DNA of 64,000 bases, taken from contig NZ_VFOO01000001.1 of assembly GCF_006716115.1 (NCBI RefSeq), positions 3,968,001-4,032,000 on the forward strand, given 5' to 3'. This document shows, piece after piece, positions 1 through 64,000 of the stretch (its first letter is position 1; every line of letters begins with the position of its first letter). This DNA is from Subtercola boreus (lineage in GTDB: Bacteria > Actinomycetota > Actinomycetes > Actinomycetales > Microbacteriaceae). The notes under the pieces were generated by a model. The model had not been told where the DNA came from. It searched no databases and saw nothing but the letters and a program-made list of their open reading frames with translations. The position numbers and the translations under genes were made by a program.

Positions 1-360
1 GACTCGCCCACTGGGGCGCGGTACGACGCGATCGTGTGGTTCCGCGCCGTGCTCGTCTACATCGATGACAACGCGCCGCTGCTCCGCGGGCTCGTGGCGG
101 CCGCCTACGAGGATGCGGCCATGTCCCAGCAACTCGAGACGCACCTCGCCGAACCGATCGCGGCGGCCCTCCGGGAGTGGGTGGGCGGGCTGGCCGATGG
201 CGAGGGTGGGGGTGGCGGCGGCATCTCGGGCCAGGCGCTCGCCCAGCTGGTGCACGGCACGATCCTCTACCGCCTGGCCCGGCCGCCCGGTTCGGGGGAC
301 GATGCGAGCGAAGAGGTCTTCGAGATCCTGATGGCCAGGCTGGGGCGCATCGGCGACTGA
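1..360 (+). CDS. TetR-family regulator, C-terminal part (5' end outside window)
   Basis: The reading frame is open from the first base of the window and ends at TGA 358-360, so the gene begins upstream; the GTG at 34 is probably internal. The visible 119 residues are helical (AIVWFRAVLVYIDDN, then SQQLETHLAEPIAAAL) and look like the ligand-binding half of a TetR-type repressor. A short glycine run interrupts the last third. The DNA-binding half is not visible, so the family call rests on the helical pattern and on the promoter-linked padR gene just downstream. It could be another helical regulator. Confidence 0.5.
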   Translation, partial: DSPTGARYDAIVWFRAVLVYIDDNAPLLRGLVAAAYEDAAMSQQLETHLAEPIAAALREWVGGLADGEGGGGGGISGQALAQLVHGTILYRLARPPGSGDDASEEVFEILMARLGRIGD

Positions 361-375
361 TTTCACCATCTGGTC

Positions 376-428
376 TTGACACACCGTTATTCAGCGATAT
401 ATCTTTAACACATCGCCGAATAACGGTG
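376..428 (+). promoter_or_regulatory. padR promoter with overlapping inverted-repeat operator
   Basis: A -35 box TTGACA (376-381) and a -10 box TATATC (398-403) are 16 bp apart. A 17-bp inverted repeat (382-398 and 412-428, one mismatch, 13-bp spacer; left arm CACCGTTATTCAGCGAT) fills the spacer and runs past the -10 box. A protein bound here would cover the core promoter. The likely binder is the PadR protein encoded 33 bp downstream, giving autorepression. The palindrome and boxes are seen; the binder is inferred. Confidence 0.75.
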
Positions 429-461
429 ACACTCTCTAGAACCAGAAAGGTGGACGCACTC

Positions 462-1088
462 ATGCGCACCCACAATCAACATCATCACGATCATCCGTCC
501 GACAACAGCGAATTCCGCGGCCAGCCCTTCGGCGGCCGAGGCTTCGGTCGAGGCGACGGCTTCGGCCCCGGCGCAGGCTTCGGTGCCGGCTTCGGTCCTG
601 GTGCCGGCTTCGGCGGCTTCGGACCGGGCTTCGGTCCCCGCGGCCCGCGTCGCGCCGGCAAGGGCGACGTTCGCTCGGTCATCCTGTCGCTTCTCGCAGA
701 CGGCCCCTCGAACGGGTACGGCCTGATCAAGGCCATCGCCGAACGCACCGGCGGCACCTGGCGCCCGAGCCCCGGCTCGGTCTACCCCACCCTCCAGCAG
801 CTCGTCGACGAGGAACTGATCGCCTCCAAGGGTGACGGTCGGCGCACCGAGTTCGAACTCACCGACGCGGGCCGCGCCTATCTCGAAGAGCACGCTGAGG
901 AACTCAAGAAGGCCTGGGAGGCGACTCCCGGTCGCTCGGCCGAAGACGCGGCCTTCCACGAGAGCGTCGCGAAGCTCGTCGGTGTCGTGCAGCAGTTCCG
1001 TCACGGAGCCACTGCGGCACAGCGCCAGGCCGCTTCCGAGAAGCTCGACGAGGCGCGTCGCGCGCTGTACCTCATCCTCGCCGACTGA
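462..1088 (+). CDS. PadR-family transcriptional regulator with Gly/Phe-rich N-terminal tail
   Basis: A 208-residue protein. The start is ATG 462, preceded by AGAAAGG; an earlier in-frame start would run through the promoter. Residues 1-20 are His/Asn-rich and 21-60 are a low-complexity Gly-Phe-Pro stretch (repeats of GFGPGAGFG). The PadR winged helix occupies about 68-145, with the typical GPSNGYGLIKAI helix and the PSPGSVYPTLQQL recognition segment. A C-terminal helical region should form the dimer. PadR proteins are usually repressors of transporter or stress genes, and this one sits under an inverted-repeat operator that overlaps its own promoter. No target other than itself is obvious, since the next gene is convergent. 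The disordered head is common in actinobacterial PadR proteins. Confidence 0.9.
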   Translation: MRTHNQHHHDHPSDNSEFRGQPFGGRGFGRGDGFGPGAGFGAGFGPGAGFGGFGPGFGPRGPRRAGKGDVRSVILSLLADGPSNGYGLIKAIAERTGGTWRPSPGSVYPTLQQLVDEELIASKGDGRRTEFELTDAGRAYLEEHAEELKKAWEATPGRSAEDAAFHESVAKLVGVVQQFRHGATAAQRQAASEKLDEARRALYLILAD

Positions 1089-1167
1089 GACCGGTCGGTC
1101 CACCCGGCCATCGGGCCAGACCGGCGGGTCGGCCCAATGGCCCGTCGGCCCGTCGGCCCGGCGGGGC

Positions 1168-2193
1168 TCAGCCGCCGGCGAAGGCCGCCGCGATGTCCGC
1201 CTCGATCGACTGGGCGAGGAGCTCCTGCCCAGCCGCTGTCGGGTGCACGTCGTCGTCCTGCATCAGGTCCGGCCGGCCGGCCAGCGGCTGGCCGATGTCG
1301 ACGAAGGTCGCTCCGATGGCGTCCGCAGCGCTGTGGATGTCGTCCGTCGCCTCCTGCAACTCATCGGGCGGCGACTCGTCGCCCCAGAACGCGCTCAGCG
1401 CGATGATCTGCGCATTCGGGAGCGCAGCCCTCAGGGACTGGACGGTCGACATCGTCTGCGCTTCGAGGTCCCCGCTGTCGACACCGAGGTCGTTGTTGCT
1501 CGCCGCGATGATGACGATCGACGGATCGAGTTGCACGGCGAGATCGGCCTGCGTCTGGAACGTGTCATCCGCATCGCCGGGCTGCACGAAGCCCGTTCCA
1601 TCGTCGGCGAGATCTGTCAGCTGCCACCCATTCCGGCTGGCGAGCCGTTCCGGCCAGGACTGACTCGGGTCGTCGAGCCCGTGGCCGGACATGATCGAGT
1701 CGCCGATCGCCACCACCACGGGAGCGGGGGCTTCGGGCGGAGCGCCCGCCTGGGTGGCTGTGCCTTCGCCCAGGCCGGGGGAGATGCCCGCGGGGGCCAG
1801 CTGTTCCGGGGCCAGGGGGGCGAACGGTGTCACGTCTCTCGTCGTCATCGGGGCTGGGTTCGGCGTGGGGACCGATGACGGTGCTCCCGCCCCGGGCACT
1901 GTGCCGGCCGATGTTCCGCCGGCATCCTGTCCGTCGGAGGCGGGCGCGCTCGCGCCGGCGGTCCCCTCCGCCGTGCCCGCCGTGCCCGCCGGCCCTGCCG
2001 GGGGTGAGGGTGAAGGGGAGGGGGCCAGGATCGCCTGGGTGAGCGCGCCCGGTTCGTACGACGAAGTCGACCCGTGGCCCGCAACGGGCAGGGCGACCAG
2101 CAGAATCCCGAGCACGCCGGCGCAGGCGACGACCCCGACGACCCGGCCCCGTCTGCTCACCTCTGCCACCCCTCGCGGTCTGCGCTCTGGCAT
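1168..2193 (-). CDS. Membrane-anchored SGNH/GDSL-type hydrolase
   Basis: A 341-residue protein with a short cytosolic head, one membrane segment (about 18-38), a long Pro/Ala/Gly/Ser linker (about 55-150) and an extracytoplasmic SGNH esterase domain. Block I is VVAIGDSIMSGHG (nucleophile Ser166), the Asn block is IIAASNNDLG, and the His block is DDDVHPTAAG (Asp314/His317 region). The domain is like those that deacylate cell-surface or extracellular polymers; the substrate cannot be read from sequence. The ATG at 2193 lacks a clear ribosome site, and GTG codons at 2169 and 2160 are alternatives. It is divergent from a tetR gene and shares a palindromic operator with it, so it is probably controlled by that TetR. 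Confidence 0.8.
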   Translation of the reverse strand: MPERRPRGVAEVSRRGRVVGVVACAGVLGILLVALPVAGHGSTSSYEPGALTQAILAPSPSPSPPAGPAGTAGTAEGTAGASAPASDGQDAGGTSAGTVPGAGAPSSVPTPNPAPMTTRDVTPFAPLAPEQLAPAGISPGLGEGTATQAGAPPEAPAPVVVAIGDSIMSGHGLDDPSQSWPERLASRNGWQLTDLADDGTGFVQPGDADDTFQTQADLAVQLDPSIVIIAASNNDLGVDSGDLEAQTMSTVQSLRAALPNAQIIALSAFWGDESPPDELQEATDDIHSAADAIGATFVDIGQPLAGRPDLMQDDDVHPTAAGQELLAQSIEADIAAAFAGG

Positions 2194-2217
2194 TCAACGG
2201 TACGCGGAGCCGGCCCG

Positions 2218-2248
2218 GTCGTAAACCTACGATATGTAGGTTTACGAC
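2218..2248. promoter_or_regulatory. Perfect 31-bp palindromic operator (TetR type)
   Basis: Two perfect 13-bp arms (GTCGTAAACCTAC at 2218-2230 and its complement at 2236-2248) flank the 5-bp core GATAT. The site lies in the 76-bp gap between the divergent starts of the membrane SGNH hydrolase (2193) and tetR (2270). Size, perfect symmetry and position are those of TetR-family operators. It probably controls both directions. Confidence 0.85.
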
Positions 2249-2269
2249 TACTGACTGTAGGCTGGCTTC

Positions 2270-2986
2270 ATGGCCCGCCAGAATCTCACCCGCCGCTCGG
2301 TGCTCGAGGCCGCCGCCGACCTCGCCGATCGCGATGGCTTCGACGCGATCTCGGTCTCGCTTCTCGCCCGCACCCTCGGAGTGCAACCCGCGAGCCTCTA
2401 CTCCCACGTGCGCGACCGCGCCGCGGTTCTGGATGGCGTGCACACCCTCGCTCTAGGAGAACTCGCCGACCGGATCGCGGCGGAGATCGCCGGCCGCTCC
2501 CGGCGCGACGCGCTCGTCGGCATGATCGGTGCCTACCGTGGCTTCGCCCGCGACAGACCCGGACGGTGGGATGCGCTGCAGCGGCCCGCCAACGCCGAGA
2601 CGGTGCAGTCGGGGGAGGCCGCCCGCCTCGTGGAGCTGACCTGGGCCGTGCTTCGCGGCTACGCGCTGCCCGACGCCGAACTCGTGCACGCGACCCGGCT
2701 CGTCGGCGCGACCATCAACGGCTTCCTGTCGCTCGAACGCGTCGGCTCCTTCGGCCATCGCGCACCCGACACCGAGGTCTCCTGGGCGCGCGCCGTCGAC
2801 GTGCTCGACGCCGCGCTCGCGGCGTGGCCGGTGCCGGTGCCCACCGCCGCCGCCGCCGATGCGCCACCCGCACCCGCGCCCGGGGTGCCTCTGCGCGCCG
2901 CCGCGACCATTCCCGCGAGCGGCGGCCCCGCGACATCCACCGCCCGCACCAGCACACCCGCCACCTCTGAGGAGCCTCAGTCATGA
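2270..2986 (+). CDS. TetR/AcrR-family transcriptional regulator
   Basis: A 238-residue protein. The N-terminal helix-turn-helix spans about 5-50 (LLARTLGVQPASLYSHV is the recognition part). The middle (70-185) is the helical ligand-binding domain, of the kind found in TetR proteins with a WHG-type C-terminal domain. The last 50 residues or so are a Pro/Ala/Thr tail of no recognised fold. It starts 21 bp after a perfect palindromic operator and overlaps the next SGNH hydrolase gene by four bases (ATGA at 2983-2986), so it forms an operon with that enzyme. The neighbours suggest that it senses an ester or acylated glycan, or a breakdown product of one; that is inference. Confidence 0.88.
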   Translation: MARQNLTRRSVLEAAADLADRDGFDAISVSLLARTLGVQPASLYSHVRDRAAVLDGVHTLALGELADRIAAEIAGRSRRDALVGMIGAYRGFARDRPGRWDALQRPANAETVQSGEAARLVELTWAVLRGYALPDAELVHATRLVGATINGFLSLERVGSFGHRAPDTEVSWARAVDVLDAALAAWPVPVPTAAAADAPPAPAPGVPLRAAATIPASGGPATSTARTSTPATSEEPQS

Positions 2987-4128
2987 TCACCACCCCCTTC
3001 GCGATGGACATCGTCCGTGGCGCCGCCGAACTCGAAACCACCCCGCGCGGGGTGCGCCCCCACCGCCTGCCCGCGTGGGTGCGCGATCAGTTCCCCGACC
3101 CGCAGCTGCTCTCCCGCGAGATCCAGCCCTCGGGTGTGCGGATCGTCTTCCGCACGGCCGCCGCGCGGATCGAGCTCCGCTCCCACTCCACCCGCACCGC
3201 CTTCGCGGGGGCCGACCGGGCCCGCGGATCCATCGACAGCTACGTCGACGGAGCGTTCTGGGCGCGCGACGAACTCGGCGGCGGTGACGCCACGGTCGTC
3301 GACCTGCTGGCCGGCTCCACCACGCAGCTCAGCGGCGCGGCGCACACGACTGTCGTCGACCGGATGCCCGCCCGGGACAAGCTCGTCGAGCTCTGGCTGC
3401 CCCACAACGAGTCCCTCGAGCTCCTCAGCCTCGAGTCTGACGGACCGCTGGCGCCGAACCCCGATCATCCACCCGTCTGGATGCACCACGGCAGCTCGAT
3501 CAGCCACGGCTCGAACGCCACCGCCCCGAGCGAGATCTGGCCGGCCGTCGCTGCGCGCCGGGGCGGTGTCGACCTGCTGAACCTCGGATTCGGCGGCAGC
3601 GCCCTCGTCGACCCGTTCATGGCGCGGGTCATGCGCGACACCCCAGCCGACGTCATCAGCGTGAAGCTCGGAATCAACGTGGTGAACTTCGACGCGATGC
3701 GCCTGCGGGCGTTCGTGCCGGCCGTGCACGGGTTCCTCGACACGATCCGCGACGGGCACCCGACGACGCCCCTGGTGCTGGTCTCGCCGATCTTCTGCGG
3801 CATCCACGAGCACACCGCCGGGCCGGGGGCGATCGACCCGTCGAGCCTCGGAACCGACCAGGTGCGCTTCCTCGCGAAGGGCGTGCCGGGCGATGAGGCC
3901 GAGGGGCGGCTCACGCTGTCGGTGATCCGCCGGGAGCTGCGGTCGCTGGCCTCGCGGCGCGCCGCCGACCCGAACCTCTACTTCCTGGAGGGCACCGATC
4001 TCTACGGGGAGGCCGACGCCGAGAGTCTGCCCCTCGCGGATGCGCTGCACCCGGGCCCGGAGGCGCACCGCCTCATCGGCTCCCGTTTCGCCGACTACGC
4101 GTTCGCCCCCGGCGGCCCCTTCGCCTGA
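2983..4128 (+). CDS. SGNH-type hydrolase/esterase with N-terminal beta domain
   Basis: A 381-residue, probably cytoplasmic protein (no signal peptide). Residues 40-160 look like the beta-rich domain that precedes some SGNH esterases; 165-375 are the hydrolase. Block I is MHHGSSISHGSN, where GSS replaces the usual GDS (nucleophile Ser172). KLGINVVNF supplies the Asn, and DALHPGPEAH the Asp353/His356 pair. Such two-domain SGNH enzymes often remove acetyl or other acyl groups from sugars. The gene is translationally coupled to tetR by an ATGA overlap. Together with the divergent membrane SGNH protein, it makes two hydrolases around one TetR. Confidence 0.82.
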   Translation: MITTPFAMDIVRGAAELETTPRGVRPHRLPAWVRDQFPDPQLLSREIQPSGVRIVFRTAAARIELRSHSTRTAFAGADRARGSIDSYVDGAFWARDELGGGDATVVDLLAGSTTQLSGAAHTTVVDRMPARDKLVELWLPHNESLELLSLESDGPLAPNPDHPPVWMHHGSSISHGSNATAPSEIWPAVAARRGGVDLLNLGFGGSALVDPFMARVMRDTPADVISVKLGINVVNFDAMRLRAFVPAVHGFLDTIRDGHPTTPLVLVSPIFCGIHEHTAGPGAIDPSSLGTDQVRFLAKGVPGDEAEGRLTLSVIRRELRSLASRRAADPNLYFLEGTDLYGEADAESLPLADALHPGPEAHRLIGSRFADYAFAPGGPFA

Positions 4129-4210
4129 CGCCCCGCGCCACCCGCCGCCCCGCCGTCCCCACTTCCCTCCCGCCGCCGCGCGGTCGCGGCGTGGCTCAGA
4201 ATGCGCTGCA

Positions 4211-4256
4211 GTTTGTCGCTTCGGCGCGTGCGCGCGCATGCGCGGAGGCGACAAAC
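4211..4256. repeat. GC-rich imperfect palindrome between convergent genes
   Basis: Arms 4211-4227 (GTTTGTCGCTTCGGCGC) and 4240-4256 pair with two mismatches around a CG-rich loop. It lies in the 189-bp gap between the 3' ends of the SGNH gene and araA, where a transcription terminator is expected, but no T-run follows. It resembles, in size and in its GTCGC core, the other intergenic palindromes of this window. Confidence 0.5.
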
Positions 4257-4317
4257 GTGCGCGGAAGTCCGGACGTGGCTCCCCGGTGCTGGCCGGGGAG
4301 CGGGGGGCGGGGGCGGG

Positions 4318-5835
4318 CTAGAGGCCCTGCGCGAGGCGGTAGTACGCCTGGTTCCAGCGCACCTCGTTCGCGAAACCCTTGAGGGTGGTGTCGGCGTCGA
4401 TCGTGAGGAGTTCGGTCTTCGCGATGGCGGCGAAGTCCTCGAAGACCTCGATGCCCACGGCCGTCGACATCACGGTGTGGTGGGCTGCGCCCGCCGTGAG
4501 CCAGGCCGCAGCCGAGACCTGGAACGAGGGCGCGGGGCGCCAGACAGCGCGGCCGACGGGCAGGTTCGGCAGCGGGGCGCGCGGCTCCACGACCTCGACC
4601 ACATTCGCCACAAGGCGGAAGCGGTCGCGCATGTCGCTCAGCGCGACTACGACGGCGGGGCCGGGGTCGGCCGTGAAGACCAGTCGCACCGGGTCCTCTT
4701 TTCCGCCGATGCCGAGCGGGTGGATCTCGAGCGTCGGCTTGGCCGTGGTGAGCGAGGGGCTGACCTCGAGCATGTGGGCGCCGAGGATGGTCTCCTGCCC
4801 TTCGACCAGGTCGTAGGTGTAGTCCTCCATGAGGGAGGCGCCGCCGGGAAGGCCCGCGCCCATCACGTTCGCCGCGCGCACGAGGATGGCCGTCTTCCAG
4901 TCGCCCTCTGCGCCGAATCCGTAGCCGTCGGCCATCAGGCGCTGCACAGCGAGACCGGGCAGCTGCTTGAGGGCTCCCAGGTCTTCGAAGCTCGTGGTGA
5001 AGGCGCCGAAGCCGCCCTCCTCGAGGAACGACCGCAGACCGAGTTCGATGGCTGCGCCGTCGCGCAGGGACTGGTGGCGCTCGGCGCCCGCCCGCAGTTC
5101 GGGAGCAACATCGTAGAGCTCTTCGTATTCGGCGACGAGGGCGTCGATCCGGTCATCCGGAACTGCCGCGACGGCGTCGGCGAGATCGTTCACGCCCCAG
5201 GTGTTGACCTGCACACCGAAGCGGATCTCGGCCTCGGTCTTGTCGCCCTCGGTGACGGCGACGTAGCGCATGTTGTCGCCGAAACGCGCGAGTTTCAGCG
5301 TCTTGACGGCCTGCCAGCCGGCGGCGGCGCGCGACCAGTCGGCGATCTGGGACTGCACCAGCGTGTTGGTCGCGTGGCCGACGACGGTCTTGCGGGCGAC
5401 GCCCAGGCGGGTCTGGATGTAGCCGAACTCCCGGTCGCCGTGCGCGGCCTGGTTGAGGTTCATGAAGTCGAAGTCGATGTCCGCGTAGGGCAGCTCGACG
5501 TTCGCCTGGGTGTGGAAGTGCAGCAGCGGCTTCTGCAGGGCCTCGAGGCCGGAGATCCACATCTTCGCGGGGCTGAAGGTGTGCATCCAGGCGATGACGC
5601 CGATCACGCTGTCGTCGGCGTTGACGTCGAGGGCGGAGCGGCGGATTGATTCGCTGTCCTTCAGCACCGGCTTCCACACGATCTTCACGGGTATGCCTGC
5701 AGAGGCATGGAGCGTGTCGACGATCTGCTGGGACTGCTCGGCGACCTGGCGGAGGGTCTCCTCGCCGTACAGGTTCTGGCTGCCGGTGAAGAACCAGATT
5801 TCGAAGGGGTCGAGGGTTGTTTCGAGGGTGCTCAA
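4318..5835 (-). CDS. araA: L-arabinose isomerase
   Basis: A 505-residue cytoplasmic enzyme (family size about 500) that converts L-arabinose to L-ribulose. The N-terminus [14 protein letters not shown] is diagnostic. Metal and catalytic residues appear in family positions: Glu in GFGAEGDWK, Glu in LMEDYTYDL, His in GAHMLEVSP and the His pair in GAAHHTVMS. No ATG fits; the only sensible start is TTG at 5835-5833, which overlaps the araD stop (TTGA) and has AGGATC eight bases upstream. It is the last gene of araB-araD-araA. Overlap with araD implies coupled translation. Confidence 0.96.
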
Positions 5836-6593
5836 TTCAGTGATCCTGTCGGTTCTTGTCCGTAGACGTTCTGGTAGCGGTTGAAGAGGGAGTCGATGGA
5901 TGCCGGCTCGATGGGCTGCGGTTCGCCGAGCAGGCGGGTGAAGAGCACCGTGCGTGCAACGTCTTCGACCATGACGGCCGCCTTGACGGCGTCGCGGGCA
6001 TCCTTGCCGATCGTGAACGGTCCGTGGTTCTTCATCAGCACGGCTCGCGAGCGGTGCCCGGACAGGGTCTCGACGATGCCGCGCCCGATGGAGTCGTCGC
6101 CGATGATCGCGAACGGGCCGATCGGAACCTCGCCGCCGAACTCGTCGGCCATCGCGGTCGTGACGCAGGGGATCGACTCGCCGCGCGCGGCCCAAGCCAC
6201 AGCGTAGGGCGAGTGGGTGTGCACCACACCCCCGACCTCGGGCATATGCCGGTAGACGTATGCGTGTGCAGCAGTGTCGCTCGAGGGGGAGCGGTCGGAG
6301 CCCGGCGTACCCGGAACGACGTCGCCGTCGAGGGTGCAGAGGATCATGTTGTCGGGCGTGAGCTCGTCGTAGTCGACGCCGGAGGGCTTGATTACGAACA
6401 GGTCGGCGCCGGGCACACGGCCGGACACGTTGCCGCCCGTCCACATCACGAGGCCCCAGCGCACGAGCTGGGAGTGCAGAGCGGAGACCTGCTCGCGCAC
6501 GCGCGTGATCTCGGCGGCGTGCGCCTCGAGGTCGGCGGGGGTGGCGTGAGTGGCCGGGGTGGCGGGTGCTGAGGGGGTCGCGGGATCTGTCAT
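5832..6593 (-). CDS. araD: L-ribulose-5-phosphate 4-epimerase
   Basis: A 253-residue class II aldolase-fold enzyme that converts L-ribulose 5-phosphate to D-xylulose 5-phosphate. Zinc ligands are seen in [10 protein letters not shown] (two His) and [10 protein letters not shown] (third His); [11 protein letters not shown] is the usual phosphate-binding segment. The start ATG 6593 has GAAGGAAG upstream. The first 20 residues are an extra Ala/Thr/Pro-rich head. It lies between araB and araA. A 32-bp tandem repeat fills the 196-bp gap before it, so it may be expressed at a different level from araB. Confidence 0.95.
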
Positions 6594-6640
6594 GGGCTTC
6601 CTTCGGGTGGAGGGAGGTGGGATGGCCGGGGGCGGTGGAT

Positions 6641-6744
6641 GTTCGGGGGTGAAGCCGGGGCGGTGGGTGGGTGTTCGGGGGTGAAGCCGGGGCGGTGGGT
6701 GGATGTTCGGGGGTGAAGCCGGGGCGGTGGGTGGATGTTCGGGG
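6641..6744. repeat. 32-bp tandem repeat, about 3.3 copies, between araB and araD
   Basis: Units begin at 6641, 6673, 6705 and 6737 (the last partial), each opening with GTTCGGGGGTGAAGCCGGGG and ending GTGGGTGGAT or close to it. A degenerate half-unit precedes 6641. The copies are nearly identical, which points to recent slippage or unequal exchange. They lie in the noncoding gap inside the araBDA operon, so the mRNA would carry a C-rich repeat 5' to araD. Confidence 0.9.
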
Positions 6745-6789
6745 CCGACGCAATCGCCGGCGCCGAGCGGCCCCCGCCCGCGGCTGGCG

Positions 6790-8592
6790 TCAGCGGAGGC
6801 GCTCGACGGCGACCTGCTCGACGGCGAGGCCGGCGCGGTAGCGCTCGAGGTAGCTGGCGAAGCCAGCGACGTCGAGTGGATCGGGTTCTGCCGTCGTGAA
6901 GTCGGTGCCGGCGAAGACGTGGTCGCGGAGGTAGGCGTCGAGGTCGAGCCCCGTGCCGCGTGCGGAGGTGGGGTCCGAGGTTCCGTCTGTTGCAACGCCG
7001 GTGCCCGCGGCCGAGCCGTCGCCTGCCGAAGCGCCCGCTCCCGCGCCGACGCCGGTGCCCACGGCCGAGCCGTCGCCTGCCGAAGCGCCGGCTCCCGCGC
7101 CCGCGCCGCCGCCGCCGACGGCGGCCCGCGCCGACACGTACGCCGCCAGAACCGCGATCCCCCACGCCCCGCCCTCGGAGGCGGTCTCGGTGACCGTCAC
7201 CGGAGCATCCAGCGCCCCCGCCAGGAACCGCTGTGCGACCCCGGCCGTGCGGAACATGCCGCCGTGGGCGAACAGTTCGTCGATCGCGACGCCCTCCGCG
7301 GCGAGCACGCGCATGCCGAGGCTGAGGGTGCCGAAGACCCCGTAGAGCTCGGCGCGGATGAAGTTGGCCAGGGTGAGGCGGCTGTCGGGCGTACGCACGA
7401 TGAGCGGTCGACCCTCCTCGAGCCCGGCGATGGGTTCCCCGGCGAGATGGTTGTACGCCAGGAGCCCGCCGGCATCCGCCTCGCCCGTGAGGGCCTCGCG
7501 GAACAGCGTGTCGAAGACCGCGTCGTTGTCGAGCGGGGTGCCCGCGGCGGCGGCGAAGCGACCGAACATGGCCGCCCAGGCGGCGAGCTCGCTGGCCCCG
7601 TTGTTGCAGTGCACCATCGCCACCGGGTCGCCGGCCGGCGTGGTGACGAGGTCGAGTTCGTGGTGCACCTCGGCGAGAGGATGCTCGAGAACGACCATCG
7701 CGAAGATCGATGTTCCGGCGCTGACGTTTCCGGTGCGCGGGGCGACCGATCGCGTCGCGACCATGCCCGTGCCGGCGTCGCCCTCCGGCGGGCAGAGCAC
7801 GATGCCGGGCCGGAGTGCCCCCGTCGGGTCGAGCAGCCGCGCGCCGTCGGAAGTCAGTTCGCCGGCCGGTTCACCCGCGACCAGAACCTCCGGCAGCAGT
7901 CCGGCGACAGACGCACCGGGCACCCGGCCGTCGGCCAGCGCGTCGTAGCGTTCGATCAGAGCGGCGTCGTAGTCGTTCGTGCGGGAGTCGATCGGGAACA
8001 TGCCCGACGCGTCGCCCACCCCGAGCACGGTCCGGCCGGTGAGACGCCAGTGCACGTAGCCGGCGAGGGTTGTGATGTGCCGCACGTCGGGAATGTGCGG
8101 TTCCGCATCCAGAACCGCCTGGTGCAGGTGCGCGATCGACCAGCGCAGCGGGATGTTCACCCCGAACGACTCGGTGAGCTCCGCGGCTGCGGGCCCGGTG
8201 GTCGTGTTGCGCCAGGTGCGGAACGGCACCAGCAGGTCGCCGGCTTCGTCGAACGCGAGGTAGCCGTGCATCATCGCCGAGATACCGATCGCGCCGAAGC
8301 TGGTCGGCAGCACGCCGTGGCGCGCCTGCACGTCACTCACGAGGCCGGCGTACGCCGACTGGATGCCCGCCCAGACGTTCTCCAGAGAGTATGTCCAGCG
8401 GCGGTCTGTGAACTCGTTGTCCCATTCGAAGCTGCCGACAGCGAGCACATCGGAGGGGTCGTCGCCGACCAGGCAGGCCTTGATGCGGGTCGAACCGAGT
8501 TCGATGCCGAGGGTGGCCCGGCCACTCCGAATGGCGTCGGCGGCCGTGGTGTCGGCGGCGCTCGGTGTGGGGGCTGGGCTGGGCTCGGTCAT
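6790..8592 (-). CDS. araB: FGGY-family sugar kinase, probable L-ribulokinase
   Basis: A 600-residue protein. The FGGY N-lobe begins at about residue 27 (LGIELGSTRIKACLVG, phosphate loop) and the C-lobe shows GTLSLGMRVL, AHGGMFRT and TASEGGAWGIAVL, the nucleotide-binding motifs. As first gene of an araB-D-A operon its substrate should be L-ribulose (phosphorylation at C5), although the fold is also that of xylulokinases. Residues of about 490-545 are an inserted Gly/Ala/Ser/Thr linker made of two 18-residue repeats, which family members normally lack. The start ATG 8592 has AAGGAG upstream. A palindromic operator lies about 25 bp ahead of the start. Confidence 0.88.
   Translation of the reverse strand: MTEPSPAPTPSAADTTAADAIRSGRATLGIELGSTRIKACLVGDDPSDVLAVGSFEWDNEFTDRRWTYSLENVWAGIQSAYAGLVSDVQARHGVLPTSFGAIGISAMMHGYLAFDEAGDLLVPFRTWRNTTTGPAAAELTESFGVNIPLRWSIAHLHQAVLDAEPHIPDVRHITTLAGYVHWRLTGRTVLGVGDASGMFPIDSRTNDYDAALIERYDALADGRVPGASVAGLLPEVLVAGEPAGELTSDGARLLDPTGALRPGIVLCPPEGDAGTGMVATRSVAPRTGNVSAGTSIFAMVVLEHPLAEVHHELDLVTTPAGDPVAMVHCNNGASELAAWAAMFGRFAAAAGTPLDNDAVFDTLFREALTGEADAGGLLAYNHLAGEPIAGLEEGRPLIVRTPDSRLTLANFIRAELYGVFGTLSLGMRVLAAEGVAIDELFAHGGMFRTAGVAQRFLAGALDAPVTVTETASEGGAWGIAVLAAYVSARAAVGGGGAGAGAGASAGDGSAVGTGVGAGAGASAGDGSAAGTGVATDGTSDPTSARGTGLDLDAYLRDHVFAGTDFTTAEPDPLDVAGFASYLERYRAGLAVEQVAVERLR
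6997..7104 (-). repeat. 54-bp in-frame tandem repeat inside araB
   Basis: Two adjacent 54-bp units (6997-7050 and 7051-7104, differing at a few bases) encode 18-residue repeats of the type GAGAGASAGDGSA. The length is a multiple of three, so the frame is kept. They make up most of the low-complexity insertion in the kinase C-lobe. Confidence 0.85.
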
Positions 8593-8616
8593 GTCGCAAA
8601 GACTCCTTCGGCTCCG

Positions 8617-8632
8617 ATGTGATCGATCACAT
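8617..8632. promoter_or_regulatory. Palindromic operator for araBDA
   Basis: ATGTGATCGATCACAT is a perfect 16-bp palindrome with a central CG, as LacI-family operators have. It lies 24 bp upstream of the araB start and overlaps the stop codon of the lacI gene. The likely binder is the LacI-type protein encoded just upstream, which would block araB transcription without arabinose. Confidence 0.72.
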
Positions 8633-9643
8633 GAGAGTGTACGTCATCGGGGCGGTGGATGCCCGCACAATCAGTTCCGGATGCACGGACGGCAGCGCCT
8701 CGCTCTCCCCGAGCAGCAGGGCGACCGCACGGCGCCCGGCTTCGGCGAGGTCCTGGCGCACTGTGGTGAGCGCGGGCTGGTAGTACGCGGCCTCCGGAAC
8801 GTCGTCGAACCCGACCACACTCAGCTGGCTCGGAACGGCGACGCCGGCGCCCGCGGCGGCGCTCAGCGCACCCAGCGCCATCTGGTCGTTGCCCGCGAAG
8901 ATCGCGGTCACGCCTCGCGCGATCAGCCGGCTGGCGGCGAGGTGACCGGATGCCGCACTCCAGTCGCCGATCTCGATGTCGTTCGCGTCGATGCCGTGCT
9001 CGGCCAGTTCAGCGCGGAACCCGCTCAGCCGCTGCGCGGCGTCGACCCAGTCGGCCGGCCCCGCGATGTGCCCGATGCGGCGGTGCCCGAGTAGCACGAG
9101 GTGGGCGGTGGCGAGCCGGGCGCCGATCACCTGGTCGAGCGTGCCGCCGCCGTCGGCGCCCAGCGCCTGCAGGGTCACGTACGGAAGAGTGATCGCGAGC
9201 CCCGCCAGCGCCTCGAGCACCTGCGTCTGCGGGGCGACCACCACGAGCCCCTCTGCGGAGAGGTCGGCGAGGTGCCGCACAGCCTCGTCGACCGAACGCG
9301 GGTCGAGGCCGTCGGCGTTCGCGATGGTGACGCTGTAGCCGCGGCTCCGCGCGGCGGCCTCGACGGCCGCGACGATGGAGGCCGGCCCGTACTCGCCGCT
9401 CGACGTGGACAGCACCCCGATCATCCGGGACCTGCTCGACGACAGCGCGCGGGCGGCGGCGTTCGGGCGGTAGTCCAGCTCGCGCATCGCGTCGAGCACG
9501 CGCTGGCGGGTCTCCGCCCGGAGGCTCGGATGATCGTTCAGCACCCGCGAGACCGTCTGGTGTGAGACACCCGCGACCTTGGCGACGTCGAAGACGCTGG
9601 CGGCGCGCGGCTTCACGGTCTCGCGGGTGGGATCGGCGGTCAT
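8627..9643 (-). CDS. LacI-family transcriptional regulator, probable arabinose-operon repressor
   Basis: A 338-residue protein. The DNA-binding head is at about 14-60 (VFDVAKVAGVSHQTVSRVLN and the hinge NAAARALSSSRS). The rest is a periplasmic-binding-protein-like sensor (IGVLSTSSGEYG, TAIFAGNDQMALG, VVGFDDVPEA). It reads in the same direction as araBDA and ends 35 bp before araB, so it is the natural repressor of that operon with arabinose as likely inducer. The chosen start, ATG 9643, gives the family length. Its ribosome site GGAGG abuts the ATG with no spacer, which is odd; a leaderless message is possible. Longer versions would read into the upstream palindromic repeat. Confidence 0.9.
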   Translation of the reverse strand: MTADPTRETVKPRAASVFDVAKVAGVSHQTVSRVLNDHPSLRAETRQRVLDAMRELDYRPNAAARALSSSRSRMIGVLSTSSGEYGPASIVAAVEAAARSRGYSVTIANADGLDPRSVDEAVRHLADLSAEGLVVVAPQTQVLEALAGLAITLPYVTLQALGADGGGTLDQVIGARLATAHLVLLGHRRIGHIAGPADWVDAAQRLSGFRAELAEHGIDANDIEIGDWSAASGHLAASRLIARGVTAIFAGNDQMALGALSAAAGAGVAVPSQLSVVGFDDVPEAAYYQPALTTVRQDLAEAGRRAVALLLGESEALPSVHPELIVRASTAPMTYTLM

Positions 9644-9688
9644 CCTCCGATTATCGCGGTGTGCAGCAGTCGACGTTCGCCATCGACT

Positions 9689-9734
9689 CCGGAAAAATTG
9701 TCGCTCTGCGGGCCGCATACCGACAACTTTCCGG
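9689..9734. repeat. Intergenic palindromic repeat, family A copy 1
   Basis: The ends CCGGAAAAATTGTCG and CGACAACTTTCCGG pair around a loop containing the words CTCTGCG and GCATAC. Read on the minus strand it matches the element at 14008-14064 almost base for base, including loop words (GTCGGTAT and GCAGAGCGAC). Both copies are between genes. It is therefore a dispersed element rather than a chance hairpin. Confidence 0.75.
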
Positions 9735-9775
9735 TTCTGGATGTCTCCACCGGCGCGTAGCGCCACACTGGGACC

Positions 9776-10047
9776 ATGCAGAACGAGCACAAGCCCAGCC
9801 GCCCGGGAGACACCGCCTACCGGGCCGTCTTCGATGCGGTGATCACGTTCTCGAACGAGGGTGGGCTGCAGGCCCAGGTTTTCGTGTCGACGTGCCCGGC
9901 CCGGATGTCAGCGCCGACGAGGTGGGGCGGCTGTTCGTGACGTCGCTCGACCTGCTCATGACGGAATCCGCGGTGGTGAGCAACCTGCGGATCATCGAGG
10001 AAGCGCACAAGGGCACGCGCGGCGGGCCGAGCGACCCGCAGCGCTGA
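9776..10047 (+). pseudogene. Small protein gene broken by a 1-nt deletion in a T run
   Basis: From ATG 9776 the frame reads MQNEHKPSRPGDTAYR and on to GGLQAQVF, then hits a TGA after about 50 codons. From about 9879 a second frame reads VDVPGPDVSADEVGRLF and LRIIEEAHKGTRGGP to a TGA at 10047. Adding one T to the TTTT at 9879-9882 joins the two into one continuous 90-codon protein, with codon use matching the neighbours in both halves. It is either a real frameshift, a sequencing error, or recoding. I do not recognise the function. Confidence 0.6.
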
Positions 10048-10067
10048 GGGTGGGAGCGCGCCGCGCC

Positions 10068-10442
10068 TCAGCCGGCGGGCCGCGAGAAGAGGTTCACGAC
10101 GTTGCCGTCGGGGTCGCGGAAGAGCGCCGACCGGTTCCCCCACGGCATGGTCGACGGCTCGAGCACGACGTCGTCGAGCGAAGAACGCAGCCGCGCGAAC
10201 TCGGCGTCGACGTCGGAGACCAGGAACTCGATGATCACGGAGTTGTTCTGGCCGGGGCGAGGAGCCGCGTCGCCGAGCATCGCGACCGTCGCCGTGCTGC
10301 CGATCGCGAGCACGCCCGTCGCGGTGCGGAACTCGGCGAAGACGGGGGCCGGTCGCACGGCCGTCACCCCTGTGACCCGCTCGTAGAAGGCCGCGAGGCG
10401 GTCGACGTCGTCGGTGATGATCCGGATGGAGGCGAAATCCAT
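10068..10442 (-). CDS. VOC-family (glyoxalase/bleomycin-resistance fold) protein
   Basis: A 124-residue protein with the paired beta-alpha-beta-beta-beta pattern of the vicinal oxygen chelate fold: RIITDDVDRLAAFYERVTG in the first half and FLVSDVDAEFARL then ALFRDPDGNVVNLF in the second. The closing DPDGN-x-NLF is typical. The start ATG 10442 has AAGGGA upstream. Family members range from glyoxalases to ring-cleaving enzymes and antibiotic-binding proteins, so no substrate can be given. It shares its direction with the histidine kinase gene that follows but is probably an independent unit. Confidence 0.85.
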   Translation of the reverse strand: MDFASIRIITDDVDRLAAFYERVTGVTAVRPAPVFAEFRTATGVLAIGSTATVAMLGDAAPRPGQNNSVIIEFLVSDVDAEFARLRSSLDDVVLEPSTMPWGNRSALFRDPDGNVVNLFSRPAG

Positions 10443-10461
10443 GGTGATCCCTTCTGCCGGG

Positions 10462-12501
10462 TCACCGTGACCCGGTGCCACCATCCTGCGCCGGACCACC
10501 GACAGCCGGCCGGTCGACATCCGGCCAGCCGGTGGCGGAACCCGCGACATCCACTCCACCGGCAGCCGGCCGACCGGGAGCCGGCAGACCGGGAGCCGGC
10601 CCGCCGGGAGCCGGCCGGCCGACAGCCAGCCCGCCGCCGACGGCGGAACCCGCGACATCCGCCCCACCGCCCCCCGGCGCCGCGAGCGGGAGGCTGCAGA
10701 CGAACACCGCGCCGCCCAGCCCCGGCACGGGGTCGGCGCAGATGAGGTTGCCGCCGTGGGATCGCAGGATCCCCCGCGCGATCGGCAGCCCGAGGCCGGC
10801 CCCGCCGCCCGATGCGTTGCGGGCGGAGTCGAGGCGCACGAGCCGGTCGAAGATGCGTTCCCGGTCGGCTGCCGGAACCCCCGGCCCCTGATCGGTGACC
10901 CAGATGCGGGCCGAACCGTGACCCGCCGAGACAGTGATGCGCACGGGCCCGACGCCCCCGGTCATCCGTGCCGCGTTGTCGACGAGGTTCGCGACGACCT
11001 GGCTGAGGCGTTCGGCGTCGGCCTCGACAGTGACGGAGGTGGGCGGAATCGAGGCCCCGAGGTCGAGCAGCGGCCGCCGGATCCGCTGCCGTTCGACCTC
11101 CGCCTCGACCAGCGCGCCGAGGTCGATGGGCATCCGTTCGAGCACGAGCCCCTGGTCGACCCGGGCCATCATCAGCATGTCGTCGATCAGCCGCGACGCC
11201 CTGGCAGCCTCCCGCACGACGTGTGCGGCCAGGCGTTCGCGTTCGCTCCGGTCGACGGATGCCCGCACCAGCGTGTCGGCCGCCGCCTGCATTCCGGCGA
11301 CCGGTGTGCGCAGTTCGTGCGCCGCATCGCTCACGAACGACCGCACCCGCGCTTCCGCAGCGCGGGCCGCACCCTCCGCGCCCTCGACACCGTCGAGCAT
11401 CTCGTCGAAAGCGTCGGCCACCCGGCCGATCTCCGTGCCGGGCCGCGTCGGTCTGAGCCGCCGGCCCCGGTCGCCGCGGGCGATGTCCCGGGCCAGCGCT
11501 GTCATCGACTCCAGCGGGCTGAGCGACCGGCGAACCACGAGCACCAGCGCGGCAGCGGCGGCTAAAAGGAAGGCGGCCGAGGCGCCGACGAGGATGAGCC
11601 GCAGCTGCTCGACCGTCTGTTCGACGTCGCTGGCGTCCGCTGTCAGGGTGAGGGTGCTGCCGTCGCTCAGCTCGGATTCGAGGGTGACGATCTGCGCATC
11701 GGACGTCAGGATGCTCGACGCCGTGATGCTCGTGGCGGCGGTGCCGGTCGTGGCCGCGGTGCCGGGTGTTGCAGAGGTGCCGGGCGTGGTCGGGTCGGCG
11801 TCCGATGCCGAGCCGCCGGTCGCGGTGCCGGGTGTGGTCGGGCTGGCGCCCGATGCCGAGCCGCCGGTCGCGGTGCCGGGCGAGGTGGCGCTGCCGGGTG
11901 TGGTCCCTCCGGCGCTCGGCGTCGAGCCGCCGGCGGCGCCGGGGTCGGCCGTCGAGCCGCCGGTGCTGCCGGAGGTGCTGGAGTTGCCGGTGCTTCCGGA
12001 TGCGCCGCCTGCCGCGGCGGGGGCGAGCGGCGACGGCGCTCCGAGCGGGCCGAGGCCCGCCGCATCCGGACCCCGTCGGAGCTCGTCGGGGGAGGGCCCG
12101 GCGACGACCGAACCGCCGTCGGGGCTTCGGATCAGCACCGAGACCCCCTGGGCGGAGAGCCTGCTGGCGAGATCGTCGTTCGACACGGTGCCGATCAGGG
12201 CGGCGGCGGCCGAGGCGCGGTCGCGGAGGCGATCCTCGAGCTGGGACCTCAGGCGGTCGCCGAGTACGAGTTGCACGGTGAACCCGAGCGCGACCAGCAG
12301 CACGGTGAGGAGCGCGAGCACGGAGAGCACGGTGCGCGTGCGGAGCGATCCGGTGCGGAGCGCGGGCGACGGAGACGGCGACGCCGGCGGCGCGCCACTG
12401 TCCTGTGCGCCGCCGGCCAGGGCCGATGCGGGAGGCGCGCCGCCGCTTCTCCCCGCACCGGCCGCGGGCCGCGCTGATCCTGAAGGATGCGCGCCGCTCA
12501 T
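10462..12501 (-). CDS. Sensor histidine kinase with long repetitive sensor loop
   Basis: A 679-residue membrane kinase. Two membrane segments (about 57-80 and 302-323) bound a 220-residue extracytoplasmic part of which about 140-260 is Gly/Ser/Thr/Ala-rich and contains 16-residue tandem repeats. Then come HAMP (324-377), the dimerisation/phosphoacceptor helix SDAAHELRTP with His395, and the ATPase domain (VANLVDNAARM as N box, DQGPGVP and GAGLGLPIARG as G boxes). A Gly/Pro/Ala-rich tail of about 70 residues follows the catalytic domain, which is unusual. Its start overlaps the stop of the OmpR-type regulator gene by four bases, so the two form a two-component operon. Confidence 0.93.
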   Translation of the reverse strand: MSGAHPSGSARPAAGAGRSGGAPPASALAGGAQDSGAPPASPSPSPALRTGSLRTRTVLSVLALLTVLLVALGFTVQLVLGDRLRSQLEDRLRDRASAAAALIGTVSNDDLASRLSAQGVSVLIRSPDGGSVVAGPSPDELRRGPDAAGLGPLGAPSPLAPAAAGGASGSTGNSSTSGSTGGSTADPGAAGGSTPSAGGTTPGSATSPGTATGGSASGASPTTPGTATGGSASDADPTTPGTSATPGTAATTGTAATSITASSILTSDAQIVTLESELSDGSTLTLTADASDVEQTVEQLRLILVGASAAFLLAAAAALVLVVRRSLSPLESMTALARDIARGDRGRRLRPTRPGTEIGRVADAFDEMLDGVEGAEGAARAAEARVRSFVSDAAHELRTPVAGMQAAADTLVRASVDRSERERLAAHVVREAARASRLIDDMLMMARVDQGLVLERMPIDLGALVEAEVERQRIRRPLLDLGASIPPTSVTVEADAERLSQVVANLVDNAARMTGGVGPVRITVSAGHGSARIWVTDQGPGVPAADRERIFDRLVRLDSARNASGGGAGLGLPIARGILRSHGGNLICADPVPGLGGAVFVCSLPLAAPGGGGADVAGSAVGGGLAVGRPAPGGPAPGLPAPGRPAAGGVDVAGSATGWPDVDRPAVGGPAQDGGTGSR
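11777..11872 (-). repeat. 48-bp in-frame tandem repeat in the kinase sensor loop
   Basis: Two 48-bp units (11777-11824 and 11825-11872) with a partial third after them encode 16-residue repeats containing TTPGTATGGSAS. Each unit begins GTGCCGGG on the plus strand. The repeat lengthens the extracytoplasmic stalk without changing frame. Confidence 0.82.
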
Positions 12502-13166
12502 GCGCTCAACCGGTAGCCGATGCCGCGCACGGTGTGGATGAGCCGCGGGCCGTCGCCGTCCATCTTGCGCCGGAGGGAGCTCAGGTGCACCTCCACGACA
12601 TTCGCGTCGATGTCGTCGTACCCCCAGACCTGGGTGAGGATCTGCGTCTTCGACAGCGTGCGTCCCCGGCTCTCGGCGAAGAACCTCAGCAGCCGGAACT
12701 CGGTGGCCGTGAGATCGAGGGCTCTGCCGGCGCGGAGGGCGCGGGCGCCGTCGACGTCCACCACCAGGTCCGCCACCTGGATGACGGCCGGGATGCGCCC
12801 CCGGCGCCGCAGCACGGCCGTGACCCGGGCGATGAGCTCGGCCATGGCGAAGGGCTTGGAGAGGTAGTCGTCGATTCCAGCTGAGAAACCGCGGAGCCGG
12901 TCATCCACTTCGTCGCGGGCGGTGAGCATCATGACGGCGCAGTCGCTGCGGGACCGCACGGCGGAGGCGAGCGCCAGGCCCGACCGGCCGGGCAGCATCC
13001 AGTCGACGAGAAGGAGGTCGGGGAGGAACGAGGCGAGGTCATTCTCGAGCGTTTCGCCGTCCTCGCGGGCGGTGACGGTGAAGCCTTCGTGGGTCAGTGC
13101 GGCCGCGGTGGAGACGCGCAGGGTCTCGTCGTCTTCGATGAAGAGGATGCGGGCGGGGGAGGTCAT
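12498..13166 (-). CDS. OmpR/PhoB-type response regulator
   Basis: A 222-residue protein. The receiver domain (5-118) has the acidic pair in FIEDDE, phosphoacceptor Asp55 (LLLVDWMLPG), the Thr in MMLTARDE and the Lys in YLSKPF. The C-terminal winged helix (about 128-220) has LTATEFRLLRF and VWGYDDIDANVVEVHLSSLR. It is first gene of a two-gene operon with the overlapping sensor kinase. It is divergent from a gene for a Pro/Ala-rich membrane protein, which is the most likely nearby target. The signal is unknown. Confidence 0.94.
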   Translation of the reverse strand: MTSPARILFIEDDETLRVSTAAALTHEGFTVTAREDGETLENDLASFLPDLLLVDWMLPGRSGLALASAVRSRSDCAVMMLTARDEVDDRLRGFSAGIDDYLSKPFAMAELIARVTAVLRRRGRIPAVIQVADLVVDVDGARALRAGRALDLTATEFRLLRFFAESRGRTLSKTQILTQVWGYDDIDANVVEVHLSSLRRKMDGDGPRLIHTVRGIGYRLSA

Positions 13167-13285
13167 TGCTGAAAGGTACGACAGGCGACCGTCCGCTTTC
13201 TGGGTGTCGGCTGGAGGTTGGCTGTACTTAACGCAAGCTTCAGTTTCGGTTCGGAGAGTGGGGTCAAACGAAAGGAAACCCTCTC

Positions 13286-13936
13286 ATGTCAGATCTCAAC
13301 ACCTTCTTCATTCCCGAGGACCCGAACACTCCCGAGCCGCCCCGGCGCCGGTCGATCGGGCGGCGGGTCGCGATCGGAGTCGCCTGCGGCGTGGTCGGGC
13401 TCGGCCTGGTCGGCGCGACGGCCGCTGTGGCCGTGCAGGGCGGGCAGGCGCCGATGCAGAACGTGTCGGCCGCCGCGTCGACCGCGTCAAGTGCGCCCAG
13501 CGGCGGTGCGGGCGGATCCACCGCGCCCGCGCTGCCGACCGCGACGGGTACCGCGGCGCCGGCCGCTCCCTCGGCGACCGATGCTCCGGCAGCTCCAGAT
13601 GTCGCGGCCACCGGTGCTCCGACGGCTCCCGCCGCGCCCTCAGACGGGGCGACCCCGCCCGCGCCCGCCGCAGGACGTGCCGGGCCCGCCGCAGCCTGCG
13701 GCCCGGCCGGTGCCACGCCGCCCGCCCCTGGCGCGGAGGGTGCGCCGACCCCGCCGACACCGGGCGCGGATGGCGCGCCGACCCCGCCGACCCCGGGCGC
13801 GGAGGGCGCCCCCACCTCGCCGACCCCGCCGACCCCGGGCGCCGATGGCGCGCCGACCCCGCCGACACCGGGCGCGGAGGGCGCCCCCACCTCGTCCAGC
13901 GAGGCGCCGTCGACCGACGCCCCGACCGGATCCTGA
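13286..13936 (+). CDS. Single-pass membrane protein with long Ala/Pro/Thr/Gly repeat tail
   Basis: A 216-residue protein with a cytosolic head (1-28), one membrane segment (about 29-50) and an outer tail made almost wholly of Ala, Pro, Thr and Gly. The last 70 residues are 11-residue repeats of the type GADGAPTPPTP alternating with GAEGAPT(S)PTP. No enzyme fold is visible; it may be a wall-spanning spacer or stalk. It is transcribed away from the two-component operon, with about 120 bp between, so it is a candidate target. AAAGGAAA precedes ATG 13286. No homologue is recognised. Confidence 0.75.
   Translation: MSDLNTFFIPEDPNTPEPPRRRSIGRRVAIGVACGVVGLGLVGATAAVAVQGGQAPMQNVSAAASTASSAPSGGAGGSTAPALPTATGTAAPAAPSATDAPAAPDVAATGAPTAPAAPSDGATPPAPAAGRAGPAAACGPAGATPPAPGAEGAPTPPTPGADGAPTPPTPGAEGAPTSPTPPTPGADGAPTPPTPGAEGAPTSSSEAPSTDAPTGS
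13730..13896 (+). repeat. In-frame tandem repeats encoding GA(D/E)GAPTPPTP
   Basis: About five units of 33 or 42 bp with the core GGCGCGGAGGGCGC or GGCGCGGATGGCGC, each followed by a CC(C)AC-CGACC stretch. They form the end of the membrane protein gene. High similarity between copies suggests recent expansion. Confidence 0.85.
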
Positions 13937-13985
13937 CCCACCCACCCCCACCCCCACCCCCACCCCCACCCCACTCCCCAACCCA
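13937..13985. repeat. CCCCCA-type simple repeat
   Basis: Directly after the stop of the repeat-rich membrane protein comes a run of CCCACC/CCCCAC units on a strongly strand-biased, G-free sequence. No gene or hairpin is seen in it. It is a slippage-prone microsatellite and might act as a C-rich unstructured 3' end. Confidence 0.8.
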
Positions 13986-14007
13986 CCCCACCGCGCCCCC
14001 ACCCAAA

Positions 14008-14064
14008 CGAAACCCCGAAAGTTGTCGGTATCCGCGTCGCAGAGCGACCACTTTCGGGGTTTCG
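14008..14064. repeat. Intergenic palindromic repeat, family A copy 2
   Basis: Two 20-bp arms (14008-14027 and 14045-14064; left arm CGAAACCCCGAAAGTTGTCG) pair with one mismatch around a 17-base loop. It lies in the gap before the AAA ATPase gene. Core and loop match the minus strand of 9689-9734. It is too far from a T run to be a standard terminator. Confidence 0.82.
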
Positions 14065-14142
14065 ATCGGGGTGAGGCGGGTCGTGGGCGCGAATGTGGGG
14101 CGGGAGGGCGAAGTGCCCAGAACTCAGACGTACGCTTGAACG

Positions 14143-15528
14143 ATGAACCGTCCTACTGTGGCAACGGTCGGCGAGCTCCGGGCATCCGGACATGCGCTGA
14201 AATCGCTGCGTGCCGAGATCCGTGACAACCTGCTCGAAGCTCTCCGCGAGGGCCGGGACCCGTGGCCGGGGCTGCACGGGTTCGAGTCCACTGTCATCCC
14301 GCAGGTCGAGCGGGCGCTGATCGCCGGCCACGACATCGTTCTGCTCGGTGAGCGCGGCCAGGGCAAGACGCGGCTGCTGCGCACGATGTCGGGGCTCCTC
14401 GACGAGTGGTCGCCGGTCATCGACGGATCGGAGCTCGGCGAGCATCCGTTCGACCCGATCACCACCGAGAGCCAGCGTAGAGCGGCCGACGAGGGCGACG
14501 ACCTGCCGGTCACCTGGCGCCATCGGAGCGAACGCTACTTCGAGAAGCTCGCGACCCCCGACACGAGTGTGGCCGACCTGATCGGCGACGTCGACCCGAT
14601 GAAGGTCGCCGAGGGCCGGAGTCTCGGCGACCCCGAGACCATCCACTTCGGGCTGATTCCCCGCAGCCACCGCGGCATCGTCGCGATCAACGAGCTGCCC
14701 GACCTGGCAGAGCGGATCCAGGTCGCGATGCTGAACGTGATGGAGGAGCGCGACATCCAGATTCGTGGGTACGTGCTGCGACTGCCGCTCGACGTGCTTG
14801 TCATGGCCAGCGCCAACCCCGAGGACTACACGAACCGCGGGCGCATCATCACGCCGTTGAAAGACCGGTTCGGGGCCGAGATCCGCACGCACTATCCGAC
14901 CGAGCTCGAGGATGAGGTGGCGGTGATCCGGCAGGAGGCCGAACTGGCGGCCGAAGTGCCCGACTACCTCGTCGAGATCCTCGCGCGGTTCACCCGGGCC
15001 CTCCGCGGTTCGAGCGCCGTCGACCAGCGGAGCGGCGTCAGCGCCCGGTTCGCCATCGCGGGAGCCGAGACGATCGCGGCTGCGGCCCTCCACCGCCAGG
15101 CGCGGCAGGGCGAGGCCGAGGCCGTTGCCCGGCCGATCGACCTCGAGACGGCGGTCGACGTGCTCGGCGGCAAGATCGAGTTCGAGTCGGGCGAGGAGGG
15201 GCGGGAGGATGAGATTCTCGAGCACCTGCTGCGGACGGCGACGGCCGAGACGGTTCGGGCGCACTTCCGCGGCATCGACTTCGGGGTTCTGGTCGACGCG
15301 CTCGAGAGCGGCATCATGGTGACGACGGGGGAGCAGGTCGCGGCGCGCGACTTCCTCGTGGGGCTGCCGTCGCTCGGCGAGAGCGAACTGTACGACGAGA
15401 TCTGCGACCGCCTGGGAGCAACCAATGACGGCCAGCGTGCTGGCGCGATCGAGCTCGCCCTCGAAGGTCTCTACCTCGCCCGCAGGGTGAGCAAGGAGTC
15501 GGGCGGCGGCGAGGCGATCTATGGCTAG
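14143..15528 (+). CDS. MoxR/magnesium-chelatase-type AAA+ ATPase
   Basis: A 461-residue cytoplasmic ATPase. Walker A is GERGQGKT (69-76); the Walker B region is GIVAINELPDL, and VMASANPEDYTNRG is the sensor 1 segment, as in ChlI/MoxR proteins. It overlaps the following VWA-domain gene by eight bases, forming the typical AAA-VWA pair. In such pairs a hexameric ATPase works with a metal-ion-dependent adhesion protein to remodel or metallate a target. No chlorophyll or cobalamin genes are nearby, so a chaperone role is more likely than Mg chelation. The target is unknown. Confidence 0.88.
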   Translation: MNRPTVATVGELRASGHALKSLRAEIRDNLLEALREGRDPWPGLHGFESTVIPQVERALIAGHDIVLLGERGQGKTRLLRTMSGLLDEWSPVIDGSELGEHPFDPITTESQRRAADEGDDLPVTWRHRSERYFEKLATPDTSVADLIGDVDPMKVAEGRSLGDPETIHFGLIPRSHRGIVAINELPDLAERIQVAMLNVMEERDIQIRGYVLRLPLDVLVMASANPEDYTNRGRIITPLKDRFGAEIRTHYPTELEDEVAVIRQEAELAAEVPDYLVEILARFTRALRGSSAVDQRSGVSARFAIAGAETIAAAALHRQARQGEAEAVARPIDLETAVDVLGGKIEFESGEEGREDEILEHLLRTATAETVRAHFRGIDFGVLVDALESGIMVTTGEQVAARDFLVGLPSLGESELYDEICDRLGATNDGQRAGAIELALEGLYLARRVSKESGGGEAIYG

Positions 15529-17578
15529 AGCGAACCGGCGCCTCACGCGAGGCTCCCGGTACTCGAAATACGACGGCGGGCCGGATCCGCTCGCGCCGCC
15601 GGTCGACGTGACCGAGGCGCTCGACGCCATCGGCAAAGACGTGATGGCCGGGTACTCGCCCGAGAATGCGATGCGCGAGTTCCTCCGCCGCGGCGGCCGC
15701 GACCAGGCCGGACTCGACGATCTCGCCCGGCGCGTGGCCGAGCGGCGCCGCGAACTGACGCAGAAACACAACCTCGACGGCACCCTTCAGGAGATCAAGG
15801 AACTGCTCGACCGTGCCGTGCTCGAGGAGCGCAAGCAGCTCGCCCGCGATGCATTGATGGATGAGGGCGACAGGGCCCTTGCGGAGATCCAGCTCGACAG
15901 CCTGCCGTCGTCCCCGTCGGCGGCGGTCAGCGAGCTGAACGACTACCGCTGGCAGAGCGCCGAGGCGCGCGCCGACTACGAGAAGATCAAGGACCTGCTG
16001 GGCCGGGAGATGCTCGACCAGCGTTTCGCTGGCATGAAGAATGCCCTAGAGAATGCGACCGACGAGGATCGCGCCGCCATCACCGAGATGCTCGGCGATC
16101 TGAACCAGCTGCTCGACGCCCACAAGCGGGGTGAGGACACCCCCGAGCAGTTCGCTGAGTTCATGGCGAAGCACGGGCAGTTCTTCCCCGAGCAGCCGGA
16201 GAACGTCGACGAGCTCCTCGACGCGCTCGCCGCCCGCGCCGCCGCGGCCCAGCGCATGCGCAACTCGATGACCCAGGAGCAGCGCGACGAACTCGACGCG
16301 CTCGCGGCCGAGGCGTTCGGGTCGCCCGACCTGATGGAAGCGCTGTCAGAGCTCGACGGTCAGCTGCGCGACCTCCGCCCCGGTGAGGACTGGAACGGTT
16401 CCGAGCGGATGGACGGACAAGACGGCCTCGGCCTCGGCGACGGCACCGGCGTCTTCCAGGACATCGCCGACCTCGACGGCCTGGCCGAACAGCTCTCCCA
16501 GTCGCAGAACAGCTCGCAGCTCGACGACCTCGACCTCGACGCGCTCGCCCGGCAGCTCGGCGACTCGGCGGCAGTGGATGCCCGAACCATCCAGCAGCTC
16601 GAGAAGGCCCTCCGTGACAACGGTGCACTCAAGCGCGGAACCGACGGCACCCTCAAACTCACGCCGAAGGCGATGCGGCAACTCGGCAAGGCGCTGCTGC
16701 GGGACGTCGCCGAGAAGCTGTCGGGGCGCGGCGGCAACCGTGACGTGGGACAGGCGGGAGCTGCGGGGGAGCGCTCGGGGGCGACCCGGGAGTGGGCGTT
16801 CGGCGACACTGAACCGTGGGACGTCACCCGCACCATCACGAACGCGATCACCCGCACGGCCGGCGAGGGCCGTTCGGCTCTGCGCGGGGTGAGCATCCAG
16901 ATCGGCGACGTCGAAGTGCAGGAGACCGAGGCCCGCAGCCAGGCCTGCGTCGCCCTGCTCGTCGACACGTCGTTCTCGATGGCGATGGATGATCGCTGGG
17001 TGCCCATGAAGCGCACGGCCCTCGCGCTGCACACCCTCATCACGAGCCGTTTCCGCGGTGACGACCTGCAGCTGATCGGCTTCGGCCGGCACGCCGAGGT
17101 GATGGACATCGAACAGCTCATCGGTCTCGACGCCAAGTGGGACAAGGGCACGAACCTGCACCACGCGCTGATGCTGGCTAACCGGCACTTCCGGAAGCAC
17201 CCGAACGCCCAGCCGGTGCTGCTGATCGTCACCGACGGCGAACCCACCTCGCACCTCGAACCCGGCGGCGAGGTCTACTTCAGCTATCCGCCCGACCCGC
17301 TGACCGTCGCGTACGCGGTGCGGGAACTGGATGCCTCGATGAGGCTCGGCGCGCAGACCTCCTTCTTCCGGCTGGGCGACGACCCCGGCCTCGCGCGGTT
17401 CATCGACTCGATGGCACGGCGCGTCGGCGGCTCCGTGGTGGCGCCGGAGGCCGACGACCTCGGCGCGGCCGTGGTCTCGTCGTACCTCGGATCGCGGGGC
17501 GGCACGCCCGGCGCGGGCGGCAGCGCCTCACCCGACGACTTCGGCGGCATGTTCGGCCGCGGCTGGGGCCGCTGGTAA
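15521..17578 (+). CDS. VWA-domain protein, partner of the MoxR-type ATPase
   Basis: A 685-residue cytoplasmic protein. The first two thirds are charged and helical, with many Leu-Asp repeats (around residues 310-350, LDDLDLDALARQLGD) and probable coiled coils. A C-terminal VWA domain follows, with the metal site motif VDTSFSM (Asp near residue 481) and VTDGEPTSH further on. The tail is Gly-rich and ends GMFGRGWGRW. Start ATG 15521 lies inside the end of the AAA gene, so the two are translationally coupled. Together they form a BchI/BchD-like or MoxR-VWA module. Confidence 0.88.
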   Translation: MARANRRLTRGSRYSKYDGGPDPLAPPVDVTEALDAIGKDVMAGYSPENAMREFLRRGGRDQAGLDDLARRVAERRRELTQKHNLDGTLQEIKELLDRAVLEERKQLARDALMDEGDRALAEIQLDSLPSSPSAAVSELNDYRWQSAEARADYEKIKDLLGREMLDQRFAGMKNALENATDEDRAAITEMLGDLNQLLDAHKRGEDTPEQFAEFMAKHGQFFPEQPENVDELLDALAARAAAAQRMRNSMTQEQRDELDALAAEAFGSPDLMEALSELDGQLRDLRPGEDWNGSERMDGQDGLGLGDGTGVFQDIADLDGLAEQLSQSQNSSQLDDLDLDALARQLGDSAAVDARTIQQLEKALRDNGALKRGTDGTLKLTPKAMRQLGKALLRDVAEKLSGRGGNRDVGQAGAAGERSGATREWAFGDTEPWDVTRTITNAITRTAGEGRSALRGVSIQIGDVEVQETEARSQACVALLVDTSFSMAMDDRWVPMKRTALALHTLITSRFRGDDLQLIGFGRHAEVMDIEQLIGLDAKWDKGTNLHHALMLANRHFRKHPNAQPVLLIVTDGEPTSHLEPGGEVYFSYPPDPLTVAYAVRELDASMRLGAQTSFFRLGDDPGLARFIDSMARRVGGSVVAPEADDLGAAVVSSYLGSRGGTPGAGGSASPDDFGGMFGRGWGRW

Positions 17579-17603
17579 CGGCCGCGCGTTCCCGTCCATT
17601 TCT

Positions 17604-17625
17604 CGAGGAATCCTCGGAGTATGAT
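17604..17625 (+). promoter_or_regulatory. Candidate promoter of the Abi-associated RNA
   Basis: A near-consensus -10 box TATGAT (17620-17625) lies ahead of the repeat RNA. Transcription would start at about 17631-17633. A small perfect inverted repeat, CGAGGA-A-TCCTCG (17604-17616), occupies the spacer between -10 and the poor -35 region and could be a regulator site or the tail of the upstream gene. Confidence 0.5.
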
Positions 17626-17631
17626 GCTGGG

Positions 17632-17760
17632 AGAAGCGCCCACAAGGGCGCCCGCAGACAAGGTCGCCCGCAGCCAAGGTCGCTTAAAAGCAGAACCCCG
17701 GTCGTGTGATCGGCCCTCCGAAGAGGACTACAGGGACGGTTCCGGGGTGTTCCAAACAAC
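17632..17760 (+). ncRNA. Structured leader/antitoxin-like RNA with three 16-nt repeats
   Basis: Three tandem 16-nt units start at 17642, 17658 and 17674 (type ACAAGGTCGCCCGCAG; the third diverges to CTTAAAA), preceded by a partial unit. Helices visible by eye are GCGCCC-ACAA-GGGCGC (17636-17651), GCTT-AA-AAGC (17682-17691), CCTC-CGAA-GAGG (17715-17726), and an outer stem CCCCGG/CCGGGG (17696-17701 with 17742-17747). The element ends about 20 bases before an Abi-like HEPN gene. Abi-type HEPN toxins of the AbiF group are known to be linked to a conserved upstream structured RNA that acts as antitoxin. Position, repeats and folding fit that, but sequence identity with the known RNA family was not tested. 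Confidence 0.65.
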
Positions 17761-17779
17761 CTTAGGAGAGGGCGAGGGA

Positions 17780-18451
17780 ATGGTCAAGTCGGTGTCCTCG
17801 TCCTTCTGCAGTAGGCACTTCAGTCCAGCCCGACTCGAGCACTACCTCGCTGAGTGTGGTGGAGATCTGTCGGCAGCGATGCGGCTCTACGAGTGGAATG
17901 CAGAATTGTCAGCAGCGTTCTGGGAGTCGCTGAGCTTTCTGGAAGTCGCCCTCCGCAATGCGATCGATCGTGAGATGACGTCGATTCATGCCAGGAAGAG
18001 CCGCAGTGGCCACTGGATCTTCGACGATGCGCTCGAGCTGGGCCGGGATGCAGGAGGGCCGAGCCGGCATAGACAGCCCTACCTCGACGTTTCGACAGCG
18101 ATCAGACGGGATCGTTCCAACGGAATGCCAATCAGTCCCGGGCAGGTCATCTCTGAGCTTCCCTTTGGCTTCTGGCACCAGATGGTGTCAAAGCGCCAGT
18201 CGTTCCTTTGGCCCGACCTCGCCGCGGCGTTCCCGAACAGTCCGCGTCGCAGTCAGGCGCTCGTGCATGACCCCGTGTCGCGCCTAAGGACCTTCCGCAA
18301 TCGCATCGGTCATCACCACCGCATCTGGTCGATCGACAGCGCCGGTCGCTACGCGGACCTTTTGGTTGTGGCCGGCTTTCTCGATGTCGACCTCAGGGAC
18401 TGGGTCGAATCCCGCTCCCGAATCCCTCACCTGATCGCGTCAAGGCCGTAG
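17780..18451 (+). CDS. Abi-like (AbiD/AbiF type) HEPN protein, probable RNase toxin
   Basis: A 223-residue protein starting at ATG 17780 behind GGCGAGGG. The N-terminus has the Abi_2-type helix FLEVALRNAIDREM (54-66), and the C-terminal half has LPFGFWHQMVSK and the HEPN motif TFRNRIGHHHRI, where R173-x4-H178 fits the R-x4-6-H ribonuclease signature. Abi-family proteins give abortive phage infection, and AbiF members are toxins checked by an upstream RNA. A structured repeat RNA lies just upstream here. The gene uses more A/T-ending codons than its neighbours, which suggests acquisition by transfer. It sits alone between a housekeeping AAA/VWA operon and a convergent regulator. Catalytic activity is inferred. 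Confidence 0.85.
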   Translation: MVKSVSSSFCSRHFSPARLEHYLAECGGDLSAAMRLYEWNAELSAAFWESLSFLEVALRNAIDREMTSIHARKSRSGHWIFDDALELGRDAGGPSRHRQPYLDVSTAIRRDRSNGMPISPGQVISELPFGFWHQMVSKRQSFLWPDLAAAFPNSPRRSQALVHDPVSRLRTFRNRIGHHHRIWSIDSAGRYADLLVVAGFLDVDLRDWVESRSRIPHLIASRP

Positions 18452-18499
18452 CGCCTCCGTGCCTACCCCGCGTGGTGCCGAGCTGAGCGGGAACGAGAC

Positions 18500-19171
18500 C
18501 TACGGGCCGCCGAGCCAGTGGTCGATGCGGTGGTGGTCGGGCGCGAAGCCGTGGTCGACGCCCCAGAGCACGGCCTGAGTCCGGCTGGACACGTCGATCT
18601 TGCGGTAGATGCTTCGGATGTACGACTTGACCGTGTTCGGGCTGAGATAGGTGAGCCGGGCCACGTCGGCGTTGTTCTTGCCCTGGGTGATGAGCGCGAG
18701 AATCTCCGACTCGCGGTCGGTGAACCCCTCGTGCCGGCCGGGCCAGTCGAGCCCGAGAGCGCTGCCCGCCCGTTTCGGCGGGTCGCTGATCACCGTTTCG
18801 CCCGCGTGCACCGATTCGAGCGCCGCGACGAGGTCCCGAGCCGGCAGGGTTTTCGAGAGGTACCCGTGGATGCCCTGCCCGCGTGCGCTGTCGACGAGCT
18901 CGGGCTGGAAGTTCCAGGTGTAGACGACGACCCGGCTCGCCCGCGGATTCTTCACCAGCCCGCGCAGTTCCTGATGGTCTGATTCGGGCTGGGCGAACGA
19001 GTCGTACAGCACGATGTCGACTTCGTCACTGAGATCCGCGTTGGCGTCGATCTCGCACACGAGCACGCGATCGCGGTAGCGGTCGAACATGTGGGCGAGC
19101 CCGGTGAGTACGACGTCGTAGTCGTCGACGAGGGCCACCCGGATGGGTCTGGCCGCCGCTGTCACGCTCAT
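18500..19171 (-). CDS. NarL/LuxR-type response regulator
   Basis: A 223-residue protein. The receiver domain has VDDYD near the N-terminus, a probable phosphoacceptor Asp57 (IVLYDSF) and Lys107 in GYLSKTL. The C-terminal LuxR helix-turn-helix (about 148-205) reads FTDRESEILALITQG and TYLSPNTVKSYIRSIYRKI. No cognate kinase is adjacent, so it is an orphan. It is divergent from the GlsB-like membrane protein gene and could control it. The segment after the Asp (DSFAQPES) departs from the usual LMDIRMP pattern, so phosphorylation may be weak or atypical. Confidence 0.9.
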   Translation of the reverse strand: MSVTAAARPIRVALVDDYDVVLTGLAHMFDRYRDRVLVCEIDANADLSDEVDIVLYDSFAQPESDHQELRGLVKNPRASRVVVYTWNFQPELVDSARGQGIHGYLSKTLPARDLVAALESVHAGETVISDPPKRAGSALGLDWPGRHEGFTDRESEILALITQGKNNADVARLTYLSPNTVKSYIRSIYRKIDVSSRTQAVLWGVDHGFAPDHHRIDHWLGGP

Positions 19172-19207
19172 GAGATGAGACTAGCGCGCATCCGGCAGCA
19201 AAAGACC

Positions 19208-19259
19208 ACCCCTAGGGGTGTCGCGCCCCACCTCTGGGGCTGGTTCGCTGATACCAGCC
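19208..19259. promoter_or_regulatory. Small palindromes in the divergent regulator/glsB gap
   Basis: ACCCCTAGGGGT (19208-19219) is a perfect 12-bp palindrome, and GGCTGGT/ACCAGCC (19238-19244, 19253-19259) is a 7-bp inverted repeat. Both lie in the 142-bp gap between the divergent response regulator and the GlsB-like gene. They may be operator sites; no clear -35/-10 pair was assigned. Confidence 0.35.
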
Positions 19260-19313
19260 GTTCAGACGAGCGGTGTGAAGCGCAGAACTGCGCACGATCA
19301 AAGGATGCACATC

Positions 19314-19592
19314 ATGCTCGGTCTCATCATCAGCCTCATCGTCGTCGGCCTCATCGCTGGCGCGCTCGCCCGCCTCATCGTTCCGGGTCGCCAGAGCATC
19401 TCGATCCTCATGACCATCGTGCTCGGTATCGTCGGGTCGTTCGTGGGCGGGTTCCTCGGCTTCCTGATCTTCCAGCACGACCCGATGGACGGCTTCTTCC
19501 AGCCCGCCGGCATCATCGGCTCGATCATCGGCGCCGTCATCGTGCTGGTCATCTACACCCAGGTCGCCGGCCGCCGCTCGGTCAGCCGCTAA
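19314..19592 (+). CDS. GlsB/YeaQ/YmgE-family stress-associated membrane protein
   Basis: A 92-residue protein with three hydrophobic segments and the family pattern LIAGALARLIVPGRQ, then GSFVGGFLG and GSIIGAVIVLVIY. The ATG at 19314 is preferred over the one at 19305, because AAAGG (19300-19304) touches the earlier ATG but is nine bases from the later. Members are small integral membrane proteins raised in stress and stationary phase; their biochemical role is not settled. It is divergent from a LuxR-type regulator. Confidence 0.9.
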   Translation: MLGLIISLIVVGLIAGALARLIVPGRQSISILMTIVLGIVGSFVGGFLGFLIFQHDPMDGFFQPAGIIGSIIGAVIVLVIYTQVAGRRSVSR

Positions 19593-19606
19593 CGATCCGG
19601 CGCGCG

Positions 19607-19680
19607 GTGCGGATGGACGGAGCTGGGGCGACACGGTTCTGCATGCCAGGCCACGTTGTCTGAGCTTCGCCCGTTTGTGC
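19607..19680. repeat. 74-bp palindromic repeat, family B copy 1
   Basis: It begins GTGCGGATGGACGGAG and ends TTCGCCCGTTTGTGC; the halves pair imperfectly over nearly the whole length. About 57 of 74 bases match the copy at 19768-19841 in an ungapped alignment, counted by hand. It lies just after the GlsB-like stop, in a 300-bp gap between convergent genes. Confidence 0.82.
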
Positions 19681-19767
19681 TCGGCGGAAGGGGCGAGAGG
19701 GGTCGTTGCGCCCCGTGGCCGGGGGTGTGGTCGCGGGAGGCCCAACACTTTCGCGGGCGGGGACGCT

Positions 19768-19841
19768 GTGCGGATGGGCGGAGCAGGGACGACGTGGTGC
19801 CTCAAACAAGGCCACGTTGTCCCACCTCCGCCCATTTGTAC
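19768..19841. repeat. 74-bp palindromic repeat, family B copy 2
   Basis: It begins GTGCGGATGGGCGGAG and ends CTCCGCCCATTTGTAC; inner arms GGGACGACGTGG and CCACGTTGTCCC also pair. It is the same length and orientation as copy 1, 161 bp away. Mismatches against copy 1 concentrate in the loop and in paired positions. The rest of the gap (19681-19767 and 19842-19892) holds GC-rich sequence in which I see no gene. Confidence 0.85.
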
Positions 19842-19892
19842 ACAGCCCGCGCCCGCCCGAGGTCAGCCCCTTGGGGCGCGCGGGGCGCGCGC

Positions 19893-21626
19893 CTACTCGA
19901 GCAGCTTGCCGCCCACGGTGACCTCCTCGCGCATCAGCGCCGCGATCTCCTCGGGGATGGCTGGGATCGGCTCGCGAGTGATACCGCTTGGCGACCAGAC
20001 GAGGTTGACCTGCAGCCCCGGGTCGAGCTCGGGGTAGTCGCTCCGGTTGTGGCAACCACGCGTCTCGCGCCGTTCGAGCGCCGCCTCGAGGGTGGCGCGG
20101 GCCGCCAGCGCGGCCGACCGGAGGTCGAACGCGTGGGCGAGGTCCTGGTACCCAGCGATGTCGGGGTGCACCCCGATGTCGCCCATCCGCGCCTCGATCG
20201 TGTCGAGTTCGGCGAGCCCCGCGAGCAGCCCTTCCTCGTCACGCACGACGCCCGCGTACTCGGTCATCGTGTTCCGGATGGCGCGCTGCAGCGCGCGCAC
20301 ATTCTCGGGACCGTCACTCGCGAGCAACGCGTCGATCTCGCCCCGCGCGACGGCGACCGCCGCGGCCGACCGGGTCTGGGCATCCAGAGCAGCGGAGTAC
20401 GACGCCGCAGCCTGCCCGACGATCCGCCCGAACACGAGCAGCTCGATCAGCGAGTTGCCGCCGAGCCGGTTCGCCCCGTGCAGCCCCGACGAAGCCTCGC
20501 CGATCGCGTAGAGCCCGGGAACGTCGGTCGAGTGGTCCTCGGGACGCACCCAGACGCCGCCCATCGAGTAGTGCGCGGTGGGCGCGATCTCGATGGGATC
20601 CTTCGTGATGTCGAGCATCTGCAGCTCGAGCATGGTCTGGTAGACGCGGGGCAGCCGGGTCATGATCGTCTCGCGGGGGAGGTGCGAGACATCCAGCCAC
20701 ACGCCGCCGTTCGGCGTGCCACGACCTTCCTTGATCTCGGTGTAGCAGGCCAGCGCGACGCGGTCGCGGGTCGAGAGTTCCATGCGCTCGGGGTCGTAGC
20801 GACCCATGAAGCGCTCGCCGAGGCCGTTCCGCAGGATGCCGCCCTCGCCGCGCGCCGCCTCGGAGATGAGCGTGCCGGCCGCGTTCTCGGGCTCGATGAT
20901 GCCCGACGGATGGAACTGCACGAGCTCGGGGTCACGCAGTCGCCCGCCGGCCTCGACCGCCAGACGGAACGAGTCACCCGTGTTCTCGTCGCGCCGGGAG
21001 GAGGTGCGACGCCAGATGCGGTTGTGCCCGCCGGCGGCGAGGATGACGGCGTCGGCATGGATCAGGTAACGCGTGCCGTCTTCGACGTCGAAGCCGTAGG
21101 CGCCGAACACCGCGCCGTCGTCGTTGACGAGGATCCGGGTGACGTACACCGTGTCGAGGATCGGCACGTTCAGCTGCGCCGCCCGATTGACCAGGGTGCG
21201 CTGGATCTCGAGACCGGTGTAGTCGCCCGCGAAGGCGGTGCGCCGGTAGGTGTGCGCCCCGAAGAAGCGCTGGGAGATGCGCCCGTCGTCCTCGCGCGCG
21301 AACGGCATGCCGTAGCGCTCGAGGTCGTGGATGCCCCGGGCTGCGCCCGAGGTCACGATCTCGACGGTGTGCGGGTTGGCGAGCAGGTACGACTCCTTGA
21401 GGGTGTCGGCGGCGTGCTGCTGCCAGGTGTCGTCGGGATCCATCGTCGAGAGGGCGGCATTGATGCCGCCGGCCGCGAGGGAGGTGTGGGCATCCGACTT
21501 GGAGCGTTTGCCGAGGGCGAGCACGTCGACCCCCGCCTCGGCGAGTTCGATGGCGGCGCGGAGGCCGGAGCCGCCGGTTCCGATGACGAGGACGGTGGTG
21601 GAGAGCTGTCGTTCTGTGGGACTCAT
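19893..21626 (-). CDS. Fumarate reductase/succinate dehydrogenase-type flavoprotein, orphan
   Basis: A 577-residue FAD protein. The dinucleotide-binding motif VIGTGGSGLRAAIELAEAG is at the N-terminus, followed by DAHTSLAAGGINAAL with the His that binds FAD covalently in the family. The active-site region has EAARGEGGILRNGLGERF and HYSMGGVWV, and the C-terminal domain has GLHGANRLGGNSL. No iron-sulfur or membrane-anchor subunit gene is adjacent, so this is not a complete SdhABCD or FrdABCD operon. It may act with subunits encoded elsewhere, or as a soluble reductase or L-aspartate-oxidase-like enzyme. It is divergent from a LysR gene, its likely regulator. Confidence 0.82.
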   Translation of the reverse strand: MSPTERQLSTTVLVIGTGGSGLRAAIELAEAGVDVLALGKRSKSDAHTSLAAGGINAALSTMDPDDTWQQHAADTLKESYLLANPHTVEIVTSGAARGIHDLERYGMPFAREDDGRISQRFFGAHTYRRTAFAGDYTGLEIQRTLVNRAAQLNVPILDTVYVTRILVNDDGAVFGAYGFDVEDGTRYLIHADAVILAAGGHNRIWRRTSSRRDENTGDSFRLAVEAGGRLRDPELVQFHPSGIIEPENAAGTLISEAARGEGGILRNGLGERFMGRYDPERMELSTRDRVALACYTEIKEGRGTPNGGVWLDVSHLPRETIMTRLPRVYQTMLELQMLDITKDPIEIAPTAHYSMGGVWVRPEDHSTDVPGLYAIGEASSGLHGANRLGGNSLIELLVFGRIVGQAAASYSAALDAQTRSAAAVAVARGEIDALLASDGPENVRALQRAIRNTMTEYAGVVRDEEGLLAGLAELDTIEARMGDIGVHPDIAGYQDLAHAFDLRSAALAARATLEAALERRETRGCHNRSDYPELDPGLQVNLVWSPSGITREPIPAIPEEIAALMREEVTVGGKLLE

Positions 21627-21665
21627 GACTCCACGCTATGCAGGTGTGAACGATTACTCCAATGC

Positions 21666-21682
21666 ATATTCTCGCTCGCTAT
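21666..21682. promoter_or_regulatory. LysR-type binding site between divergent genes
   Basis: ATA-N11-TAT (21666-21682) matches the T-N11-A core of LysR-regulator boxes and sits in the 70-bp gap between the flavoprotein and lysR starts, 15 bp before the lysR ATG. It would allow autoregulation together with control of the flavoprotein gene. Confidence 0.6.
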
Positions 21683-21696
21683 GATGCGTCTAGGCT

Positions 21697-22647
21697 ATGC
21701 ATGTGAACCTCGAACAGCTCCGCAGTTTCGTCGAAGTGGCGCAACGCGGCAACTTCACCCGCGCCGCCGAACACCTGCACCTCGCCCAGCCCTCACTGAG
21801 TCGCCAGATCGCCACCCTCGAGCAGGATCTCGGTGCCGAACTCTTCGCCCGGGCCCGCGGCGGCAGCACCCTCACCGTCGCCGGCGAGTCGCTGCTGCCG
21901 CTGGCCCGGCGGATGCTCGCCGACGCCGACTCGGTGCGTCGCGAGCTCGCCGAACTCGCTGGCCTACAGCGCGGGCGGGTGCGCCTCGGCGCGACCCCGA
22001 CCCTCTGCATCAGCCTCGTCGCGGAGGTGCTGAGCACCTTCCACGCCGCGCATCCGGGGATCGAACTGCACCTCTCGGAGCACGGCTCCCGGCGCCTCCT
22101 CGACGAACTCGCCGCGGGCGAACTCGACCTCGCGCTCATCACCACCTCGGGCGCGGCTTCCGCCGACCGGTTCACCGTCAGCCCGCTGCTCGCCGAGGAG
22201 CTGGTCGTCATCTCCTCAGCCGCCGCCCCGCCGCTCACCGCTCGTGCCAGTCTGCGGCTCACGGATGTCGCGGCCCTCCCGCAGATCGTCTTCAGTTCGT
22301 CGTACGACCTCCGGGCGACGACCGACGCCGCCTTCGCCGCGGCCGGCCTCCGCCCCGAGGTGGTGCTCGAAGGGGCGCAGATGGATGCCGTGCTGAGGTT
22401 CGTCGAACGCGGGCTCGGCGTCGCCATCGTTCCGGCCATGGTGCTCATCGATCGCCCCGGACTCCGTTCCGTGCGGCTCACCGCGCCCGCGCTCAGCCGC
22501 ACGATCAGCCTCGCCCGCCCCGCGGACGCCCGCCCCACCGCCGCGGTCGCCCTCATGCAGCGCACCATCGCGGCCACGGCCACGGCCTTCGCCGCCCGCG
22601 CCGGCGCCACGATGCGCCTCGCCGCTCCGCCCGCCGCGGGCTCCTGA
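21697..22647 (+). CDS. LysR-family transcriptional regulator
   Basis: A 316-residue protein. The winged helix-turn-helix is at residues 4-62 (NLEQLRSFVEVAQRGNFTRA, then AQPSLSRQIATLEQDLG). The effector domain covers about 92-300 (VRLGATPTLC, ALITTSGAAS, FVERGLGVAIVPAMV). Divergent placement from the fumarate-reductase-like gene with a T-N11-A box between them is the classical LysR arrangement, so that gene is the probable target and a dicarboxylate or related acid a possible ligand. A 21-bp stretch spanning its stop codon is repeated 37 bp downstream. Confidence 0.93.
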   Translation: MHVNLEQLRSFVEVAQRGNFTRAAEHLHLAQPSLSRQIATLEQDLGAELFARARGGSTLTVAGESLLPLARRMLADADSVRRELAELAGLQRGRVRLGATPTLCISLVAEVLSTFHAAHPGIELHLSEHGSRRLLDELAAGELDLALITTSGAASADRFTVSPLLAEELVVISSAAAPPLTARASLRLTDVAALPQIVFSSSYDLRATTDAAFAAAGLRPEVVLEGAQMDAVLRFVERGLGVAIVPAMVLIDRPGLRSVRLTAPALSRTISLARPADARPTAAVALMQRTIAATATAFAARAGATMRLAAPPAAGS

Positions 22648-22866
22648 CGCCCGCCCTCGCGCCCTCGCGCGCGCGGGCTCCTGACGCCCGCCCCCGCCCC
22701 GTCGCCCCGCCCGCCCGCCTGCCCGCCGCCCCGCCGGCGAGTGCGTTCGGTTCTGCTGAGCGCGACCGGCCTGCGAGCCGCCCTCGGCATGAACGGCCGC
22801 ACGCAGTGGCGCGGGCGCCCTGACGGGGGCCCTTCGGTGGTTGTGCTGCCCGGGGATAATCGAACA

Positions 22867-23331
22867 GTGCCTGTGACTCGTGTCCGACCTGTCGATGTGG
22901 CTGAGCTGCGCGGATTCCTCGCCGAGGTCGACCTCACCCTCGCGGGTCTCGACGCCCCGACCGTGCGGCTGTGGGTCGACCGCGACGCGTCCGGCGTGAT
23001 CGTCGGGAGCACAGGCTTCGAGCTGAGCGCCGACGGAGCGCATGCCCTCATCAGGAGCGTCGCGGTGCGGCCCGGCATCCGGAACACCGGCGCAGGCACG
23101 CGACTGGCCCTGTTCGCGCTGGCTGAGGCCGAGGCATCCGGAGCATCGACCGCGTGGTTGTTCTCCCGCCGGTCGGGGCCGTTCTGGCAGAAGCTCGGCT
23201 TCGAGCCGGCCGACCGGGATGCACTGGCGGCGGCGCTGCCCGACACGCACCAGGTGCGCCTGTTCGCTTCGACAGGGCAACTAGCCCGGGAGGCGGCATG
23301 GTCGCGTCAACTCGACGGCGCAGGCCGCTGA
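22867..23331 (+). CDS. GNAT-family N-acetyltransferase (ArsN2-like)
   Basis: A 154-residue protein from GTG 22867; an upstream start would extend into GC-rich noncoding sequence with a 219-bp gap otherwise. The acetyl-CoA motif region is ALIRSVAVRPGIRNTGAGTRL, followed by the late strand AWLFSRRSGPFWQKLGFEPADR. The order resembles ArsN2-type acetyltransferases, but no arsenic genes are nearby and the substrate is open. It converges on the protease gene with a strong bidirectional terminator between. Confidence 0.75.
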   Translation: MPVTRVRPVDVAELRGFLAEVDLTLAGLDAPTVRLWVDRDASGVIVGSTGFELSADGAHALIRSVAVRPGIRNTGAGTRLALFALAEAEASGASTAWLFSRRSGPFWQKLGFEPADRDALAAALPDTHQVRLFASTGQLAREAAWSRQLDGAGR

Positions 23332-23341
23332 CCCTCCAGGC

Positions 23342-23380
23342 GGGAACGACGAACGGGAACGAAGAACAGGAACGACGAAG
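23342..23380. repeat. 13-bp direct repeats, three copies, before the terminator
   Basis: Units at 23342, 23355 and 23368 share (G/A)GGAACGA(C/A)GAA(C/G). They lie between the GNAT stop and the terminator stem and overlap its first bases. No function is apparent. Confidence 0.7.
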
Positions 23381-23411
23381 GGGCCGCCGAACTTCCGTTC
23401 GACGGCCCCTT
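23378..23411. terminator. Bidirectional rho-independent-type terminator
   Basis: Arms 23378-23392 and 23397-23411 (15 bp, one mismatch, loop TTCC; outer bases AAGGGGCC) form a strong hairpin between the convergent GNAT and protease genes. Stem ends are A-rich and T-rich on either side, serving both directions. Confidence 0.85.
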
Positions 23412-23428
23412 CTCCTGGTGCGCTGGGA

Positions 23429-25495
23429 CTACTGCGCGTTGTTCCGCGCGGCGCGTCGGCGGGTCACGAGGAACGCCGATCCGAGCGCCAGCATGATCGC
23501 AGCGAGGACGCTGATGCCGGTCACTTCGAGGCCGGTGTGGGCGAGGCCGCCGCCCGTGCCCGAACCACTGCCCGAACCCGAACCCGAACCCGAACCCGAG
23601 CCCGAACCGCTGCCGTTACCCGGAGTCGGTGCCGGTGTGGCGGTCGGAGTGCCGGCCGCAGCCTGAACCGTGAACGCGATACGGGCTTCGCTCGAAGCGC
23701 CGTCGATGCTCTGCGTGACGACGAGCTCGTTGGCACCGACCTGCACGGCGGAGCCGAGCACGAGGCTCCACTCACCGTCGATGACCTTCGTGGTTCCCTG
23801 TACGGGGACGCCGTTGATCTTCGCGCTGATCGTGGCGCCAGTGATGCCGGTTCCTGTCGCGTTGGTCGGCTTGTCGGCGTTCGCGACTGTCGAATTGTTG
23901 GTCGGCGAGGTGATGCCGGCCTGGGCCGGGATAACGCTGAAGACCGAGGTCGCGACCGGTGAGGTCTGGCCTTCAGCCGACTGGGTCACATCGATCGAGT
24001 AGACCGTTCCGTAGCTGAGGTCGGCCGGGACGCTCCAGTTGCCCGAACCGTCGACGGTGTCGGTGCCCTGGACATCACCCTTGACGGTGATCTTCGTTCC
24101 GGGGGTGCCGGTACCGGTGACCTCGGTCAGCGAGGTGACGACGGAGGATCCGTCTGCCGGGCTGGTGATGACCGGAGCCTTCAGGGGCACGGGAACGACC
24201 TTGACCGAGAAGGAGGCCTTCGAGGAGGTGTTGAAGCCCGACTTCGCCTGCGCCGTGAACTCGTAGGTGCCGAGGGCGCTGGGCGCGGGGAATGAGAAGG
24301 TTCCGTCGGCGTCTGCGTCGACGGTGAACGAGTCGCCGTCCTTCGGGTCGATGGTGACCGTCGAGGAGGCGGGTGCCGTGCCCGAGATGCTCGCGCCGCG
24401 CTCGACGTTGCCACCGTCGGCCGGGTTGGTGAGGGCCGGGGCGGAGATCGAGAGCTTCACGGTGTAGCCGTCGGTGTGGGCGAGGTCGTTCTGCAGGTCT
24501 GATGCCCACATGAACGCCGGGTCAGATCCACTGGCCGGCGATCCGCCGCTCAGGATGCCGACAGCCTTGCTGCCCTGGAAGACCGCTCCGCCGGAGTCGC
24601 CGTGGTCGGCGACGAGTGCGCTGCCGAAACCGTAGACGATACGTCCACCGACGTTGGCCCAGCCGTCGACGATGTCGACGGTGGCTCCATCGGTGTAGCC
24701 GGTGGTGCGACCCGACTTGGCGACAGCCTTGCCGACCTCAGGCGCACCAACGGAGGTGATGGTCTTCGTCGACTTCGAAAGGTCTTCCGACGCAGCGGTG
24801 GTCCAGTCGGTCACCTTGGGCAGCGTGGTCAGATCCTCGTTCGTCAGGTCGATCACCGAGATGTCGATCGAGTCCTTGTTGTTCTTGCCCTTCGTGTTGC
24901 CGATCCCGCCGTACTGGGAGAAACCGAACGTGCCGAGAGCGGAGACGATGGCGAAGTCGGACGATGCGCCGCCGCCGGCCTCGTCGCCACTCGGAAGCGT
25001 GAGGTAGGTGTCGGTGGCCACACCGTCGGAGGTGCAGTGGCCGGCACTCAGGACCGCGGGCTTGCCGGCCGGGGACCAGGCGGAGAAGCCGATCGAGCAG
25101 GCCGAGCCTGCTGCCGGGGCATCGGGGTCGTCGGGCACGAAGTATCCCGCCCCACCGACGACATCATCGGTGGAATAGTCGGTGAGCGGTGCGCCGACCG
25201 ACTTGACGACGACGTTGTCGAACCGCGCGTCGAAGGCGTCGAGTCCGTCTGAGGAGTCGCTGCCGGCGACCTTCACGACAACCACGTTGCCGGAGGCATC
25301 GCGCCCGACGGCCTGGATGGCCGGATCTGAGAGCAGCGCCGCGGCCTGCTCCTGGTAGGCGTCTCCGCTGACCGGTGCCGGGGTGGCGGCGGTGTTCGCG
25401 AAGGCGGCGGGAGCGGCGAGCAGGCCGCCGAGGCCGAGAGACGCCGCCGCGACGATTGCGAGCGGCCGTCCGAGACGGTGTGATCTGTGCTGCAT
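23429..25495 (-). CDS. Secreted, wall-anchored trypsin-like serine protease with Ig-like repeats
   Basis: A 688-residue protein with a signal peptide (1-34, cleavage near AFA-NT). The S1 chymotrypsin-type domain follows, with His153 (VLSAGHCTS), an Asp in SIDISVIDL (211 or 216) and Ser301 (ADHGDSGGAVF). Three or more Ig-like repeats (about 345-620, each with a TxPADGS or TNNST start) precede a Gly-Ser hexanucleotide-repeat linker (23571-23608). The end is LAHTG, a membrane segment and RRRAARNN, which is a sorting signal of the LAxTG type used by class E sortases. It should be covalently attached to the wall. A pro-region may lie between the signal and the protease domain. No active sortase gene is in the window. 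Confidence 0.9.
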   Translation of the reverse strand: MQHRSHRLGRPLAIVAAASLGLGGLLAAPAAFANTAATPAPVSGDAYQEQAAALLSDPAIQAVGRDASGNVVVVKVAGSDSSDGLDAFDARFDNVVVKSVGAPLTDYSTDDVVGGAGYFVPDDPDAPAAGSACSIGFSAWSPAGKPAVLSAGHCTSDGVATDTYLTLPSGDEAGGGASSDFAIVSALGTFGFSQYGGIGNTKGKNNKDSIDISVIDLTNEDLTTLPKVTDWTTAASEDLSKSTKTITSVGAPEVGKAVAKSGRTTGYTDGATVDIVDGWANVGGRIVYGFGSALVADHGDSGGAVFQGSKAVGILSGGSPASGSDPAFMWASDLQNDLAHTDGYTVKLSISAPALTNPADGGNVERGASISGTAPASSTVTIDPKDGDSFTVDADADGTFSFPAPSALGTYEFTAQAKSGFNTSSKASFSVKVVPVPLKAPVITSPADGSSVVTSLTEVTGTGTPGTKITVKGDVQGTDTVDGSGNWSVPADLSYGTVYSIDVTQSAEGQTSPVATSVFSVIPAQAGITSPTNNSTVANADKPTNATGTGITGATISAKINGVPVQGTTKVIDGEWSLVLGSAVQVGANELVVTQSIDGASSEARIAFTVQAAAGTPTATPAPTPGNGSGSGSGSGSGSGSGSGSGTGGGLAHTGLEVTGISVLAAIMLALGSAFLVTRRRAARNNAQ

Positions 25496-25656
25496 ATTGA
25501 GTTGATTCCCCCTGCTGGTGGTTCTGATGGATCCGGCGGAACTCCAGTGGCCCCCCGTGGAAAAGGCCCGCAACGAGTGCAGGCCAGACTCCGACCCTAA
25601 CGGCTTCTGTGAGAGTTCACAAGATTTCCACAGAGAGGTGCGATAGACCCGGCAAC

Positions 25657-26079
25657 ATGACGAAACACACGCCGCGTTCCCTCTTCGGCCCCGTTCTCGC
25701 CGCTCTCTCCGGTCTCGCACTCGTCTCCCTGCTGGCCGGTTGCTCCTCGTCGGCATCGTCGCCGGGGGCCGACGGAGGGGCCTCCGGCACGTCGATCTCG
25801 ATCGTCGGAACCTGGGGTGACCAGTCACCGCGCCAGCCCTACCTGGTCTTCGACGAGGATTCGACGGTCGCGGGAAACGACGGGTGCAATTCGCTCGGAT
25901 CCACCTACGAACTCTCCGGCGACACTGTCACCTTCTCCCGCACGACGTCGACCATGATGGCCTGCATCGGCGTCGATTCATGGCTCTCCGCAGTGAGCAC
26001 GGCTGTGGTCACCGGCGACACGATGACGGTCCGCAACGAGAAGGGCGACACCATAGGAACCCTCACCAGGTCTGCCTGA
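25657..26079 (+). CDS. Lipoprotein with META-type domain
   Basis: A 140-residue protein from ATG 25657 with a lipoprotein signal ending LLAGC (Cys29). After a Ser/Gly/Ala linker comes the META fold: GTWGDQSPRQPYLVF, the diagnostic GNDGCNSLGSTYEL, then TVTFSRTTSTMMACIG and closing strands. META-domain lipoproteins (HslJ-like) are linked to heat stress or antibiotic tolerance; the mechanism is not known. No strong ribosome site precedes the ATG. It converges on the glycosyltransferase gene with only 23 bp between. Confidence 0.85.
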   Translation: MTKHTPRSLFGPVLAALSGLALVSLLAGCSSSASSPGADGGASGTSISIVGTWGDQSPRQPYLVFDEDSTVAGNDGCNSLGSTYELSGDTVTFSRTTSTMMACIGVDSWLSAVSTAVVTGDTMTVRNEKGDTIGTLTRSA

Positions 26080-26102
26080 GTCCGGGTACCGGCGCCGCGG
26101 GG

Positions 26103-27389
26103 TCAGCGGGACGCGGGCACGCGCGCCGGGAGCGCCGCGAAGAGGCGGTCGAAGACCACGCGCCGGTCGAACTGCAGCGCGTATTCGCGCGCCCGCCCGG
26201 CCCACTCCGAGCGCTCGTCGGGTGTCGTCTCGAGGATGGCGCGGTCGAGCGCCCGCGCGATCGCGGCCGGATCCTCCACGGGCACGATGAGCGCGTGATC
26301 GCCGATGGCCTCGCCGATCCCGCCCGTCAGGGTGGTGATCACCGGGCCGCCGCCCGCGAGCATCTTCTCCGCCAGCGCGATGCCGAACGTCTCGACGAAC
26401 TCCGGGCGGGGCTTGGACGGCAGCACGAAGGCGGCGCAGCCGGCCATCAGGTACGGCTTCTCGGCGTCGCCCACGTCGTCGAGGAAGACGATCTGGTCGG
26501 CCAGCGGCGACTGCGCGGCGAGGGTCATCAGCGCGGGGGCCTGCGGTCCGCGGCCGGCGATCACGAGCATCCGCCCGGCGTGCGCCCTGCTCTGCTCGAA
26601 GCCCGCGATGAGGTCTTCGACACCCTTGGCCTCGGTGAGGCGGGAGAGGAAGAGCACGTAGTTGTCGCGGTCGAGTCCTCGCGCCTCGAGAACGTCCTCG
26701 ATCACCCGGTCGTCGAGGTTCGAGTACCGGTCGGCGTCGATGGCCGGGTACGAGACGGTGATGCGGCGGCGGCACTGCTCGCCGAACCGGGTGCCGTACT
26801 GGGCGTCGACCCGCTCCGCCTCGCTGATGATGAGCTCGCGGGTGTAGTCGGAGACGGCGACGCAGTGGTCCTGGCTGAGGTAGCTGGAGAGGATGTGCGC
26901 GGCGGCGCCCAGCCGGCCCTCCTCGACGGCGGTGCGCACGACGTTGGTGACGTCGGAGCCGACCGCCTCCGCGATCGTGGTCACGTTCACCGGGAGGCCG
27001 GTGCTCCACGCGGCGCGCATCGCGTCGGAGACCGCCAGGGTGTGCGGGCTGAGGTAGAGCGACAGGCAGACGGTCGGTACGCCGTCGGTGAAGAGTTCGA
27101 TCAACCGGCCGGTGATACCGGCCAGGAACCGGCCATCCGGAACCTTGTAGTCGCCGACGGGAGCCGGACGGTCGACGAAGATGCCCGGGCTGTAGGGCAG
27201 CACAGAGTCGAGCGGCTTCAGCGGCAGGCCCGCGCGTTCGAGCGTCTCGATGGGCCAGGTCACGATGCGAACCTCGTCGAATCCGCGTTCGAGGGCGGTC
27301 TCGGCGATGTTGCGTGCCTCGACCGAGTGGCCGCAGATCACAGGATCGGCCCGTACGACGATGACGAGACGGTTTTCGGTGGTGACCAT
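26103..27389 (-). CDS. GT4-type glycosyltransferase
   Basis: A 428-residue GT-B-fold enzyme with no signal peptide. The C-terminal domain carries the nucleotide-sugar motifs: YVLFLSRLTEAKGVEDLI, LVIAGRGPQ, and FVETFGIALAEKM followed by GGIGEAIGDHA, with the two Glu residues of the E-x7-E motif. ATG 27389 has AGGAG six bases upstream. The gene begins two bases after the stop of the GH92 gene, so both are made from one mRNA. Pairing a glycosidase with a transferase suggests glycan remodelling or sugar-salvage chemistry; donor and acceptor are unknown. Confidence 0.87.
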   Translation of the reverse strand: MVTTENRLVIVVRADPVICGHSVEARNIAETALERGFDEVRIVTWPIETLERAGLPLKPLDSVLPYSPGIFVDRPAPVGDYKVPDGRFLAGITGRLIELFTDGVPTVCLSLYLSPHTLAVSDAMRAAWSTGLPVNVTTIAEAVGSDVTNVVRTAVEEGRLGAAAHILSSYLSQDHCVAVSDYTRELIISEAERVDAQYGTRFGEQCRRRITVSYPAIDADRYSNLDDRVIEDVLEARGLDRDNYVLFLSRLTEAKGVEDLIAGFEQSRAHAGRMLVIAGRGPQAPALMTLAAQSPLADQIVFLDDVGDAEKPYLMAGCAAFVLPSKPRPEFVETFGIALAEKMLAGGGPVITTLTGGIGEAIGDHALIVPVEDPAAIARALDRAILETTPDERSEWAGRAREYALQFDRRVVFDRLFAALPARVPASR

Positions 27390-27391
27390 GT

Positions 27392-29695
27392 TCACTCCTG
27401 GAGGGTTGCGAGGGGGAGGGGCCGGTTGGCGGGCGAGGCGGGGACATCGGGGGCGGAGCCGATGGTGTCGGAGGGCGGCAGGTCGGTGGCGCCCCAGTCG
27501 CCGGGCTCCGGCCCGAGCACGAGCACGAGTTCGCCGCCGCGGTGCAGGTCGGTGGCGCGGATCCACGACCGCGACAGGGGGTCGTCGTTGAAACGAGCCG
27601 ACTGCACGTACTGCACGGGTGGGGCCTGATCATCCGGAGCCGGTTCGACGAACCCTTCCGTGCGGATGGTGAAGGTGTTCGCACCCAGCCGGATCGACGC
27701 CGCCTGAAAGGAGGGCGCGTTCACCAGGAAGAGGTTCTGCCCGGCGACCGGGAACAGCCCGAGCGACGCCCAGACGTACCACGAGCTCAGGCCGCCCGAG
27801 TCGTCGTTGCCCGGCAGGCCGCCCCGCCCGGTGCCGTACATCTGGTGGATCACGTTGTGCACCACCTCGGCCGTGCGATCGGGCCGGCCGGCGTAGTGGT
27901 ACGCCCACGGGGCATCCATGTCGGGCTCATTGTTGAGTCCCTCGAACCGGCCGAGGGCGTACCCGGCAAGCAGTTCGTCGGCCTGCGGCCGCAGCCCCGG
28001 TTGGATGACCGGCGGGGCCCCGAACCCGAAGAAGTCGTCGAGCTGCCGCACGAAACCCCCCGCACCCCCGCTCAGCGCGATGCGCGACGCCATGTCGTGC
28101 GTCAGCCGGAACGAGTAGTTGTAGAGCGTTCCCTCGTAGTAGGTGCTCTCCTTCAACAGACCGGATGTCTCCTCGAAGGCGTTCCGCCAGCGTGTCGCCA
28201 GTTCGGCGAACTGGCCGGCCAGCGCGGTGTCGCCCACGTGCTTCGCCACCTTCGCCGTGCACCAGTAGCCGAACGCGAGGTCGAGGGTGTGGGTGATCGG
28301 ATGGGTCACCCCGCGCTGCAGGAACTCCTCGCCGTAGGTGCGCCGCAGGTCATCGGACATGTGCACCAGGGCGCCGTCCCAGTCGATGCCGGGCAGCCCG
28401 AGCTGGCAGAGGTCGGCGAGGAAGGTGTGCGCGAGCGCGCTCGCCTGGCGGGAGAATCGGTCGCTGCCGCGGGCCATCCGATAGCCGATCGGGAAGTTGC
28501 CCTCCTCCTCGCAGATCGTGATGAGCGCGTTCGCGAGCTCGACCGCGCGCTCGGGCACCAACGCCGTGAGCAGGGGGAGCTGGGTGCGGTAGATGTCCCA
28601 CATCGTGGAGATGTCGAAGGCGAACGCTCCGTCGGCCGGCCAGAACGGGCTCTCGTTCGGAGCGAGGCACGGCTTGATGAGGGAGTGGTAGAGCGCGGTC
28701 GAGAAAATGGCGCGGCGCTTCTTCGAGGGGGTCTCGACCGTGATCAGCTTGAGGTGCTTGCGCCAGGTCTTCTGGGTGCGCTCGCGGCGGGCGTCGAACC
28801 GCGACTCGGCGCCGCCGCCGGTGCCGCCGGTGCCTCCGCCGCCCCCGCCGCCGACATCATCGAGCAGGTTCTGCCTGGCCTGCTCGACACCTCGCAGGCT
28901 GAACCCGATCCGGAGCTCGATGACGTCGCCCGGCTCGCTCGGGCCGGCCCACATCAACCCGAACGGGCGGAGGGTGGTCGGCCGGATGTGGTCGAAGTCG
29001 AGGCGGGTGCCGCCGGGCATCAGGCGGCGGTCGTACCAGAGCATCTGCCGCCACTGCGGGGTGTCGCACTCGATGTAGACCGAGAGGGGTGCGCCTTCGA
29101 CCACGATCTGGCCGGCGGCCCGGCCGATGCCGACCGACTCGAGGTGGGCGCGGAGCGGCAGGGTCGAACCGTACGGGATGCCGAGGCCGCCCTGTGAGAA
29201 GTCGACTACGACGCGGGCGTTCCGGTCGCGCGGGAAGGTGTAGCGGTGAACGGCGCTCTTGGGCCCCACGGTGAGCTCGGCGGTCACCCCGGAATCGAGC
29301 GTCGCGGAGTACCAGCCGGGTTCCGCCTGCTCGTCGCTCAGCTGCCAGGTGCGGCCGAGCACATCCAGCGGCTCGACCATCGGCGTCACGCGGAAGTAGT
29401 TGTAGTACTTGCGGATCGCCCCCGTGCCTGACTGCTGGAAGTGCGTGAAACCCGACGCGAGCTGGGTGCCGTGGATGGTCGACGGAACACCCTCGAGGGA
29501 GAGGTCGAAGCGACCGTATCCTGTCGGATACCCGCCCGAGTAGGCGCAGGCCGACACCATCCCGAGCGGATGCGTGGCGCCCGGGTGTGTGTTGCCGATC
29601 TGCGGCTTCGGCCACCACCAGGCCGCGGCCAGGCCCGTCACGGGAGGGAGCGCGGTCGGCTCGGTGCCGATGAACGGATCGACGTGGTCGATCAT
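27392..29695 (-). CDS. GH92-family alpha-mannosidase-like glycoside hydrolase
   Basis: A 767-residue protein with no secretion signal. The N-terminus DHVDPFIGTE and the signatures NEPDMDAPWAYHYAG and GLPGNDDSGGLSSWYVWASLG near the end are those of GH92 enzymes, calcium-dependent inverting alpha-mannosidases. The Asp pair in GNDD and the Glu in NEPD fit family catalytic and metal positions. A Gly-rich insertion (about residues 277-296) separates the N-terminal beta-sandwich from the catalytic barrel. The protein looks cytoplasmic, so it would act on imported oligosaccharides. It is the first gene of a two-gene operon with a GT4 enzyme. Confidence 0.88.
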   Translation of the reverse strand: MIDHVDPFIGTEPTALPPVTGLAAAWWWPKPQIGNTHPGATHPLGMVSACAYSGGYPTGYGRFDLSLEGVPSTIHGTQLASGFTHFQQSGTGAIRKYYNYFRVTPMVEPLDVLGRTWQLSDEQAEPGWYSATLDSGVTAELTVGPKSAVHRYTFPRDRNARVVVDFSQGGLGIPYGSTLPLRAHLESVGIGRAAGQIVVEGAPLSVYIECDTPQWRQMLWYDRRLMPGGTRLDFDHIRPTTLRPFGLMWAGPSEPGDVIELRIGFSLRGVEQARQNLLDDVGGGGGGGTGGTGGGAESRFDARRERTQKTWRKHLKLITVETPSKKRRAIFSTALYHSLIKPCLAPNESPFWPADGAFAFDISTMWDIYRTQLPLLTALVPERAVELANALITICEEEGNFPIGYRMARGSDRFSRQASALAHTFLADLCQLGLPGIDWDGALVHMSDDLRRTYGEEFLQRGVTHPITHTLDLAFGYWCTAKVAKHVGDTALAGQFAELATRWRNAFEETSGLLKESTYYEGTLYNYSFRLTHDMASRIALSGGAGGFVRQLDDFFGFGAPPVIQPGLRPQADELLAGYALGRFEGLNNEPDMDAPWAYHYAGRPDRTAEVVHNVIHQMYGTGRGGLPGNDDSGGLSSWYVWASLGLFPVAGQNLFLVNAPSFQAASIRLGANTFTIRTEGFVEPAPDDQAPPVQYVQSARFNDDPLSRSWIRATDLHRGGELVLVLGPEPGDWGATDLPPSDTIGSAPDVPASPANRPLPLATLQE

Positions 29696-29966
29696 GCGTT
29701 GCCCCCGGGTTTCATGGTGTGACGCTAGGCAGGCTGTGCGACCGGGGCGTTGCAGAGAGGTGAATGCGGGGCTAACGGATGGGGCCCCGCGGGTGCTGGC
29801 AGCTCCGGGACGGCTCGAAGCTGGAGATCCGCTGAGTCTTCCTGTCGTCCACGTTTCCTTCATGTTTCGTACGGTCCCTGTTCGTGTCGACAGGTCACTC
29901 TGCTGACTGAACCTCACTGCCGTCGTCGCTGGGGTGCGGATCCATCCCCATTTCGATCGAGGAACT

Positions 29967-30551
29967 GTGCCATCCACCCCCTACATCGCGTTCACGGAGT
30001 TCCTCTCCCGTGCCGACCGCGCCCTGAATGGATGGTCGGGGTTCCGCGAGCACGTGCGGAGCGGTGCACGGGCGATGGCCGCGCTGACGGGTGAGACCCT
30101 GCCCCGCTCGTTCGATCCGCGGCTCGCTCCTCTGGCGGAGAACGCAGGACCCGTCTCCCCGCCGTTCACCGGGGGGATCTGGCGGCTCCTCGCGCTGAAC
30201 AACCGGGAGATCGCGCGGAGTCTCTTCCTCTACGAGTCCGCGTCGGCCGCGAGCGAGCACGTGCGGAAGCTCCAGCGGAGTTCCGACGACATCGAGGTGC
30301 ACCTCATCCGGGGCCCGGTCTCGATGCAGCACGGCTGGTATGCGACCCTCGACAGCGTTGCCGTCATGTCGTGCGGGCGCTGGTACCCGGCCGCGGGGCT
30401 CTGCCACGAGTCGGCGGTCTACAGCGTGACGGCGCTCCGCACTGCGCGGGTGACTCCGGATGTCGCGGCCACCGCCGCGCGCACGCTCGCCGCCCGGGCC
30501 GCCGACCGTGCTGCTGCGCGTGCGCGGAGCCGCGGAGGGGTGAACGCGTGA
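29967..30551 (+). CDS. Hypothetical protein, 194 aa
   Basis: The likely start is GTG 29967 with GAGGAA upstream; an in-frame GTG/ATG further up (29934) lacks one. The N-terminal half is helical with basic and aromatic residues (YIAFTEFLSRADRALNGW); the C-terminal half ends in an Ala/Arg-rich helix. Segments VHLIRGPVSMQHGWYATL and SCGRWYPAAGLCH look conserved-type, with two Cys about 10 apart. No signal peptide or membrane segment is seen. I do not recognise the family. The 271-bp gap upstream (29696-29966) contains no gene I can support. Next comes a wall-active gene pair. Confidence 0.6.
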   Translation: MPSTPYIAFTEFLSRADRALNGWSGFREHVRSGARAMAALTGETLPRSFDPRLAPLAENAGPVSPPFTGGIWRLLALNNREIARSLFLYESASAASEHVRKLQRSSDDIEVHLIRGPVSMQHGWYATLDSVAVMSCGRWYPAAGLCHESAVYSVTALRTARVTPDVAATAARTLAARAADRAAARARSRGGVNA

Positions 30552-30639
30552 CGGTGCGGGGCGGGACCGGCCTCTGCGGGCGAGACCGGCAGCTGTGCCG
30601 GGCGTTCCCGCGCCGTCCTGTCGTTCTTGCGGGGACGCC

Positions 30640-31497
30640 GTGATCCGGGCGCTGATCGGCGGGGGCACTCTGGTGCTCGCGGCGTGCCTCGTGGTCGGTG
30701 CTGTCGCGGAGCCGCCGCGCGGTGCGCCAGCGCGGTTCGCGGCGAACAGCGTGGAGCTGCCCGCCGGGGCGGCAGCCGGGGCCCCGGCCGCGGGGGAGCC
30801 GGAGCCCGCGGGGGCGGTGGTTCCGGTCGCGGGGGAGTCCCAGGCCACGCCGACTTTGCCCGCGACCGCACCGCAGGCCGAGCCCGCCGCCCAGCCCGCG
30901 CCCGCCGCCGGGTCTACCGCCCCGATGACGGGCGACGCGGCACTGGTCGATCCTGGCTGGGCGTCTGCCGTGGCCGTCCGCACGGGCATCCCGGTGCGCG
31001 CCGCGGTCGCCTACGCCGGCGCGGCGCTCCGCCTCCGGGCCGAGCAGCCCTCCTGCCACCTCGGCTGGAACACGCTCGCCGCGCTCGGCGAGATCGAGTC
31101 CGCGCACGGCACCCACGGAGCATCCGGGATCGACGAAGGCGGCACCGCCCGCCCGCCGATCTTCGGCCCCGACCTCGACGGGAACTCCTACGCGAACATC
31201 CCCGACAGCGACGGCGGGGCGCTCGACGGATCGTCGGGCGGCGACCGGGCGATGGGCCCGCTGCAGTTCATCCCGTCGACCTGGCAGAGCTGGGGTGCCG
31301 ACGGCAACGGTGACGGCGTGGCCGACCCTCAGCAACTCGACGATGCGGCGCTCGCGGCCGGGCACTACCTCTGCAGCTACGGCGACCTGTCGACGGTGTC
31401 GGGCTGGCGGGCATCCGTGTTCGCCTACAACCACCTCGACACCTACGTCGACGCCGTGGCACGCACCGCCAACACGTATTCCGCGCAGGCGGGCTGA
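30640..31497 (+). CDS. Secreted lytic transglycosylase-like protein
   Basis: A 285-residue protein from GTG 30640 with an N-terminal hydrophobic signal or anchor (residues 4-25), an Ala/Pro/Glu-rich linker (30-95), and a lysozyme-like domain. Motifs are LAALGEIESAHGTHG with catalytic Glu151, DRAMGPLQFIPSTWQSWG, and VFAYNHLDTYVDAV, in the order found in membrane-bound lytic transglycosylases of actinobacteria. It should cleave peptidoglycan glycan strands outside the membrane. It ends three bases before the PASTA kinase gene, so wall cleavage and wall sensing are co-expressed. Confidence 0.82.
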   Translation: MIRALIGGGTLVLAACLVVGAVAEPPRGAPARFAANSVELPAGAAAGAPAAGEPEPAGAVVPVAGESQATPTLPATAPQAEPAAQPAPAAGSTAPMTGDAALVDPGWASAVAVRTGIPVRAAVAYAGAALRLRAEQPSCHLGWNTLAALGEIESAHGTHGASGIDEGGTARPPIFGPDLDGNSYANIPDSDGGALDGSSGGDRAMGPLQFIPSTWQSWGADGNGDGVADPQQLDDAALAAGHYLCSYGDLSTVSGWRASVFAYNHLDTYVDAVARTANTYSAQAG

Positions 31498-31500
31498 GCG

Positions 31501-33480
31501 ATGGATGCCCGCCCCACCGGTCTCGTCTCCGACCGTTTCGAGCTGGCCGACCTGCTCGGCAGCGGCGGCTCGGCGTCGGTGTTCGTCGCACTCGACACGG
31601 CGACCGGCGACAGGATCGCGTTGAAGGTGCTGCACCCGCACCTCTCCGGCTCCGTCGCCGCGCGGGAGGCCTTCTTCGTCGAAGCCCGGGCAGTCGTTGC
31701 GCTCCGGCACCCGAACATCGTCGGCGTGCTCGACTTCGGGGTGCACGAGGGTGCAGGCGAACCGCTGGCCTGGATCGCGCTGGAACTGGCCCCGGGCCTG
31801 ACCCTCGCGGAGCACGTGGAGCGATTCGGGGCGCTGCCCTGGCGCGACGCACTCGCGATGGCGGACCGGGTGCTGCGCGCGCTCGAAGCGGCGCACGCTG
31901 CAGGGGTGGTGCACCGTGACGTGTCGCCGGCGAACGTGATCCTCGGGCCGGGCGGCGACATCCGGCTGGTCGACTTCGGGCTGGCGGACGCGGCCGGCCG
32001 GCCGACGCTCGCGTCGGACATCCTGCGGACCGTGCCCGAGCCGCCGACGAACGTGCTGCCTGTCGCGTCGGCGGATGGCGCGGACGCCGCGGATGCGGAG
32101 GGTGCGGAGCGACGCTCGGCGCCCGTCCGCGGTGCTCCGGCGCCGGTTCTCGGCGTGCTCGGCAGCGCGAACTACATGTCCCCGGAGCAGGCGCAGGGCC
32201 TGCCAGTCGATGAGCGCGGCGACCTCTACCAGGTGGGGGCCCTGCTGCACTTCGCGCTGACCGCCCAGCCGCCGTTCGTGCGCCCGACGGTGACCGGCGT
32301 CATGCGAGCGCACGTCTCCGCGCCGCCCGCCGTGCCCTCGGTGCTCCGCTCCGGCGTCCCTCGCGGTGTCGACCGGCTCGTCGTGAAGGCGCTGCTGAAG
32401 GATCCGGCCCAACGTTTCGCGTCGGCCGGGGCGATGCGCGCGGAGGTGGTGGCGCTCGCCGCCCGCCGGAGCCCGGTCGCTGGCCCGGCGAGTCCGGTGG
32501 CGGCTGCTCCGTCGGGAGACAGCTCAGGGCGCGTCGCTGCGGTGACTGTGGCCGCCCCCAGCCGCGCGGCCCGTCCGGCGGCTGCCAGCCCGGTCGGTGC
32601 CGCTGCCGGCGCTGCGGCCACGGTGGTCGGTGCCGCCGCCCCGACCGCCCTGCCCGCCGCGGCCGGCGCCCCGCCTACCCCGACCGCCCTGCCCGCCGCG
32701 ACCGGCGCCCCGCCCACCCCGGTCGCGCTGTCGCCCCTTCCCCCCGCAGGCGGCACCTCCGTGCGCGGAATCGTCGTCGCGGCCGTCGTCCTCACCGCCA
32801 CCGTGGTGGCCGTCGCCTGGACGCTCTCCCTCGGAGCCGCCCCCAGCTCGACCAACGCCGCACCGCAGCCCGCCTCGACCTCGAGCGTCGACCCCGCCGC
32901 TGCGCTCACCTCCGCATCGCCGGGGCCTGAGACATCCGCGGCCCCTTCCCCCACTCCGAGCGCCGCTCTGTCGCCACCGCCCGTGGCGGTCGCCCCCGTG
33001 ACCGTGGCGGTCCCCCCGGTCGCAGGTGTGGACGTCTCGATCGCGCAGGGTCTGATCACCTCGGCGGGCCTGGCCGTGGGCACCATCTCTCCGCGCGATT
33101 CGCCCTTGCCGCGCGGTACCGTGCTGTCAAGCGCACCGGATGTCTCCACCGCCGTCCAGGCGGGCACCCGTGTCGACCTCGTGGTCGCCTCAGGCTCCAA
33201 CGCCGTGCCTCCCGTCGCAGGGCTCACCCAGCAGGATGCGGTGTCCCGCCTCCAGGCCGCAGGCTTCGCCGTCGCAGTGACGACGCGCACCCAGCAGGGC
33301 GCGCCGGCCGGCCTGGCGCTCTCGAGCGACCCGCCCGAGTCCACCGTGCTCACCCTCGGCATCGTCGTGACCCTCACCGTGGCGGTGGCCCCCCAGTCGA
33401 CAAGCACCCCTGTTCCCACCGCCCCGGGCTCGACCGTCCCGCCGACGACCTCGGCCACCCCGATCCCGCGCCAGCCCTAG
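31501..33480 (+). CDS. PASTA-domain serine/threonine protein kinase
   Basis: A 659-residue membrane kinase. The kinase domain (about 10-315) has the Gly loop LGSGGSASVFVAL, Lys42, the catalytic loop HRDVSPANVIL (Asp140) and VDFGLAD (Asp158); the usual KPxN is SPAN here. A Pro/Ala linker with 39-bp tandem repeats leads to one membrane segment (about 420-440). Outside lie two PASTA repeats (about 500-565 and 566-630), which in PknB/StkP-type kinases bind peptidoglycan fragments. A Thr/Pro tail follows. Its operon partner is a lytic transglycosylase. A 60-residue Ala-rich insertion after the DFG segment lies where the activation loop should be, which is unusual. Confidence 0.92.
   Translation: MDARPTGLVSDRFELADLLGSGGSASVFVALDTATGDRIALKVLHPHLSGSVAAREAFFVEARAVVALRHPNIVGVLDFGVHEGAGEPLAWIALELAPGLTLAEHVERFGALPWRDALAMADRVLRALEAAHAAGVVHRDVSPANVILGPGGDIRLVDFGLADAAGRPTLASDILRTVPEPPTNVLPVASADGADAADAEGAERRSAPVRGAPAPVLGVLGSANYMSPEQAQGLPVDERGDLYQVGALLHFALTAQPPFVRPTVTGVMRAHVSAPPAVPSVLRSGVPRGVDRLVVKALLKDPAQRFASAGAMRAEVVALAARRSPVAGPASPVAAAPSGDSSGRVAAVTVAAPSRAARPAAASPVGAAAGAAATVVGAAAPTALPAAAGAPPTPTALPAATGAPPTPVALSPLPPAGGTSVRGIVVAAVVLTATVVAVAWTLSLGAAPSSTNAAPQPASTSSVDPAAALTSASPGPETSAAPSPTPSAALSPPPVAVAPVTVAVPPVAGVDVSIAQGLITSAGLAVGTISPRDSPLPRGTVLSSAPDVSTAVQAGTRVDLVVASGSNAVPPVAGLTQQDAVSRLQAAGFAVAVTTRTQQGAPAGLALSSDPPESTVLTLGIVVTLTVAVAPQSTSTPVPTAPGSTVPPTTSATPIPRQP
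32641..32718 (+). repeat. 39-bp in-frame tandem repeat in the kinase linker
   Basis: Two 39-bp units (32641 and 32680) encode 13-residue repeats TALPAA(A/T)GAPPTP in the juxtamembrane linker. A related partial unit follows. Confidence 0.8.
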
Positions 33481-33666
33481 GGAACGGTCGCTCGGGCCGC
33501 CGAAGGGACCCGAATCGCGCCAAACGCATTCCAGCGGAACGGTATGGGCCCCCTGGGGCGCCGTCCGGCGGGGTGCGGGGCAGAGCGGGGGCGGGGGCGC
33601 GGGGGCGCGGGCGGGGCGCGCTGATCATTCCGCGTCCACCCCTTCTTCAGGCGGGCGGCCCCGGCC

Positions 33667-33686
33667 GTTCACGTGGCCGCATGAAC
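33667..33686 (+). promoter_or_regulatory. Possible PHO half-sites upstream of pstC
   Basis: GTTCA (33667-33671) and TGAAC (33682-33686) form a spaced inverted pair; GTTCACG is the same word as in the PHO-like boxes at 43081 and 48612-48622. Only one clear direct unit is seen, so this is a weak call. The rest of the 261-bp gap after the kinase gene is GC-rich and holds no gene I can support. Confidence 0.35.
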
Positions 33687-33741
33687 ATCGATCTGTTGTG
33701 ATCCGCCCGCCCGGGGCGTGCTCGGGCGGAGGTGGTGTGAC

Positions 33742-34929
33742 GTGGCTGACGACAGAGCCTTCGAGTCGCTCACCGACCTGCACGATGCGCTGAACCGGCC
33801 CACCAGTGTGAAGGTTCCCGTCGAGCGGGTGTTCGCGCCCGAGGTGGGCGGCGAGATCTTCGAGGCGACGAAGAGCAGGGGCCCGCGACATCCGGCCGCC
33901 GCCACCCGGACCGACCGGAGCACCCAGACCGACCAGCCCGAGCCCGCGAACCACCGCGACGTCGAGAAACGGTCGCTGCGCTCCAAGCCGTCCCGCTCAG
34001 ACTCAGTCTTCAAGGGCGTCTCGCTCACGGCCGGCATCACCACCGTCAGCATCATGCTCGCTGTCGGCCTCTTCCTCTCGCTGCGTGCCAGCGACGCGTT
34101 GCAGGTCTCGGGCATCAACTTCCTGCTCGAACAGCAGTGGTCGCCGGAGACGCAGCAGTTCGGCATCGCCTCCGTCATCTTCGGCACGTTCACGATCGCG
34201 ATCATCGCGATGTTCGTGGGGGTGCCGCTGGCTGTCGGGACGGCCCTGCTGCTCTCCGAGGTGGTGCGCGGACCGCTCCGCTCCTTCCTGGTCTCGCTGG
34301 TCGACCTGATGGCGGCGGTACCGAGCGTCGTGTTCGGCCTCTGGGGGCTGTTCTTCCTGCAGGCCGCCGTCATCCCGGTCTCGGCCTGGATCTCGACGTA
34401 CTTCTCCTTCATCCCGATCTTCGCGGTCGAAGACGCATCGGGTGCCCGCCTGACCGAGGCCAGCGCCTTCACGTCGAGCGCGTTCATCGCGGGGATCGTG
34501 GTCGGCCTGATGGTCGTGCCCACCCAGACCTCGGTGATGCGGGAGGCGTTCTCGCAGGCGCCGATGGGGGAGCGCGAGGCGGCGTTCGCCCTCGGCTCCA
34601 CCCGGTGGGGCATGATCCGCACGGTCGTTCTGCCGTTCGGGCGGGGCGGGATGATCGGGGGCATCATGCTCGGCCTCGGGCGCGCGCTCGGCGAGACGAT
34701 CGCGGTGTACCTCATCATTTCGCCGATCTTCACGATCAACTGGGAGGTGCTGAAGACCGGCACGAACTCGGTCAGCGCCCTCATCGCGCTGCGGTACGGC
34801 GAGGCCAGCCAGTTCGGGCTCTCGGCGCTGATGGCTGCCGGACTGGTGCTCTTCCTGATCACTCTGGTCATCAATTTCACGGCGTCGTCGATCGTCGCCC
34901 GGTCGCGCTCCGGCGCCGAGACGAGCTGA
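33742..34929 (+). CDS. pstC: Phosphate ABC transporter permease PstC
   Basis: A 395-residue protein. The start is GTG 33742, with GGAGG ten bases upstream; an earlier GTG (33718) would include the ribosome site. A charged cytosolic head of about 90 residues precedes six membrane segments. Family motifs are DLMAAVPSVVFGLWGLFFL, the EAA loop REAAFALGSTRWGMIRTVVLP and GRALGETIAVYLI. It forms the high-affinity phosphate channel with PstA. Next are pstA and pstS; the ATPase gene pstB is about 11 kb downstream, beyond six surface genes, whereas it normally follows directly. Confidence 0.95.
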   Translation: MADDRAFESLTDLHDALNRPTSVKVPVERVFAPEVGGEIFEATKSRGPRHPAAATRTDRSTQTDQPEPANHRDVEKRSLRSKPSRSDSVFKGVSLTAGITTVSIMLAVGLFLSLRASDALQVSGINFLLEQQWSPETQQFGIASVIFGTFTIAIIAMFVGVPLAVGTALLLSEVVRGPLRSFLVSLVDLMAAVPSVVFGLWGLFFLQAAVIPVSAWISTYFSFIPIFAVEDASGARLTEASAFTSSAFIAGIVVGLMVVPTQTSVMREAFSQAPMGEREAAFALGSTRWGMIRTVVLPFGRGGMIGGIMLGLGRALGETIAVYLIISPIFTINWEVLKTGTNSVSALIALRYGEASQFGLSALMAAGLVLFLITLVINFTASSIVARSRSGAETS

Positions 34930-34937
34930 GCCCGGCC

Positions 34938-36257
34938 ATGTCGATCACGACCCTCGAACGTCCCGCGGCCGAGAACGACGGCGACGGAGACGACGGCACC
35001 GGCTCCGGCGTCGGCACCGATGCCGCCCGCGCGACCGTCGCCGGCGGCGAAGCACCCGCCGCACCCACCCGCATCCCGTCGAAGGAGGGTGTCGAGGTCG
35101 GCCCGCGCCGCCGGCTCCGCGAGTCGACTCTGGATGAACGTTTCAACATCCTCGGCGCACTGGTCGCCGGCCCCACCGTCGCCACCCTGCTCTTCGGCTG
35201 GTTCACACCGCTGACCGGTCCGATCGGCTGGGTCGTGGTCGCGTTCCTCGCCTTCATCGGGTTCTACATCCTGCTCGTCTCGCTCCGATCCGACCGCGAG
35301 GAGGTCAAGGACCGGGTGCTGACGGTACTGCTGATCAGCGCGGGCACGATCCTGTTCGGTGCGCTCGCGTTCGTCGTGGTCTACGCGGTGGGGCGCGGAT
35401 CCGTGGCCCTGCCGCACCTCAACTTCTTCACCCAGACGATGGAGCTCGCGGGTCCCCTCGACGGGCTCGACGTCGGCGGGATCTCGCACGCGATCGTCGG
35501 CACGCTCATCCAGATCTCGATCGCGCTCGCCATCACGATCCCGCTCGGCATCACGACGGCCGTCTTCCTGAACGAGATCGGCGGGAAGTTCGCCCGGTTC
35601 GTGCGAACGATCTCCGACGCGATGACCGCGCTGCCCTCGATCGTCGCCGGGCTGTTCGTGTACGCGGCGATCATCCAGCTCATCACGCACCAGCGCTCGG
35701 GGTTCGCGGCCTCGCTCGCGATCAGCGTGATGATGCTGCCGATCATCATCCGGGCCTCCGATGTGGTGCTGCGGCTGGTGCCCGGCAACCTGCGCGAGGC
35801 GTCGTACGCGCTCGGTTCGACGCGCTGGCGCACGGTGTGGAGCGTCGTGCTGCCGACCGCCCGCTCGGGTCTCGTGACCGCGGTCATCCTCGGCACGGCC
35901 CGCGGCATCGGCGAGACCTCGCCCGTGCTGCTGACGTCGGGCATCACCGCGGTCATGAACCTGAACCCGTTCTCGGGCCCGATGATCTCGCTGCCACTCC
36001 AGGTGTTCGACTTCGTGAAGTCGCCCGAGCCGAACATCATTGCGCGCGGGTTCGGCACGGCCGCGGTGCTGATCCTGCTCGTACTGCTGCTGTTCGTGAT
36101 CGCGCGGCTGATCGGCGGCAAGGGCCCCGGGCAGCTCAGCGACCGCCAGCGCCGCCGCGTCGCCCAGCAGTCGGTGGATGACCTGCAGCGCATCGCCGCC
36201 CGCAATCACCTGCTCACCCCTTCCCCCGCCCCCACGACCCAGGAGTCGTCACCGTGA
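34938..36257 (+). CDS. pstA: Phosphate ABC transporter permease PstA
   Basis: A 439-residue protein from ATG 34938, eight bases after pstC. A cytosolic head of about 60 acidic and Ala-rich residues is followed by two extra hydrophobic segments, then the six-segment permease core. Motifs are ISDAMTALPSIVAGLFVYA, the EAA loop REASYALGSTRWRTVWSVVLP and GIGETSPVLLTSG. It is longer than typical PstA (about 290) because of the head and extra segments. Its end overlaps pstS by four bases. Confidence 0.95.
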   Translation: MSITTLERPAAENDGDGDDGTGSGVGTDAARATVAGGEAPAAPTRIPSKEGVEVGPRRRLRESTLDERFNILGALVAGPTVATLLFGWFTPLTGPIGWVVVAFLAFIGFYILLVSLRSDREEVKDRVLTVLLISAGTILFGALAFVVVYAVGRGSVALPHLNFFTQTMELAGPLDGLDVGGISHAIVGTLIQISIALAITIPLGITTAVFLNEIGGKFARFVRTISDAMTALPSIVAGLFVYAAIIQLITHQRSGFAASLAISVMMLPIIIRASDVVLRLVPGNLREASYALGSTRWRTVWSVVLPTARSGLVTAVILGTARGIGETSPVLLTSGITAVMNLNPFSGPMISLPLQVFDFVKSPEPNIIARGFGTAAVLILLVLLLFVIARLIGGKGPGQLSDRQRRRVAQQSVDDLQRIAARNHLLTPSPAPTTQESSP

Positions 36258-37894
36258 CCCCGCGCATCCGTTTCCTCCGCACCCTCGGTGCCGCCCTCGC
36301 CTTCGTCGTTCTCGTGATCGGGATCGGCGGCGGTGTCACCGTGCCGAGCGCCTCGGCCGAGATCTACCTGCCCATCACCGGCAGCGGGTCGACCTGGTCG
36401 CAGAACGCCCTCGACCAGTGGCGGAAGAACGTCGCCGCGAACTACGGCATGACGGTCAACTACTCCGGCAACGGCTCGTCGGCCGGGCGGCAGGACTTCA
36501 TCAGCCAGTCGGTCGACTTCGCGGTGAGCGAGATCCCGTTCCAGGCGAAGCCGGAGGACCAGTCCGCGCCCGAGGTGCCGACGAGCGGCTACGCCTACAT
36601 GCCCATCGTGGCTGGAGGCACGTCGTTCATGTACAACCTGAAGATCGGCGGCAAGCGGGTCACGAACCTGCGCCTCGACGGCGACGTCATCTCCAAGATC
36701 TTCACCGGCGTCATCGTCAACTGGAACGACCCCGCCATCGCCGCAGACAACCCCGGTCTCGCGATGCCCGACAAGCCGATCGTGCCCGTGCTCCGCTCCG
36801 ACGGATCGGGCTCGACCGCGCAGTTCACGCTCTGGATGTCGAAGCAGCACCCCGATCTCTGGAACGCCTTCTGCACCTCCGTCGGCCGGGATGCCCCCTG
36901 CGGTCTCACTTCTCAGTACCCCGGCTTCGGCAACGCGAAGCTGCAGAGCGGATCGCTCGGCGTGGCCGGCTACGTCAGCCAGGACTACGGAGAGGGCGCT
37001 ATCACCTACGTCGAGTACTCGTATGCGCTGAAGTCGGGCTTTCCTGTCGCGAAGGTGCTGAACAACGCCGGGTACTTCATCGAGCCGACGGCGCCATCGG
37101 TGGCCGTGGCCCTCGTTGGTGCCCAGATCAACAGCGACCTGACGCAGGTGCTCGACGGGGTCTACAACAACGCCGACCCGCGCACCTATCCGCTGTCGAG
37201 CTATTCGTACATGATCCTGCCCACCGAGACCAACAAGATCTTCACCGCCGAGAAGGGCAAGACGCTCGGGGCCTTCACGAGCTATCTGCTCTGCGAGGGG
37301 CAGCAGCAGGCGCAGCAGCTCGGCTATTCGCCCCTGCCCCTGAACCTCGTGCAGGCGGCCTCCGACCAGGTGAAACGCATTCCGGGCGGGCCCGCGGGCG
37401 GTGTAGACCTCGCCAGTTGCAACAACCCGGCGCTGCAGATCCTCGACACGGCACCGCAGCCCGCTGACTGCGACAAGCAGGGCGCCAACCAGTGCACGAC
37501 GGGCACAGCGGGTGCGGTCGTCGACACTCCGGTGACCGGATCGGGTTCGGGCGGCAGCGCGGCCGCGGCCCCGGGCGCCGGTGGTGGCGCGGCCGCGGTC
37601 GCTCCCACGGCGGAGGCCGCGGCGGCTGCTGCCGCTGCCGTGTCTGCTGCGGATCCGGCGGCCGCGGCCGCTGCTGGGGCAGCGGCATCCAACACCGCCG
37701 TCTACGACGCGAACGGCGCGATCGTCAGCGGGAACGCCGGGGCAGGCGCCTCCGTCGCGGTCTCGAAGCCGTTGACCCTCGCCGACCAGCCCTTCGGTCC
37801 GCAGCAGATCGTGATGATTGCCGCCGGAGTGCTGCTGCTGCTCGCGATCGCCCTACCGCCGTTCGTGTCGCGCCGTCTGAAGCGCAGCCGCTAG
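36254..37894 (+). CDS. pstS: Phosphate-binding protein PstS with C-terminal membrane anchor
   Basis: A 546-residue protein starting at GTG 36254 inside the pstA stop (GTGA). The signal peptide covers about 1-35. The PstS fold shows ITGSGSTWSQNALDQW, YSGNGSSAGRQDFI and VPVLRSDGSGSTAQFTLW, the phosphate-contacting loops. After about residue 425 comes an Ala/Gly-rich stalk, and the protein ends in one membrane segment and RRLKRSR. Most PstS proteins are lipoproteins; here no lipobox Cys is seen and the anchor is at the C-terminus. A terminator hairpin follows 45 bases downstream. Confidence 0.93.
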   Translation: MTPRIRFLRTLGAALAFVVLVIGIGGGVTVPSASAEIYLPITGSGSTWSQNALDQWRKNVAANYGMTVNYSGNGSSAGRQDFISQSVDFAVSEIPFQAKPEDQSAPEVPTSGYAYMPIVAGGTSFMYNLKIGGKRVTNLRLDGDVISKIFTGVIVNWNDPAIAADNPGLAMPDKPIVPVLRSDGSGSTAQFTLWMSKQHPDLWNAFCTSVGRDAPCGLTSQYPGFGNAKLQSGSLGVAGYVSQDYGEGAITYVEYSYALKSGFPVAKVLNNAGYFIEPTAPSVAVALVGAQINSDLTQVLDGVYNNADPRTYPLSSYSYMILPTETNKIFTAEKGKTLGAFTSYLLCEGQQQAQQLGYSPLPLNLVQAASDQVKRIPGGPAGGVDLASCNNPALQILDTAPQPADCDKQGANQCTTGTAGAVVDTPVTGSGSGGSAAAAPGAGGGAAAVAPTAEAAAAAAAAVSAADPAAAAAAGAAASNTAVYDANGAIVSGNAGAGASVAVSKPLTLADQPFGPQQIVMIAAGVLLLLAIALPPFVSRRLKRSR

Positions 37895-37938
37895 ACGACC
37901 GCCCCACACCCCTGTTGGCCCCTGAAGAGGGGGCCTGG

Positions 37939-37971
37939 AACCCCCGGAATCATGCGGATCCCGGGGGTTTT
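37939..37971 (+). terminator. Terminator after pstS
   Basis: AACCCCCGG (37939-37947) pairs with CCGGGGGTT (37961-37969) around a 13-base loop and is followed by TT. It ends the pstCAS transcript and separates it from the surface genes, which have their own PHO-like promoter. Confidence 0.85.
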
Positions 37972-38032
37972 CGGCTGCGCGCGGCAACGCCGCCCGGGCC
38001 AGCCCCAATGCGAAATGTCGGTGGGAGCACTC

Positions 38033-38054
38033 GTTCCCCGCGCGTTCATCTGGG
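38033..38054 (+). promoter_or_regulatory. PHO-box-like direct repeat upstream of the large surface gene
   Basis: Two 11-nt units, GTTCCCCGCGC (38033-38043) and GTTCATCTGGG (38044-38054), follow the 11-nt direct-repeat plan of actinobacterial PhoP sites (GTTCAC-type). An AT-rich stretch with CATATT (38069-38074) lies about 15 bases downstream as -10, so the repeat stands where the -35 box should be. This suggests activation by PhoP under phosphate limitation. Confidence 0.6.
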
Positions 38055-38123
38055 GGCCACCATCCGCCCATATTTTTTCCACGTTCCCCTTTCAAACCGC
38101 TGGCTTCCAGCATGGAGTTCCCT

Positions 38124-40736
38124 GTGCCCTCTTCCCCTCGTCACCGCAGCAGCTACAGTTCGCCCCGGCGCACCTGGCTGCTCTCCGGAGTCACCGGCGT
38201 CGTCGTCGGACTCTCGGTCGGTGCGATCGTCGCCCTGTCTGGCGTGGTGCTGCCGAGCGGGACTGCGCACGCCGACGATTCGTCGGCCGTGACCGTGAAG
38301 GCCTCCGACCAGGATGTGGACATCGCTGACGCTCCGGCACCCGACCTCGCCGTGACGGTCTCGCAGACCCGCGGCCTGGTCTCTCAGGGACTCACGATCT
38401 CGTGGACGGGCGGGAAGAAGTCCGAACTCCCCTCCACGATCACGGGCGGGGCGGACTTTCTGCAGATCGCCCAGTGCTGGGGCGACGACCCCGCGTCGAG
38501 CACGCCGTCGCCCGACCGCACGACCTGCCAGTACGGCGGATTCTCGAGCCCCGGCGCCTCGCGCGACAGCTACCTGAGCAGCATCGACGACGTCGCGCCT
38601 GAGGACATGGACTACACCGTGCCGTCGACCAACTTCGCGGTGCCGACGTACACGTCGATCCCGTTCCGCGCGGTGACCGGCGAGACCGTCGCGTCGGTGA
38701 AGGACGGGCAGCACAACGAGAGCGTCGACGTCAATCAGAACCCGTTCTTCACGAAGTACACGACGAATGAGGTCAAGTGGATCGGGTCGAGCGACGAAGG
38801 CACGGGCAGCGCCAAGTTCGAGGTGCAGACCGCGCTTCAGGCGCCCGGCCTCGGCTGTGGTGCCCCGATCACGGCGGCCGACGGCACGAAATCGGGTCGT
38901 GGCTGCTGGCTGGTGATCATCCCGCGCGGTGAGAAAGACCCGGGAAGCGCCGGCATCGACCAGTCGGGGTTGTTCTACGACACCTGGAAGCACCGGATCG
39001 CGGTCAAGCTGACCTTCAACCCCCTCGGCGTGAACTGCCCGATCGGTGCCGCTGAGCGCCCGATCGCCGGCAGCGAGCTTGCGGCGGCGGCTGTCGCCTC
39101 CTGGCAGCCGGCCCTCTGCAACGCCGACGGAGGCGCGGTCTACTCGATCAGCACGGGGGCAGACACCGACGCCGCGCTCGCCGCCAACGGAACGGCCGTG
39201 GCTCCGCTCGCCCTCACCTCCTTGCCCCTGCCGGCCGAGGCCAGTGGCGGGGTCGACAACCTCACCTACGCACCCGTCGCGTTGGGAGGACTGTCGATCG
39301 GCTTCGCCGTCGACCGGGTGCCCTCCACCGTCGAAGGCACCCCGCAGAAGGTCATCGATTCGGCGGGCCTGCCGTTCTCCTCCCTGAAACTCACCCCGCG
39401 GCTCGTGGCGAAGCTCCTGACCAACTCGTACATCGATTCGCTGCCGACCGGCGCCGACCGTTCGCACGTCGGCTACAAGAGCCCTGCGGATCCCGGCAAG
39501 AACGCGCGCAATGTGACGCTGGATCCCGACTTCCTGGCGATCAACGATCCCGAGTGGAAGTACATGAACGTGATCAGCCCGTCGGTGGCCGACCTGCTGG
39601 AGCCGCAGGGGCGGTCGGATGCCGCGACCCAGCTCTGGAACTACGTGCTCTCCGATCCCTCCGCCGTCGCCTTCCTGAACGGCGAGCCCGACGAGTGGGG
39701 GATGATCGTCAACCCGTGGAGCAGCACGAGCGACGAGGTCGTCCAGACCGTCAACAAGGACGGGAAGGGCCTGGTCCTGCCGCGCGACAGCTTCCCGAAG
39801 ACCGATCCGATCGACCAGGCGGCGACCGACAACGGCGGGGAGGTCAACCTCGTCACCTGGCGGCCCTACGTCAACGACCTCGACAGTTCGGCCTACCTGA
39901 CCCTCCGCGGTGACGGCCAGACTCTCGGCTTCTGGAACCCCACAGCGGCCACGCCCAAGTACGACAAAGCGGTGCGGAGTCTCCCCGGCCAGCAGAGCGT
40001 GCTCGGGCTGACCGACACCTCCTCGGCCGCCCGATACCAGGTGGTCTCGGCGGAGCTCCAGAACCCGGCCGGATCGTTCGTGGCGCCGACGGTCGATTCT
40101 CTGACGGCGGCCGCCGCTGCCATGACGGCGAACGCGTCGCAGTCGCAGGTCTACACCTTCGACCCGAAGAGCGAGGCGGCGAAGGCGGCCCCGACCGCCT
40201 ACCCGCTGGCCATGCCCGTGTATGCGGCGGTGAACCGCACCATGGACGACGCCGACCTCCGCAAGGACTTCGCCGCGTTCATCCGCTACGCCGCAACCGA
40301 CGGCCAGAGCCCCGGCGACACCCTCGGCGAACTGCCGAGGGGGTATGCGCCGATCCCGTCGGGCTGGGAGGCCCAGGCCCTGGCCGCCGCCGACATCATC
40401 GAGTCGGGAAGGCTGCCGGACACCTCCACTCCCGCCGCGACCCCTGCCCCCGCGGCGGGCACGACGGCCCTCACCCCGGCGCAGGTGCAGGCCGGTGTGA
40501 CCGTGTCCCGCCCGGTCGGCGCTGTCTCCGGCGCCGTTCCCGCTGCGGCGATCATCTCGGCGCCCGAGACGACCGTCGACCCGACGGGTGCGGTGGCCGC
40601 ACCCCTGCTGGGACCGGCGACGCCCGCCGACCCCGCGGGCGGCCCCATCTCCGCCGCCGTGCCCGCGAGCGTGCTCGCCGGACTCGGCGCCGCTGGTGCG
40701 GTGCCGTTCCTCTCCCGCATCAGGAGGCGCACCTGA
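38124..40736 (+). CDS. Large membrane-anchored binding-protein-like surface protein of the pst locus
   Basis: An 870-residue protein. GTG 38124 has GGAG six bases upstream and is preferred over ATG 38112, which contains that site. There is a signal peptide or anchor (about 15-47), then a large extracytoplasmic region. Parts of it (LTPRLVAKLLTNSYIDSL, LDPDFLAINDPEW, FAAFIRYAATDGQ) look like a PstS-type substrate-binding fold with large insertions. Six or more Cys suggest disulfides. The end is an Ala/Pro/Thr stalk, one weak membrane segment and RIRRRT, like the anchor of PstS. It probably binds phosphate or a phosphorylated compound at the surface; that is inferred from position. Confidence 0.7.
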   Translation: MPSSPRHRSSYSSPRRTWLLSGVTGVVVGLSVGAIVALSGVVLPSGTAHADDSSAVTVKASDQDVDIADAPAPDLAVTVSQTRGLVSQGLTISWTGGKKSELPSTITGGADFLQIAQCWGDDPASSTPSPDRTTCQYGGFSSPGASRDSYLSSIDDVAPEDMDYTVPSTNFAVPTYTSIPFRAVTGETVASVKDGQHNESVDVNQNPFFTKYTTNEVKWIGSSDEGTGSAKFEVQTALQAPGLGCGAPITAADGTKSGRGCWLVIIPRGEKDPGSAGIDQSGLFYDTWKHRIAVKLTFNPLGVNCPIGAAERPIAGSELAAAAVASWQPALCNADGGAVYSISTGADTDAALAANGTAVAPLALTSLPLPAEASGGVDNLTYAPVALGGLSIGFAVDRVPSTVEGTPQKVIDSAGLPFSSLKLTPRLVAKLLTNSYIDSLPTGADRSHVGYKSPADPGKNARNVTLDPDFLAINDPEWKYMNVISPSVADLLEPQGRSDAATQLWNYVLSDPSAVAFLNGEPDEWGMIVNPWSSTSDEVVQTVNKDGKGLVLPRDSFPKTDPIDQAATDNGGEVNLVTWRPYVNDLDSSAYLTLRGDGQTLGFWNPTAATPKYDKAVRSLPGQQSVLGLTDTSSAARYQVVSAELQNPAGSFVAPTVDSLTAAAAAMTANASQSQVYTFDPKSEAAKAAPTAYPLAMPVYAAVNRTMDDADLRKDFAAFIRYAATDGQSPGDTLGELPRGYAPIPSGWEAQALAAADIIESGRLPDTSTPAATPAPAAGTTALTPAQVQAGVTVSRPVGAVSGAVPAAAIISAPETTVDPTGAVAAPLLGPATPADPAGGPISAAVPASVLAGLGAAGAVPFLSRIRRRT

Positions 40737-40851
40737 TGCCCACATTCTTGGAACCCGTGACGACCGGCGACGACTGCCGGCCGCACACCAAGTCGAGACG
40801 CCGTGACTGCGGATGCTCGGTAATCACTCCCGAAAAAAGGAATCGCACCCC

Positions 40852-41934
40852 GTGAGAATCACCAAAGTTGTTGCCGTCTGCGCAGCAGTTGGCGTCGCCG
40901 TTGCCGGCATCGCATTCGCAGCCCCCGCGTACGCGGACCCCGTGTCGAACAGCTACACGCTGGTCGGCTCCGACACCCTCCAGGACGCGGCCAACGCTCT
41001 CGCGAACGGAACCACCGTCACCGGTTCCGCCGTTCGCGTGACCGCCTCCGGCAACACCATCGGCTCGTTCGACGCCTTCGGCTCGAACTCGATCCAGACC
41101 AAGAACTCGGGAACCTACTTCGCCCGCCCCGCGGGCTCGGGTGACGGCGTCAAGGCCCTCAGCCGTTCGATCGACGGTGCACCGTTCTCGGTCTCGGGCA
41201 ACCCGACTCCCGCCAAGGCCATCACGGCCCAGGTCGACATCGCCCGTTCGTCGAGCGGCCCCGGCGCTGCGGCCAACACCAGCGGTGTGCTGCAGTACTT
41301 CCAGTTCGGTCGCGACGCCGTGTCGTACGCCTACAGTGGAACCGGCATCGACCAGCTCACCAAGGCCCAGCTGACCGCGATCTACAACTGCTCGCTCACC
41401 AGCGTGAACGGTGTCGACGTCACCCCCGTGCTCCCGCAGTCCGCTTCGGGAACCCGCAAGTTCTTCCTGTCGGCCATCGGTATCACCACGCCCGGTGCGT
41501 GCGTCGTTCAGCGCGGCGATGCTGAGAACGATGGAACTGTTCTCGTCAACACCGGCGAGCTCATCCCCTTCTCGGTCGCCAGCTGGGTCGCCCAGAGCAA
41601 TGGTGCCGCGCAGGACCGCACCGGCACCGCCCGTCTCGGCAGCGCTGAAGGCACCACCGTGCCGTTCACCGGAGCCGACGGCAGCTACGTTCCGAACCCG
41701 ACCTACTACGCAGACACCACCTTCGGTCGCGACACCTACGTCGTCGTCGAGGCTGCCCGCGTGAACCCGTCGAGCCCGAAGTACGACCCGGCTCTCGCGG
41801 CTCTCGTCGACCCCACCAAGTCGAAGAGCCTCACGAACTTCGGTTCGGGCCCCTCCACGTCGGGTGCTGTGAAGACCAAGTTCGGTTTCCTCGCTCCGTC
41901 GACCACCGTTTCGATCCGCGCGAACGCCTCCTAG
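40852..41934 (+). CDS. Second secreted PstS-like substrate-binding protein
   Basis: A 360-residue protein from GTG 40852 (AAAAAAGG 11 bases upstream). The signal peptide ends at about 26 (AYA-DP). The mature protein opens SNSYTLVGSDTLQDAANAL, as PstS-fold proteins do, and continues with ARSSSGPGAA, FGRDAVSYAYSGTGI and TKAQLTAIYNC. No membrane anchor or lipobox is seen, so it is free or held by a partner. A Cys pair (around residues 184 and 219) may form a disulfide. Codon use is strongly biased (GGT, TCG, ACC), suggesting high expression. It sits between the large anchored protein and a WxL-like protein. The ligand is likely phosphate or a phosphate ester. Confidence 0.72.
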   Translation: MRITKVVAVCAAVGVAVAGIAFAAPAYADPVSNSYTLVGSDTLQDAANALANGTTVTGSAVRVTASGNTIGSFDAFGSNSIQTKNSGTYFARPAGSGDGVKALSRSIDGAPFSVSGNPTPAKAITAQVDIARSSSGPGAAANTSGVLQYFQFGRDAVSYAYSGTGIDQLTKAQLTAIYNCSLTSVNGVDVTPVLPQSASGTRKFFLSAIGITTPGACVVQRGDAENDGTVLVNTGELIPFSVASWVAQSNGAAQDRTGTARLGSAEGTTVPFTGADGSYVPNPTYYADTTFGRDTYVVVEAARVNPSSPKYDPALAALVDPTKSKSLTNFGSGPSTSGAVKTKFGFLAPSTTVSIRANAS

Positions 41935-41974
41935 TCGCGCACCCCACACAGAGAATCTGAAAGGCACACCAGAA

Positions 41975-43027
41975 ATGTTGCGTAAGAACGCACTCCGCAT
42001 CGCCGCCATCGGCGTTGCCGCCGCGTCGCTCGTCGGCACCTCGGCCTTCTCGGCCGCCGCTGCCACCTCGAACGGCTCAGACGCCATCTACTACCTGTAC
42101 GACTCGGGTACTGAGGCGCTCATCGCTCCCGGCCACGTCAACCTGTGGGACGACGACCTCGTCGGCTCCCCCAGCGCCACCGACGCCCGTTCGCTGTTCA
42201 GCTGCCCCGACGACGCGGAGTCGGTGCAGACCTTCATCTCGCCGGTCGGCCAGGAGAAGGTGCGCTCCGCGTGGGTCACCTACGCAGATGGTGGCTTCAA
42301 GCCCGGGACCAAGCAGATCCTCGAGCCCGGCGCCAACCTCGGTGCCCAGGTGCTGGGTTCGCCCGGCGCCGGTTCGGTCAAGGCTGCCGGCGGCAACTAC
42401 AGCGTCGGTTTCGCCTGCGAGAAGTTCAACAACGTTGCCTTCGCGTCGGCCGGTATCTGGTTCGCTCCGATCTCGGTGACCGCCGGTTCGGGTGACTGGA
42501 CCTACCAGCTCTCCGACACCGTCGCACCGCCTGCTCCGGCGAGCGGTTCGTTCGACCAGACCATCCAGGCGACCACCATCGCCGGTGTCGACGGAACCCT
42601 GAACCTCGTCGCACCCGCGTCGGCCACCACCACCCTCGGTGCGGCCACGCTCGTCGGCGGCCAGTCGACCTCGACCGGCGACCTCGGCAAGTTCACCGTG
42701 CAGGATGGCCGCGTCGTCACGCACAAGGGCTGGACCGTCACCACGCAGGTCACCGATTTCGCCAACGCGTCCGACGCCACGGTGACGATCCCGGCTTCGC
42801 AGCTCACGGTCACGCCGAAGGTCGCCACCGGCGCCACGCTGCCCACCGGTGTGACCCTGTCCGCTCCGTTCGCGGGTGGATCCACCCTGACGGCGTTCGC
42901 AGCGGCCGGCAACACCGCGGCGATCGCGTCGACCGACTTGGATGCAGGCCTGAAGTTCGTCGCTCCCGGCGACAAGCCGGCCGGCACCTACACGGCGAAG
43001 ATGACCATCACCCTCGCCTCGAAGTAG
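41975..43027 (+). CDS. Secreted WxL-like surface protein
   Basis: A 350-residue protein with a signal peptide (1-30, AAA-ATSN). The N-terminal half (35-185) is a unique domain with two Cys. The C-terminal half resembles the WxL domain of Gram-positive surface proteins: HKGWTVTTQVTDFANAS (WTV in place of WxL), ATLPTGVTLSAPF, and a closing GTYTAKMTITLASK. WxL domains bind peptidoglycan or DUF916-type partner proteins non-covalently. A DUF916-like gene follows, which supports the assignment. Codon bias is like the preceding PstS-like gene. It may tether the secreted binding protein to the wall. Confidence 0.68.
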   Translation: MLRKNALRIAAIGVAAASLVGTSAFSAAAATSNGSDAIYYLYDSGTEALIAPGHVNLWDDDLVGSPSATDARSLFSCPDDAESVQTFISPVGQEKVRSAWVTYADGGFKPGTKQILEPGANLGAQVLGSPGAGSVKAAGGNYSVGFACEKFNNVAFASAGIWFAPISVTAGSGDWTYQLSDTVAPPAPASGSFDQTIQATTIAGVDGTLNLVAPASATTTLGAATLVGGQSTSTGDLGKFTVQDGRVVTHKGWTVTTQVTDFANASDATVTIPASQLTVTPKVATGATLPTGVTLSAPFAGGSTLTAFAAAGNTAAIASTDLDAGLKFVAPGDKPAGTYTAKMTITLASK

Positions 43028-43052
43028 CACTCCGCACCACAGAACGACGTGC

Positions 43053-43080
43053 AGGAGGGGCCGTGCAGACGGCCCCTCCT
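43053..43080 (+). terminator. Hairpin between the WxL-like and DUF916 genes
   Basis: AGGAGGGGCCG (43053-43063) and CGGCCCCTCCT (43070-43080) form a perfect 11-bp stem with loop TGCAGA. Only a short T stretch follows. It should terminate much of the upstream transcript, so the highly expressed secreted genes and the membrane genes behind are set at different levels. It could also stabilise the upstream mRNA. Confidence 0.75.
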
Positions 43081-43102
43081 GTTCACGTCCGGTTCACGCC
43101 TT
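43081..43102 (+). promoter_or_regulatory. PHO-box-like direct repeat upstream of the DUF916 gene
   Basis: GTTCACGTCCG (43081-43091) is followed directly by GTTCACGCCTT (43092-43102). This is a good match to an 11-nt-period GTTCAC repeat, the clearest of the window. It begins at the base after the terminator stem and lies 38 bp before the GTG start at 43141, so it would drive the second half of the surface cluster and pstB. Confidence 0.65.
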
Positions 43103-43140
43103 GACCTGCTGCCCGCAAACCTTCTTTGGATGAATGTACT

Positions 43141-44214
43141 GTGCCCGAAAAGACCGCTCTCCCCCTGACGATGAAGCGCCTCGTCTCCCTTGTTCTCGCC
43201 GCGCTCTTCCTCGCGCTGGCGATGGTCAGTGCCACGACCGCCCAGGCCGCACGGGCCGATGACGAGTCCGGCATCTCCGGTGCACCCTCCGACGGATCGA
43301 GCACCGACGACCGCTCGCGGTTCAGCTACAAGCTCTCTCCCGGCCAGCAGATCAGCGACGACTATCTGGTCAAGAACACCGGGACCATCCCGCAGACCAT
43401 GAAGGTCTTCGCCACCGACGCCTACAACACCGATGACGGCTCCTACGGCCTGCTCGACACCGACGCTGCCCCCACCGACGCGGGCAGCTGGGTGTCGTTC
43501 GCCGACGGTGCCAAGCAGCTCGAGATTCCGCTCGCCCCGGGAGCGAGCCAGGTCGTGCCCTTCACGATGACCGTTCCGGCGGATGCCTCGCCCGGCGACC
43601 ACGCGGCCGGGATCGTCATCTCGGTGCTCTCCACCGACGGCCAGGTGCTGGTCGACCGCCGAGTCGCAACCCGCCTCTACGCCCGCGTCGCCGGAGCACT
43701 GCAGGCCGCACTCACCGTCAGCAGCATCTCGGCCTCCTACGACGCCCAGCTGAACCCCTTCGACGGAACGACCACCGTCACCTACACGGTGCGCAACAAC
43801 GGCAACATCGCGCTCGGTGCGAATGCGGTCATCGGAGTGAACACCTACCTCGGCATCGCAGCGGGCACGCTTCAGCGCGCGGAGCTCGCGGAGATGCTGC
43901 CGGGCAGCACGCGCACCCTCTCGGTGCAGGTTCCGGGAGTCGGCCAGCTCGGCTACCTGAACCCCTACATCAGTCTCGCTCCGACCATCGACGCCGACGC
44001 GCAGGATCCGGGGCCGCTCGCCACCGTCGACCGCGACACCGTGACCGTGGCGATGCCGTGGTGGTTGGTCATCCTGCTCGTGATCGCCGCCCTGGTCTTC
44101 TTCTTCCTGCGCTGGCGGCGTGCCCGCGACGCGAAGAACGCTGTCGCGTGGGCCGAGTACAGCGAGGCTGAGGCCCGCCGCAAGGCCGCTGAGCAACCGG
44201 TGGCTGCAGGGTGA
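43141..44214 (+). CDS. DUF916-type (WxL-protein partner) membrane protein
   Basis: A 357-residue protein from GTG 43141 (a TTG at 43126 and an ATG at 43171 are alternatives). A signal peptide ends near AQA-AR. The outer region has two Ig-like halves: SRFSYKLSPGQQISDDYLVKN with TMTVPADASPGDHAAGIVIS, and RVATRLYARVAGAL with VTYTVRNNGNIALGA. This is the order in DUF916 proteins, which in Firmicutes accompany WxL proteins and bind peptidoglycan and WxL partners. One membrane segment (about 307-327) and a cytosolic Arg/Ala-rich tail close the protein. It overlaps the next gene by four bases. Confidence 0.78.
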   Translation: MPEKTALPLTMKRLVSLVLAALFLALAMVSATTAQAARADDESGISGAPSDGSSTDDRSRFSYKLSPGQQISDDYLVKNTGTIPQTMKVFATDAYNTDDGSYGLLDTDAAPTDAGSWVSFADGAKQLEIPLAPGASQVVPFTMTVPADASPGDHAAGIVISVLSTDGQVLVDRRVATRLYARVAGALQAALTVSSISASYDAQLNPFDGTTTVTYTVRNNGNIALGANAVIGVNTYLGIAAGTLQRAELAEMLPGSTRTLSVQVPGVGQLGYLNPYISLAPTIDADAQDPGPLATVDRDTVTVAMPWWLVILLVIAALVFFFLRWRRARDAKNAVAWAEYSEAEARRKAAEQPVAAG

Positions 44215-45050
44215 GCGGTTCCGGATCCCGTCTCGCAGCCACGCTCAGCGCGCTGGTGCTCGTCGCGTTCGCCGGCGCAGCCCTGCTGGGCTCGAATGCT
44301 GCGTTCGCCGACACCGCGTTCACCGACGACACCGGCGGGGTCGGCATCACCGTGACGGTCTCGCCCGCGCCCACCGCTCCGGGCGCGGTCGGCTCGCCCG
44401 CGGTACCCGGCTCCGCATCATCCGGAACCGGCACAGGAACGGTCTCGAACCCGTCCCTCCCGGGCGTCGGCGTCACGGGCGTCACGGGCAACACGGTCGT
44501 CACCGGCGGAGCGAAGGCGTCGGCTCCCGTGCCTGCCGCCGACGAGTTCGACCTCGGCGGCATCGTCTTCGTCAGCGGGGTGACGTCGGGCTACGGCTGG
44601 AGCATCAACCCGCTCGGCGGTGACTCGCACGCGGAGTTCACCGTTCACAATGTGTCGCAGTTCACCTTCGACGGCACGGCCGGCTTCCAGCTGGTGGGCC
44701 CGTTCGGGAACGAGATCGCGCGTGTCGACGGCATCCGCATCGACCAGCTGAAGCCCGACGAGTCGCGGGTCATCGAGGCGACGCTGACGGGCCTCGGGCA
44801 GTGGACGTTCTTCACCACGCACGCGACGTTCACCCCGCCGGAGAATGTCGGCGGAACCGCGCTGTCGTCGATCACGCGCGACGGGTTCCTGTTCGTGCTG
44901 CCGTGGTTCCTGCTCGTGCTGCTGATCGTGGCGGCCGGGGCGGTCAGGGTGGTCACGATCATCCGCACCCCGCCGGCAGGCGCAGCCGCAGCCGCGGCCG
45001 CAGCGCCCTCCGCGGCACTCGCGACAGAGGGCAGCGGGGGAGTGGTGTGA
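44211..45050 (+). CDS. Single-pass surface protein of the pst-linked cluster
   Basis: A 279-residue protein starting at GTG 44211 inside the DUF916 stop. It has a signal peptide (ends near AFA-DT), a Gly/Pro/Thr/Ser linker (45-105), then a compact beta-type domain of about 110 residues (EFDLGGIVFVSGVTSGYGW, EFTVHNVSQFTFDGTAGFQ). A membrane segment (about 228-250) and an Ala-rich tail follow. The outer domain looks Ig-like. No family is recognised. It is overlapped by the pseudo-sortase gene, so DUF916, this protein and the sortase-like protein are made together and may form one membrane complex. Confidence 0.65.
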   Translation: MSGSGSRLAATLSALVLVAFAGAALLGSNAAFADTAFTDDTGGVGITVTVSPAPTAPGAVGSPAVPGSASSGTGTGTVSNPSLPGVGVTGVTGNTVVTGGAKASAPVPAADEFDLGGIVFVSGVTSGYGWSINPLGGDSHAEFTVHNVSQFTFDGTAGFQLVGPFGNEIARVDGIRIDQLKPDESRVIEATLTGLGQWTFFTTHATFTPPENVGGTALSSITRDGFLFVLPWFLLVLLIVAAGAVRVVTIIRTPPAGAAAAAAAAPSAALATEGSGGVV

Positions 45051-46048
45051 CCGCGGTCATCGAGGAGCCGGCCGCGCCCGTCGACGCTCCCACCCGGGGA
45101 AAGGTGCCCCGGGTTCCGCGAACGGCGAAGGCCCCGAAGCCGCCGAAGCCGCCGCGCGTCCCCCGGCGCCCGCCGCCCTCGACCCTCGGCCCGCCCCCGC
45201 CGCCCAGCCCGGTGCAGATCGTGCTGCGCGGCGTGCTGCTGCTCATCGCCGCCATGCTCTTCGCGTTCGCCGCGAATCTCATGGTGCTCAGCCACGTGCA
45301 GCACTTCGTGGCCCAGCAGCAGCTGATGAACGAGTACCGCGTGCAGCTCACGGCGGGCACCGCCCCGGTGAGCGAGGCCACCTTCGACGAGTCGCTCGTC
45401 GCGGACGGGGCACCGGTGGGCGTCATCGACATCCCCTCGATCGGCGTGCGCGAGGTCATCTCCGAGGGCAGTTCGGCCGACATCCTGAAGAACGGGCCGG
45501 GCCACCGCCGTGACTCTGTGCTGCCCGGGCAGGCCGGCATCAGCACCGTGATGGCGCGGTCAGCGGCCTACGGCGGACCGTTCTCGCGCATCCAGGAACT
45601 CGCACCCGGCGACAAGCTCTCCGTGACCACCGGGCAGGGCGAACAGCAGTTCGAGGTCGTCGGCGTGCGCTACGCGGGCGACCCCGTGCCGACCTTCAAG
45701 GGCGGAACGAGCCGGCTGACCCTCATCACGGCGCGGGGCCCCGCGTTCATCCCGACCGGCATCGCCTATGTGGATGCCCAGCTCACCAGCGACGTGCAGC
45801 CCGCTGGCAAGCGGCAGACCACCTACCTCGCGCTGCCGACGGTCGACCAGGCGATGGCCACCGACACCAGCACCGCGTGGGCGCTCGTCTTCGCCCTGCA
45901 GTTTTTGCTCGTCGTCGAACTCGCCGCCGTGTGGGCTTTCCGCCGCATCGGAGCGCAGAAGACGTGGGTCGTGTTCGCGCCGCTCTCGATCCTCTCCGCC
46001 CTCTTCGTGGCCAACCAGCTCGCCCTGCTGCTGCCCAACCTGCTCTGA
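45047..46048 (+). CDS. Sortase-fold membrane protein lacking catalytic residues (pseudo-sortase)
   Basis: A 333-residue protein from GTG 45047. A Pro/Lys/Arg-rich cytosolic head (1-55), one membrane segment (about 58-80) and a sortase-like domain (about 115-255) are followed by two more membrane segments. GVIDIPSIGVREVISEG and NGPGHRRDSVLPGQAG are typical class C/E sortase strands. The usual AGHR-type His motif reads VMARSAAYGGPF, and the TLxTC motif reads TLITARGP. There is no Cys anywhere in the protein. It therefore cannot be a transpeptidase and is more likely a structural or peptide-binding member of the complex. Pairing with DUF916 and WxL-like genes fits. Confidence 0.82.
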   Translation: MTAVIEEPAAPVDAPTRGKVPRVPRTAKAPKPPKPPRVPRRPPPSTLGPPPPPSPVQIVLRGVLLLIAAMLFAFAANLMVLSHVQHFVAQQQLMNEYRVQLTAGTAPVSEATFDESLVADGAPVGVIDIPSIGVREVISEGSSADILKNGPGHRRDSVLPGQAGISTVMARSAAYGGPFSRIQELAPGDKLSVTTGQGEQQFEVVGVRYAGDPVPTFKGGTSRLTLITARGPAFIPTGIAYVDAQLTSDVQPAGKRQTTYLALPTVDQAMATDTSTAWALVFALQFLLVVELAAVWAFRRIGAQKTWVVFAPLSILSALFVANQLALLLPNLL

Positions 46049-46099
46049 CCGGGACCGGCCCGCCGGTCATCCACCCGCCCCTCACAGAAACGACTCGCC

Positions 46100-46969
46100 A
46101 TGCCCGACGCCCAGCCCTCCGACGAGACCACGCAGGTCCTCCCCGTCTCCCGGCGCGCCCGGCGCGAGCAGACAGGCCTGCTCGAACGGGCGCCCCTGGC
46201 AGGCCTCGAGGCGCGCAACATCTCCGCCTGGTTCGGCGACCACCAGGTTCTGGACCGAGTCTCGCTCGACATGCCCGCCGGCGTCATCACGTCGCTGATC
46301 GGGCCGTCGGGCTGCGGCAAGTCGACGTTCCTGCGCATTCTGAACCGGATGCACGAACTCGTGCCGAGCGCGAGCCTCGCCGGTGAGGTGCTGATCGAGG
46401 GCACCGACATCTACGACCCGGCGCGGAAGCTGGTGGATGCCCGGAAGAGCATCGGCATGGTCTTCCAGAAGCCGAACCCGTTCCCGGCGATGTCGATCTA
46501 CGACAATGTGGTCGCGGGGCTGAAGCTCACCGGCACGAAGGTGGGGCGTGACGAGCGCGACCAGCTCGTCGAGAGCTGCCTCATCAAGGCGGGGCTCTGG
46601 AACGAGGTGCGGGATCGCCTCCGTTCCCCGGGCGGCGGCCTCTCGGGCGGCCAGCAGCAGCGGCTCTGCATCGCACGCTCCCTCGCCGTGACGCCGCAGG
46701 TGCTGCTGATGGACGAACCGTGCTCCGCCCTCGACCCCACCTCCACCCGGGTGATCGAGGAGACCATGCTCGAACTCGTCAACGACGTCACCATCGTGAT
46801 CGTGACGCACAACATGCAGCAGGCGCAGCGGGTCTCGACGCAGTGCGCGTTCTTCCTCGCCTCGCAGGGCCAGCCCGGCGGCATCGTGGAGCACGGCGAC
46901 ACCGAGGCGATGTTCGGCGACCCGATCGACTCCCGCACCTACGACTACGTCAACGGCGTCTTCGGCTGA
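46100..46969 (+). CDS. pstB: Phosphate ABC transporter ATPase PstB
   Basis: A 289-residue ATPase with an N-terminal extension of about 35 residues. Walker A is GPSGCGKST, the signature GLSGGQQQRLCIARSL, and Walker B LLMDEPCSALDP; the early AWFGDHQVLD and FQKPNPFPAMSIYDNV are typical of PstB. It powers PstC/PstA. It follows the pseudo-sortase gene by 51 bp and is in line with the surface cluster rather than beside pstCAS. No phoU gene follows. A long palindrome ends the unit. Confidence 0.95.
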   Translation: MPDAQPSDETTQVLPVSRRARREQTGLLERAPLAGLEARNISAWFGDHQVLDRVSLDMPAGVITSLIGPSGCGKSTFLRILNRMHELVPSASLAGEVLIEGTDIYDPARKLVDARKSIGMVFQKPNPFPAMSIYDNVVAGLKLTGTKVGRDERDQLVESCLIKAGLWNEVRDRLRSPGGGLSGGQQQRLCIARSLAVTPQVLLMDEPCSALDPTSTRVIEETMLELVNDVTIVIVTHNMQQAQRVSTQCAFFLASQGQPGGIVEHGDTEAMFGDPIDSRTYDYVNGVFG

Positions 46970-46988
46970 CCCGCGCACGCCCTGCCCC

Positions 46989-47072
46989 GCGTCGAATCGA
47001 TTCGATGGGTCCCTAACTGCTGCGGCGACGGCTCTTGCGAGCAGTTGGCGTCCCATCGAATCGATTCGACGC
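46989..47072. repeat. 84-bp palindrome with perfect 21-bp arms
   Basis: Arms 46989-47009 and 47052-47072 (21 bp, perfect, containing TCGAATCGATTCGA, itself a palindrome) bracket an inner inverted repeat AACTGCT/AGCAGTT (47015-47021, 47040-47046). It lies between the convergent ends of pstB and the pit-linked membrane gene. It may serve as a bidirectional terminator, but no T runs flank it. Confidence 0.85.
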
Positions 47073-47087
47073 AGCCGTGGGGCGGGG

Positions 47088-47351
47088 TCAGTGGAACTGC
47101 GGGATGATCAGGTAGAGGCTGTAGAGCACAGCTGCGACGCCGATCGCGAGGCAGGCGTAGCCGCCGACGGTGGCGGCGAGCGGGCGCGCCCCACGGGTGC
47201 CGCTCACGACGGCCCCATCGTCGCCGGTGTCGTCGGGCGAACCGGCGGAGAGCAGGCGGAGTCCGAGGGCATAGAACACCACGATCCCCACGGCCGCAGC
47301 GAAGGAGATTCCGAACACGAGCGCGAAGGCGCCCCAGTCGATACTGATCAT
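47088..47351 (-). CDS. Small membrane protein linked to Pit
   Basis: An 87-residue protein with two membrane segments (about 7-31 and 61-83) joined by a polar Asp/Gly loop. It starts four bases after the pit stop codon region and is therefore in the pit operon. Small two-segment proteins of this kind commonly follow pit in actinobacteria; they may be accessory subunits. No motif reveals a function. Confidence 0.75.
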   Translation of the reverse strand: MISIDWGAFALVFGISFAAAVGIVVFYALGLRLLSAGSPDDTGDDGAVVSGTRGARPLAATVGGYACLAIGVAAVLYSLYLIIPQFH

Positions 47352-47354
47352 GAG

Positions 47355-48527
47355 CTACGCCTTCCGATCCGCGAGCGGTCGGCCGCCCGCATCCTGAGCA
47401 CCCGACGAGTCGCTCTCGTCGACCTCGTTCACGTTCTCGTGCGTCACCGGGTGGCGGCGCGCGAGAACGAAGATCCCGCCTCCGATGACGAGGGCCAGCA
47501 CCGCCACGATCACGAGACCGACGGTGCTGGTGGATGCCGCCCAGGCCGCGAGACCGCCGACGATCGCCGCGGCCGGCAAGGTGAAGACCCAGCCGAGCGC
47601 GATCTTGCCGACGACGTTCCAGTGCACGCGGGCGAGCCGCTTGCCGAGACCCGATCCGACCACCGCACCGGAGGTGACCTGCGTGGTCGAGAGGGCGAAG
47701 CCGAGGTGCGACGAGATCAGGATGGTCGCCGCCGAACTCGTCTCGGCCGCGAAGCCCTGGGCGGGCTGCACGTCGGTGATGCGCTTTCCGACGGTGCGCA
47801 TGATGCGCCAGCCGCCGAGGTAGGTGCCGAGGGCGATCGCGAGCCCGCAGGCGCCGATCACCCAGAGCTGCGGGCCGGTGTTCGAATCCTGGTAGCCGGC
47901 TGCGATGAGGGTCAGGGTGATGACACCCATCGTCTTCTGCGCGTCGTTCGTGCCGTGCGCGAGCGAGACGAGTGAGGCCGAGACGGTCTGGCCGTGCCGG
48001 AAGCCGCGATCCGATCCGCGCACCCGCGCCTGCCGGGTGATGCGGTAGGCGGCGAACGTCGCGACGAGCGCGACGAGGCCGGCGACGAAGGGGGAGAACA
48101 GGGCCGGCAGCACGACCTTCGAGAGCACCACCCCGAAGTCGACGGAGTTGACGCCCGCCCCGATGATCGCGGCCCCGATCAGGCCGCCGAAGAGCGCGTG
48201 GGTGGAGCTCGACGGCAGCCCGAGGTACCAGGTGCCGAGGTTCCAGAGCACGGCGCCGACGAGGCCGGCGAAGATCATGGTCGGCGTCACCTGGATGCCG
48301 CCCTGACCTTCCTTGATGATGCCCTGCGAGATGGTCTTCGCGACCTCGGTCGAGAGGAACGCGCCGACCAGGTTGAGCACGGCCGAGATGAGAACGGCCA
48401 CCTTCGGTTTCAGGGCTCCCGTCGCGACCGAGGTGGCCATGGCGTTCGCGGTGTCGTGGAACCCGTTCGTGAAGTCGAAGACGAGTGCGATGACGATGAC
48501 GAGGGCGACTGTGACCAGTACGTCCAT
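47355..48527 (-). CDS. pit: Low-affinity inorganic phosphate transporter (PiT family)
   Basis: A 390-residue protein with about ten membrane segments. The two inverted PiT signatures are visible: DFTNGFHDTANAMATSVATGAL near the start and SLAHGTNDAQKTMGVI in the second half; GLPSSSTHALFGG is also typical. It imports phosphate, usually as a metal-phosphate complex, using the proton gradient. ATG 48527 has AGGAGG upstream. A PHO-like direct repeat is centred about 85 bp upstream. It faces the pst locus, so low- and high-affinity uptake are encoded side by side. Confidence 0.95.
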   Translation of the reverse strand: MDVLVTVALVIVIALVFDFTNGFHDTANAMATSVATGALKPKVAVLISAVLNLVGAFLSTEVAKTISQGIIKEGQGGIQVTPTMIFAGLVGAVLWNLGTWYLGLPSSSTHALFGGLIGAAIIGAGVNSVDFGVVLSKVVLPALFSPFVAGLVALVATFAAYRITRQARVRGSDRGFRHGQTVSASLVSLAHGTNDAQKTMGVITLTLIAAGYQDSNTGPQLWVIGACGLAIALGTYLGGWRIMRTVGKRITDVQPAQGFAAETSSAATILISSHLGFALSTTQVTSGAVVGSGLGKRLARVHWNVVGKIALGWVFTLPAAAIVGGLAAWAASTSTVGLVIVAVLALVIGGGIFVLARRHPVTHENVNEVDESDSSGAQDAGGRPLADRKA

Positions 48528-48600
48528 GGATGAACCTCCTGTCGTGACCGGGAGGCGGGCTGCTGGGCGGCGACGTCTTCCCTGAGACGACGGTAGGAGC

Positions 48601-48622
48601 CCTCGGTTAACGCGGTGTGAAC
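48601..48622 (-). promoter_or_regulatory. PHO-box-like direct repeat upstream of pit
   Basis: On the minus strand GTTCACACCGC (48622-48612) is followed directly by GTTAACCGAGG (48611-48601), two 11-nt units pointing towards pit. The first unit shares GTTCAC with the boxes at 43081 and 43092. It supports common control of pit and the pst-linked genes. Confidence 0.58.
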
Positions 48623-48635
48623 ACCGGCGGATGTC

Positions 48636-48950
48636 TCAGCGGAACGGCACCGGGATGCTCGACGACGACGCCCAGGTTGTCACCGTCCGCACGCCGGGAA
48701 GACGGTTCTGGATGTTCGCCTCGAGGCTCGCGCAGCGCACCTCGAAATCGTTCCTGCTGTCAGCGACGACATCGAATCGCATCAACCGCGGTTCGCTCGT
48801 GACGAGCACGGTGCCGACGCCGGTGATCACCACGAGCATCTGGCTTCCCGAAAGCAGCAGGTGTTCGTGGTGCCTGCGGAGGTTCTGCGCGAGCAGGGGC
48901 AGTGCGCGAACGGACTCCGGGGTGCGGAGTGTTCCTGTCATGGCCAGCAT
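48636..48950 (-). CDS. Hypothetical protein, about 104 aa (weakly DUF2218-like)
   Basis: A small soluble protein starting at ATG 48950 or 48941. Its pattern (LAQNLRRHHEH, GVGTVLVTSEPRLMRFDVVADS, ASLEANIQNRL) loosely recalls DUF2218 proteins, alpha-beta proteins of unknown role, but the match is weak. It reads towards pit and ends 14 bp before the PHO-like box. No clear ribosome site. Function unknown. Confidence 0.5.
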   Translation of the reverse strand: MLAMTGTLRTPESVRALPLLAQNLRRHHEHLLLSGSQMLVVITGVGTVLVTSEPRLMRFDVVADSRNDFEVRCASLEANIQNRLPGVRTVTTWASSSSIPVPFR

Positions 48951-49017
48951 GGTCCGACTCTGCCGGTGGCAGGTGGCGCGCAGGTGAACGGAAGCTGGGG
49001 ACCACCTGTCAGAGCTG

Positions 49018-49689
49018 TTACCGATCTGTTACATCTGCGGTCGGTCGGGTGATGAAGAGGCGGTCGAGAAAGTCTGCCGTGCCCGCGATCGTCACCCGGT
49101 CGGTACCGAGGTCGAGGGCCGCCGCCGCCCAGGCCCGGTGGGGGTCGTCGATGCGGAGCACCGGAACGGTGCCGCCGTCGACGAAGATGCGGTCGTGTCG
49201 GCGACGCATGTCCGACACCCAGTGCGTCGTTCGCAGCAGTTGCTCCTCCCACGGGGAAGTGGCGCCACCGCGTTGCGGTACCGGCACGCGCAGCCGATCG
49301 TTCCGCACGAGGTAGGACACCGCGTGCTCGGTGAGGTCGGACCGGGCACCGTCGAGGCGGGCATCCGAGACACCGACGCTCGGCACACGGCCCGTGCGGA
49401 TGGACGCCGAGGATGGTCGCCGACCATGCATCCGCGCGCCCGCGTAGAAGACTTCGAGCCGAACCGGGCTGCCGGGGCCGAATGTGGCGCGCATTCCCGA
49501 GGGGGGCAGTCCTTCGCCGGGCGCGACAGTGAGTGCGGGGCGCGTTCTGCCCAGTCGGCGGAGCGCCTCTGCGCTGTACGGAACGTCGGGGTCGGCCGCT
49601 CGACCGAAGAGGGCCTCCGCATGGGAGATTTCGGGAGCAAACCTTTCATCCGACAGGCGAACCAGTTCTTCGAACAGCGATTTGACCAC
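49018..49689 (-). CDS. Hypothetical protein, 223 aa
   Basis: A soluble protein starting at GTG 49689, Arg-rich, with no signal or membrane segment. The N-terminal part (LFEELVRLSDERFAP) is helical; the middle (LTVAPGEGLPPSGMRATFG) is mixed; a late segment (RTTHWVSDMRRRHDRIFVDGGTVPVLRID) looks like two strands and a helix. It lies between a small hypothetical gene and iclR, all reading leftward. I do not recognise any family. The codon pattern (GC-rich third positions) supports a real gene. Confidence 0.55.
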   Translation of the reverse strand: MVKSLFEELVRLSDERFAPEISHAEALFGRAADPDVPYSAEALRRLGRTRPALTVAPGEGLPPSGMRATFGPGSPVRLEVFYAGARMHGRRPSSASIRTGRVPSVGVSDARLDGARSDLTEHAVSYLVRNDRLRVPVPQRGGATSPWEEQLLRTTHWVSDMRRRHDRIFVDGGTVPVLRIDDPHRAWAAAALDLGTDRVTIAGTADFLDRLFITRPTADVTDR

Positions 49690-49777
49690 CTGAAAACTGT
49701 ACTACTGCGACATCCCAGCGGAGCGAGCCCGCAGCGGCCCCAGGCCGACCTCCTGACCGCCTGCAGACGCCGCGCAC

Positions 49778-50641
49778 TCACCCGCGAGTCGACCCGGCGC
49801 CGAGCTCGGCCGAGAGCTGCTCGGCGATCTCGGAGACCAGTCGCCCCGCGGCATCCAGGTGTCGGCCGAGGCGTGCTTTCGGCGCGCTCACATTGATCGC
49901 GGCGACGATGTTGCCCCGGAAATCGAAGACCGGTGCCGAGACGCCGACGACCCCCATTTCGAACTCTTCATCGACGCTCGCGAATCCGCGGCGACGGATG
50001 CGGCCGATCTCCGCCAGAAGGCTCTCGAAATCCGTGATCAGCGGGTTGCCGCCCTGGGCAGCTGGTGCAGGAGGAAGCCCCGCGGAGGGTGCGACCACGG
50101 GGGCGACAGGCCCCGTCACAGCGCGGTCGTTGCCGTGTCGGTCGTACCAGCCCCGGATGTCGGCATCGTTCCAGTCGCTGATCAGCACCCGGCCGGCCGA
50201 CGTCATCCAGGCGGCCACGCTGACGCCCTCCCAGGCGATGCCGCGGAAGGCGTGTTCGCTGAGCTGGCTGCTGAGCGTGAGCACACTGTCGCCGCGCAGC
50301 ACGCAGAGGTGGGCTGTCTCGTGGGTGGCCGAGACCACGCGGCGGAGGAAGGGCACGGCCTCCCGCACGAGCCGGGACTCGAGGGTGCGGGCAGCCAGCG
50401 CGTAGAGCTGGTAGCCGAGCCGGTAGGTGAGGGTGGCGGGGTCGCGGGCGACGAGGCCCGCGTCGGCGAGGGTCGCGAGGGTGCGGGACACCTGGCCCTT
50501 GTCGCGGCCGACGAGTTCGGCCAGGCGCACGACCCCCAGCCCGCTGGATTCCTCGGCCTCGGGGGATCCGAGCACCTCGAGCAGTTCGAGGTCGCGGCGG
50601 AGGCCGGCGGAGTTCCGGCGAGGGGTGGGTGCGGCATCCAT
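49778..50641 (-). CDS. IclR-family transcriptional regulator
   Basis: A 287-residue protein from ATG 50641. The winged helix (about 15-80) includes LAELVGRDKGQVSRTLATLADAGLV. The effector domain follows (ETAHLCVLRGDSVLTL, GFASVDEEFEMGVVGVSAPVFD, VAAINVSAPKARL), with the typical C-terminal helix SEIAEQLSAEL. It is divergent from a transporter/catabolic operon across a 144-bp gap that holds a palindrome, so it probably regulates that operon and itself in response to the pathway substrate. A Pro/Ala-rich loop (about 170-195) is inserted in the sensor domain. Confidence 0.92.
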   Translation of the reverse strand: MDAAPTPRRNSAGLRRDLELLEVLGSPEAEESSGLGVVRLAELVGRDKGQVSRTLATLADAGLVARDPATLTYRLGYQLYALAARTLESRLVREAVPFLRRVVSATHETAHLCVLRGDSVLTLSSQLSEHAFRGIAWEGVSVAAWMTSAGRVLISDWNDADIRGWYDRHGNDRAVTGPVAPVVAPSAGLPPAPAAQGGNPLITDFESLLAEIGRIRRRGFASVDEEFEMGVVGVSAPVFDFRGNIVAAINVSAPKARLGRHLDAAGRLVSEIAEQLSAELGAGSTRG

Positions 50642-50670
50642 TCGCCCACCGTAGACCCGTGGTTGGCATA

Positions 50671-50690
50671 TGCACAACAGCTGTTGCGCA
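50671..50690. promoter_or_regulatory. Palindromic operator between iclR and the catabolic operon
   Basis: TGCACAACAGCTGTTGCGCA is a 20-bp inverted repeat with a perfect 12-bp core CAACAGCTGTTG. It lies 29 bp from the iclR start and 95 bp before the permease gene. The size and TGC-rich ends are like IclR-family operators. Confidence 0.65.
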
Positions 50691-50785
50691 AAAGAACACC
50701 GCGCCCGTAGTGTCGACGTGTCGCACCGACCTCCACGACCTCGTGGCGGTCACCACTCAACGAAGAGCAAAGGAGCTGTGCGTTC

Positions 50786-51451
50786 ATGACCGGATTCGAC
50801 TTTCCGGGCCTCCTGGCCTTCTGGGGAAAGCGTTACGACGACATTCTGGGGCTGATCGGCGAACACCTGCTGGTGGTCGCGGTGGCCCTCCTGCTCGCCA
50901 CCATCCTCGGTGTTGGGATCGGGCTGCTCGTCTGGAACAGCCCCGTCGGCCGTTCGCTGGCCGTCACCAGTGCCGCCGTGATCCTGACGATCCCCTCGCT
51001 CGCCCTCCTGGCGGCGATGATCCCCCTCTTCGGGCTCGGCTGGGTGCCCACGCTGATCGGTCTGACCCTGTATTCACTGCTGCCGATCATCCGGAACACG
51101 GTCGTCGGCCTCCGCGAGGTGAGCCCCGCGATCATGGAGTCGGCCACAGGGATGGGGCTCTCGCCCGGGGCGGTGCTGCTGCGCATCCAGCTCCCCATGG
51201 CGTGGCCGGTGATCGTCACCGGCGTGCGGGTCGCGGCCCAGCTCACGATCGGTATCGCGGCGATCGGCGCCTACGTCGGCGGGCCGGGCCTCGGCCAGAT
51301 GATCTTCCAGGGCCTCAGCTCGCTCGGATCGAAGAACGCCCTCAACTACGCACTCACCGGCACCCTCGGTGTCATCGTTCTGGCCCTCATCGTCGACGGC
51401 CTGTTCACACTCATCACGAAAACGACCACCTCGAAGGGATTGAGGGCCTGA
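50786..51451 (+). CDS. Osmoprotectant/betaine-type ABC transporter permease 1
   Basis: A 221-residue permease with five or six membrane segments. The conserved loop is ESATGMGLSPGAVLLRIQLP (EAA motif) and the end of the channel reads IGIAAIGAYVGGPGLGQMI, as in OpuCB/YehW-type permeases for glycine betaine and related quaternary amines. AAAGGAG precedes ATG 50786. It is the first gene of the operon controlled by the divergent iclR. A second permease of the same type (52544) suggests a heterodimeric channel. Confidence 0.9.
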   Translation: MTGFDFPGLLAFWGKRYDDILGLIGEHLLVVAVALLLATILGVGIGLLVWNSPVGRSLAVTSAAVILTIPSLALLAAMIPLFGLGWVPTLIGLTLYSLLPIIRNTVVGLREVSPAIMESATGMGLSPGAVLLRIQLPMAWPVIVTGVRVAAQLTIGIAAIGAYVGGPGLGQMIFQGLSSLGSKNALNYALTGTLGVIVLALIVDGLFTLITKTTTSKGLRA

Positions 51452-51452
51452 C

Positions 51453-52547
51453 ATGACCGACCCCACAACGGACACCGGCGGTTCCCGCATTCTGGGCGGA
51501 CGCGCCACCGAGGCGACCATCCGCACCACGACCACCATCACCACCGTGAAGAACACCAGCGGTGCGCACATCGAGCTGAAGAACGTGAACAAGGTCTACG
51601 GCGAGCAGACCGTGCCCGCGGTCGAGAACTTCTCGATGGACGTCGAACCGGGCGAGCTGATCATGTTCGTCGGCCCGTCCGGCTGCGGCAAGACCACCAC
51701 GATGAAGATGATCAACCGCATCATCGAGCCCACCTCCGGGTCGATCACGGTCGACGGGCGCGATGTGCTGTCGCTGAACCCGAACGAGCTGCGCCGGCAC
51801 ATCGGCTACGTCATCCAGCAGATCGGCCTCTTCCCGCACATGACGATCGCCGAGAACATCTCGGTCGTGCCGAAGCTGCTCGGCTGGTCGAAGGAGAAGA
51901 CCCGGAACCGGGTGGATGAGTTGCTCTCCGTGGTGCAGCTCGACCCGAAGACGTTCGCGGACCGCTACCCGAAGCAGCTCTCCGGCGGGCAGCAGCAGCG
52001 CGTCGGAGTGGCACGGGCGCTCGCCGCCGACCCGCCCGTGATGCTGATGGACGAGCCGTTCGGCGCGACCGACCCGATCACCCGCGAGAAGCTGCAGGTG
52101 GAGTTCCTGCGCCTCCAGGAGTCGATCGGCAAGACGATCATCTTCGTGACGCACGACTTCGACGAGGCGGTCCGGCTCGGCGACCGCATCGCGGTGCTCA
52201 GCGACCGGTCGAAGATCGAGCAGTTCGACACCCCCGCGAACATCCTGCGGGCGCCGGCCAACGACTATGTCGCCTCGTTCATCGGGCACGGGGCTGCGCT
52301 CAAACGTCTCGCGCTGATTCCGCTCTACGACGCCCTGCTCGGTCGGGCACCGGATGCCCGGGGGAGCGCGACACTGCCGGAGACCGATTCGCTGCGGGAC
52401 GCCCTCGACCTGCTCGTGCTCACCGGACTGCCGGCCATCGGGGTCACCGACGCCGGCGGGAAGGTCGTGGCATCCGTCACCGTCGACCAGATCTCGGCCG
52501 AACTCGGCGACGACGTGCCCGACGGGATGCCGGGGGCGCGCTCATGA
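51453..52547 (+). CDS. Betaine-type ABC transporter ATP-binding protein
   Basis: A 364-residue ATPase. An N-terminal Thr-rich head (1-40) precedes the nucleotide-binding domain with GPSGCGKTTTMKMINRI, the Q loop IGYVIQQIGLFPHMTI (double-Gln, typical for OpuA/ProV), LSGGQQQRVGVARAL and LLMDEP-type LMDEPFGATDP. The C-terminal 80 residues look like a CBS-type regulatory portion (LLVLTGLPAIGVTDAGGKVVASVT). It starts one base after permease 1 and overlaps permease 2 by four bases. Confidence 0.92.
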   Translation: MTDPTTDTGGSRILGGRATEATIRTTTTITTVKNTSGAHIELKNVNKVYGEQTVPAVENFSMDVEPGELIMFVGPSGCGKTTTMKMINRIIEPTSGSITVDGRDVLSLNPNELRRHIGYVIQQIGLFPHMTIAENISVVPKLLGWSKEKTRNRVDELLSVVQLDPKTFADRYPKQLSGGQQQRVGVARALAADPPVMLMDEPFGATDPITREKLQVEFLRLQESIGKTIIFVTHDFDEAVRLGDRIAVLSDRSKIEQFDTPANILRAPANDYVASFIGHGAALKRLALIPLYDALLGRAPDARGSATLPETDSLRDALDLLVLTGLPAIGVTDAGGKVVASVTVDQISAELGDDVPDGMPGARS

Positions 52548-53335
52548 CGTTCGAGGCGGTGATCGAGCGCGACGTGAGTGTCGCCCCCGCCGAGCTCGGG
52601 GTGCGCCGGGCCCGGTTCTGGACGCTCCGGCGCATCGCCACCCCGATCGTGATCCTGCTGGTGCTGCTGGCCCTGTTCGTCTGGATCCAGACCCTCGAGA
52701 TCGACTCGATCATGGCGCGCACGCTGAACGTCGACTACATCCTGCTGCGCACGAGGGAGCACCTCGAGCTGACGTTCATCGCTTCGGCGCTGGTGGCCGT
52801 GCTGGCGATCCCCGCGGGCATCGTGGCCAGTCGCACGAGGTCGCGGATCCTGCGCGGCACGATCCTGACGATCGCGAACATCGGACAGGCGACGCCGGCC
52901 ATCGGCTTCATCATCCTGCTCGCGATCATCTGGCAGATCGGCTTCCAGACCGCGCTCATCGCGCTCGTGGCGTACTCGTTCCTGCCGGTGCTCCGGAACA
53001 CGATGGTCGGTCTCTCGCAGATCGACGCCAGTGTCACGGAGTCGGCGCGCGGGATGGGCATGACTCCCGGCCAGGTTCTGATGCGCATCGAGCTGCCGCT
53101 CGCGGTTCCGGTGATCCTCGCCGGTCTCCGAACGTCTCTCGTGTTCTGCGTCGGGGTCGCCACGGTCGCCACCTTCATCGACGCCGGCGGTCTCGGCGAC
53201 ATGATCGTCAACGGGCTGAAGCTGCAGCGCTTCCCCGTGCTGATCACCGGAGCCGTGCTCGTCTCCTGCATCGCCCTGCTGATCGACTGGCTCGCCAGCA
53301 TCGCCGAAGACCTGTTGCGCCCGAAGGGCGTCTGA
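52544..53335 (+). CDS. Osmoprotectant/betaine-type ABC transporter permease 2
   Basis: A 263-residue permease, ATG 52544 overlapping the ATPase stop. A cytosolic head of 25 residues is followed by six hydrophobic segments. Family loops are RGTILTIANIGQATPAIGF, ESARGMGMTPGQVLMRIELP (EAA) and VGVATVATFIDAGGLGDMI. It pairs with the 221-residue permease. A 49-bp gap leads to the binding-protein gene. Confidence 0.9.
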   Translation: MTFEAVIERDVSVAPAELGVRRARFWTLRRIATPIVILLVLLALFVWIQTLEIDSIMARTLNVDYILLRTREHLELTFIASALVAVLAIPAGIVASRTRSRILRGTILTIANIGQATPAIGFIILLAIIWQIGFQTALIALVAYSFLPVLRNTMVGLSQIDASVTESARGMGMTPGQVLMRIELPLAVPVILAGLRTSLVFCVGVATVATFIDAGGLGDMIVNGLKLQRFPVLITGAVLVSCIALLIDWLASIAEDLLRPKGV

Positions 53336-53384
53336 CCCTCTCCCTCACCACCCCTCACCACCTCTCCCACACAGAAAGAGCACC

Positions 53385-54329
53385 ATGAACACCAAACGAA
53401 CCACAGGGCTCCTGGCCGTCCTGGCCGTCGGCGCACTCGCCCTCACCGCCTGCGCGGGGGGAAGCAGTGCCGCTTCCTCCTCGGGCAAGGATGACGAACT
53501 CGCCGGGCTCTCCGGTGACATCGGAGCGAAGGACTTCTCCGAGCAGTACATCCTCGCGAACATCACCAGCCAGCTCTTCAACGCCCACGGCGCCGACACC
53601 AAGGCCAACACGAGCGTCGTCGGGTCCGCCAACGTGCGGGCCGCTCTCGTCAGCGACCAGTTCCTCGGCTACTGGGAGTACACCGGCACGTCATGGATCA
53701 CCTACAACAACAACACGACCCCGGTGCAGGGCGAGCAGGCCCAGTTCGACGCCACCAAGAAGGCTGACGCCGCCAACGGCATCGCGTGGCTCGATCCGGC
53801 ACCGCTGAACAACACCTATGCCTTCGCGATCCTCTCCGACAAGGCGAAGGAGCTCGGCGTCACAAAGCTCAGCGACATCGCAAAGCTCCCTGTCGCTGAG
53901 CAGACGTTCTGCATCGAGAGCGAATTCTCGACCCGCGACGACGGCTGGCCCGGCGTCAAGAAGGCCTATGGTCTGGATGCCGTACCCGACTCGAACGTCG
54001 CGCTGCTCGACACCGGAGTGATCTACACGACCACGGCGAAGGGCGACACCTGCAACTTCGGTGAGGTCTTCCAGACGGACGGCCGGATCCCGGCTCTCGG
54101 GCTGACCGTGATGCAGGACGACAAGTCGTTCTTCCCGGTCTACCAGGGTGCGTTCACTGTGAAGCAGACCACGCTCGACAAGTACCCCGGCATGGCCGAC
54201 GTGATCGCGCTCGTCTCGAGCAAGCTCACCACCGAGGAGATGCAGAAGCTGAACGCCAAGGCCGATGTCGACGGTGACGACCCCGCCGACATCGCGGAGG
54301 AATGGCTGACCGAGCAGGGCCTCATCTGA
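53385..54329 (+). CDS. Betaine-type ABC transporter substrate-binding lipoprotein
   Basis: A 314-residue lipoprotein with lipobox LTAC (Cys23). The mature part begins with GAKDFSEQYILANITSQLF, the strongly conserved opening of OpuBC/OsmF/ProX-type proteins, and continues LGYWEYTGTSWITY. These bind quaternary ammonium compounds in an aromatic box. Several Tyr and Trp residues are available here. A single base overlap (TGATG) joins it to the Fae-like gene, so transport and catabolism are co-expressed. The exact ligand is unknown. Confidence 0.92.
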   Translation: MNTKRTTGLLAVLAVGALALTACAGGSSAASSSGKDDELAGLSGDIGAKDFSEQYILANITSQLFNAHGADTKANTSVVGSANVRAALVSDQFLGYWEYTGTSWITYNNNTTPVQGEQAQFDATKKADAANGIAWLDPAPLNNTYAFAILSDKAKELGVTKLSDIAKLPVAEQTFCIESEFSTRDDGWPGVKKAYGLDAVPDSNVALLDTGVIYTTTAKGDTCNFGEVFQTDGRIPALGLTVMQDDKSFFPVYQGAFTVKQTTLDKYPGMADVIALVSSKLTTEEMQKLNAKADVDGDDPADIAEEWLTEQGLI

Positions 54330-54844
54330 TGACGGGCCTCCAACTGGGCGAGAGCTTCATCGGCGATGGCGTGAATGCGGCCCACGTCAACACGGTCTTC
54401 GGCGACCGCGAAGGCCCCGCCGGTGTCGCCTGGGCCACGGCCCTCGCGACGCCGAGCGCCGGCCACGTGCCGTTCGTGACGGTGCTGCGGCCCTCCCTCC
54501 CGGTGAAGCCGCTGACGCTCTTCGTCACCAAGTCGGCCCCGGCCTCGGATGAGCACGGTCTGCTCATCTGGGGCCCGGCCCAGGCCGGCATCGCCGCCGG
54601 TGTCGCGGATGCCCTGGCCGACGGCATCGTCTCCCGGGAGCAGGCAGACAGCCACGCCATCATCGCGGCGGTCTGGGTGAACCCCGGCGCCGACGATGCG
54701 GAGCAGGTCTACGAGAACAACCGGCTCTCGGTGCGCACCGCCCTCGAGAACGGCGCGCGGCTGCTGCCGTCGACCGACGATGTGATCGCTGCCCGCGACT
54801 CCGCCACCAACCCGTTCTACACACCGAAGGCCAGAGCCACATGA
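54329..54844 (+). CDS. Formaldehyde-activating enzyme (Fae)-like protein
   Basis: A 171-residue protein starting at ATG 54329. The whole length follows the Fae pattern: GESFIGDGVNAAHVNTVFG, LRPSLPVKPLTLFVTKSAP, GPAQAGIAAGVADALADGI and ENNRLSVRTALENG. The catalytic His (His19), Lys68 and Gln85 of the Fae active site are kept; the Asp near the His is Asn here (HVN). Fae condenses formaldehyde with tetrahydromethanopterin in methylotrophs. No genes for that cofactor are visible, and the organism type is not known to make it. The protein may handle formaldehyde from N-demethylation with another acceptor, or catalyse another aldehyde reaction. Confidence 0.85.
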   Translation: MTGLQLGESFIGDGVNAAHVNTVFGDREGPAGVAWATALATPSAGHVPFVTVLRPSLPVKPLTLFVTKSAPASDEHGLLIWGPAQAGIAAGVADALADGIVSREQADSHAIIAAVWVNPGADDAEQVYENNRLSVRTALENGARLLPSTDDVIAARDSATNPFYTPKARAT

Positions 54845-55944
54845 AGATCACCGAGATCCGCCTCACGCGGATGGTGCTGCCGTTGGATCCGCCGTTCAAC
54901 GCCGCCTGGGATCCCGAACCCCGTCGCCAGTTTCCCGCGACGCTGGTCGAGGTCTTCACCGACGAGGGCGTCACCGGAGTCGGATCGGGTGACACGATGG
55001 ACGGCTTCGACGCCTACCGGGACCTCTTCATCGGAACCGACCCGCTGCAGATCCTGAACCAGGTGCGCCGCATCGAGACGATCAACTTCCACGGCGGCCG
55101 CTACTGGCCGCTCGAGGCCGCGCTCTGGGACATCATCGGCAAGGTCGCGGGACTCCCGGTCAGCGTGCTCTTCGGCGGGGCGCGCGACCGGCTGCCGGCC
55201 TACGCCTCGTCGGGGGAGCTGAAGAGCCCCGAAGCGCGCGCCGAATCGGCGCTCGCCGCCCGCGAGCTCGGCTTCCGCGCAATGAAGATCCGCATCGCCC
55301 GGAATGCGCTCGCCGAGGGCGTGGAGGCGGTGCGCTGCACCCGTGAGGCCGTCGGGCCCGACTTCGACCTGATGGTCGACCTCAACCAGATGTGGCGGAT
55401 GTCGGGAGACATCGACGCAGCGCTCCCGCTCGCCCGCGTGCAGCAGGTCGCCGCCGAACTCGTCGACCTCGGCGTGCTGTGGCTCGAAGAGCCGCTGCCC
55501 CAGGTCGATGTCGCCGGCGCGCAGCGCGTGCGGGCCCAGACGGGCATCCAGATCGCCGGCGGGGAGATGGTGCGGTCGCTCCCCGAGATCATGGCCCTCA
55601 TCGAGCAGGATGCCTTCGACATCTACCAGCCCGACGTCGCCCTCGCGGTGGGCATGCACCGCGCCCGCCAGGTCGCCGAGTCGGCGAACCTCCGTCACCG
55701 CGCCTTCACCCCGCACACCTGGAGCAACGGGCTCGGCCTGCTGGCGAACCTGCATGTCGCGGCGGGTGTGGATGCCGGGCCGTACCTCGAGTTCCCTTTC
55801 GACCCGCCGGGCTGGACCCCGGAGCGGCGCGACTTCTTCATGGAGCCGCTCATGATCGACGCGCAGGGCGACCTCGTCGTGCCGTCGGCACCGGGCCTCG
55901 GCGTCACGATCGACCGCGAGGCCGTGGCCTGCTACACCGTCTGA
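54841..55944 (+). CDS. Enolase-superfamily (mandelate racemase/muconate lactonizing type) enzyme
   Basis: A 367-residue barrel enzyme. The base Lys149 is in MKIRIAR (K-x-R), the metal ligands are Asp180 (LMVDLNQ), Glu216 (WLEEPLP) and Glu242 (AGGEMV), and the second base is His292 (FTPHTWSNGLGL) with Asp265. These place it in the mandelate racemase subgroup, whose members dehydrate or epimerise hydroxy or sugar acids. Enolase-superfamily epimerases also act on betaine-type amino acids, which would fit the transporter. ATGA overlap with the Fae-like gene. Substrate not determined. Confidence 0.88.
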   Translation: MKITEIRLTRMVLPLDPPFNAAWDPEPRRQFPATLVEVFTDEGVTGVGSGDTMDGFDAYRDLFIGTDPLQILNQVRRIETINFHGGRYWPLEAALWDIIGKVAGLPVSVLFGGARDRLPAYASSGELKSPEARAESALAARELGFRAMKIRIARNALAEGVEAVRCTREAVGPDFDLMVDLNQMWRMSGDIDAALPLARVQQVAAELVDLGVLWLEEPLPQVDVAGAQRVRAQTGIQIAGGEMVRSLPEIMALIEQDAFDIYQPDVALAVGMHRARQVAESANLRHRAFTPHTWSNGLGLLANLHVAAGVDAGPYLEFPFDPPGWTPERRDFFMEPLMIDAQGDLVVPSAPGLGVTIDREAVACYTV

Positions 55945-55989
55945 CCCGCACCCGCCCACTCCCGCCCTTCTCCTCTACAGAAAGCACTC

Positions 55990-57489
55990 ATGACCGACTG
56001 GATCGCGGCCGCCGCCGCACTGCGCCCGGAGACCCGGCTCTTCGTCGACGGGGAGTTCCGCCCGTCGAGCAACGGGGGGACCTTCGACACGATCGCGCCG
56101 CGCGACGGGATGGTCTTCGCCTCCGTCAGCTCTGCGAACGAAGAGGACGTCGACCGCGCCGTGCGCGGCGCTGCCGCCGCCTTCGAGAGCGGCGTGTGGT
56201 CCCGCGCCGACCGGCGTACCCGCCAGGCCGTGCTGCTTCGGCTCGCAGACCTCATGCTCGAGAACCGCGAGGAGCTGGCACTGCTCGAGTCCCTCGACTC
56301 CGGGCATCCGATCGGCGACGCGCTGAACGTCGACGTGCCGAACGCCGCCCGCACCGTGCGCTGGTACGCCGAGGCGCTCGACAAGGTCTACGACGAGATC
56401 GCTCCGACCCCGGAGAACGCGCTCGCCCTGGTGAGCCGCGAACCGCTCGGTGTGGTCGGGGCGGTCGTGCCGTGGAACTACCCGCTGATCATCACGGCGT
56501 GGAAGATCGCGCCGGCGCTCGCGGCCGGCAACTCGGTCGTGCTGAAGCCCGCCGAGCTCACGAGCCTGTCGGCCTTGAAGCTCGCCGAGCTGGCCGCCCA
56601 GGCGGGGCTTCCCGCGGGCGTGCTTCAGGTCGTGCCCGGGCTCGGCCGGCAGGCCGGACAGGCGCTGGGGAGACATCCACAGGTCGACAAGATCGCCTTC
56701 ACGGGGTCGCCCGCCGTCGGCCGCGGCTTCCTCACGTATGCGGGGGAGTCGAACGGCAAGCAGGTCTCGCTCGAACTCGGCGGCAAGTCGGCCCAGCTCG
56801 TGCTCGCTGACGTCGAGGACCTCGATGCCTGCGCGTCGGCCGTCGCCTGGGGCATCTTCTACAACGCCGGCCAGACCTGCCACGGGGGCAGTCGGCTGGT
56901 GGCGGATGCCCGGGTGCACGACGAGCTGGTCGAGAAGGTGATCGCCGTGGGGTCATCGCTCGTGCAGGGCGACCCGCTCGACGAGGGCACCCAGCTCGGC
57001 ACGATCGCGAGCAGTGTGCAGCTGGATCGGGTTCTCGCGTACACGGAGGTCGCCCGCGCAGAGGGCGCGACCGTGCACGGCGGTGGGCGTCTCCGCCCGG
57101 AGGGGCTGGGCGACGGCTACTACGTCGAGCCCACGGTGTTCGACCACGTCGACAACTCCTCGCGCATCGGGCAGGAGGAGATCTTCGGGCCCGCGCTCTC
57201 GGTCTCGGTCGTGGATGGCGCGGCTGAGGGGGTGCGGGTGGCCAACGAGAGCGCCTACGGCCTGGCCGCGAGCGTCTGGACGAGCGACCTCCGCACCGCG
57301 CACCGGGTCGCCCGCGATCTGCGTGCCGGAACCGTGTGGGTCAACACCTTCGACGTCGCCGACGTCATCACCCCGTTCGGCGGTGTGAAGCAGTCCGGCG
57401 CGGGCCGCGACCGCTCGCTGCACGCCTTCGACAGCTACACGTCGCTGAAGACCACCTGGATCGACATCGCTCCGGGTTCGAACTACTGA
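55990..57489 (+). CDS. NAD(P)-dependent aldehyde dehydrogenase 1
   Basis: A 499-residue cytoplasmic enzyme. Motifs are VVPWNYPLIITAWKIAPALA, FTGSPAVGRGF, LELGGKSAQLV (general base Glu) and NAGQTCHGGSRL (nucleophile Cys near 299), then EEIFGPALSV. It oxidises an aldehyde to the acid. The typical betaine-aldehyde dehydrogenase motif is similar but the substrate cannot be fixed. It follows the enolase-type gene by 45 bp; an ACAGAAAG ribosome site precedes ATG 55990. One of two aldehyde dehydrogenases in the operon. Confidence 0.93.
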   Translation: MTDWIAAAAALRPETRLFVDGEFRPSSNGGTFDTIAPRDGMVFASVSSANEEDVDRAVRGAAAAFESGVWSRADRRTRQAVLLRLADLMLENREELALLESLDSGHPIGDALNVDVPNAARTVRWYAEALDKVYDEIAPTPENALALVSREPLGVVGAVVPWNYPLIITAWKIAPALAAGNSVVLKPAELTSLSALKLAELAAQAGLPAGVLQVVPGLGRQAGQALGRHPQVDKIAFTGSPAVGRGFLTYAGESNGKQVSLELGGKSAQLVLADVEDLDACASAVAWGIFYNAGQTCHGGSRLVADARVHDELVEKVIAVGSSLVQGDPLDEGTQLGTIASSVQLDRVLAYTEVARAEGATVHGGGRLRPEGLGDGYYVEPTVFDHVDNSSRIGQEEIFGPALSVSVVDGAAEGVRVANESAYGLAASVWTSDLRTAHRVARDLRAGTVWVNTFDVADVITPFGGVKQSGAGRDRSLHAFDSYTSLKTTWIDIAPGSNY

Positions 57490-57512
57490 CCACTCTTGAG
57501 AAAGTGACTGAA

Positions 57513-58442
57513 ATGACGAACACCCAGCCGACCACCGTCGGCTTCATCGGCCTCGGCAACATGGGTTCGGGGATGACCCGCAACCTGCAGGCAGCGGGCT
57601 TCCCGCTCGTGGTGAACGACATCCGGCGGGAAGCGGCGGCCGAGCTGATCGCGGGCGGGGCGACCTGGGCCGCGACGCCCGCGGAGGTTGCTGCAGCCAG
57701 CGACGTCGTGATCACGATGCTGCCCACCCCGCGGCACGTCGACGCCGTCGTGAACGGGCCCGCGGGCATCCTCGCCGGCATCGCCGACGGCGGAACCTGG
57801 ATCGACATGTCGACCTCGGTGCCCGACGTCGCGAACCGGGTGCGGGTCGACAACGCCCACCGGGGCCTCCACATTCTCGACGCACCCGTGTCGGGCATGT
57901 CGGTGGGGGCCGCGACCGGGATGCTGCAGATCTTCGTGGGCGGCGAAGCAGCCGATGTCGAGCGCCTGCGCCCGGTCTTCGAGGCGATGGGCGACCCCGA
58001 GCGCATCCTTCATGTGGGGGCTGCCGGAACGGGGTACGCCGTCAAGCTGATGATCAACCAGCTCTGGTTCTCCCACCTCGTCGCCACCGCCGAGGTGCTG
58101 GCGATCGGTGTGAAGGCCGGCGTCGACCTCGAAGTGCTGCGGAAGTCCCTGGTGGCGAGCCCCGCGAACAGCAACTTCGTCGAGAACGATGTGCTGGGCA
58201 TCCTCGACCACGGGGACTACGACGAGGGCTTCGCCATCGCGCTCGCCTGCAAAGACCTGGGGCTCTCAATCGACCTCGCACGCTCGGTCGGTGTGTCGGC
58301 CGAGCTCTCCGGACTAGTGGAACAGATCTACCGCCGGGCGAAGGCGCAGTATGGCGACCTTGCGGGCGAGATGACGCCCTTCAAGCTCTACGAAGACCTC
58401 GCCGGAACCGAGCTGCGGCGAGAAGTGTCGGTGCCCGCATGA
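57513..58442 (+). CDS. 3-hydroxyisobutyrate dehydrogenase-like enzyme
   Basis: A 309-residue beta-hydroxyacid dehydrogenase. The NAD-binding motif is VGFIGLGNMGSGMTRNL, the substrate loop LDAPVSGMSVGAATGML, and the catalytic Lys lies in GTGYAVKLMINQL. It oxidises a beta-hydroxy acid to a semialdehyde, or reduces the reverse; related enzymes act on tartronate semialdehyde. It starts at ATG 57513, 23 bases after the aldehyde dehydrogenase, and overlaps the alcohol dehydrogenase gene by four bases. With the two aldehyde dehydrogenases it can form a two-step oxidation. Confidence 0.93.
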   Translation: MTNTQPTTVGFIGLGNMGSGMTRNLQAAGFPLVVNDIRREAAAELIAGGATWAATPAEVAAASDVVITMLPTPRHVDAVVNGPAGILAGIADGGTWIDMSTSVPDVANRVRVDNAHRGLHILDAPVSGMSVGAATGMLQIFVGGEAADVERLRPVFEAMGDPERILHVGAAGTGYAVKLMINQLWFSHLVATAEVLAIGVKAGVDLEVLRKSLVASPANSNFVENDVLGILDHGDYDEGFAIALACKDLGLSIDLARSVGVSAELSGLVEQIYRRAKAQYGDLAGEMTPFKLYEDLAGTELRREVSVPA

Positions 58443-59626
58443 GCATCCTGCCTGCCCAGAACGTCGCGCTCAGCGACATGGAACTCGACCTCGACCCCAA
58501 GCCGTTCGCGCGTTTCGGGCGCGGCCGGGTCGCCGAGGTCGGCGCGGTCACCGCAGCGACCGGCGCGACCAGCGCCCTGATCGTCACCGACGCCTTCCTC
58601 GCGGCCTCGCCCGTCGTGGCCGCCGTGCGTGCATCGCTCGAAGCGGCGGGCATCGCCGTGACCGTGTATGGAGGAGTCACGCCGAACCCCACGACGACCT
58701 GCGTCGATGAGGGAAGCGACGTGGCCCGGGATGCCGGCATCGAGGCTCTCGTCGCCGTCGGCGGTGGTTCATCGATGGATGCCGCCAAGGGAATATCGCT
58801 CGGCGCGGTCAATGCCAATCGGGGCATGGAGCTCGACTACCGCAATGAATTCGCCAGTGACGCCCTGCCGATCATCGCCGTGCCCACCACCGCCGGAACC
58901 GGCGCCGAGGTGAACGCCTTCGGAGTCGTCACCGACGTCACCGAGCACCGCAAGTTCTACGTCGGCTCGAACAGCGCCCTCGCCCGTGCGGCGGTGCTCG
59001 ACCCCGACCTCACCGTCGGGCTGCCCCCGAAGGCCACGGCGGCCACGGGGATGGATGCTCTCACCCACGCCCTCGAGTCGTACCTGTCGCTCCGCCCGAA
59101 CCCCTACAGCGACGGCATCGCCCTCCAGGTGATCTCGACCGTCGCCGACCACTTGCCCCGCGCCGTGGACGACGGCAGCGACATCGAGGCGCGCTCCCAG
59201 CTGCTGCTGGCGTCGCACATCGCGGGCGTCGGCTTCTCGCACACCGGCCTCGGGCTCGTGCACGGCATCGCGCATCCGCTCGGCGGCCGATTCGACATCC
59301 CGCACGGGCTCGCGCTCTGCATCGTGATCGAGCGGGTGCTGCGCTACAACCTCAGCGTGCGGGGCGAACGCCTCGCGCGAGTGGCGTTCGCGCTCGGGGT
59401 CGGCGACAGCCGGGCATCCGAAGCAGACAACGCCGAAGCGGCGATCACCGCCGTCGCCGCGCTCGCCCGCCGTGTCGGCATGACCGCCACCCTGTCGTCG
59501 TTCGGCGTCACCGCCGCAGACCTCCCGTCGCTCGCCGCCGACACACTGGCCGACGCCGTCACCATCAACAATCCGCAACAACCCGGTGTCTCTGACATCG
59601 TCGCCATTCTGGAGGCCTCGCTGTGA
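58439..59626 (+). CDS. Iron-containing alcohol dehydrogenase
   Basis: A 395-residue enzyme of the group III alcohol dehydrogenases. The NAD loop is VAVGGGSSMDAAKGISL, PTTAGTGAEVNAFGVV follows, and metal ligands are in TAATGMDALTHALESY and LVHGIAHPLGGRFDIPHG (Asp and three His). Members oxidise alcohols including gamma-hydroxybutyrate, lactaldehyde and methanol. Translation is coupled on both sides (ATGA with the hydroxyacid enzyme, GTGA with aldehyde dehydrogenase 2). The next gene resembles succinate-semialdehyde dehydrogenase, so a hydroxy-acid to diacid route is plausible. Confidence 0.93.
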   Translation: MSILPAQNVALSDMELDLDPKPFARFGRGRVAEVGAVTAATGATSALIVTDAFLAASPVVAAVRASLEAAGIAVTVYGGVTPNPTTTCVDEGSDVARDAGIEALVAVGGGSSMDAAKGISLGAVNANRGMELDYRNEFASDALPIIAVPTTAGTGAEVNAFGVVTDVTEHRKFYVGSNSALARAAVLDPDLTVGLPPKATAATGMDALTHALESYLSLRPNPYSDGIALQVISTVADHLPRAVDDGSDIEARSQLLLASHIAGVGFSHTGLGLVHGIAHPLGGRFDIPHGLALCIVIERVLRYNLSVRGERLARVAFALGVGDSRASEADNAEAAITAVAALARRVGMTATLSSFGVTAADLPSLAADTLADAVTINNPQQPGVSDIVAILEASL

Positions 59627-61125
59627 GCCGCGCACTCGTCACATCCACACCCACCCCCGAGGATGAACAGCGGCTGATCGACTCCCTGCCCACCGGGCTG
59701 TTCATCGGGGGCGAATGGCGCGCCGCGAGCGACGGCGGCACGTTCGACGTTCTCGACCCGTCGACCGGGCTCGTGCTCACGTCGATCGCGAGTGCGACAC
59801 CCGCCGACGGTGCAGCCGCTCTGGATGCCGCGGCCGACGCCCAGCGATCCTGGGGCCGCACGGCACCGCGCGAGCGTGCCGAGATCCTCCGGCGTGCCTT
59901 CGAAGCCGTGACCGAACGTGCTGACGACTTCGCCCTTCTGATGACACTCGAGATGGGCAAGCCCCTCGCCGAAGCTCGCGGCGAGGTCGCCTACGGAGCC
60001 GAGTTCCTGCGCTGGTTCTCCGAGGAGACCGCGCGCATCGCGGGCCGGTTCGCCATGGCCCCCGACGGCAACAGTCGGCTGCTCGTCATGAAGCGGCCGG
60101 TCGGGCCGAGCCTGTTCATCACACCGTGGAACTTCCCGCTCGCGATGGCCACCCGCAAGATCGCCCCGGCCATCGCAGCGGGCTGCACCATGGTGCTGAA
60201 GCCGGCGGCACTCACCCCGCTCACCGCACTGCTGTTCACCCAGGCGCTCGCCGAGGCCGGGCTGCCCGCCGGCGTGCTGAACGTCATCCAGACGACTTCC
60301 GCCGGCGCAGTGACCGGTCCGCTGATCCAGGATCCGCGGCTCCGGAAGCTCTCGTTCACCGGCTCGACCGAGGTCGGCCGGCGGCTCATCGCGGATGCAG
60401 CGCACCAGGTGCTGCGCGTCTCGATGGAGCTCGGCGGCAACGCCCCGCTGCTGGTCTTCGACGACGCCGACCTCGACAAAGCGGTCGACGGCGCGATGCT
60501 CGCCAAGATGCGGAACGGCGGCGAGGCCTGCACGGCGGCCAACCGCATCCTGGTGCAGCAGGGCGTCGCGGCCGAGTTCTCCCGCCGGCTCGTCGAACGG
60601 ATGGCCGCCCACACCGTGGCGCGCGGAACGGATCCGGCGTCGAAGACCGGCCCGCTCGTCGACGAGGGCACGCGGGACAAGGTCCACGAACTCGTGACGT
60701 CGGCCGTCGAGGCGGGTGCGACCCTGGCGCTCGGCGGTCGCGCGGTGCCGGGTGCCGGCTACTTCTACGAGCCGACCGTGCTCACCGACGTGCCCGGTGG
60801 TTCGCGCATCCTGAATGAGGAGATCTTCGGGCCGGTCGCCCCCATCGTGACGTTCGAGACGGAGGAGCAGGGCATCCGGTTGGCGAACGCCACCGAATAC
60901 GGGCTGGTCGCCTACGCCTTCACACGCGACCTCAACCGTGGACTGCGGCTCGCCGAAGAGCTCGAGGTGGGGATGTTCGGACTCAACACCGGCATCGTCT
61001 CGAACCCCGCGGCTCCGTTCGGCGGCGTGAAGCAGTCGGGAACCGGGCGGGAGGGTGGCATCGAGGGCATCGAGGAGTACCTCGAGACGCGCTACGTGGG
61101 AATCGCCGACCCGTACGCGGTGTAG
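59623..61125 (+). CDS. NAD(P)-dependent aldehyde dehydrogenase 2 (succinate-semialdehyde type)
   Basis: A 500-residue enzyme from GTG 59623. LMTLEMGKPLAEARGEVAYGAEF, FITPWNFPLAMATRKIAPA and GGEACTAANRI (nucleophile Cys near 302) match succinate-semialdehyde dehydrogenases; the Glu base is in MELGGNAPLLVF. In the context of the iron-type alcohol dehydrogenase it may oxidise the semialdehyde that enzyme yields. It is the last gene of the operon. Confidence 0.9.
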   Translation: MSRALVTSTPTPEDEQRLIDSLPTGLFIGGEWRAASDGGTFDVLDPSTGLVLTSIASATPADGAAALDAAADAQRSWGRTAPRERAEILRRAFEAVTERADDFALLMTLEMGKPLAEARGEVAYGAEFLRWFSEETARIAGRFAMAPDGNSRLLVMKRPVGPSLFITPWNFPLAMATRKIAPAIAAGCTMVLKPAALTPLTALLFTQALAEAGLPAGVLNVIQTTSAGAVTGPLIQDPRLRKLSFTGSTEVGRRLIADAAHQVLRVSMELGGNAPLLVFDDADLDKAVDGAMLAKMRNGGEACTAANRILVQQGVAAEFSRRLVERMAAHTVARGTDPASKTGPLVDEGTRDKVHELVTSAVEAGATLALGGRAVPGAGYFYEPTVLTDVPGGSRILNEEIFGPVAPIVTFETEEQGIRLANATEYGLVAYAFTRDLNRGLRLAEELEVGMFGLNTGIVSNPAAPFGGVKQSGTGREGGIEGIEEYLETRYVGIADPYAV

Positions 61126-61169
61126 CGGCGGTTCACCTCCCGTCCACCTGCGGCCGGGAGGATGGCCGC

Positions 61170-61898
61170 ATGGTCGTTGCTGCCGCACAACCGAACGTCG
61201 TCCAAACCGCTCGTGGACTCTGGCTGTCGGCCGCACTGCTCCTCGTGTCTGGCCTCGCCGAAGTCGCGGCCGCCTGGAACCGGTGGCGGCCCTGCACCGT
61301 GGCCTACGACGACGACGCCGCCTGCGCTGCCGCCGAAGACCACCTGCACGACTATGCGATCATCTCGGAGCCATTCGAGGCGATCACTCTCAGTGTGGTC
61401 GTGGCGTCGATCGCGTCGGGGCTCACTGGCATCTTCTGGCTTCAGCAGGCGCTCCGGGCGACGGCCCGGCGCGGAGGGCTCCCGCGGGTCCGCGTGTTCG
61501 CAGGACTGGCAGGAGCCGTGTCGCTGCTCGTGGGTTGGCAGCAGCTGGTCGCGACGGTCACGGATTCGCTGTGGGGTGTGCTGCCCTACCGTGACGGCCT
61601 CGTTCTCGCGTTCGTCGCCGCCGCAGCGCCGCTCGTGGCGGCCCTCGTGCTGGCCGGCGCATCGCGGGGGATCGCGCGGCTGCCGTGGCTGATCCTCGCC
61701 GTGGGCGCGGTGCTCGGGGCTCCCATCGTCGAGTTCCTGCTGCTCATCCCGTTCTCGAGCTCCCACGACTCACCCATCGGCACCGGCTACCTCCACGGCG
61801 GAGCCCTCCTGCTCGCAGCCGTCGCCTTCGCGTGGGTGGCGGCGACGGCCCGCCGTTCTGCGGACTCACTGCCCACTGTCCTTCGTTCGGCGGACTGA
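61170..61898 (+). CDS. Polytopic membrane protein of unknown function, 242 aa
   Basis: Start ATG 61170. About five hydrophobic segments (residues 18-36, 75-95, 108-130, 148-168, 172-192, 205-225 in part) separated by short loops; a 30-residue outer loop between the first two carries two Cys (RPCTVAYDDDAACAAAED), possibly a disulfide. No family motif is recognised. It lies 44 bp after the catabolic operon and 33 bp before another membrane protein gene; it may belong with that. Confidence 0.7.
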   Translation: MVVAAAQPNVVQTARGLWLSAALLLVSGLAEVAAAWNRWRPCTVAYDDDAACAAAEDHLHDYAIISEPFEAITLSVVVASIASGLTGIFWLQQALRATARRGGLPRVRVFAGLAGAVSLLVGWQQLVATVTDSLWGVLPYRDGLVLAFVAAAAPLVAALVLAGASRGIARLPWLILAVGAVLGAPIVEFLLLIPFSSSHDSPIGTGYLHGGALLLAAVAFAWVAATARRSADSLPTVLRSAD

Positions 61899-61931
61899 CA
61901 GCGCGCTCGCCGGGCGGGTAGCGTCGAGCGC

Positions 61932-62903
61932 ATGACCACCCGCCCGCTCACGTGGAGACGTTCGCTCGTCTCCGTGGTCGTCGCGCTGACCGCGGGGGTC
62001 GCGGCATCCGTCGGCTGCACGGCAGTCGGGTCGTCGCTGGCCCGGGGCGTCGAGTCGTCGGACTCGACCCCGTTCGCGGGCCTCGGCTACCTCCTCCTCG
62101 CCGGGGCGATCGGATTGTTCGCCGGGTATCTGCTCGCGATCGTGGGCGTTCTGCTCGGCACCGTCGGCCGGGTGGGCGGCGGCCGGTTCACGCTGGTGTT
62201 CGCGGGGGTGCTCACGGTCATCCTCGCCGTCTTCGTGTTCAGCCAGGGGATCGGCAGCCTCTTTCTCGCGGCCCTGCCCGATGCGTCGCCGCTGAACCTC
62301 GTAGCCGTCGCGCTGGCGCCGCAGCTCTGGGTGCTGCCCGCGGCCGCGACCAGGCTCGTGCGGCCGCGGTGGTTGCTCGTCGTCAGTGCTGCGGGCCTCG
62401 CCGCCGCGCTGGTCATCGGGTCGGTCAGCGCTTTCGCCGGCCAACAGCAGCAGTCCGCTCTGAACTCGGCCTACGACGGGCCGGTCTACGCGCCCTCGAC
62501 CTCGCCCTCGTCCCCGCTCGCCGGCTTCCACCTGCGCGGTGTCGAGCTGCCGAACGGCTACGCGACCTACGACGGCGCGGTGCTGGTCTCGCTCTCGTAC
62601 GTGAGCCCCGGGCCGGGATCCGATGCCTCGGGCGACCGCTACTACGACCTTGGTTTCAGCGCGACGCACAACCCCGACGCGTGCCCGTCGACCCCGACCT
62701 ACAGCTCGTGCACCGAGGTCGGCACAGCGCTCGGCGCGCCCGTACGCCGTAGCGAATCATCCGGCGACTACCTCATCGAACTGCCGCGCGGCGCGGTGAC
62801 CGTGACCGGTTCGCTCACCCCCGCCGAAGCACTGACGGTTCTGGATGACCTGCAGCCCTCCACGGTCGACGCCGTCTCACGACTGCACGTCACCACCCCC
62901 TGA
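61932..62903 (+). CDS. Membrane protein with C-terminal extracytoplasmic domain, 323 aa
   Basis: About five hydrophobic segments in the first 180 residues (SLVSVVVALTAGVAASVGC, YLLLAGAIGLFAGYLLAIVG and others), then a Ser/Pro-rich linker and a C-terminal domain of about 130 residues with two Cys close together (DACPSTPTYSSCTEV). That domain has the sequence RYYDLGFSATHN and a strand-rich end (DYLIELPRGAVTVTGSL). The family is not recognised. Same direction and similar build as the preceding membrane protein. Confidence 0.7.
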   Translation: MTTRPLTWRRSLVSVVVALTAGVAASVGCTAVGSSLARGVESSDSTPFAGLGYLLLAGAIGLFAGYLLAIVGVLLGTVGRVGGGRFTLVFAGVLTVILAVFVFSQGIGSLFLAALPDASPLNLVAVALAPQLWVLPAAATRLVRPRWLLVVSAAGLAAALVIGSVSAFAGQQQQSALNSAYDGPVYAPSTSPSSPLAGFHLRGVELPNGYATYDGAVLVSLSYVSPGPGSDASGDRYYDLGFSATHNPDACPSTPTYSSCTEVGTALGAPVRRSESSGDYLIELPRGAVTVTGSLTPAEALTVLDDLQPSTVDAVSRLHVTTP

Positions 62904-62954
62904 CCGATACATGCGGGGGCGCGCCGCGAGCCCGGGGCGCGGCGCGGGGGCCGG

Positions 62955-63887
62955 TCAGGCGCGGGGGCGGGCGTTCTCGCCGCGCTCGTAGACCTCGGAT
63001 GCCGGACCGACGATCTTCGCATCGGGGGCTCCCACGAGCTCGACGTCCTTGTTGGCATAGTCGAAGAGGTTCAGTACGTGACGCATCGCCTCCAGGCGGG
63101 CGCGCTTCTTGTCGTTGCTCTTCACGACGGTCCACGGGGCGTCGGCCGTATCGGTCTGCTCGAACATGGCCTCCTTCGCCTCGGTGTAGGTGCCCCACTT
63201 GTCGAGGGAGGCGATGTCCATCGGCGAGAGTTTCCACTGCCGCACGGGATCGACCTGCCGGATGGCGAAGCGGGTGCGCTGCTCGTCGGCCGACACCGAG
63301 AACCAGAACTTCACCAGGTCGATGCCGTCGCCCACGAGCATCCGCTCGAAGGCCGGGGCCTGGCGCATGAACTCCTCGTACTGCGCGTCGGAGCAGAAGC
63401 CCATGACGCGTTCGACGCCCGCCCGGTTGTACCAGGAGCGGTCGAACAGCACCATCTCGCCGGCGGCCGGCAGGTGCTTCACATAGCGCTGGAAGTACCA
63501 CTGGGTCTGCTCACGCTCGCTCGGCTTCTCGAGTGCAACGGTTCGGGCGCCGCGGGGGTTCAGGTGTTCGGTGAAACGCTTGATCGTGCCACCCTTGCCC
63601 GCGGCATCCCGCCCCTCGAAGACGATGACGAGCCGGCGACCCTCCGCTTTGATCCAGTTCTGCAGCTTCAGCAGTTCGATCTGCAGCAGGCGCTTGCGGG
63701 ACTCGTACTCGGCCCGGTCCATGCGTTCGTCGTAGGGGTAGCCCTCACGCCAGGTGTCGACGGCGATGCCGTCGCGTCCGAGCAGCACCGGGTCGTCGTC
63801 GTCGGTGTCGAGCACGGTGAAGCCGAACACGTCGTCGAGGTCGGGCGCGGTGGCGTAGCGGGTGTCGGGGCCTTCTGGGATGGTCAC
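62955..63887 (-). CDS. ppk2: Polyphosphate kinase 2
   Basis: A 310-residue enzyme starting at GTG 63887. Walker A is FEGRDAAGKGG (90-100), and the lid and second motif are KPSEREQTQWYFQRY and LFDRSWYNRAGVE (147-159); KFWFSVSADEQRTRF and WKLSPMDIASLDKW complete the PPK2 pattern. It moves phosphate between polyphosphate and nucleotides, usually making nucleoside triphosphate from polyphosphate. An upstream in-frame ATG (63989) would run through the promoter. A -10 box eight bases before GTG suggests a leaderless message. It adds to the phosphate theme of the window. Confidence 0.95.
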   Translation of the reverse strand: MTIPEGPDTRYATAPDLDDVFGFTVLDTDDDDPVLLGRDGIAVDTWREGYPYDERMDRAEYESRKRLLQIELLKLQNWIKAEGRRLVIVFEGRDAAGKGGTIKRFTEHLNPRGARTVALEKPSEREQTQWYFQRYVKHLPAAGEMVLFDRSWYNRAGVERVMGFCSDAQYEEFMRQAPAFERMLVGDGIDLVKFWFSVSADEQRTRFAIRQVDPVRQWKLSPMDIASLDKWGTYTEAKEAMFEQTDTADAPWTVVKSNDKKRARLEAMRHVLNLFDYANKDVELVGAPDAKIVGPASEVYERGENARPRA

Positions 63888-63895
63888 GGTGCGAG

Positions 63896-63901
63896 AGTAT
63901 A
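63896..63901 (-). promoter_or_regulatory. -10 box of ppk2, leaderless start
   Basis: TATACT on the minus strand (63901-63896) ends eight bases before the GTG start of ppk2. Transcription would begin at or within one or two bases of the start codon, which leaves no room for a ribosome site. No Shine-Dalgarno sequence is seen. Confidence 0.6.
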
Positions 63902-64000
63902 CGGAACCGCGTCGACGTTCAGGTGTCCAGCGGGGGAACAGTGCTATCGGGGTGCCCTGCCAGGTTCGATTTTCTGAATCCTCCACCAATCGTTGCGGGG

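What the first reader, a model, noticed from the sequence alone, without database searches (positions are those of the whole stretch)
33742..46969. Pst phosphate transporter operon split by a six-gene cell-surface module
pstC, pstA and pstS are followed by an 870-aa anchored binding-protein-like protein, a second secreted PstS-like protein, a WxL-like protein, a DUF916-type protein, an anchored Ig-like protein and a pseudo-sortase, and only then by pstB. All read in one direction, and the last four genes are closely packed or overlap. Known pst operons keep pstB beside pstA. The arrangement suggests a wall-spanning phosphate capture complex that hands ligand to Pst. Gene order and motifs are seen; WxL-DUF916 partnership is established in Firmicutes; the function is inferred.
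Basis: partly seen in the sequence, partly recalled or inferred. Interest (0 to 1): 0.88.

Follow-up and report, generated by a model that had tools for sequence, protein, structure and literature searches.

The report
Second phosphate importer with surface proteins
Many bacteria related to Microbacterium carry a second, separately evolved phosphate-import system whose genes usually sit together with cell-surface proteins, including a sortase that has lost its catalytic residues; DNA signals beside the genes suggest it is switched on when phosphate runs short.

Summary
The gene order is real and conserved: pstC, pstA, pstS, an 870-aa protein, a secreted PstS-like protein, WxL-like, WxLIP/DUF916, Ig-like, pseudo-sortase, pstB. 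All ten genes occur in 59 of 80 named loci (53 strictly collinear by script); 14 of the other 21 run off a contig end. It is not "the" pst operon split open. The genome has an ordinary pstSCAB locus elsewhere, and module PstBs form their own group (100/100). All 11 genomes with the module in a 60-genome sample hold both PstB types. The 870-aa protein has a PstS fold with an altered ligand site. The sortase lacks catalytic His and Cys in every copy checked, yet strong matches occur only with the module. Phosphate control is suggested by GTTCACC-type sites before pstC, the 870-aa gene and DUF916; the last two show the 11-nt repeat of PHO boxes. A PASTA Ser/Thr kinase often adjoins. The genome's other DUF916 gene partners a WxL-tailed purple acid phosphatase with a tandem PHO-like site. 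Best reading: a phosphate-starvation second Pst importer with a wall-side capture assembly built round a dead sortase. Ligand, complex and hand-off are inferred. A new variant of a known kind; nine literature searches found no description.

The parts
31501..33480 (+).
   Evidence: Pkinase E 1.5e-29, PASTA E 5.8e-13; a profile of it matches same-strand within 2.3 kb upstream in 55 of 77 loci with >=3 kb upstream, just after pstB in 3, none in 19 (two loci counted twice)
33634..33673 (+). PHO-like half sites GTCCACC (33634) and GTTCACG (33667) before pstC
   Evidence: the second aligns with GTTCACC/GTTCACT of two sister genomes
33742..34929 (+). pstC (longest ORF from 33718)
   Evidence: TIGR02138 E 1e-70
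34938..36257 (+). pstA
   Evidence: TIGR00974 E 1e-64
36254..37894 (+). pstS, secreted, C-terminal hydrophobic anchor, no lipobox seen; Glu at the E. coli Asp56 position
   Evidence: TIGR00975 E 7e-68
38033..38050 (+). tandem PHO-like repeat GTTCCCC/GTTCATC, 11 nt apart, before P870
38112..40736 (+). P870: N-terminal beta region, PstS fold with insertions and altered ligand site, C-terminal hydrophobic helix
   Evidence: AlphaFold mean pLDDT 85; Foldseek 4lvq TMt 0.81
40813..41934 (+). secreted PstS-like protein with GSDT, Arg145 and SGT motifs
   Evidence: TIGR02136 E 3e-4; motifs in 76 of 76 rows
41975..43027 (+). WxL-like wall protein (first Trp motif kept; second motif lacks Trp)
   Evidence: fold search inconclusive
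43081..43098 (+). tandem PHO-like repeat GTTCACG/GTTCACG, 11 nt apart, before DUF916
43126..44214 (+). WxLIP_PGBD/DUF916 protein with C-terminal hydrophobic helix
   Evidence: PF06030 E 5.7e-7
44211..45050 (+).
   Evidence: no Pfam family; conserved position
45047..46048 (+). pseudo-sortase (class E-like domain, His to Arg, Cys to Ala, hydrophobic C-terminal part)
46100..46969 (+). pstB of the divergent module group
   Evidence: TIGR00972 328.6 bits, below cut-off 343.2; tree 100/100

Best explanation
This is a second, anciently diverged Pst-type ABC importer, switched on by phosphate starvation, with its own cell-surface assembly. Shown: the genes, their conserved order, a separate PstB group, phosphate-type residues kept in PstS except Asp56 to Glu, a PstS-fold P870 with an altered site, a sortase with both catalytic residues gone, co-occurrence of P870, pseudo-sortase and module PstB in all 11 of 11 carrying genomes of the sample, and PHO-like sites at three promoter positions. 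Inferred: the WxL-like and DUF916 proteins hold the assembly to peptidoglycan; the secreted PstS-like protein loads phosphate (or a phosphate-like anion) in the wall; P870 and the pseudo-sortase act as non-catalytic, membrane-anchored scaffolds that dock binding proteins; the anchored PstS passes ligand to PstCAB; the neighbouring PASTA kinase couples the system to wall state.
For: Order in 53 of 80 loci strictly, 59 of 80 by content; intergenic medians from -4 to 152 nt. The module also occurs in other orders and classes. Canonical-scoring PstB present as well in 11 of 11 module genomes; the own canonical locus read in full. PstB: 36 module and 31 canonical rows, one split, 100/100. Strong pseudo-sortase matches (E<=1e-50) only in the 11 P870 genomes of 60. 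His to Arg in 46 of 46 aligned copies, Cys to Ala 44 or Ser 2. GTTCACC before pstC in 49 of 72 regions, shuffles mean 3.0, max 5. Forward sites in PstS-P870 gaps 43 of 49 (reverse 2), WxL-DUF916 gaps 34 of 68 (reverse 7), against pSrt-PstB gaps 7 of 60 (reverse 5) and P870-PstS-like gaps 10 of 64 (reverse 1). Period-11 repeats 11 of 49 and 16 of 68 forward against 0.5 shuffled; 0 of 60 and 0 of 64 in the two control gaps. The own canonical pstS has tandem GTTCACC. PHO box as two 11-nt repeats: PMC4415409 (passages); GTTCACnnnnnGTTCaC at phosphate genes of Microlunatus: PMC6754071 (abstract and passages). WxL-tailed purple acid phosphatase with DUF916 partner and PHO-like tandem in 4 genomes, own included.
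Against: No expression, binding or uptake data. Before pstC there is no period-11 excess (1 of 71), and the window's own site there is GTTCACG. Random 510-nt windows of the same loci hold GTTCACC in 323 of 1600; the loci are related, so counts are not independent. The Microlunatus regulator that binds GTTCACnnnnnGTTCaC is described as DevR-like and perhaps oxygen-linked, so the motif alone does not prove phosphate control. PstS Glu is not universal: Asp in two distant members and Ser in one. P870 lacks the usual phosphate ligands. WxL, DUF916 or Ig genes are missing from some modules. 12 of 22 DUF916 matches lie outside the module; of the 9 such loci read in relatives, 3 have the phosphatase and 6 do not. 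The tree program warns of long branches.
Confidence: 0.6

Rival explanations
1. The module imports a different ligand (organophosphate, phosphite, another oxyanion or a wall-derived phosphate compound) and not inorganic phosphate.
For: Asp56 to Glu in 77 of 77 readable PstS rows of 81; altered P870 site; a canonical-scoring PstB is present in all 11 module genomes of the sample, so plain phosphate uptake is probably already served.
Against: The other PstS ligand residues (Thr, Ser, Arg, Ser-Gly) are kept; two distant members keep Asp. PHO-like sites would fit such a ligand equally well, so they do not decide.
Confidence: 0.2
2. The module is mainly a surface phosphate sensor or envelope-remodelling system: the PASTA kinase reads the wall and the Pst-like parts signal, with transport secondary.
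For: Kinase-profile match beside the module in 58 of 77 loci, upstream or downstream; pseudo-enzymes often act as sensors (general knowledge).
Against: 19 of 77 loci have no such kinase nearby, including 8 of the 10 distant loci L169-L178. PstCAB is complete and PstB keeps a full ABC_tran domain match.
Confidence: 0.12
3. An ordinary pst operon was interrupted by an unrelated surface cluster, which persists as a neutral passenger.
For: PstA and PstB are usually adjacent in known pst operons (recalled), as in the own canonical locus.
Against: Arrangement conserved across families, and its core across classes; separate PstB group; complete canonical pst elsewhere; no match to P870 in the plasmid collection.
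Confidence: 0.03

Closest known systems
Canonical Pst phosphate ABC importer (PstSCAB)
   Same: PstC, PstA, PstS and PstB homologues; PstS keeps most phosphate ligands
   Different: PstB in a separate group; PstS with a C-terminal hydrophobic anchor and no lipobox; six more surface genes inside the operon; none of the ten genes matched PhoU
WxL / DUF916 (WxLIP) cell-surface clusters of Firmicutes (recalled)
   Same: A WxL-like protein followed by an anchored WxLIP_PGBD protein
   Different: WxL is sub-threshold in the window copy and lacks the second Trp motif; embedded in a Pst operon; Actinomycetota
Class E/D sortases
   Same: Sortase domain by sequence
   Different: Catalytic His and Cys lost in all copies checked; no C-terminal LPXTG-type signal found in the module proteins, only an LPITG near the N-terminus of PstS
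Actinobacterial PHO regulon with GTTCACC-type boxes
   Same: 11-nt direct repeats at two internal promoter positions; tandem at the own canonical pstS
   Different: Regulator not identified here; the pstC site is a single strong half site

Membership tests
Pst phosphate ABC importer | PstS, PstC, PstA, PstB together | tested here: met
   PstB below the equivalog cut-off, TIGR00972 its best family
Pst phosphate ABC importer | PstB falls among canonical PstBs | tested here: not met
   separate side of one branch, 100/100
Pst phosphate ABC importer | PstS phosphate ligands including Asp56 | tested here: inconclusive
   others kept, Asp to Glu in 77 of 77 readable rows of 81; Asp in two and Ser in one of the distant members
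Pst phosphate ABC importer | transports phosphate | not testable with these tools
   needs uptake assays
Active sortase | catalytic His and Cys | tested here: not met
   0 of 46 aligned copies (window and 45 of the 72 copies found) have either residue; 0 of 11 further rows; the genome's two other sortases keep both
WxL domain protein | Pfam WxL above gathering score and two Trp motifs | tested here: not met
   14.5 bits vs 25; 3 of 34 copies at E<=0.01; first Trp invariant, second motif without Trp
WxLIP / DUF916 | PF06030 above gathering score | tested here: met
   30.0 vs 27.3 bits
PHO regulon member | tandem 11-nt repeats before the transcription unit | tested here: met
   two internal positions; before pstC only single-site enrichment
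PHO regulon member | induced by phosphate limitation | not testable with these tools
   no expression data seen in search listings

The most novel reading that the evidence does not exclude
A wall-spanning phosphate relay unknown so far: secreted and anchored PstS-like proteins held in the peptidoglycan by WxL/DUF916 parts and organised by a sortase that has become a non-catalytic docking protein, feeding a dedicated, anciently diverged Pst importer, with a WxL-displayed purple acid phosphatase supplying phosphate and a PASTA kinase reporting wall state.
Probability: 0.3. Interest if true: 0.88.

Novelty: new variant of a known kind. Interest (0 to 1): 0.72.

Why it matters
Gram-positive cells must bring phosphate through a thick wall, and how binding proteins are arranged there is little known. 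A conserved operon that ties a Pst importer to wall-binding proteins and to a sortase stripped of catalysis gives a testable case of a wall-side nutrient capture machine, and of a sortase fold reused as a scaffold. It also shows that genomes counted as having 'pst twice' may hold two different systems.

Tried and rejected
Rejected: a disrupted canonical pst; passenger genes; a plasmid-borne element (no match for P870 at E<=1e-5). Glu for Asp56 as a defining mark was dropped after two distant members showed Asp and one Ser. Fold search of the WxL-like model gave no match at E<=0.001. PDB profile search of the WxL-like alignment gave nothing, and of the secreted PstS-like protein nothing. Profile-profile comparison of P870 with PstS covered only 114 columns at 67% probability, so the PstS fold rests on the AlphaFold model and Foldseek; the P870 ligand mapping is a motif alignment by eye. 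Clustering of flanking ORFs showed the kinase in 38 loci; the next clusters (14 loci and fewer) were not identified further, apart from a glance at three. Stricter TTCA repeat patterns found no 11-nt repeats before pstC.

Method caveats: three reference rows (PstC of L013 and L020, PstA of L013) were cut at a stop caused by a wrong start or end choice before the profiles were built. Homologous ORFs were read stop to stop, which gives false order flags in six loci. The tool kept the best 80 of 425 matching loci, which are biased to Microbacteriaceae. Only three of the kinase matches were checked in Pfam. Gap statistics used only gaps of 40-700 nt: 49 of 80, 68 of 71, 60 of 71 and 64 of 77 pairs.
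Full report
What is there. The window is G000:C1:3968001-4032000 of a 4.21-Mb genome; its nearest named relative for this module is Subtercola boreus. Ten same-strand genes run from 33742 to 46969: pstC, pstA, pstS, P870, a secreted PstS-like gene, WxL-like, WxLIP/DUF916, Ig-like, pseudo-sortase, pstB.

It is a second system. Searching 60 genomes (own included), P870 was found in 11. Each of those 11 also has a PstB of 343.7-365.3 bits, above the family cut-off, and a divergent one of 324.8-341.5 bits, below it. In 10 of them the divergent PstB lies within about 8 kb of P870; in G002 it lies on another contig together with the pseudo-sortase. In G057 the two scores are close (343.7 and 341.5). 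Only the own canonical locus was read in full: ppk, nudix hydrolase, pstS lipoprotein, pstC, pstA, pstB (the names ppk and nudix are by eye). In a tree of 67 PstBs, 36 module and 31 canonical rows form one split with 100/100 support; the program warns of long branches, L171 above all.

Conservation. A scan of the GTDB genome collection with a P870 alignment gave 425 matching loci, of which the tool kept the best 80. All ten genes were found collinear in 53 of 80; six more hold all ten but were flagged because ORFs were read stop to stop; 14 of the remaining 21 run off the contig, and 7 lack one or more genes within it (L105, L107, L153 DUF916; L131 PstS-like; L135 WxL, DUF916 and Ig; L168 Ig; L143 WxL and DUF916). 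Spacing is tight (medians -4 to 152 nt). In the order the alignment matched 31 of 396 genomes, in the phylum 7 of 396 (E<=1e-25, own included). Ten distant loci were read wider: all ten hold PstC, PstA, PstS and P870; nine hold the pseudo-sortase and eight PstB, the gaps lying at contig ends (L169, L178). WxL, DUF916 and Ig come and go, and order varies (L171 has PstB first, L173 has P870 before PstC). So the core is Pst plus P870 plus pseudo-sortase, and the wall-binding part looks like an accessory layer.

The pseudo-sortase. It matches class E sortases and solved sortases. In 46 aligned copies (the window and 45 of the 72 found) the catalytic His is Arg in 46, and the Cys is Ala in 44 and Ser in 2. 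In 11 further rows the same places hold Arg or Lys, and Ala or Thr. The genome's two other sortases keep both residues. At E<=1e-50 the protein occurs in the same 11 of 60 genomes as P870 and in no other; five weaker matches (E 1.6e-11 to 3.9e-9) in other genomes were not inspected.

Binding proteins. PstS keeps the phosphate-type residues but has Glu at the position that aligns with E. coli Asp56, in 77 of 77 readable rows of 81. Distant members show Asp twice and Ser once, so Glu is not universal. P870 was modelled at mean pLDDT 85 and pTM 0.80; the best PDB fold matches are PstS proteins, with TM-score 0.81 by the length of Mtb PstS3. Its site differs: Glu322 in 77 of 78 where Thr is expected, Ser or Thr at the Asp place, Arg501 kept in 77 of 78 (placed by motif alignment, not by structure superposition). 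The secreted PstS-like protein has GSDT, Arg145 and SGT in 76 of 76 rows but no PDB match.

Phosphate control. GTTCACC lies before pstC in 49 of 72 regions against 3.0 in shuffles; the wider motif is mostly on the sense strand (69 against 11). But 323 of 1600 random windows also hold GTTCACC, and 450-nt stretches before other module genes hold it in 6 of 71 to 29 of 71. In a narrower window, forward sites occur before pstC in 57 of 71 (reverse 6), P870 65 of 80 (5), DUF916 37 of 71 (8), pstB 7 of 71 (5), the PstS-like gene 14 of 77 (6) and WxL 6 of 75 (21). Counting only DNA between genes, sites lie in 43 of 49 PstS-P870 gaps (reverse 2) and 34 of 68 WxL-DUF916 gaps (reverse 7), against 7 of 60 pSrt-PstB gaps (5), 10 of 64 P870-PstS-like gaps (1) and 1 of 17 PstS-like-WxL gaps (0). 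Repeats at exactly 11 nt appear forward in 11 of 49 (reverse 0) and 16 of 68 (reverse 3) against 0.5 in shuffles; in the two control gaps forward 0 of 60 and 0 of 64 (reverse 1 and 0); before pstC 1 of 71 (reverse 2), so no excess. The own canonical pstS has tandem GTTCACC. A review gives the PHO box as two 11-nt repeats (PMC4415409, passages). A Microlunatus regulator binds GTTCACnnnnnGTTCaC at phosphate genes, but it is called DevR-like and perhaps oxygen-linked (PMC6754071, abstract and passages).

A link from elsewhere in the genome. The only other PF06030 match of the genome is partner to a protein with purple acid phosphatase N-terminal and calcineurin-like phosphoesterase domains (E 1.6e-14 and 2.2e-9) and a WxL-like C-terminal part (by eye and by match to relatives). 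A tandem GTTCAAC/GTTCACC lies within the first codons of its longest ORF, ahead of the likely signal peptide, so the true start is probably further in. The same pair with such a tandem near it occurs in 3 of the 9 outside loci read, of 11 in relatives; the other 6 lack the phosphatase and the tandem. A lamin-tail protein with a phytase-like domain lies nearby (LTD E 1.3e-37, Phytase-like E 2.8e-10).

The kinase. The window kinase has Pkinase and PASTA domains. A profile of it matches upstream on the same strand in 55 of 77 loci with enough sequence, just after pstB in 3, and not in 19, among them 8 of the 10 distant loci L169-L178; two loci are counted twice (53 of 75 without them).

Literature. 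Nine searches showed no description of this module in their listings; the library holds open-access papers only. Three papers were opened (passages only; one search gave no passage).

Verdict. The arrangement is real, widespread in its group and kept as a unit.

Noticed in passing
L184:5380-8661 (G000:C1 about 3824379-3827660), - strand: Purple acid phosphatase-type phosphoesterase with WxL-like C-terminal part and a DUF916 partner, with a tandem PHO-like repeat at its 5' end; also in three relatives.
   Followed up: partly
L184:87-3200, + strand: 1037-aa protein with three lamin-tail domains and a phytase-like domain, with a GTTCACTT site just before it: maybe part of the same phosphate island.
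   Followed up: partly
window 47355-48527, - strand: PiT-type low-affinity phosphate transporter (PHO4 E 1.7e-92) convergent with the module's pstB.
   Followed up: no
window 30595-31497, + strand: Transglycosylase SLT-domain protein just before the PASTA kinase.
   Followed up: no
L096, L097, L121, L125, L133, L142, L155: A further PstS homologue on the same strand after pstB in several Microbacterium loci.
   Followed up: no
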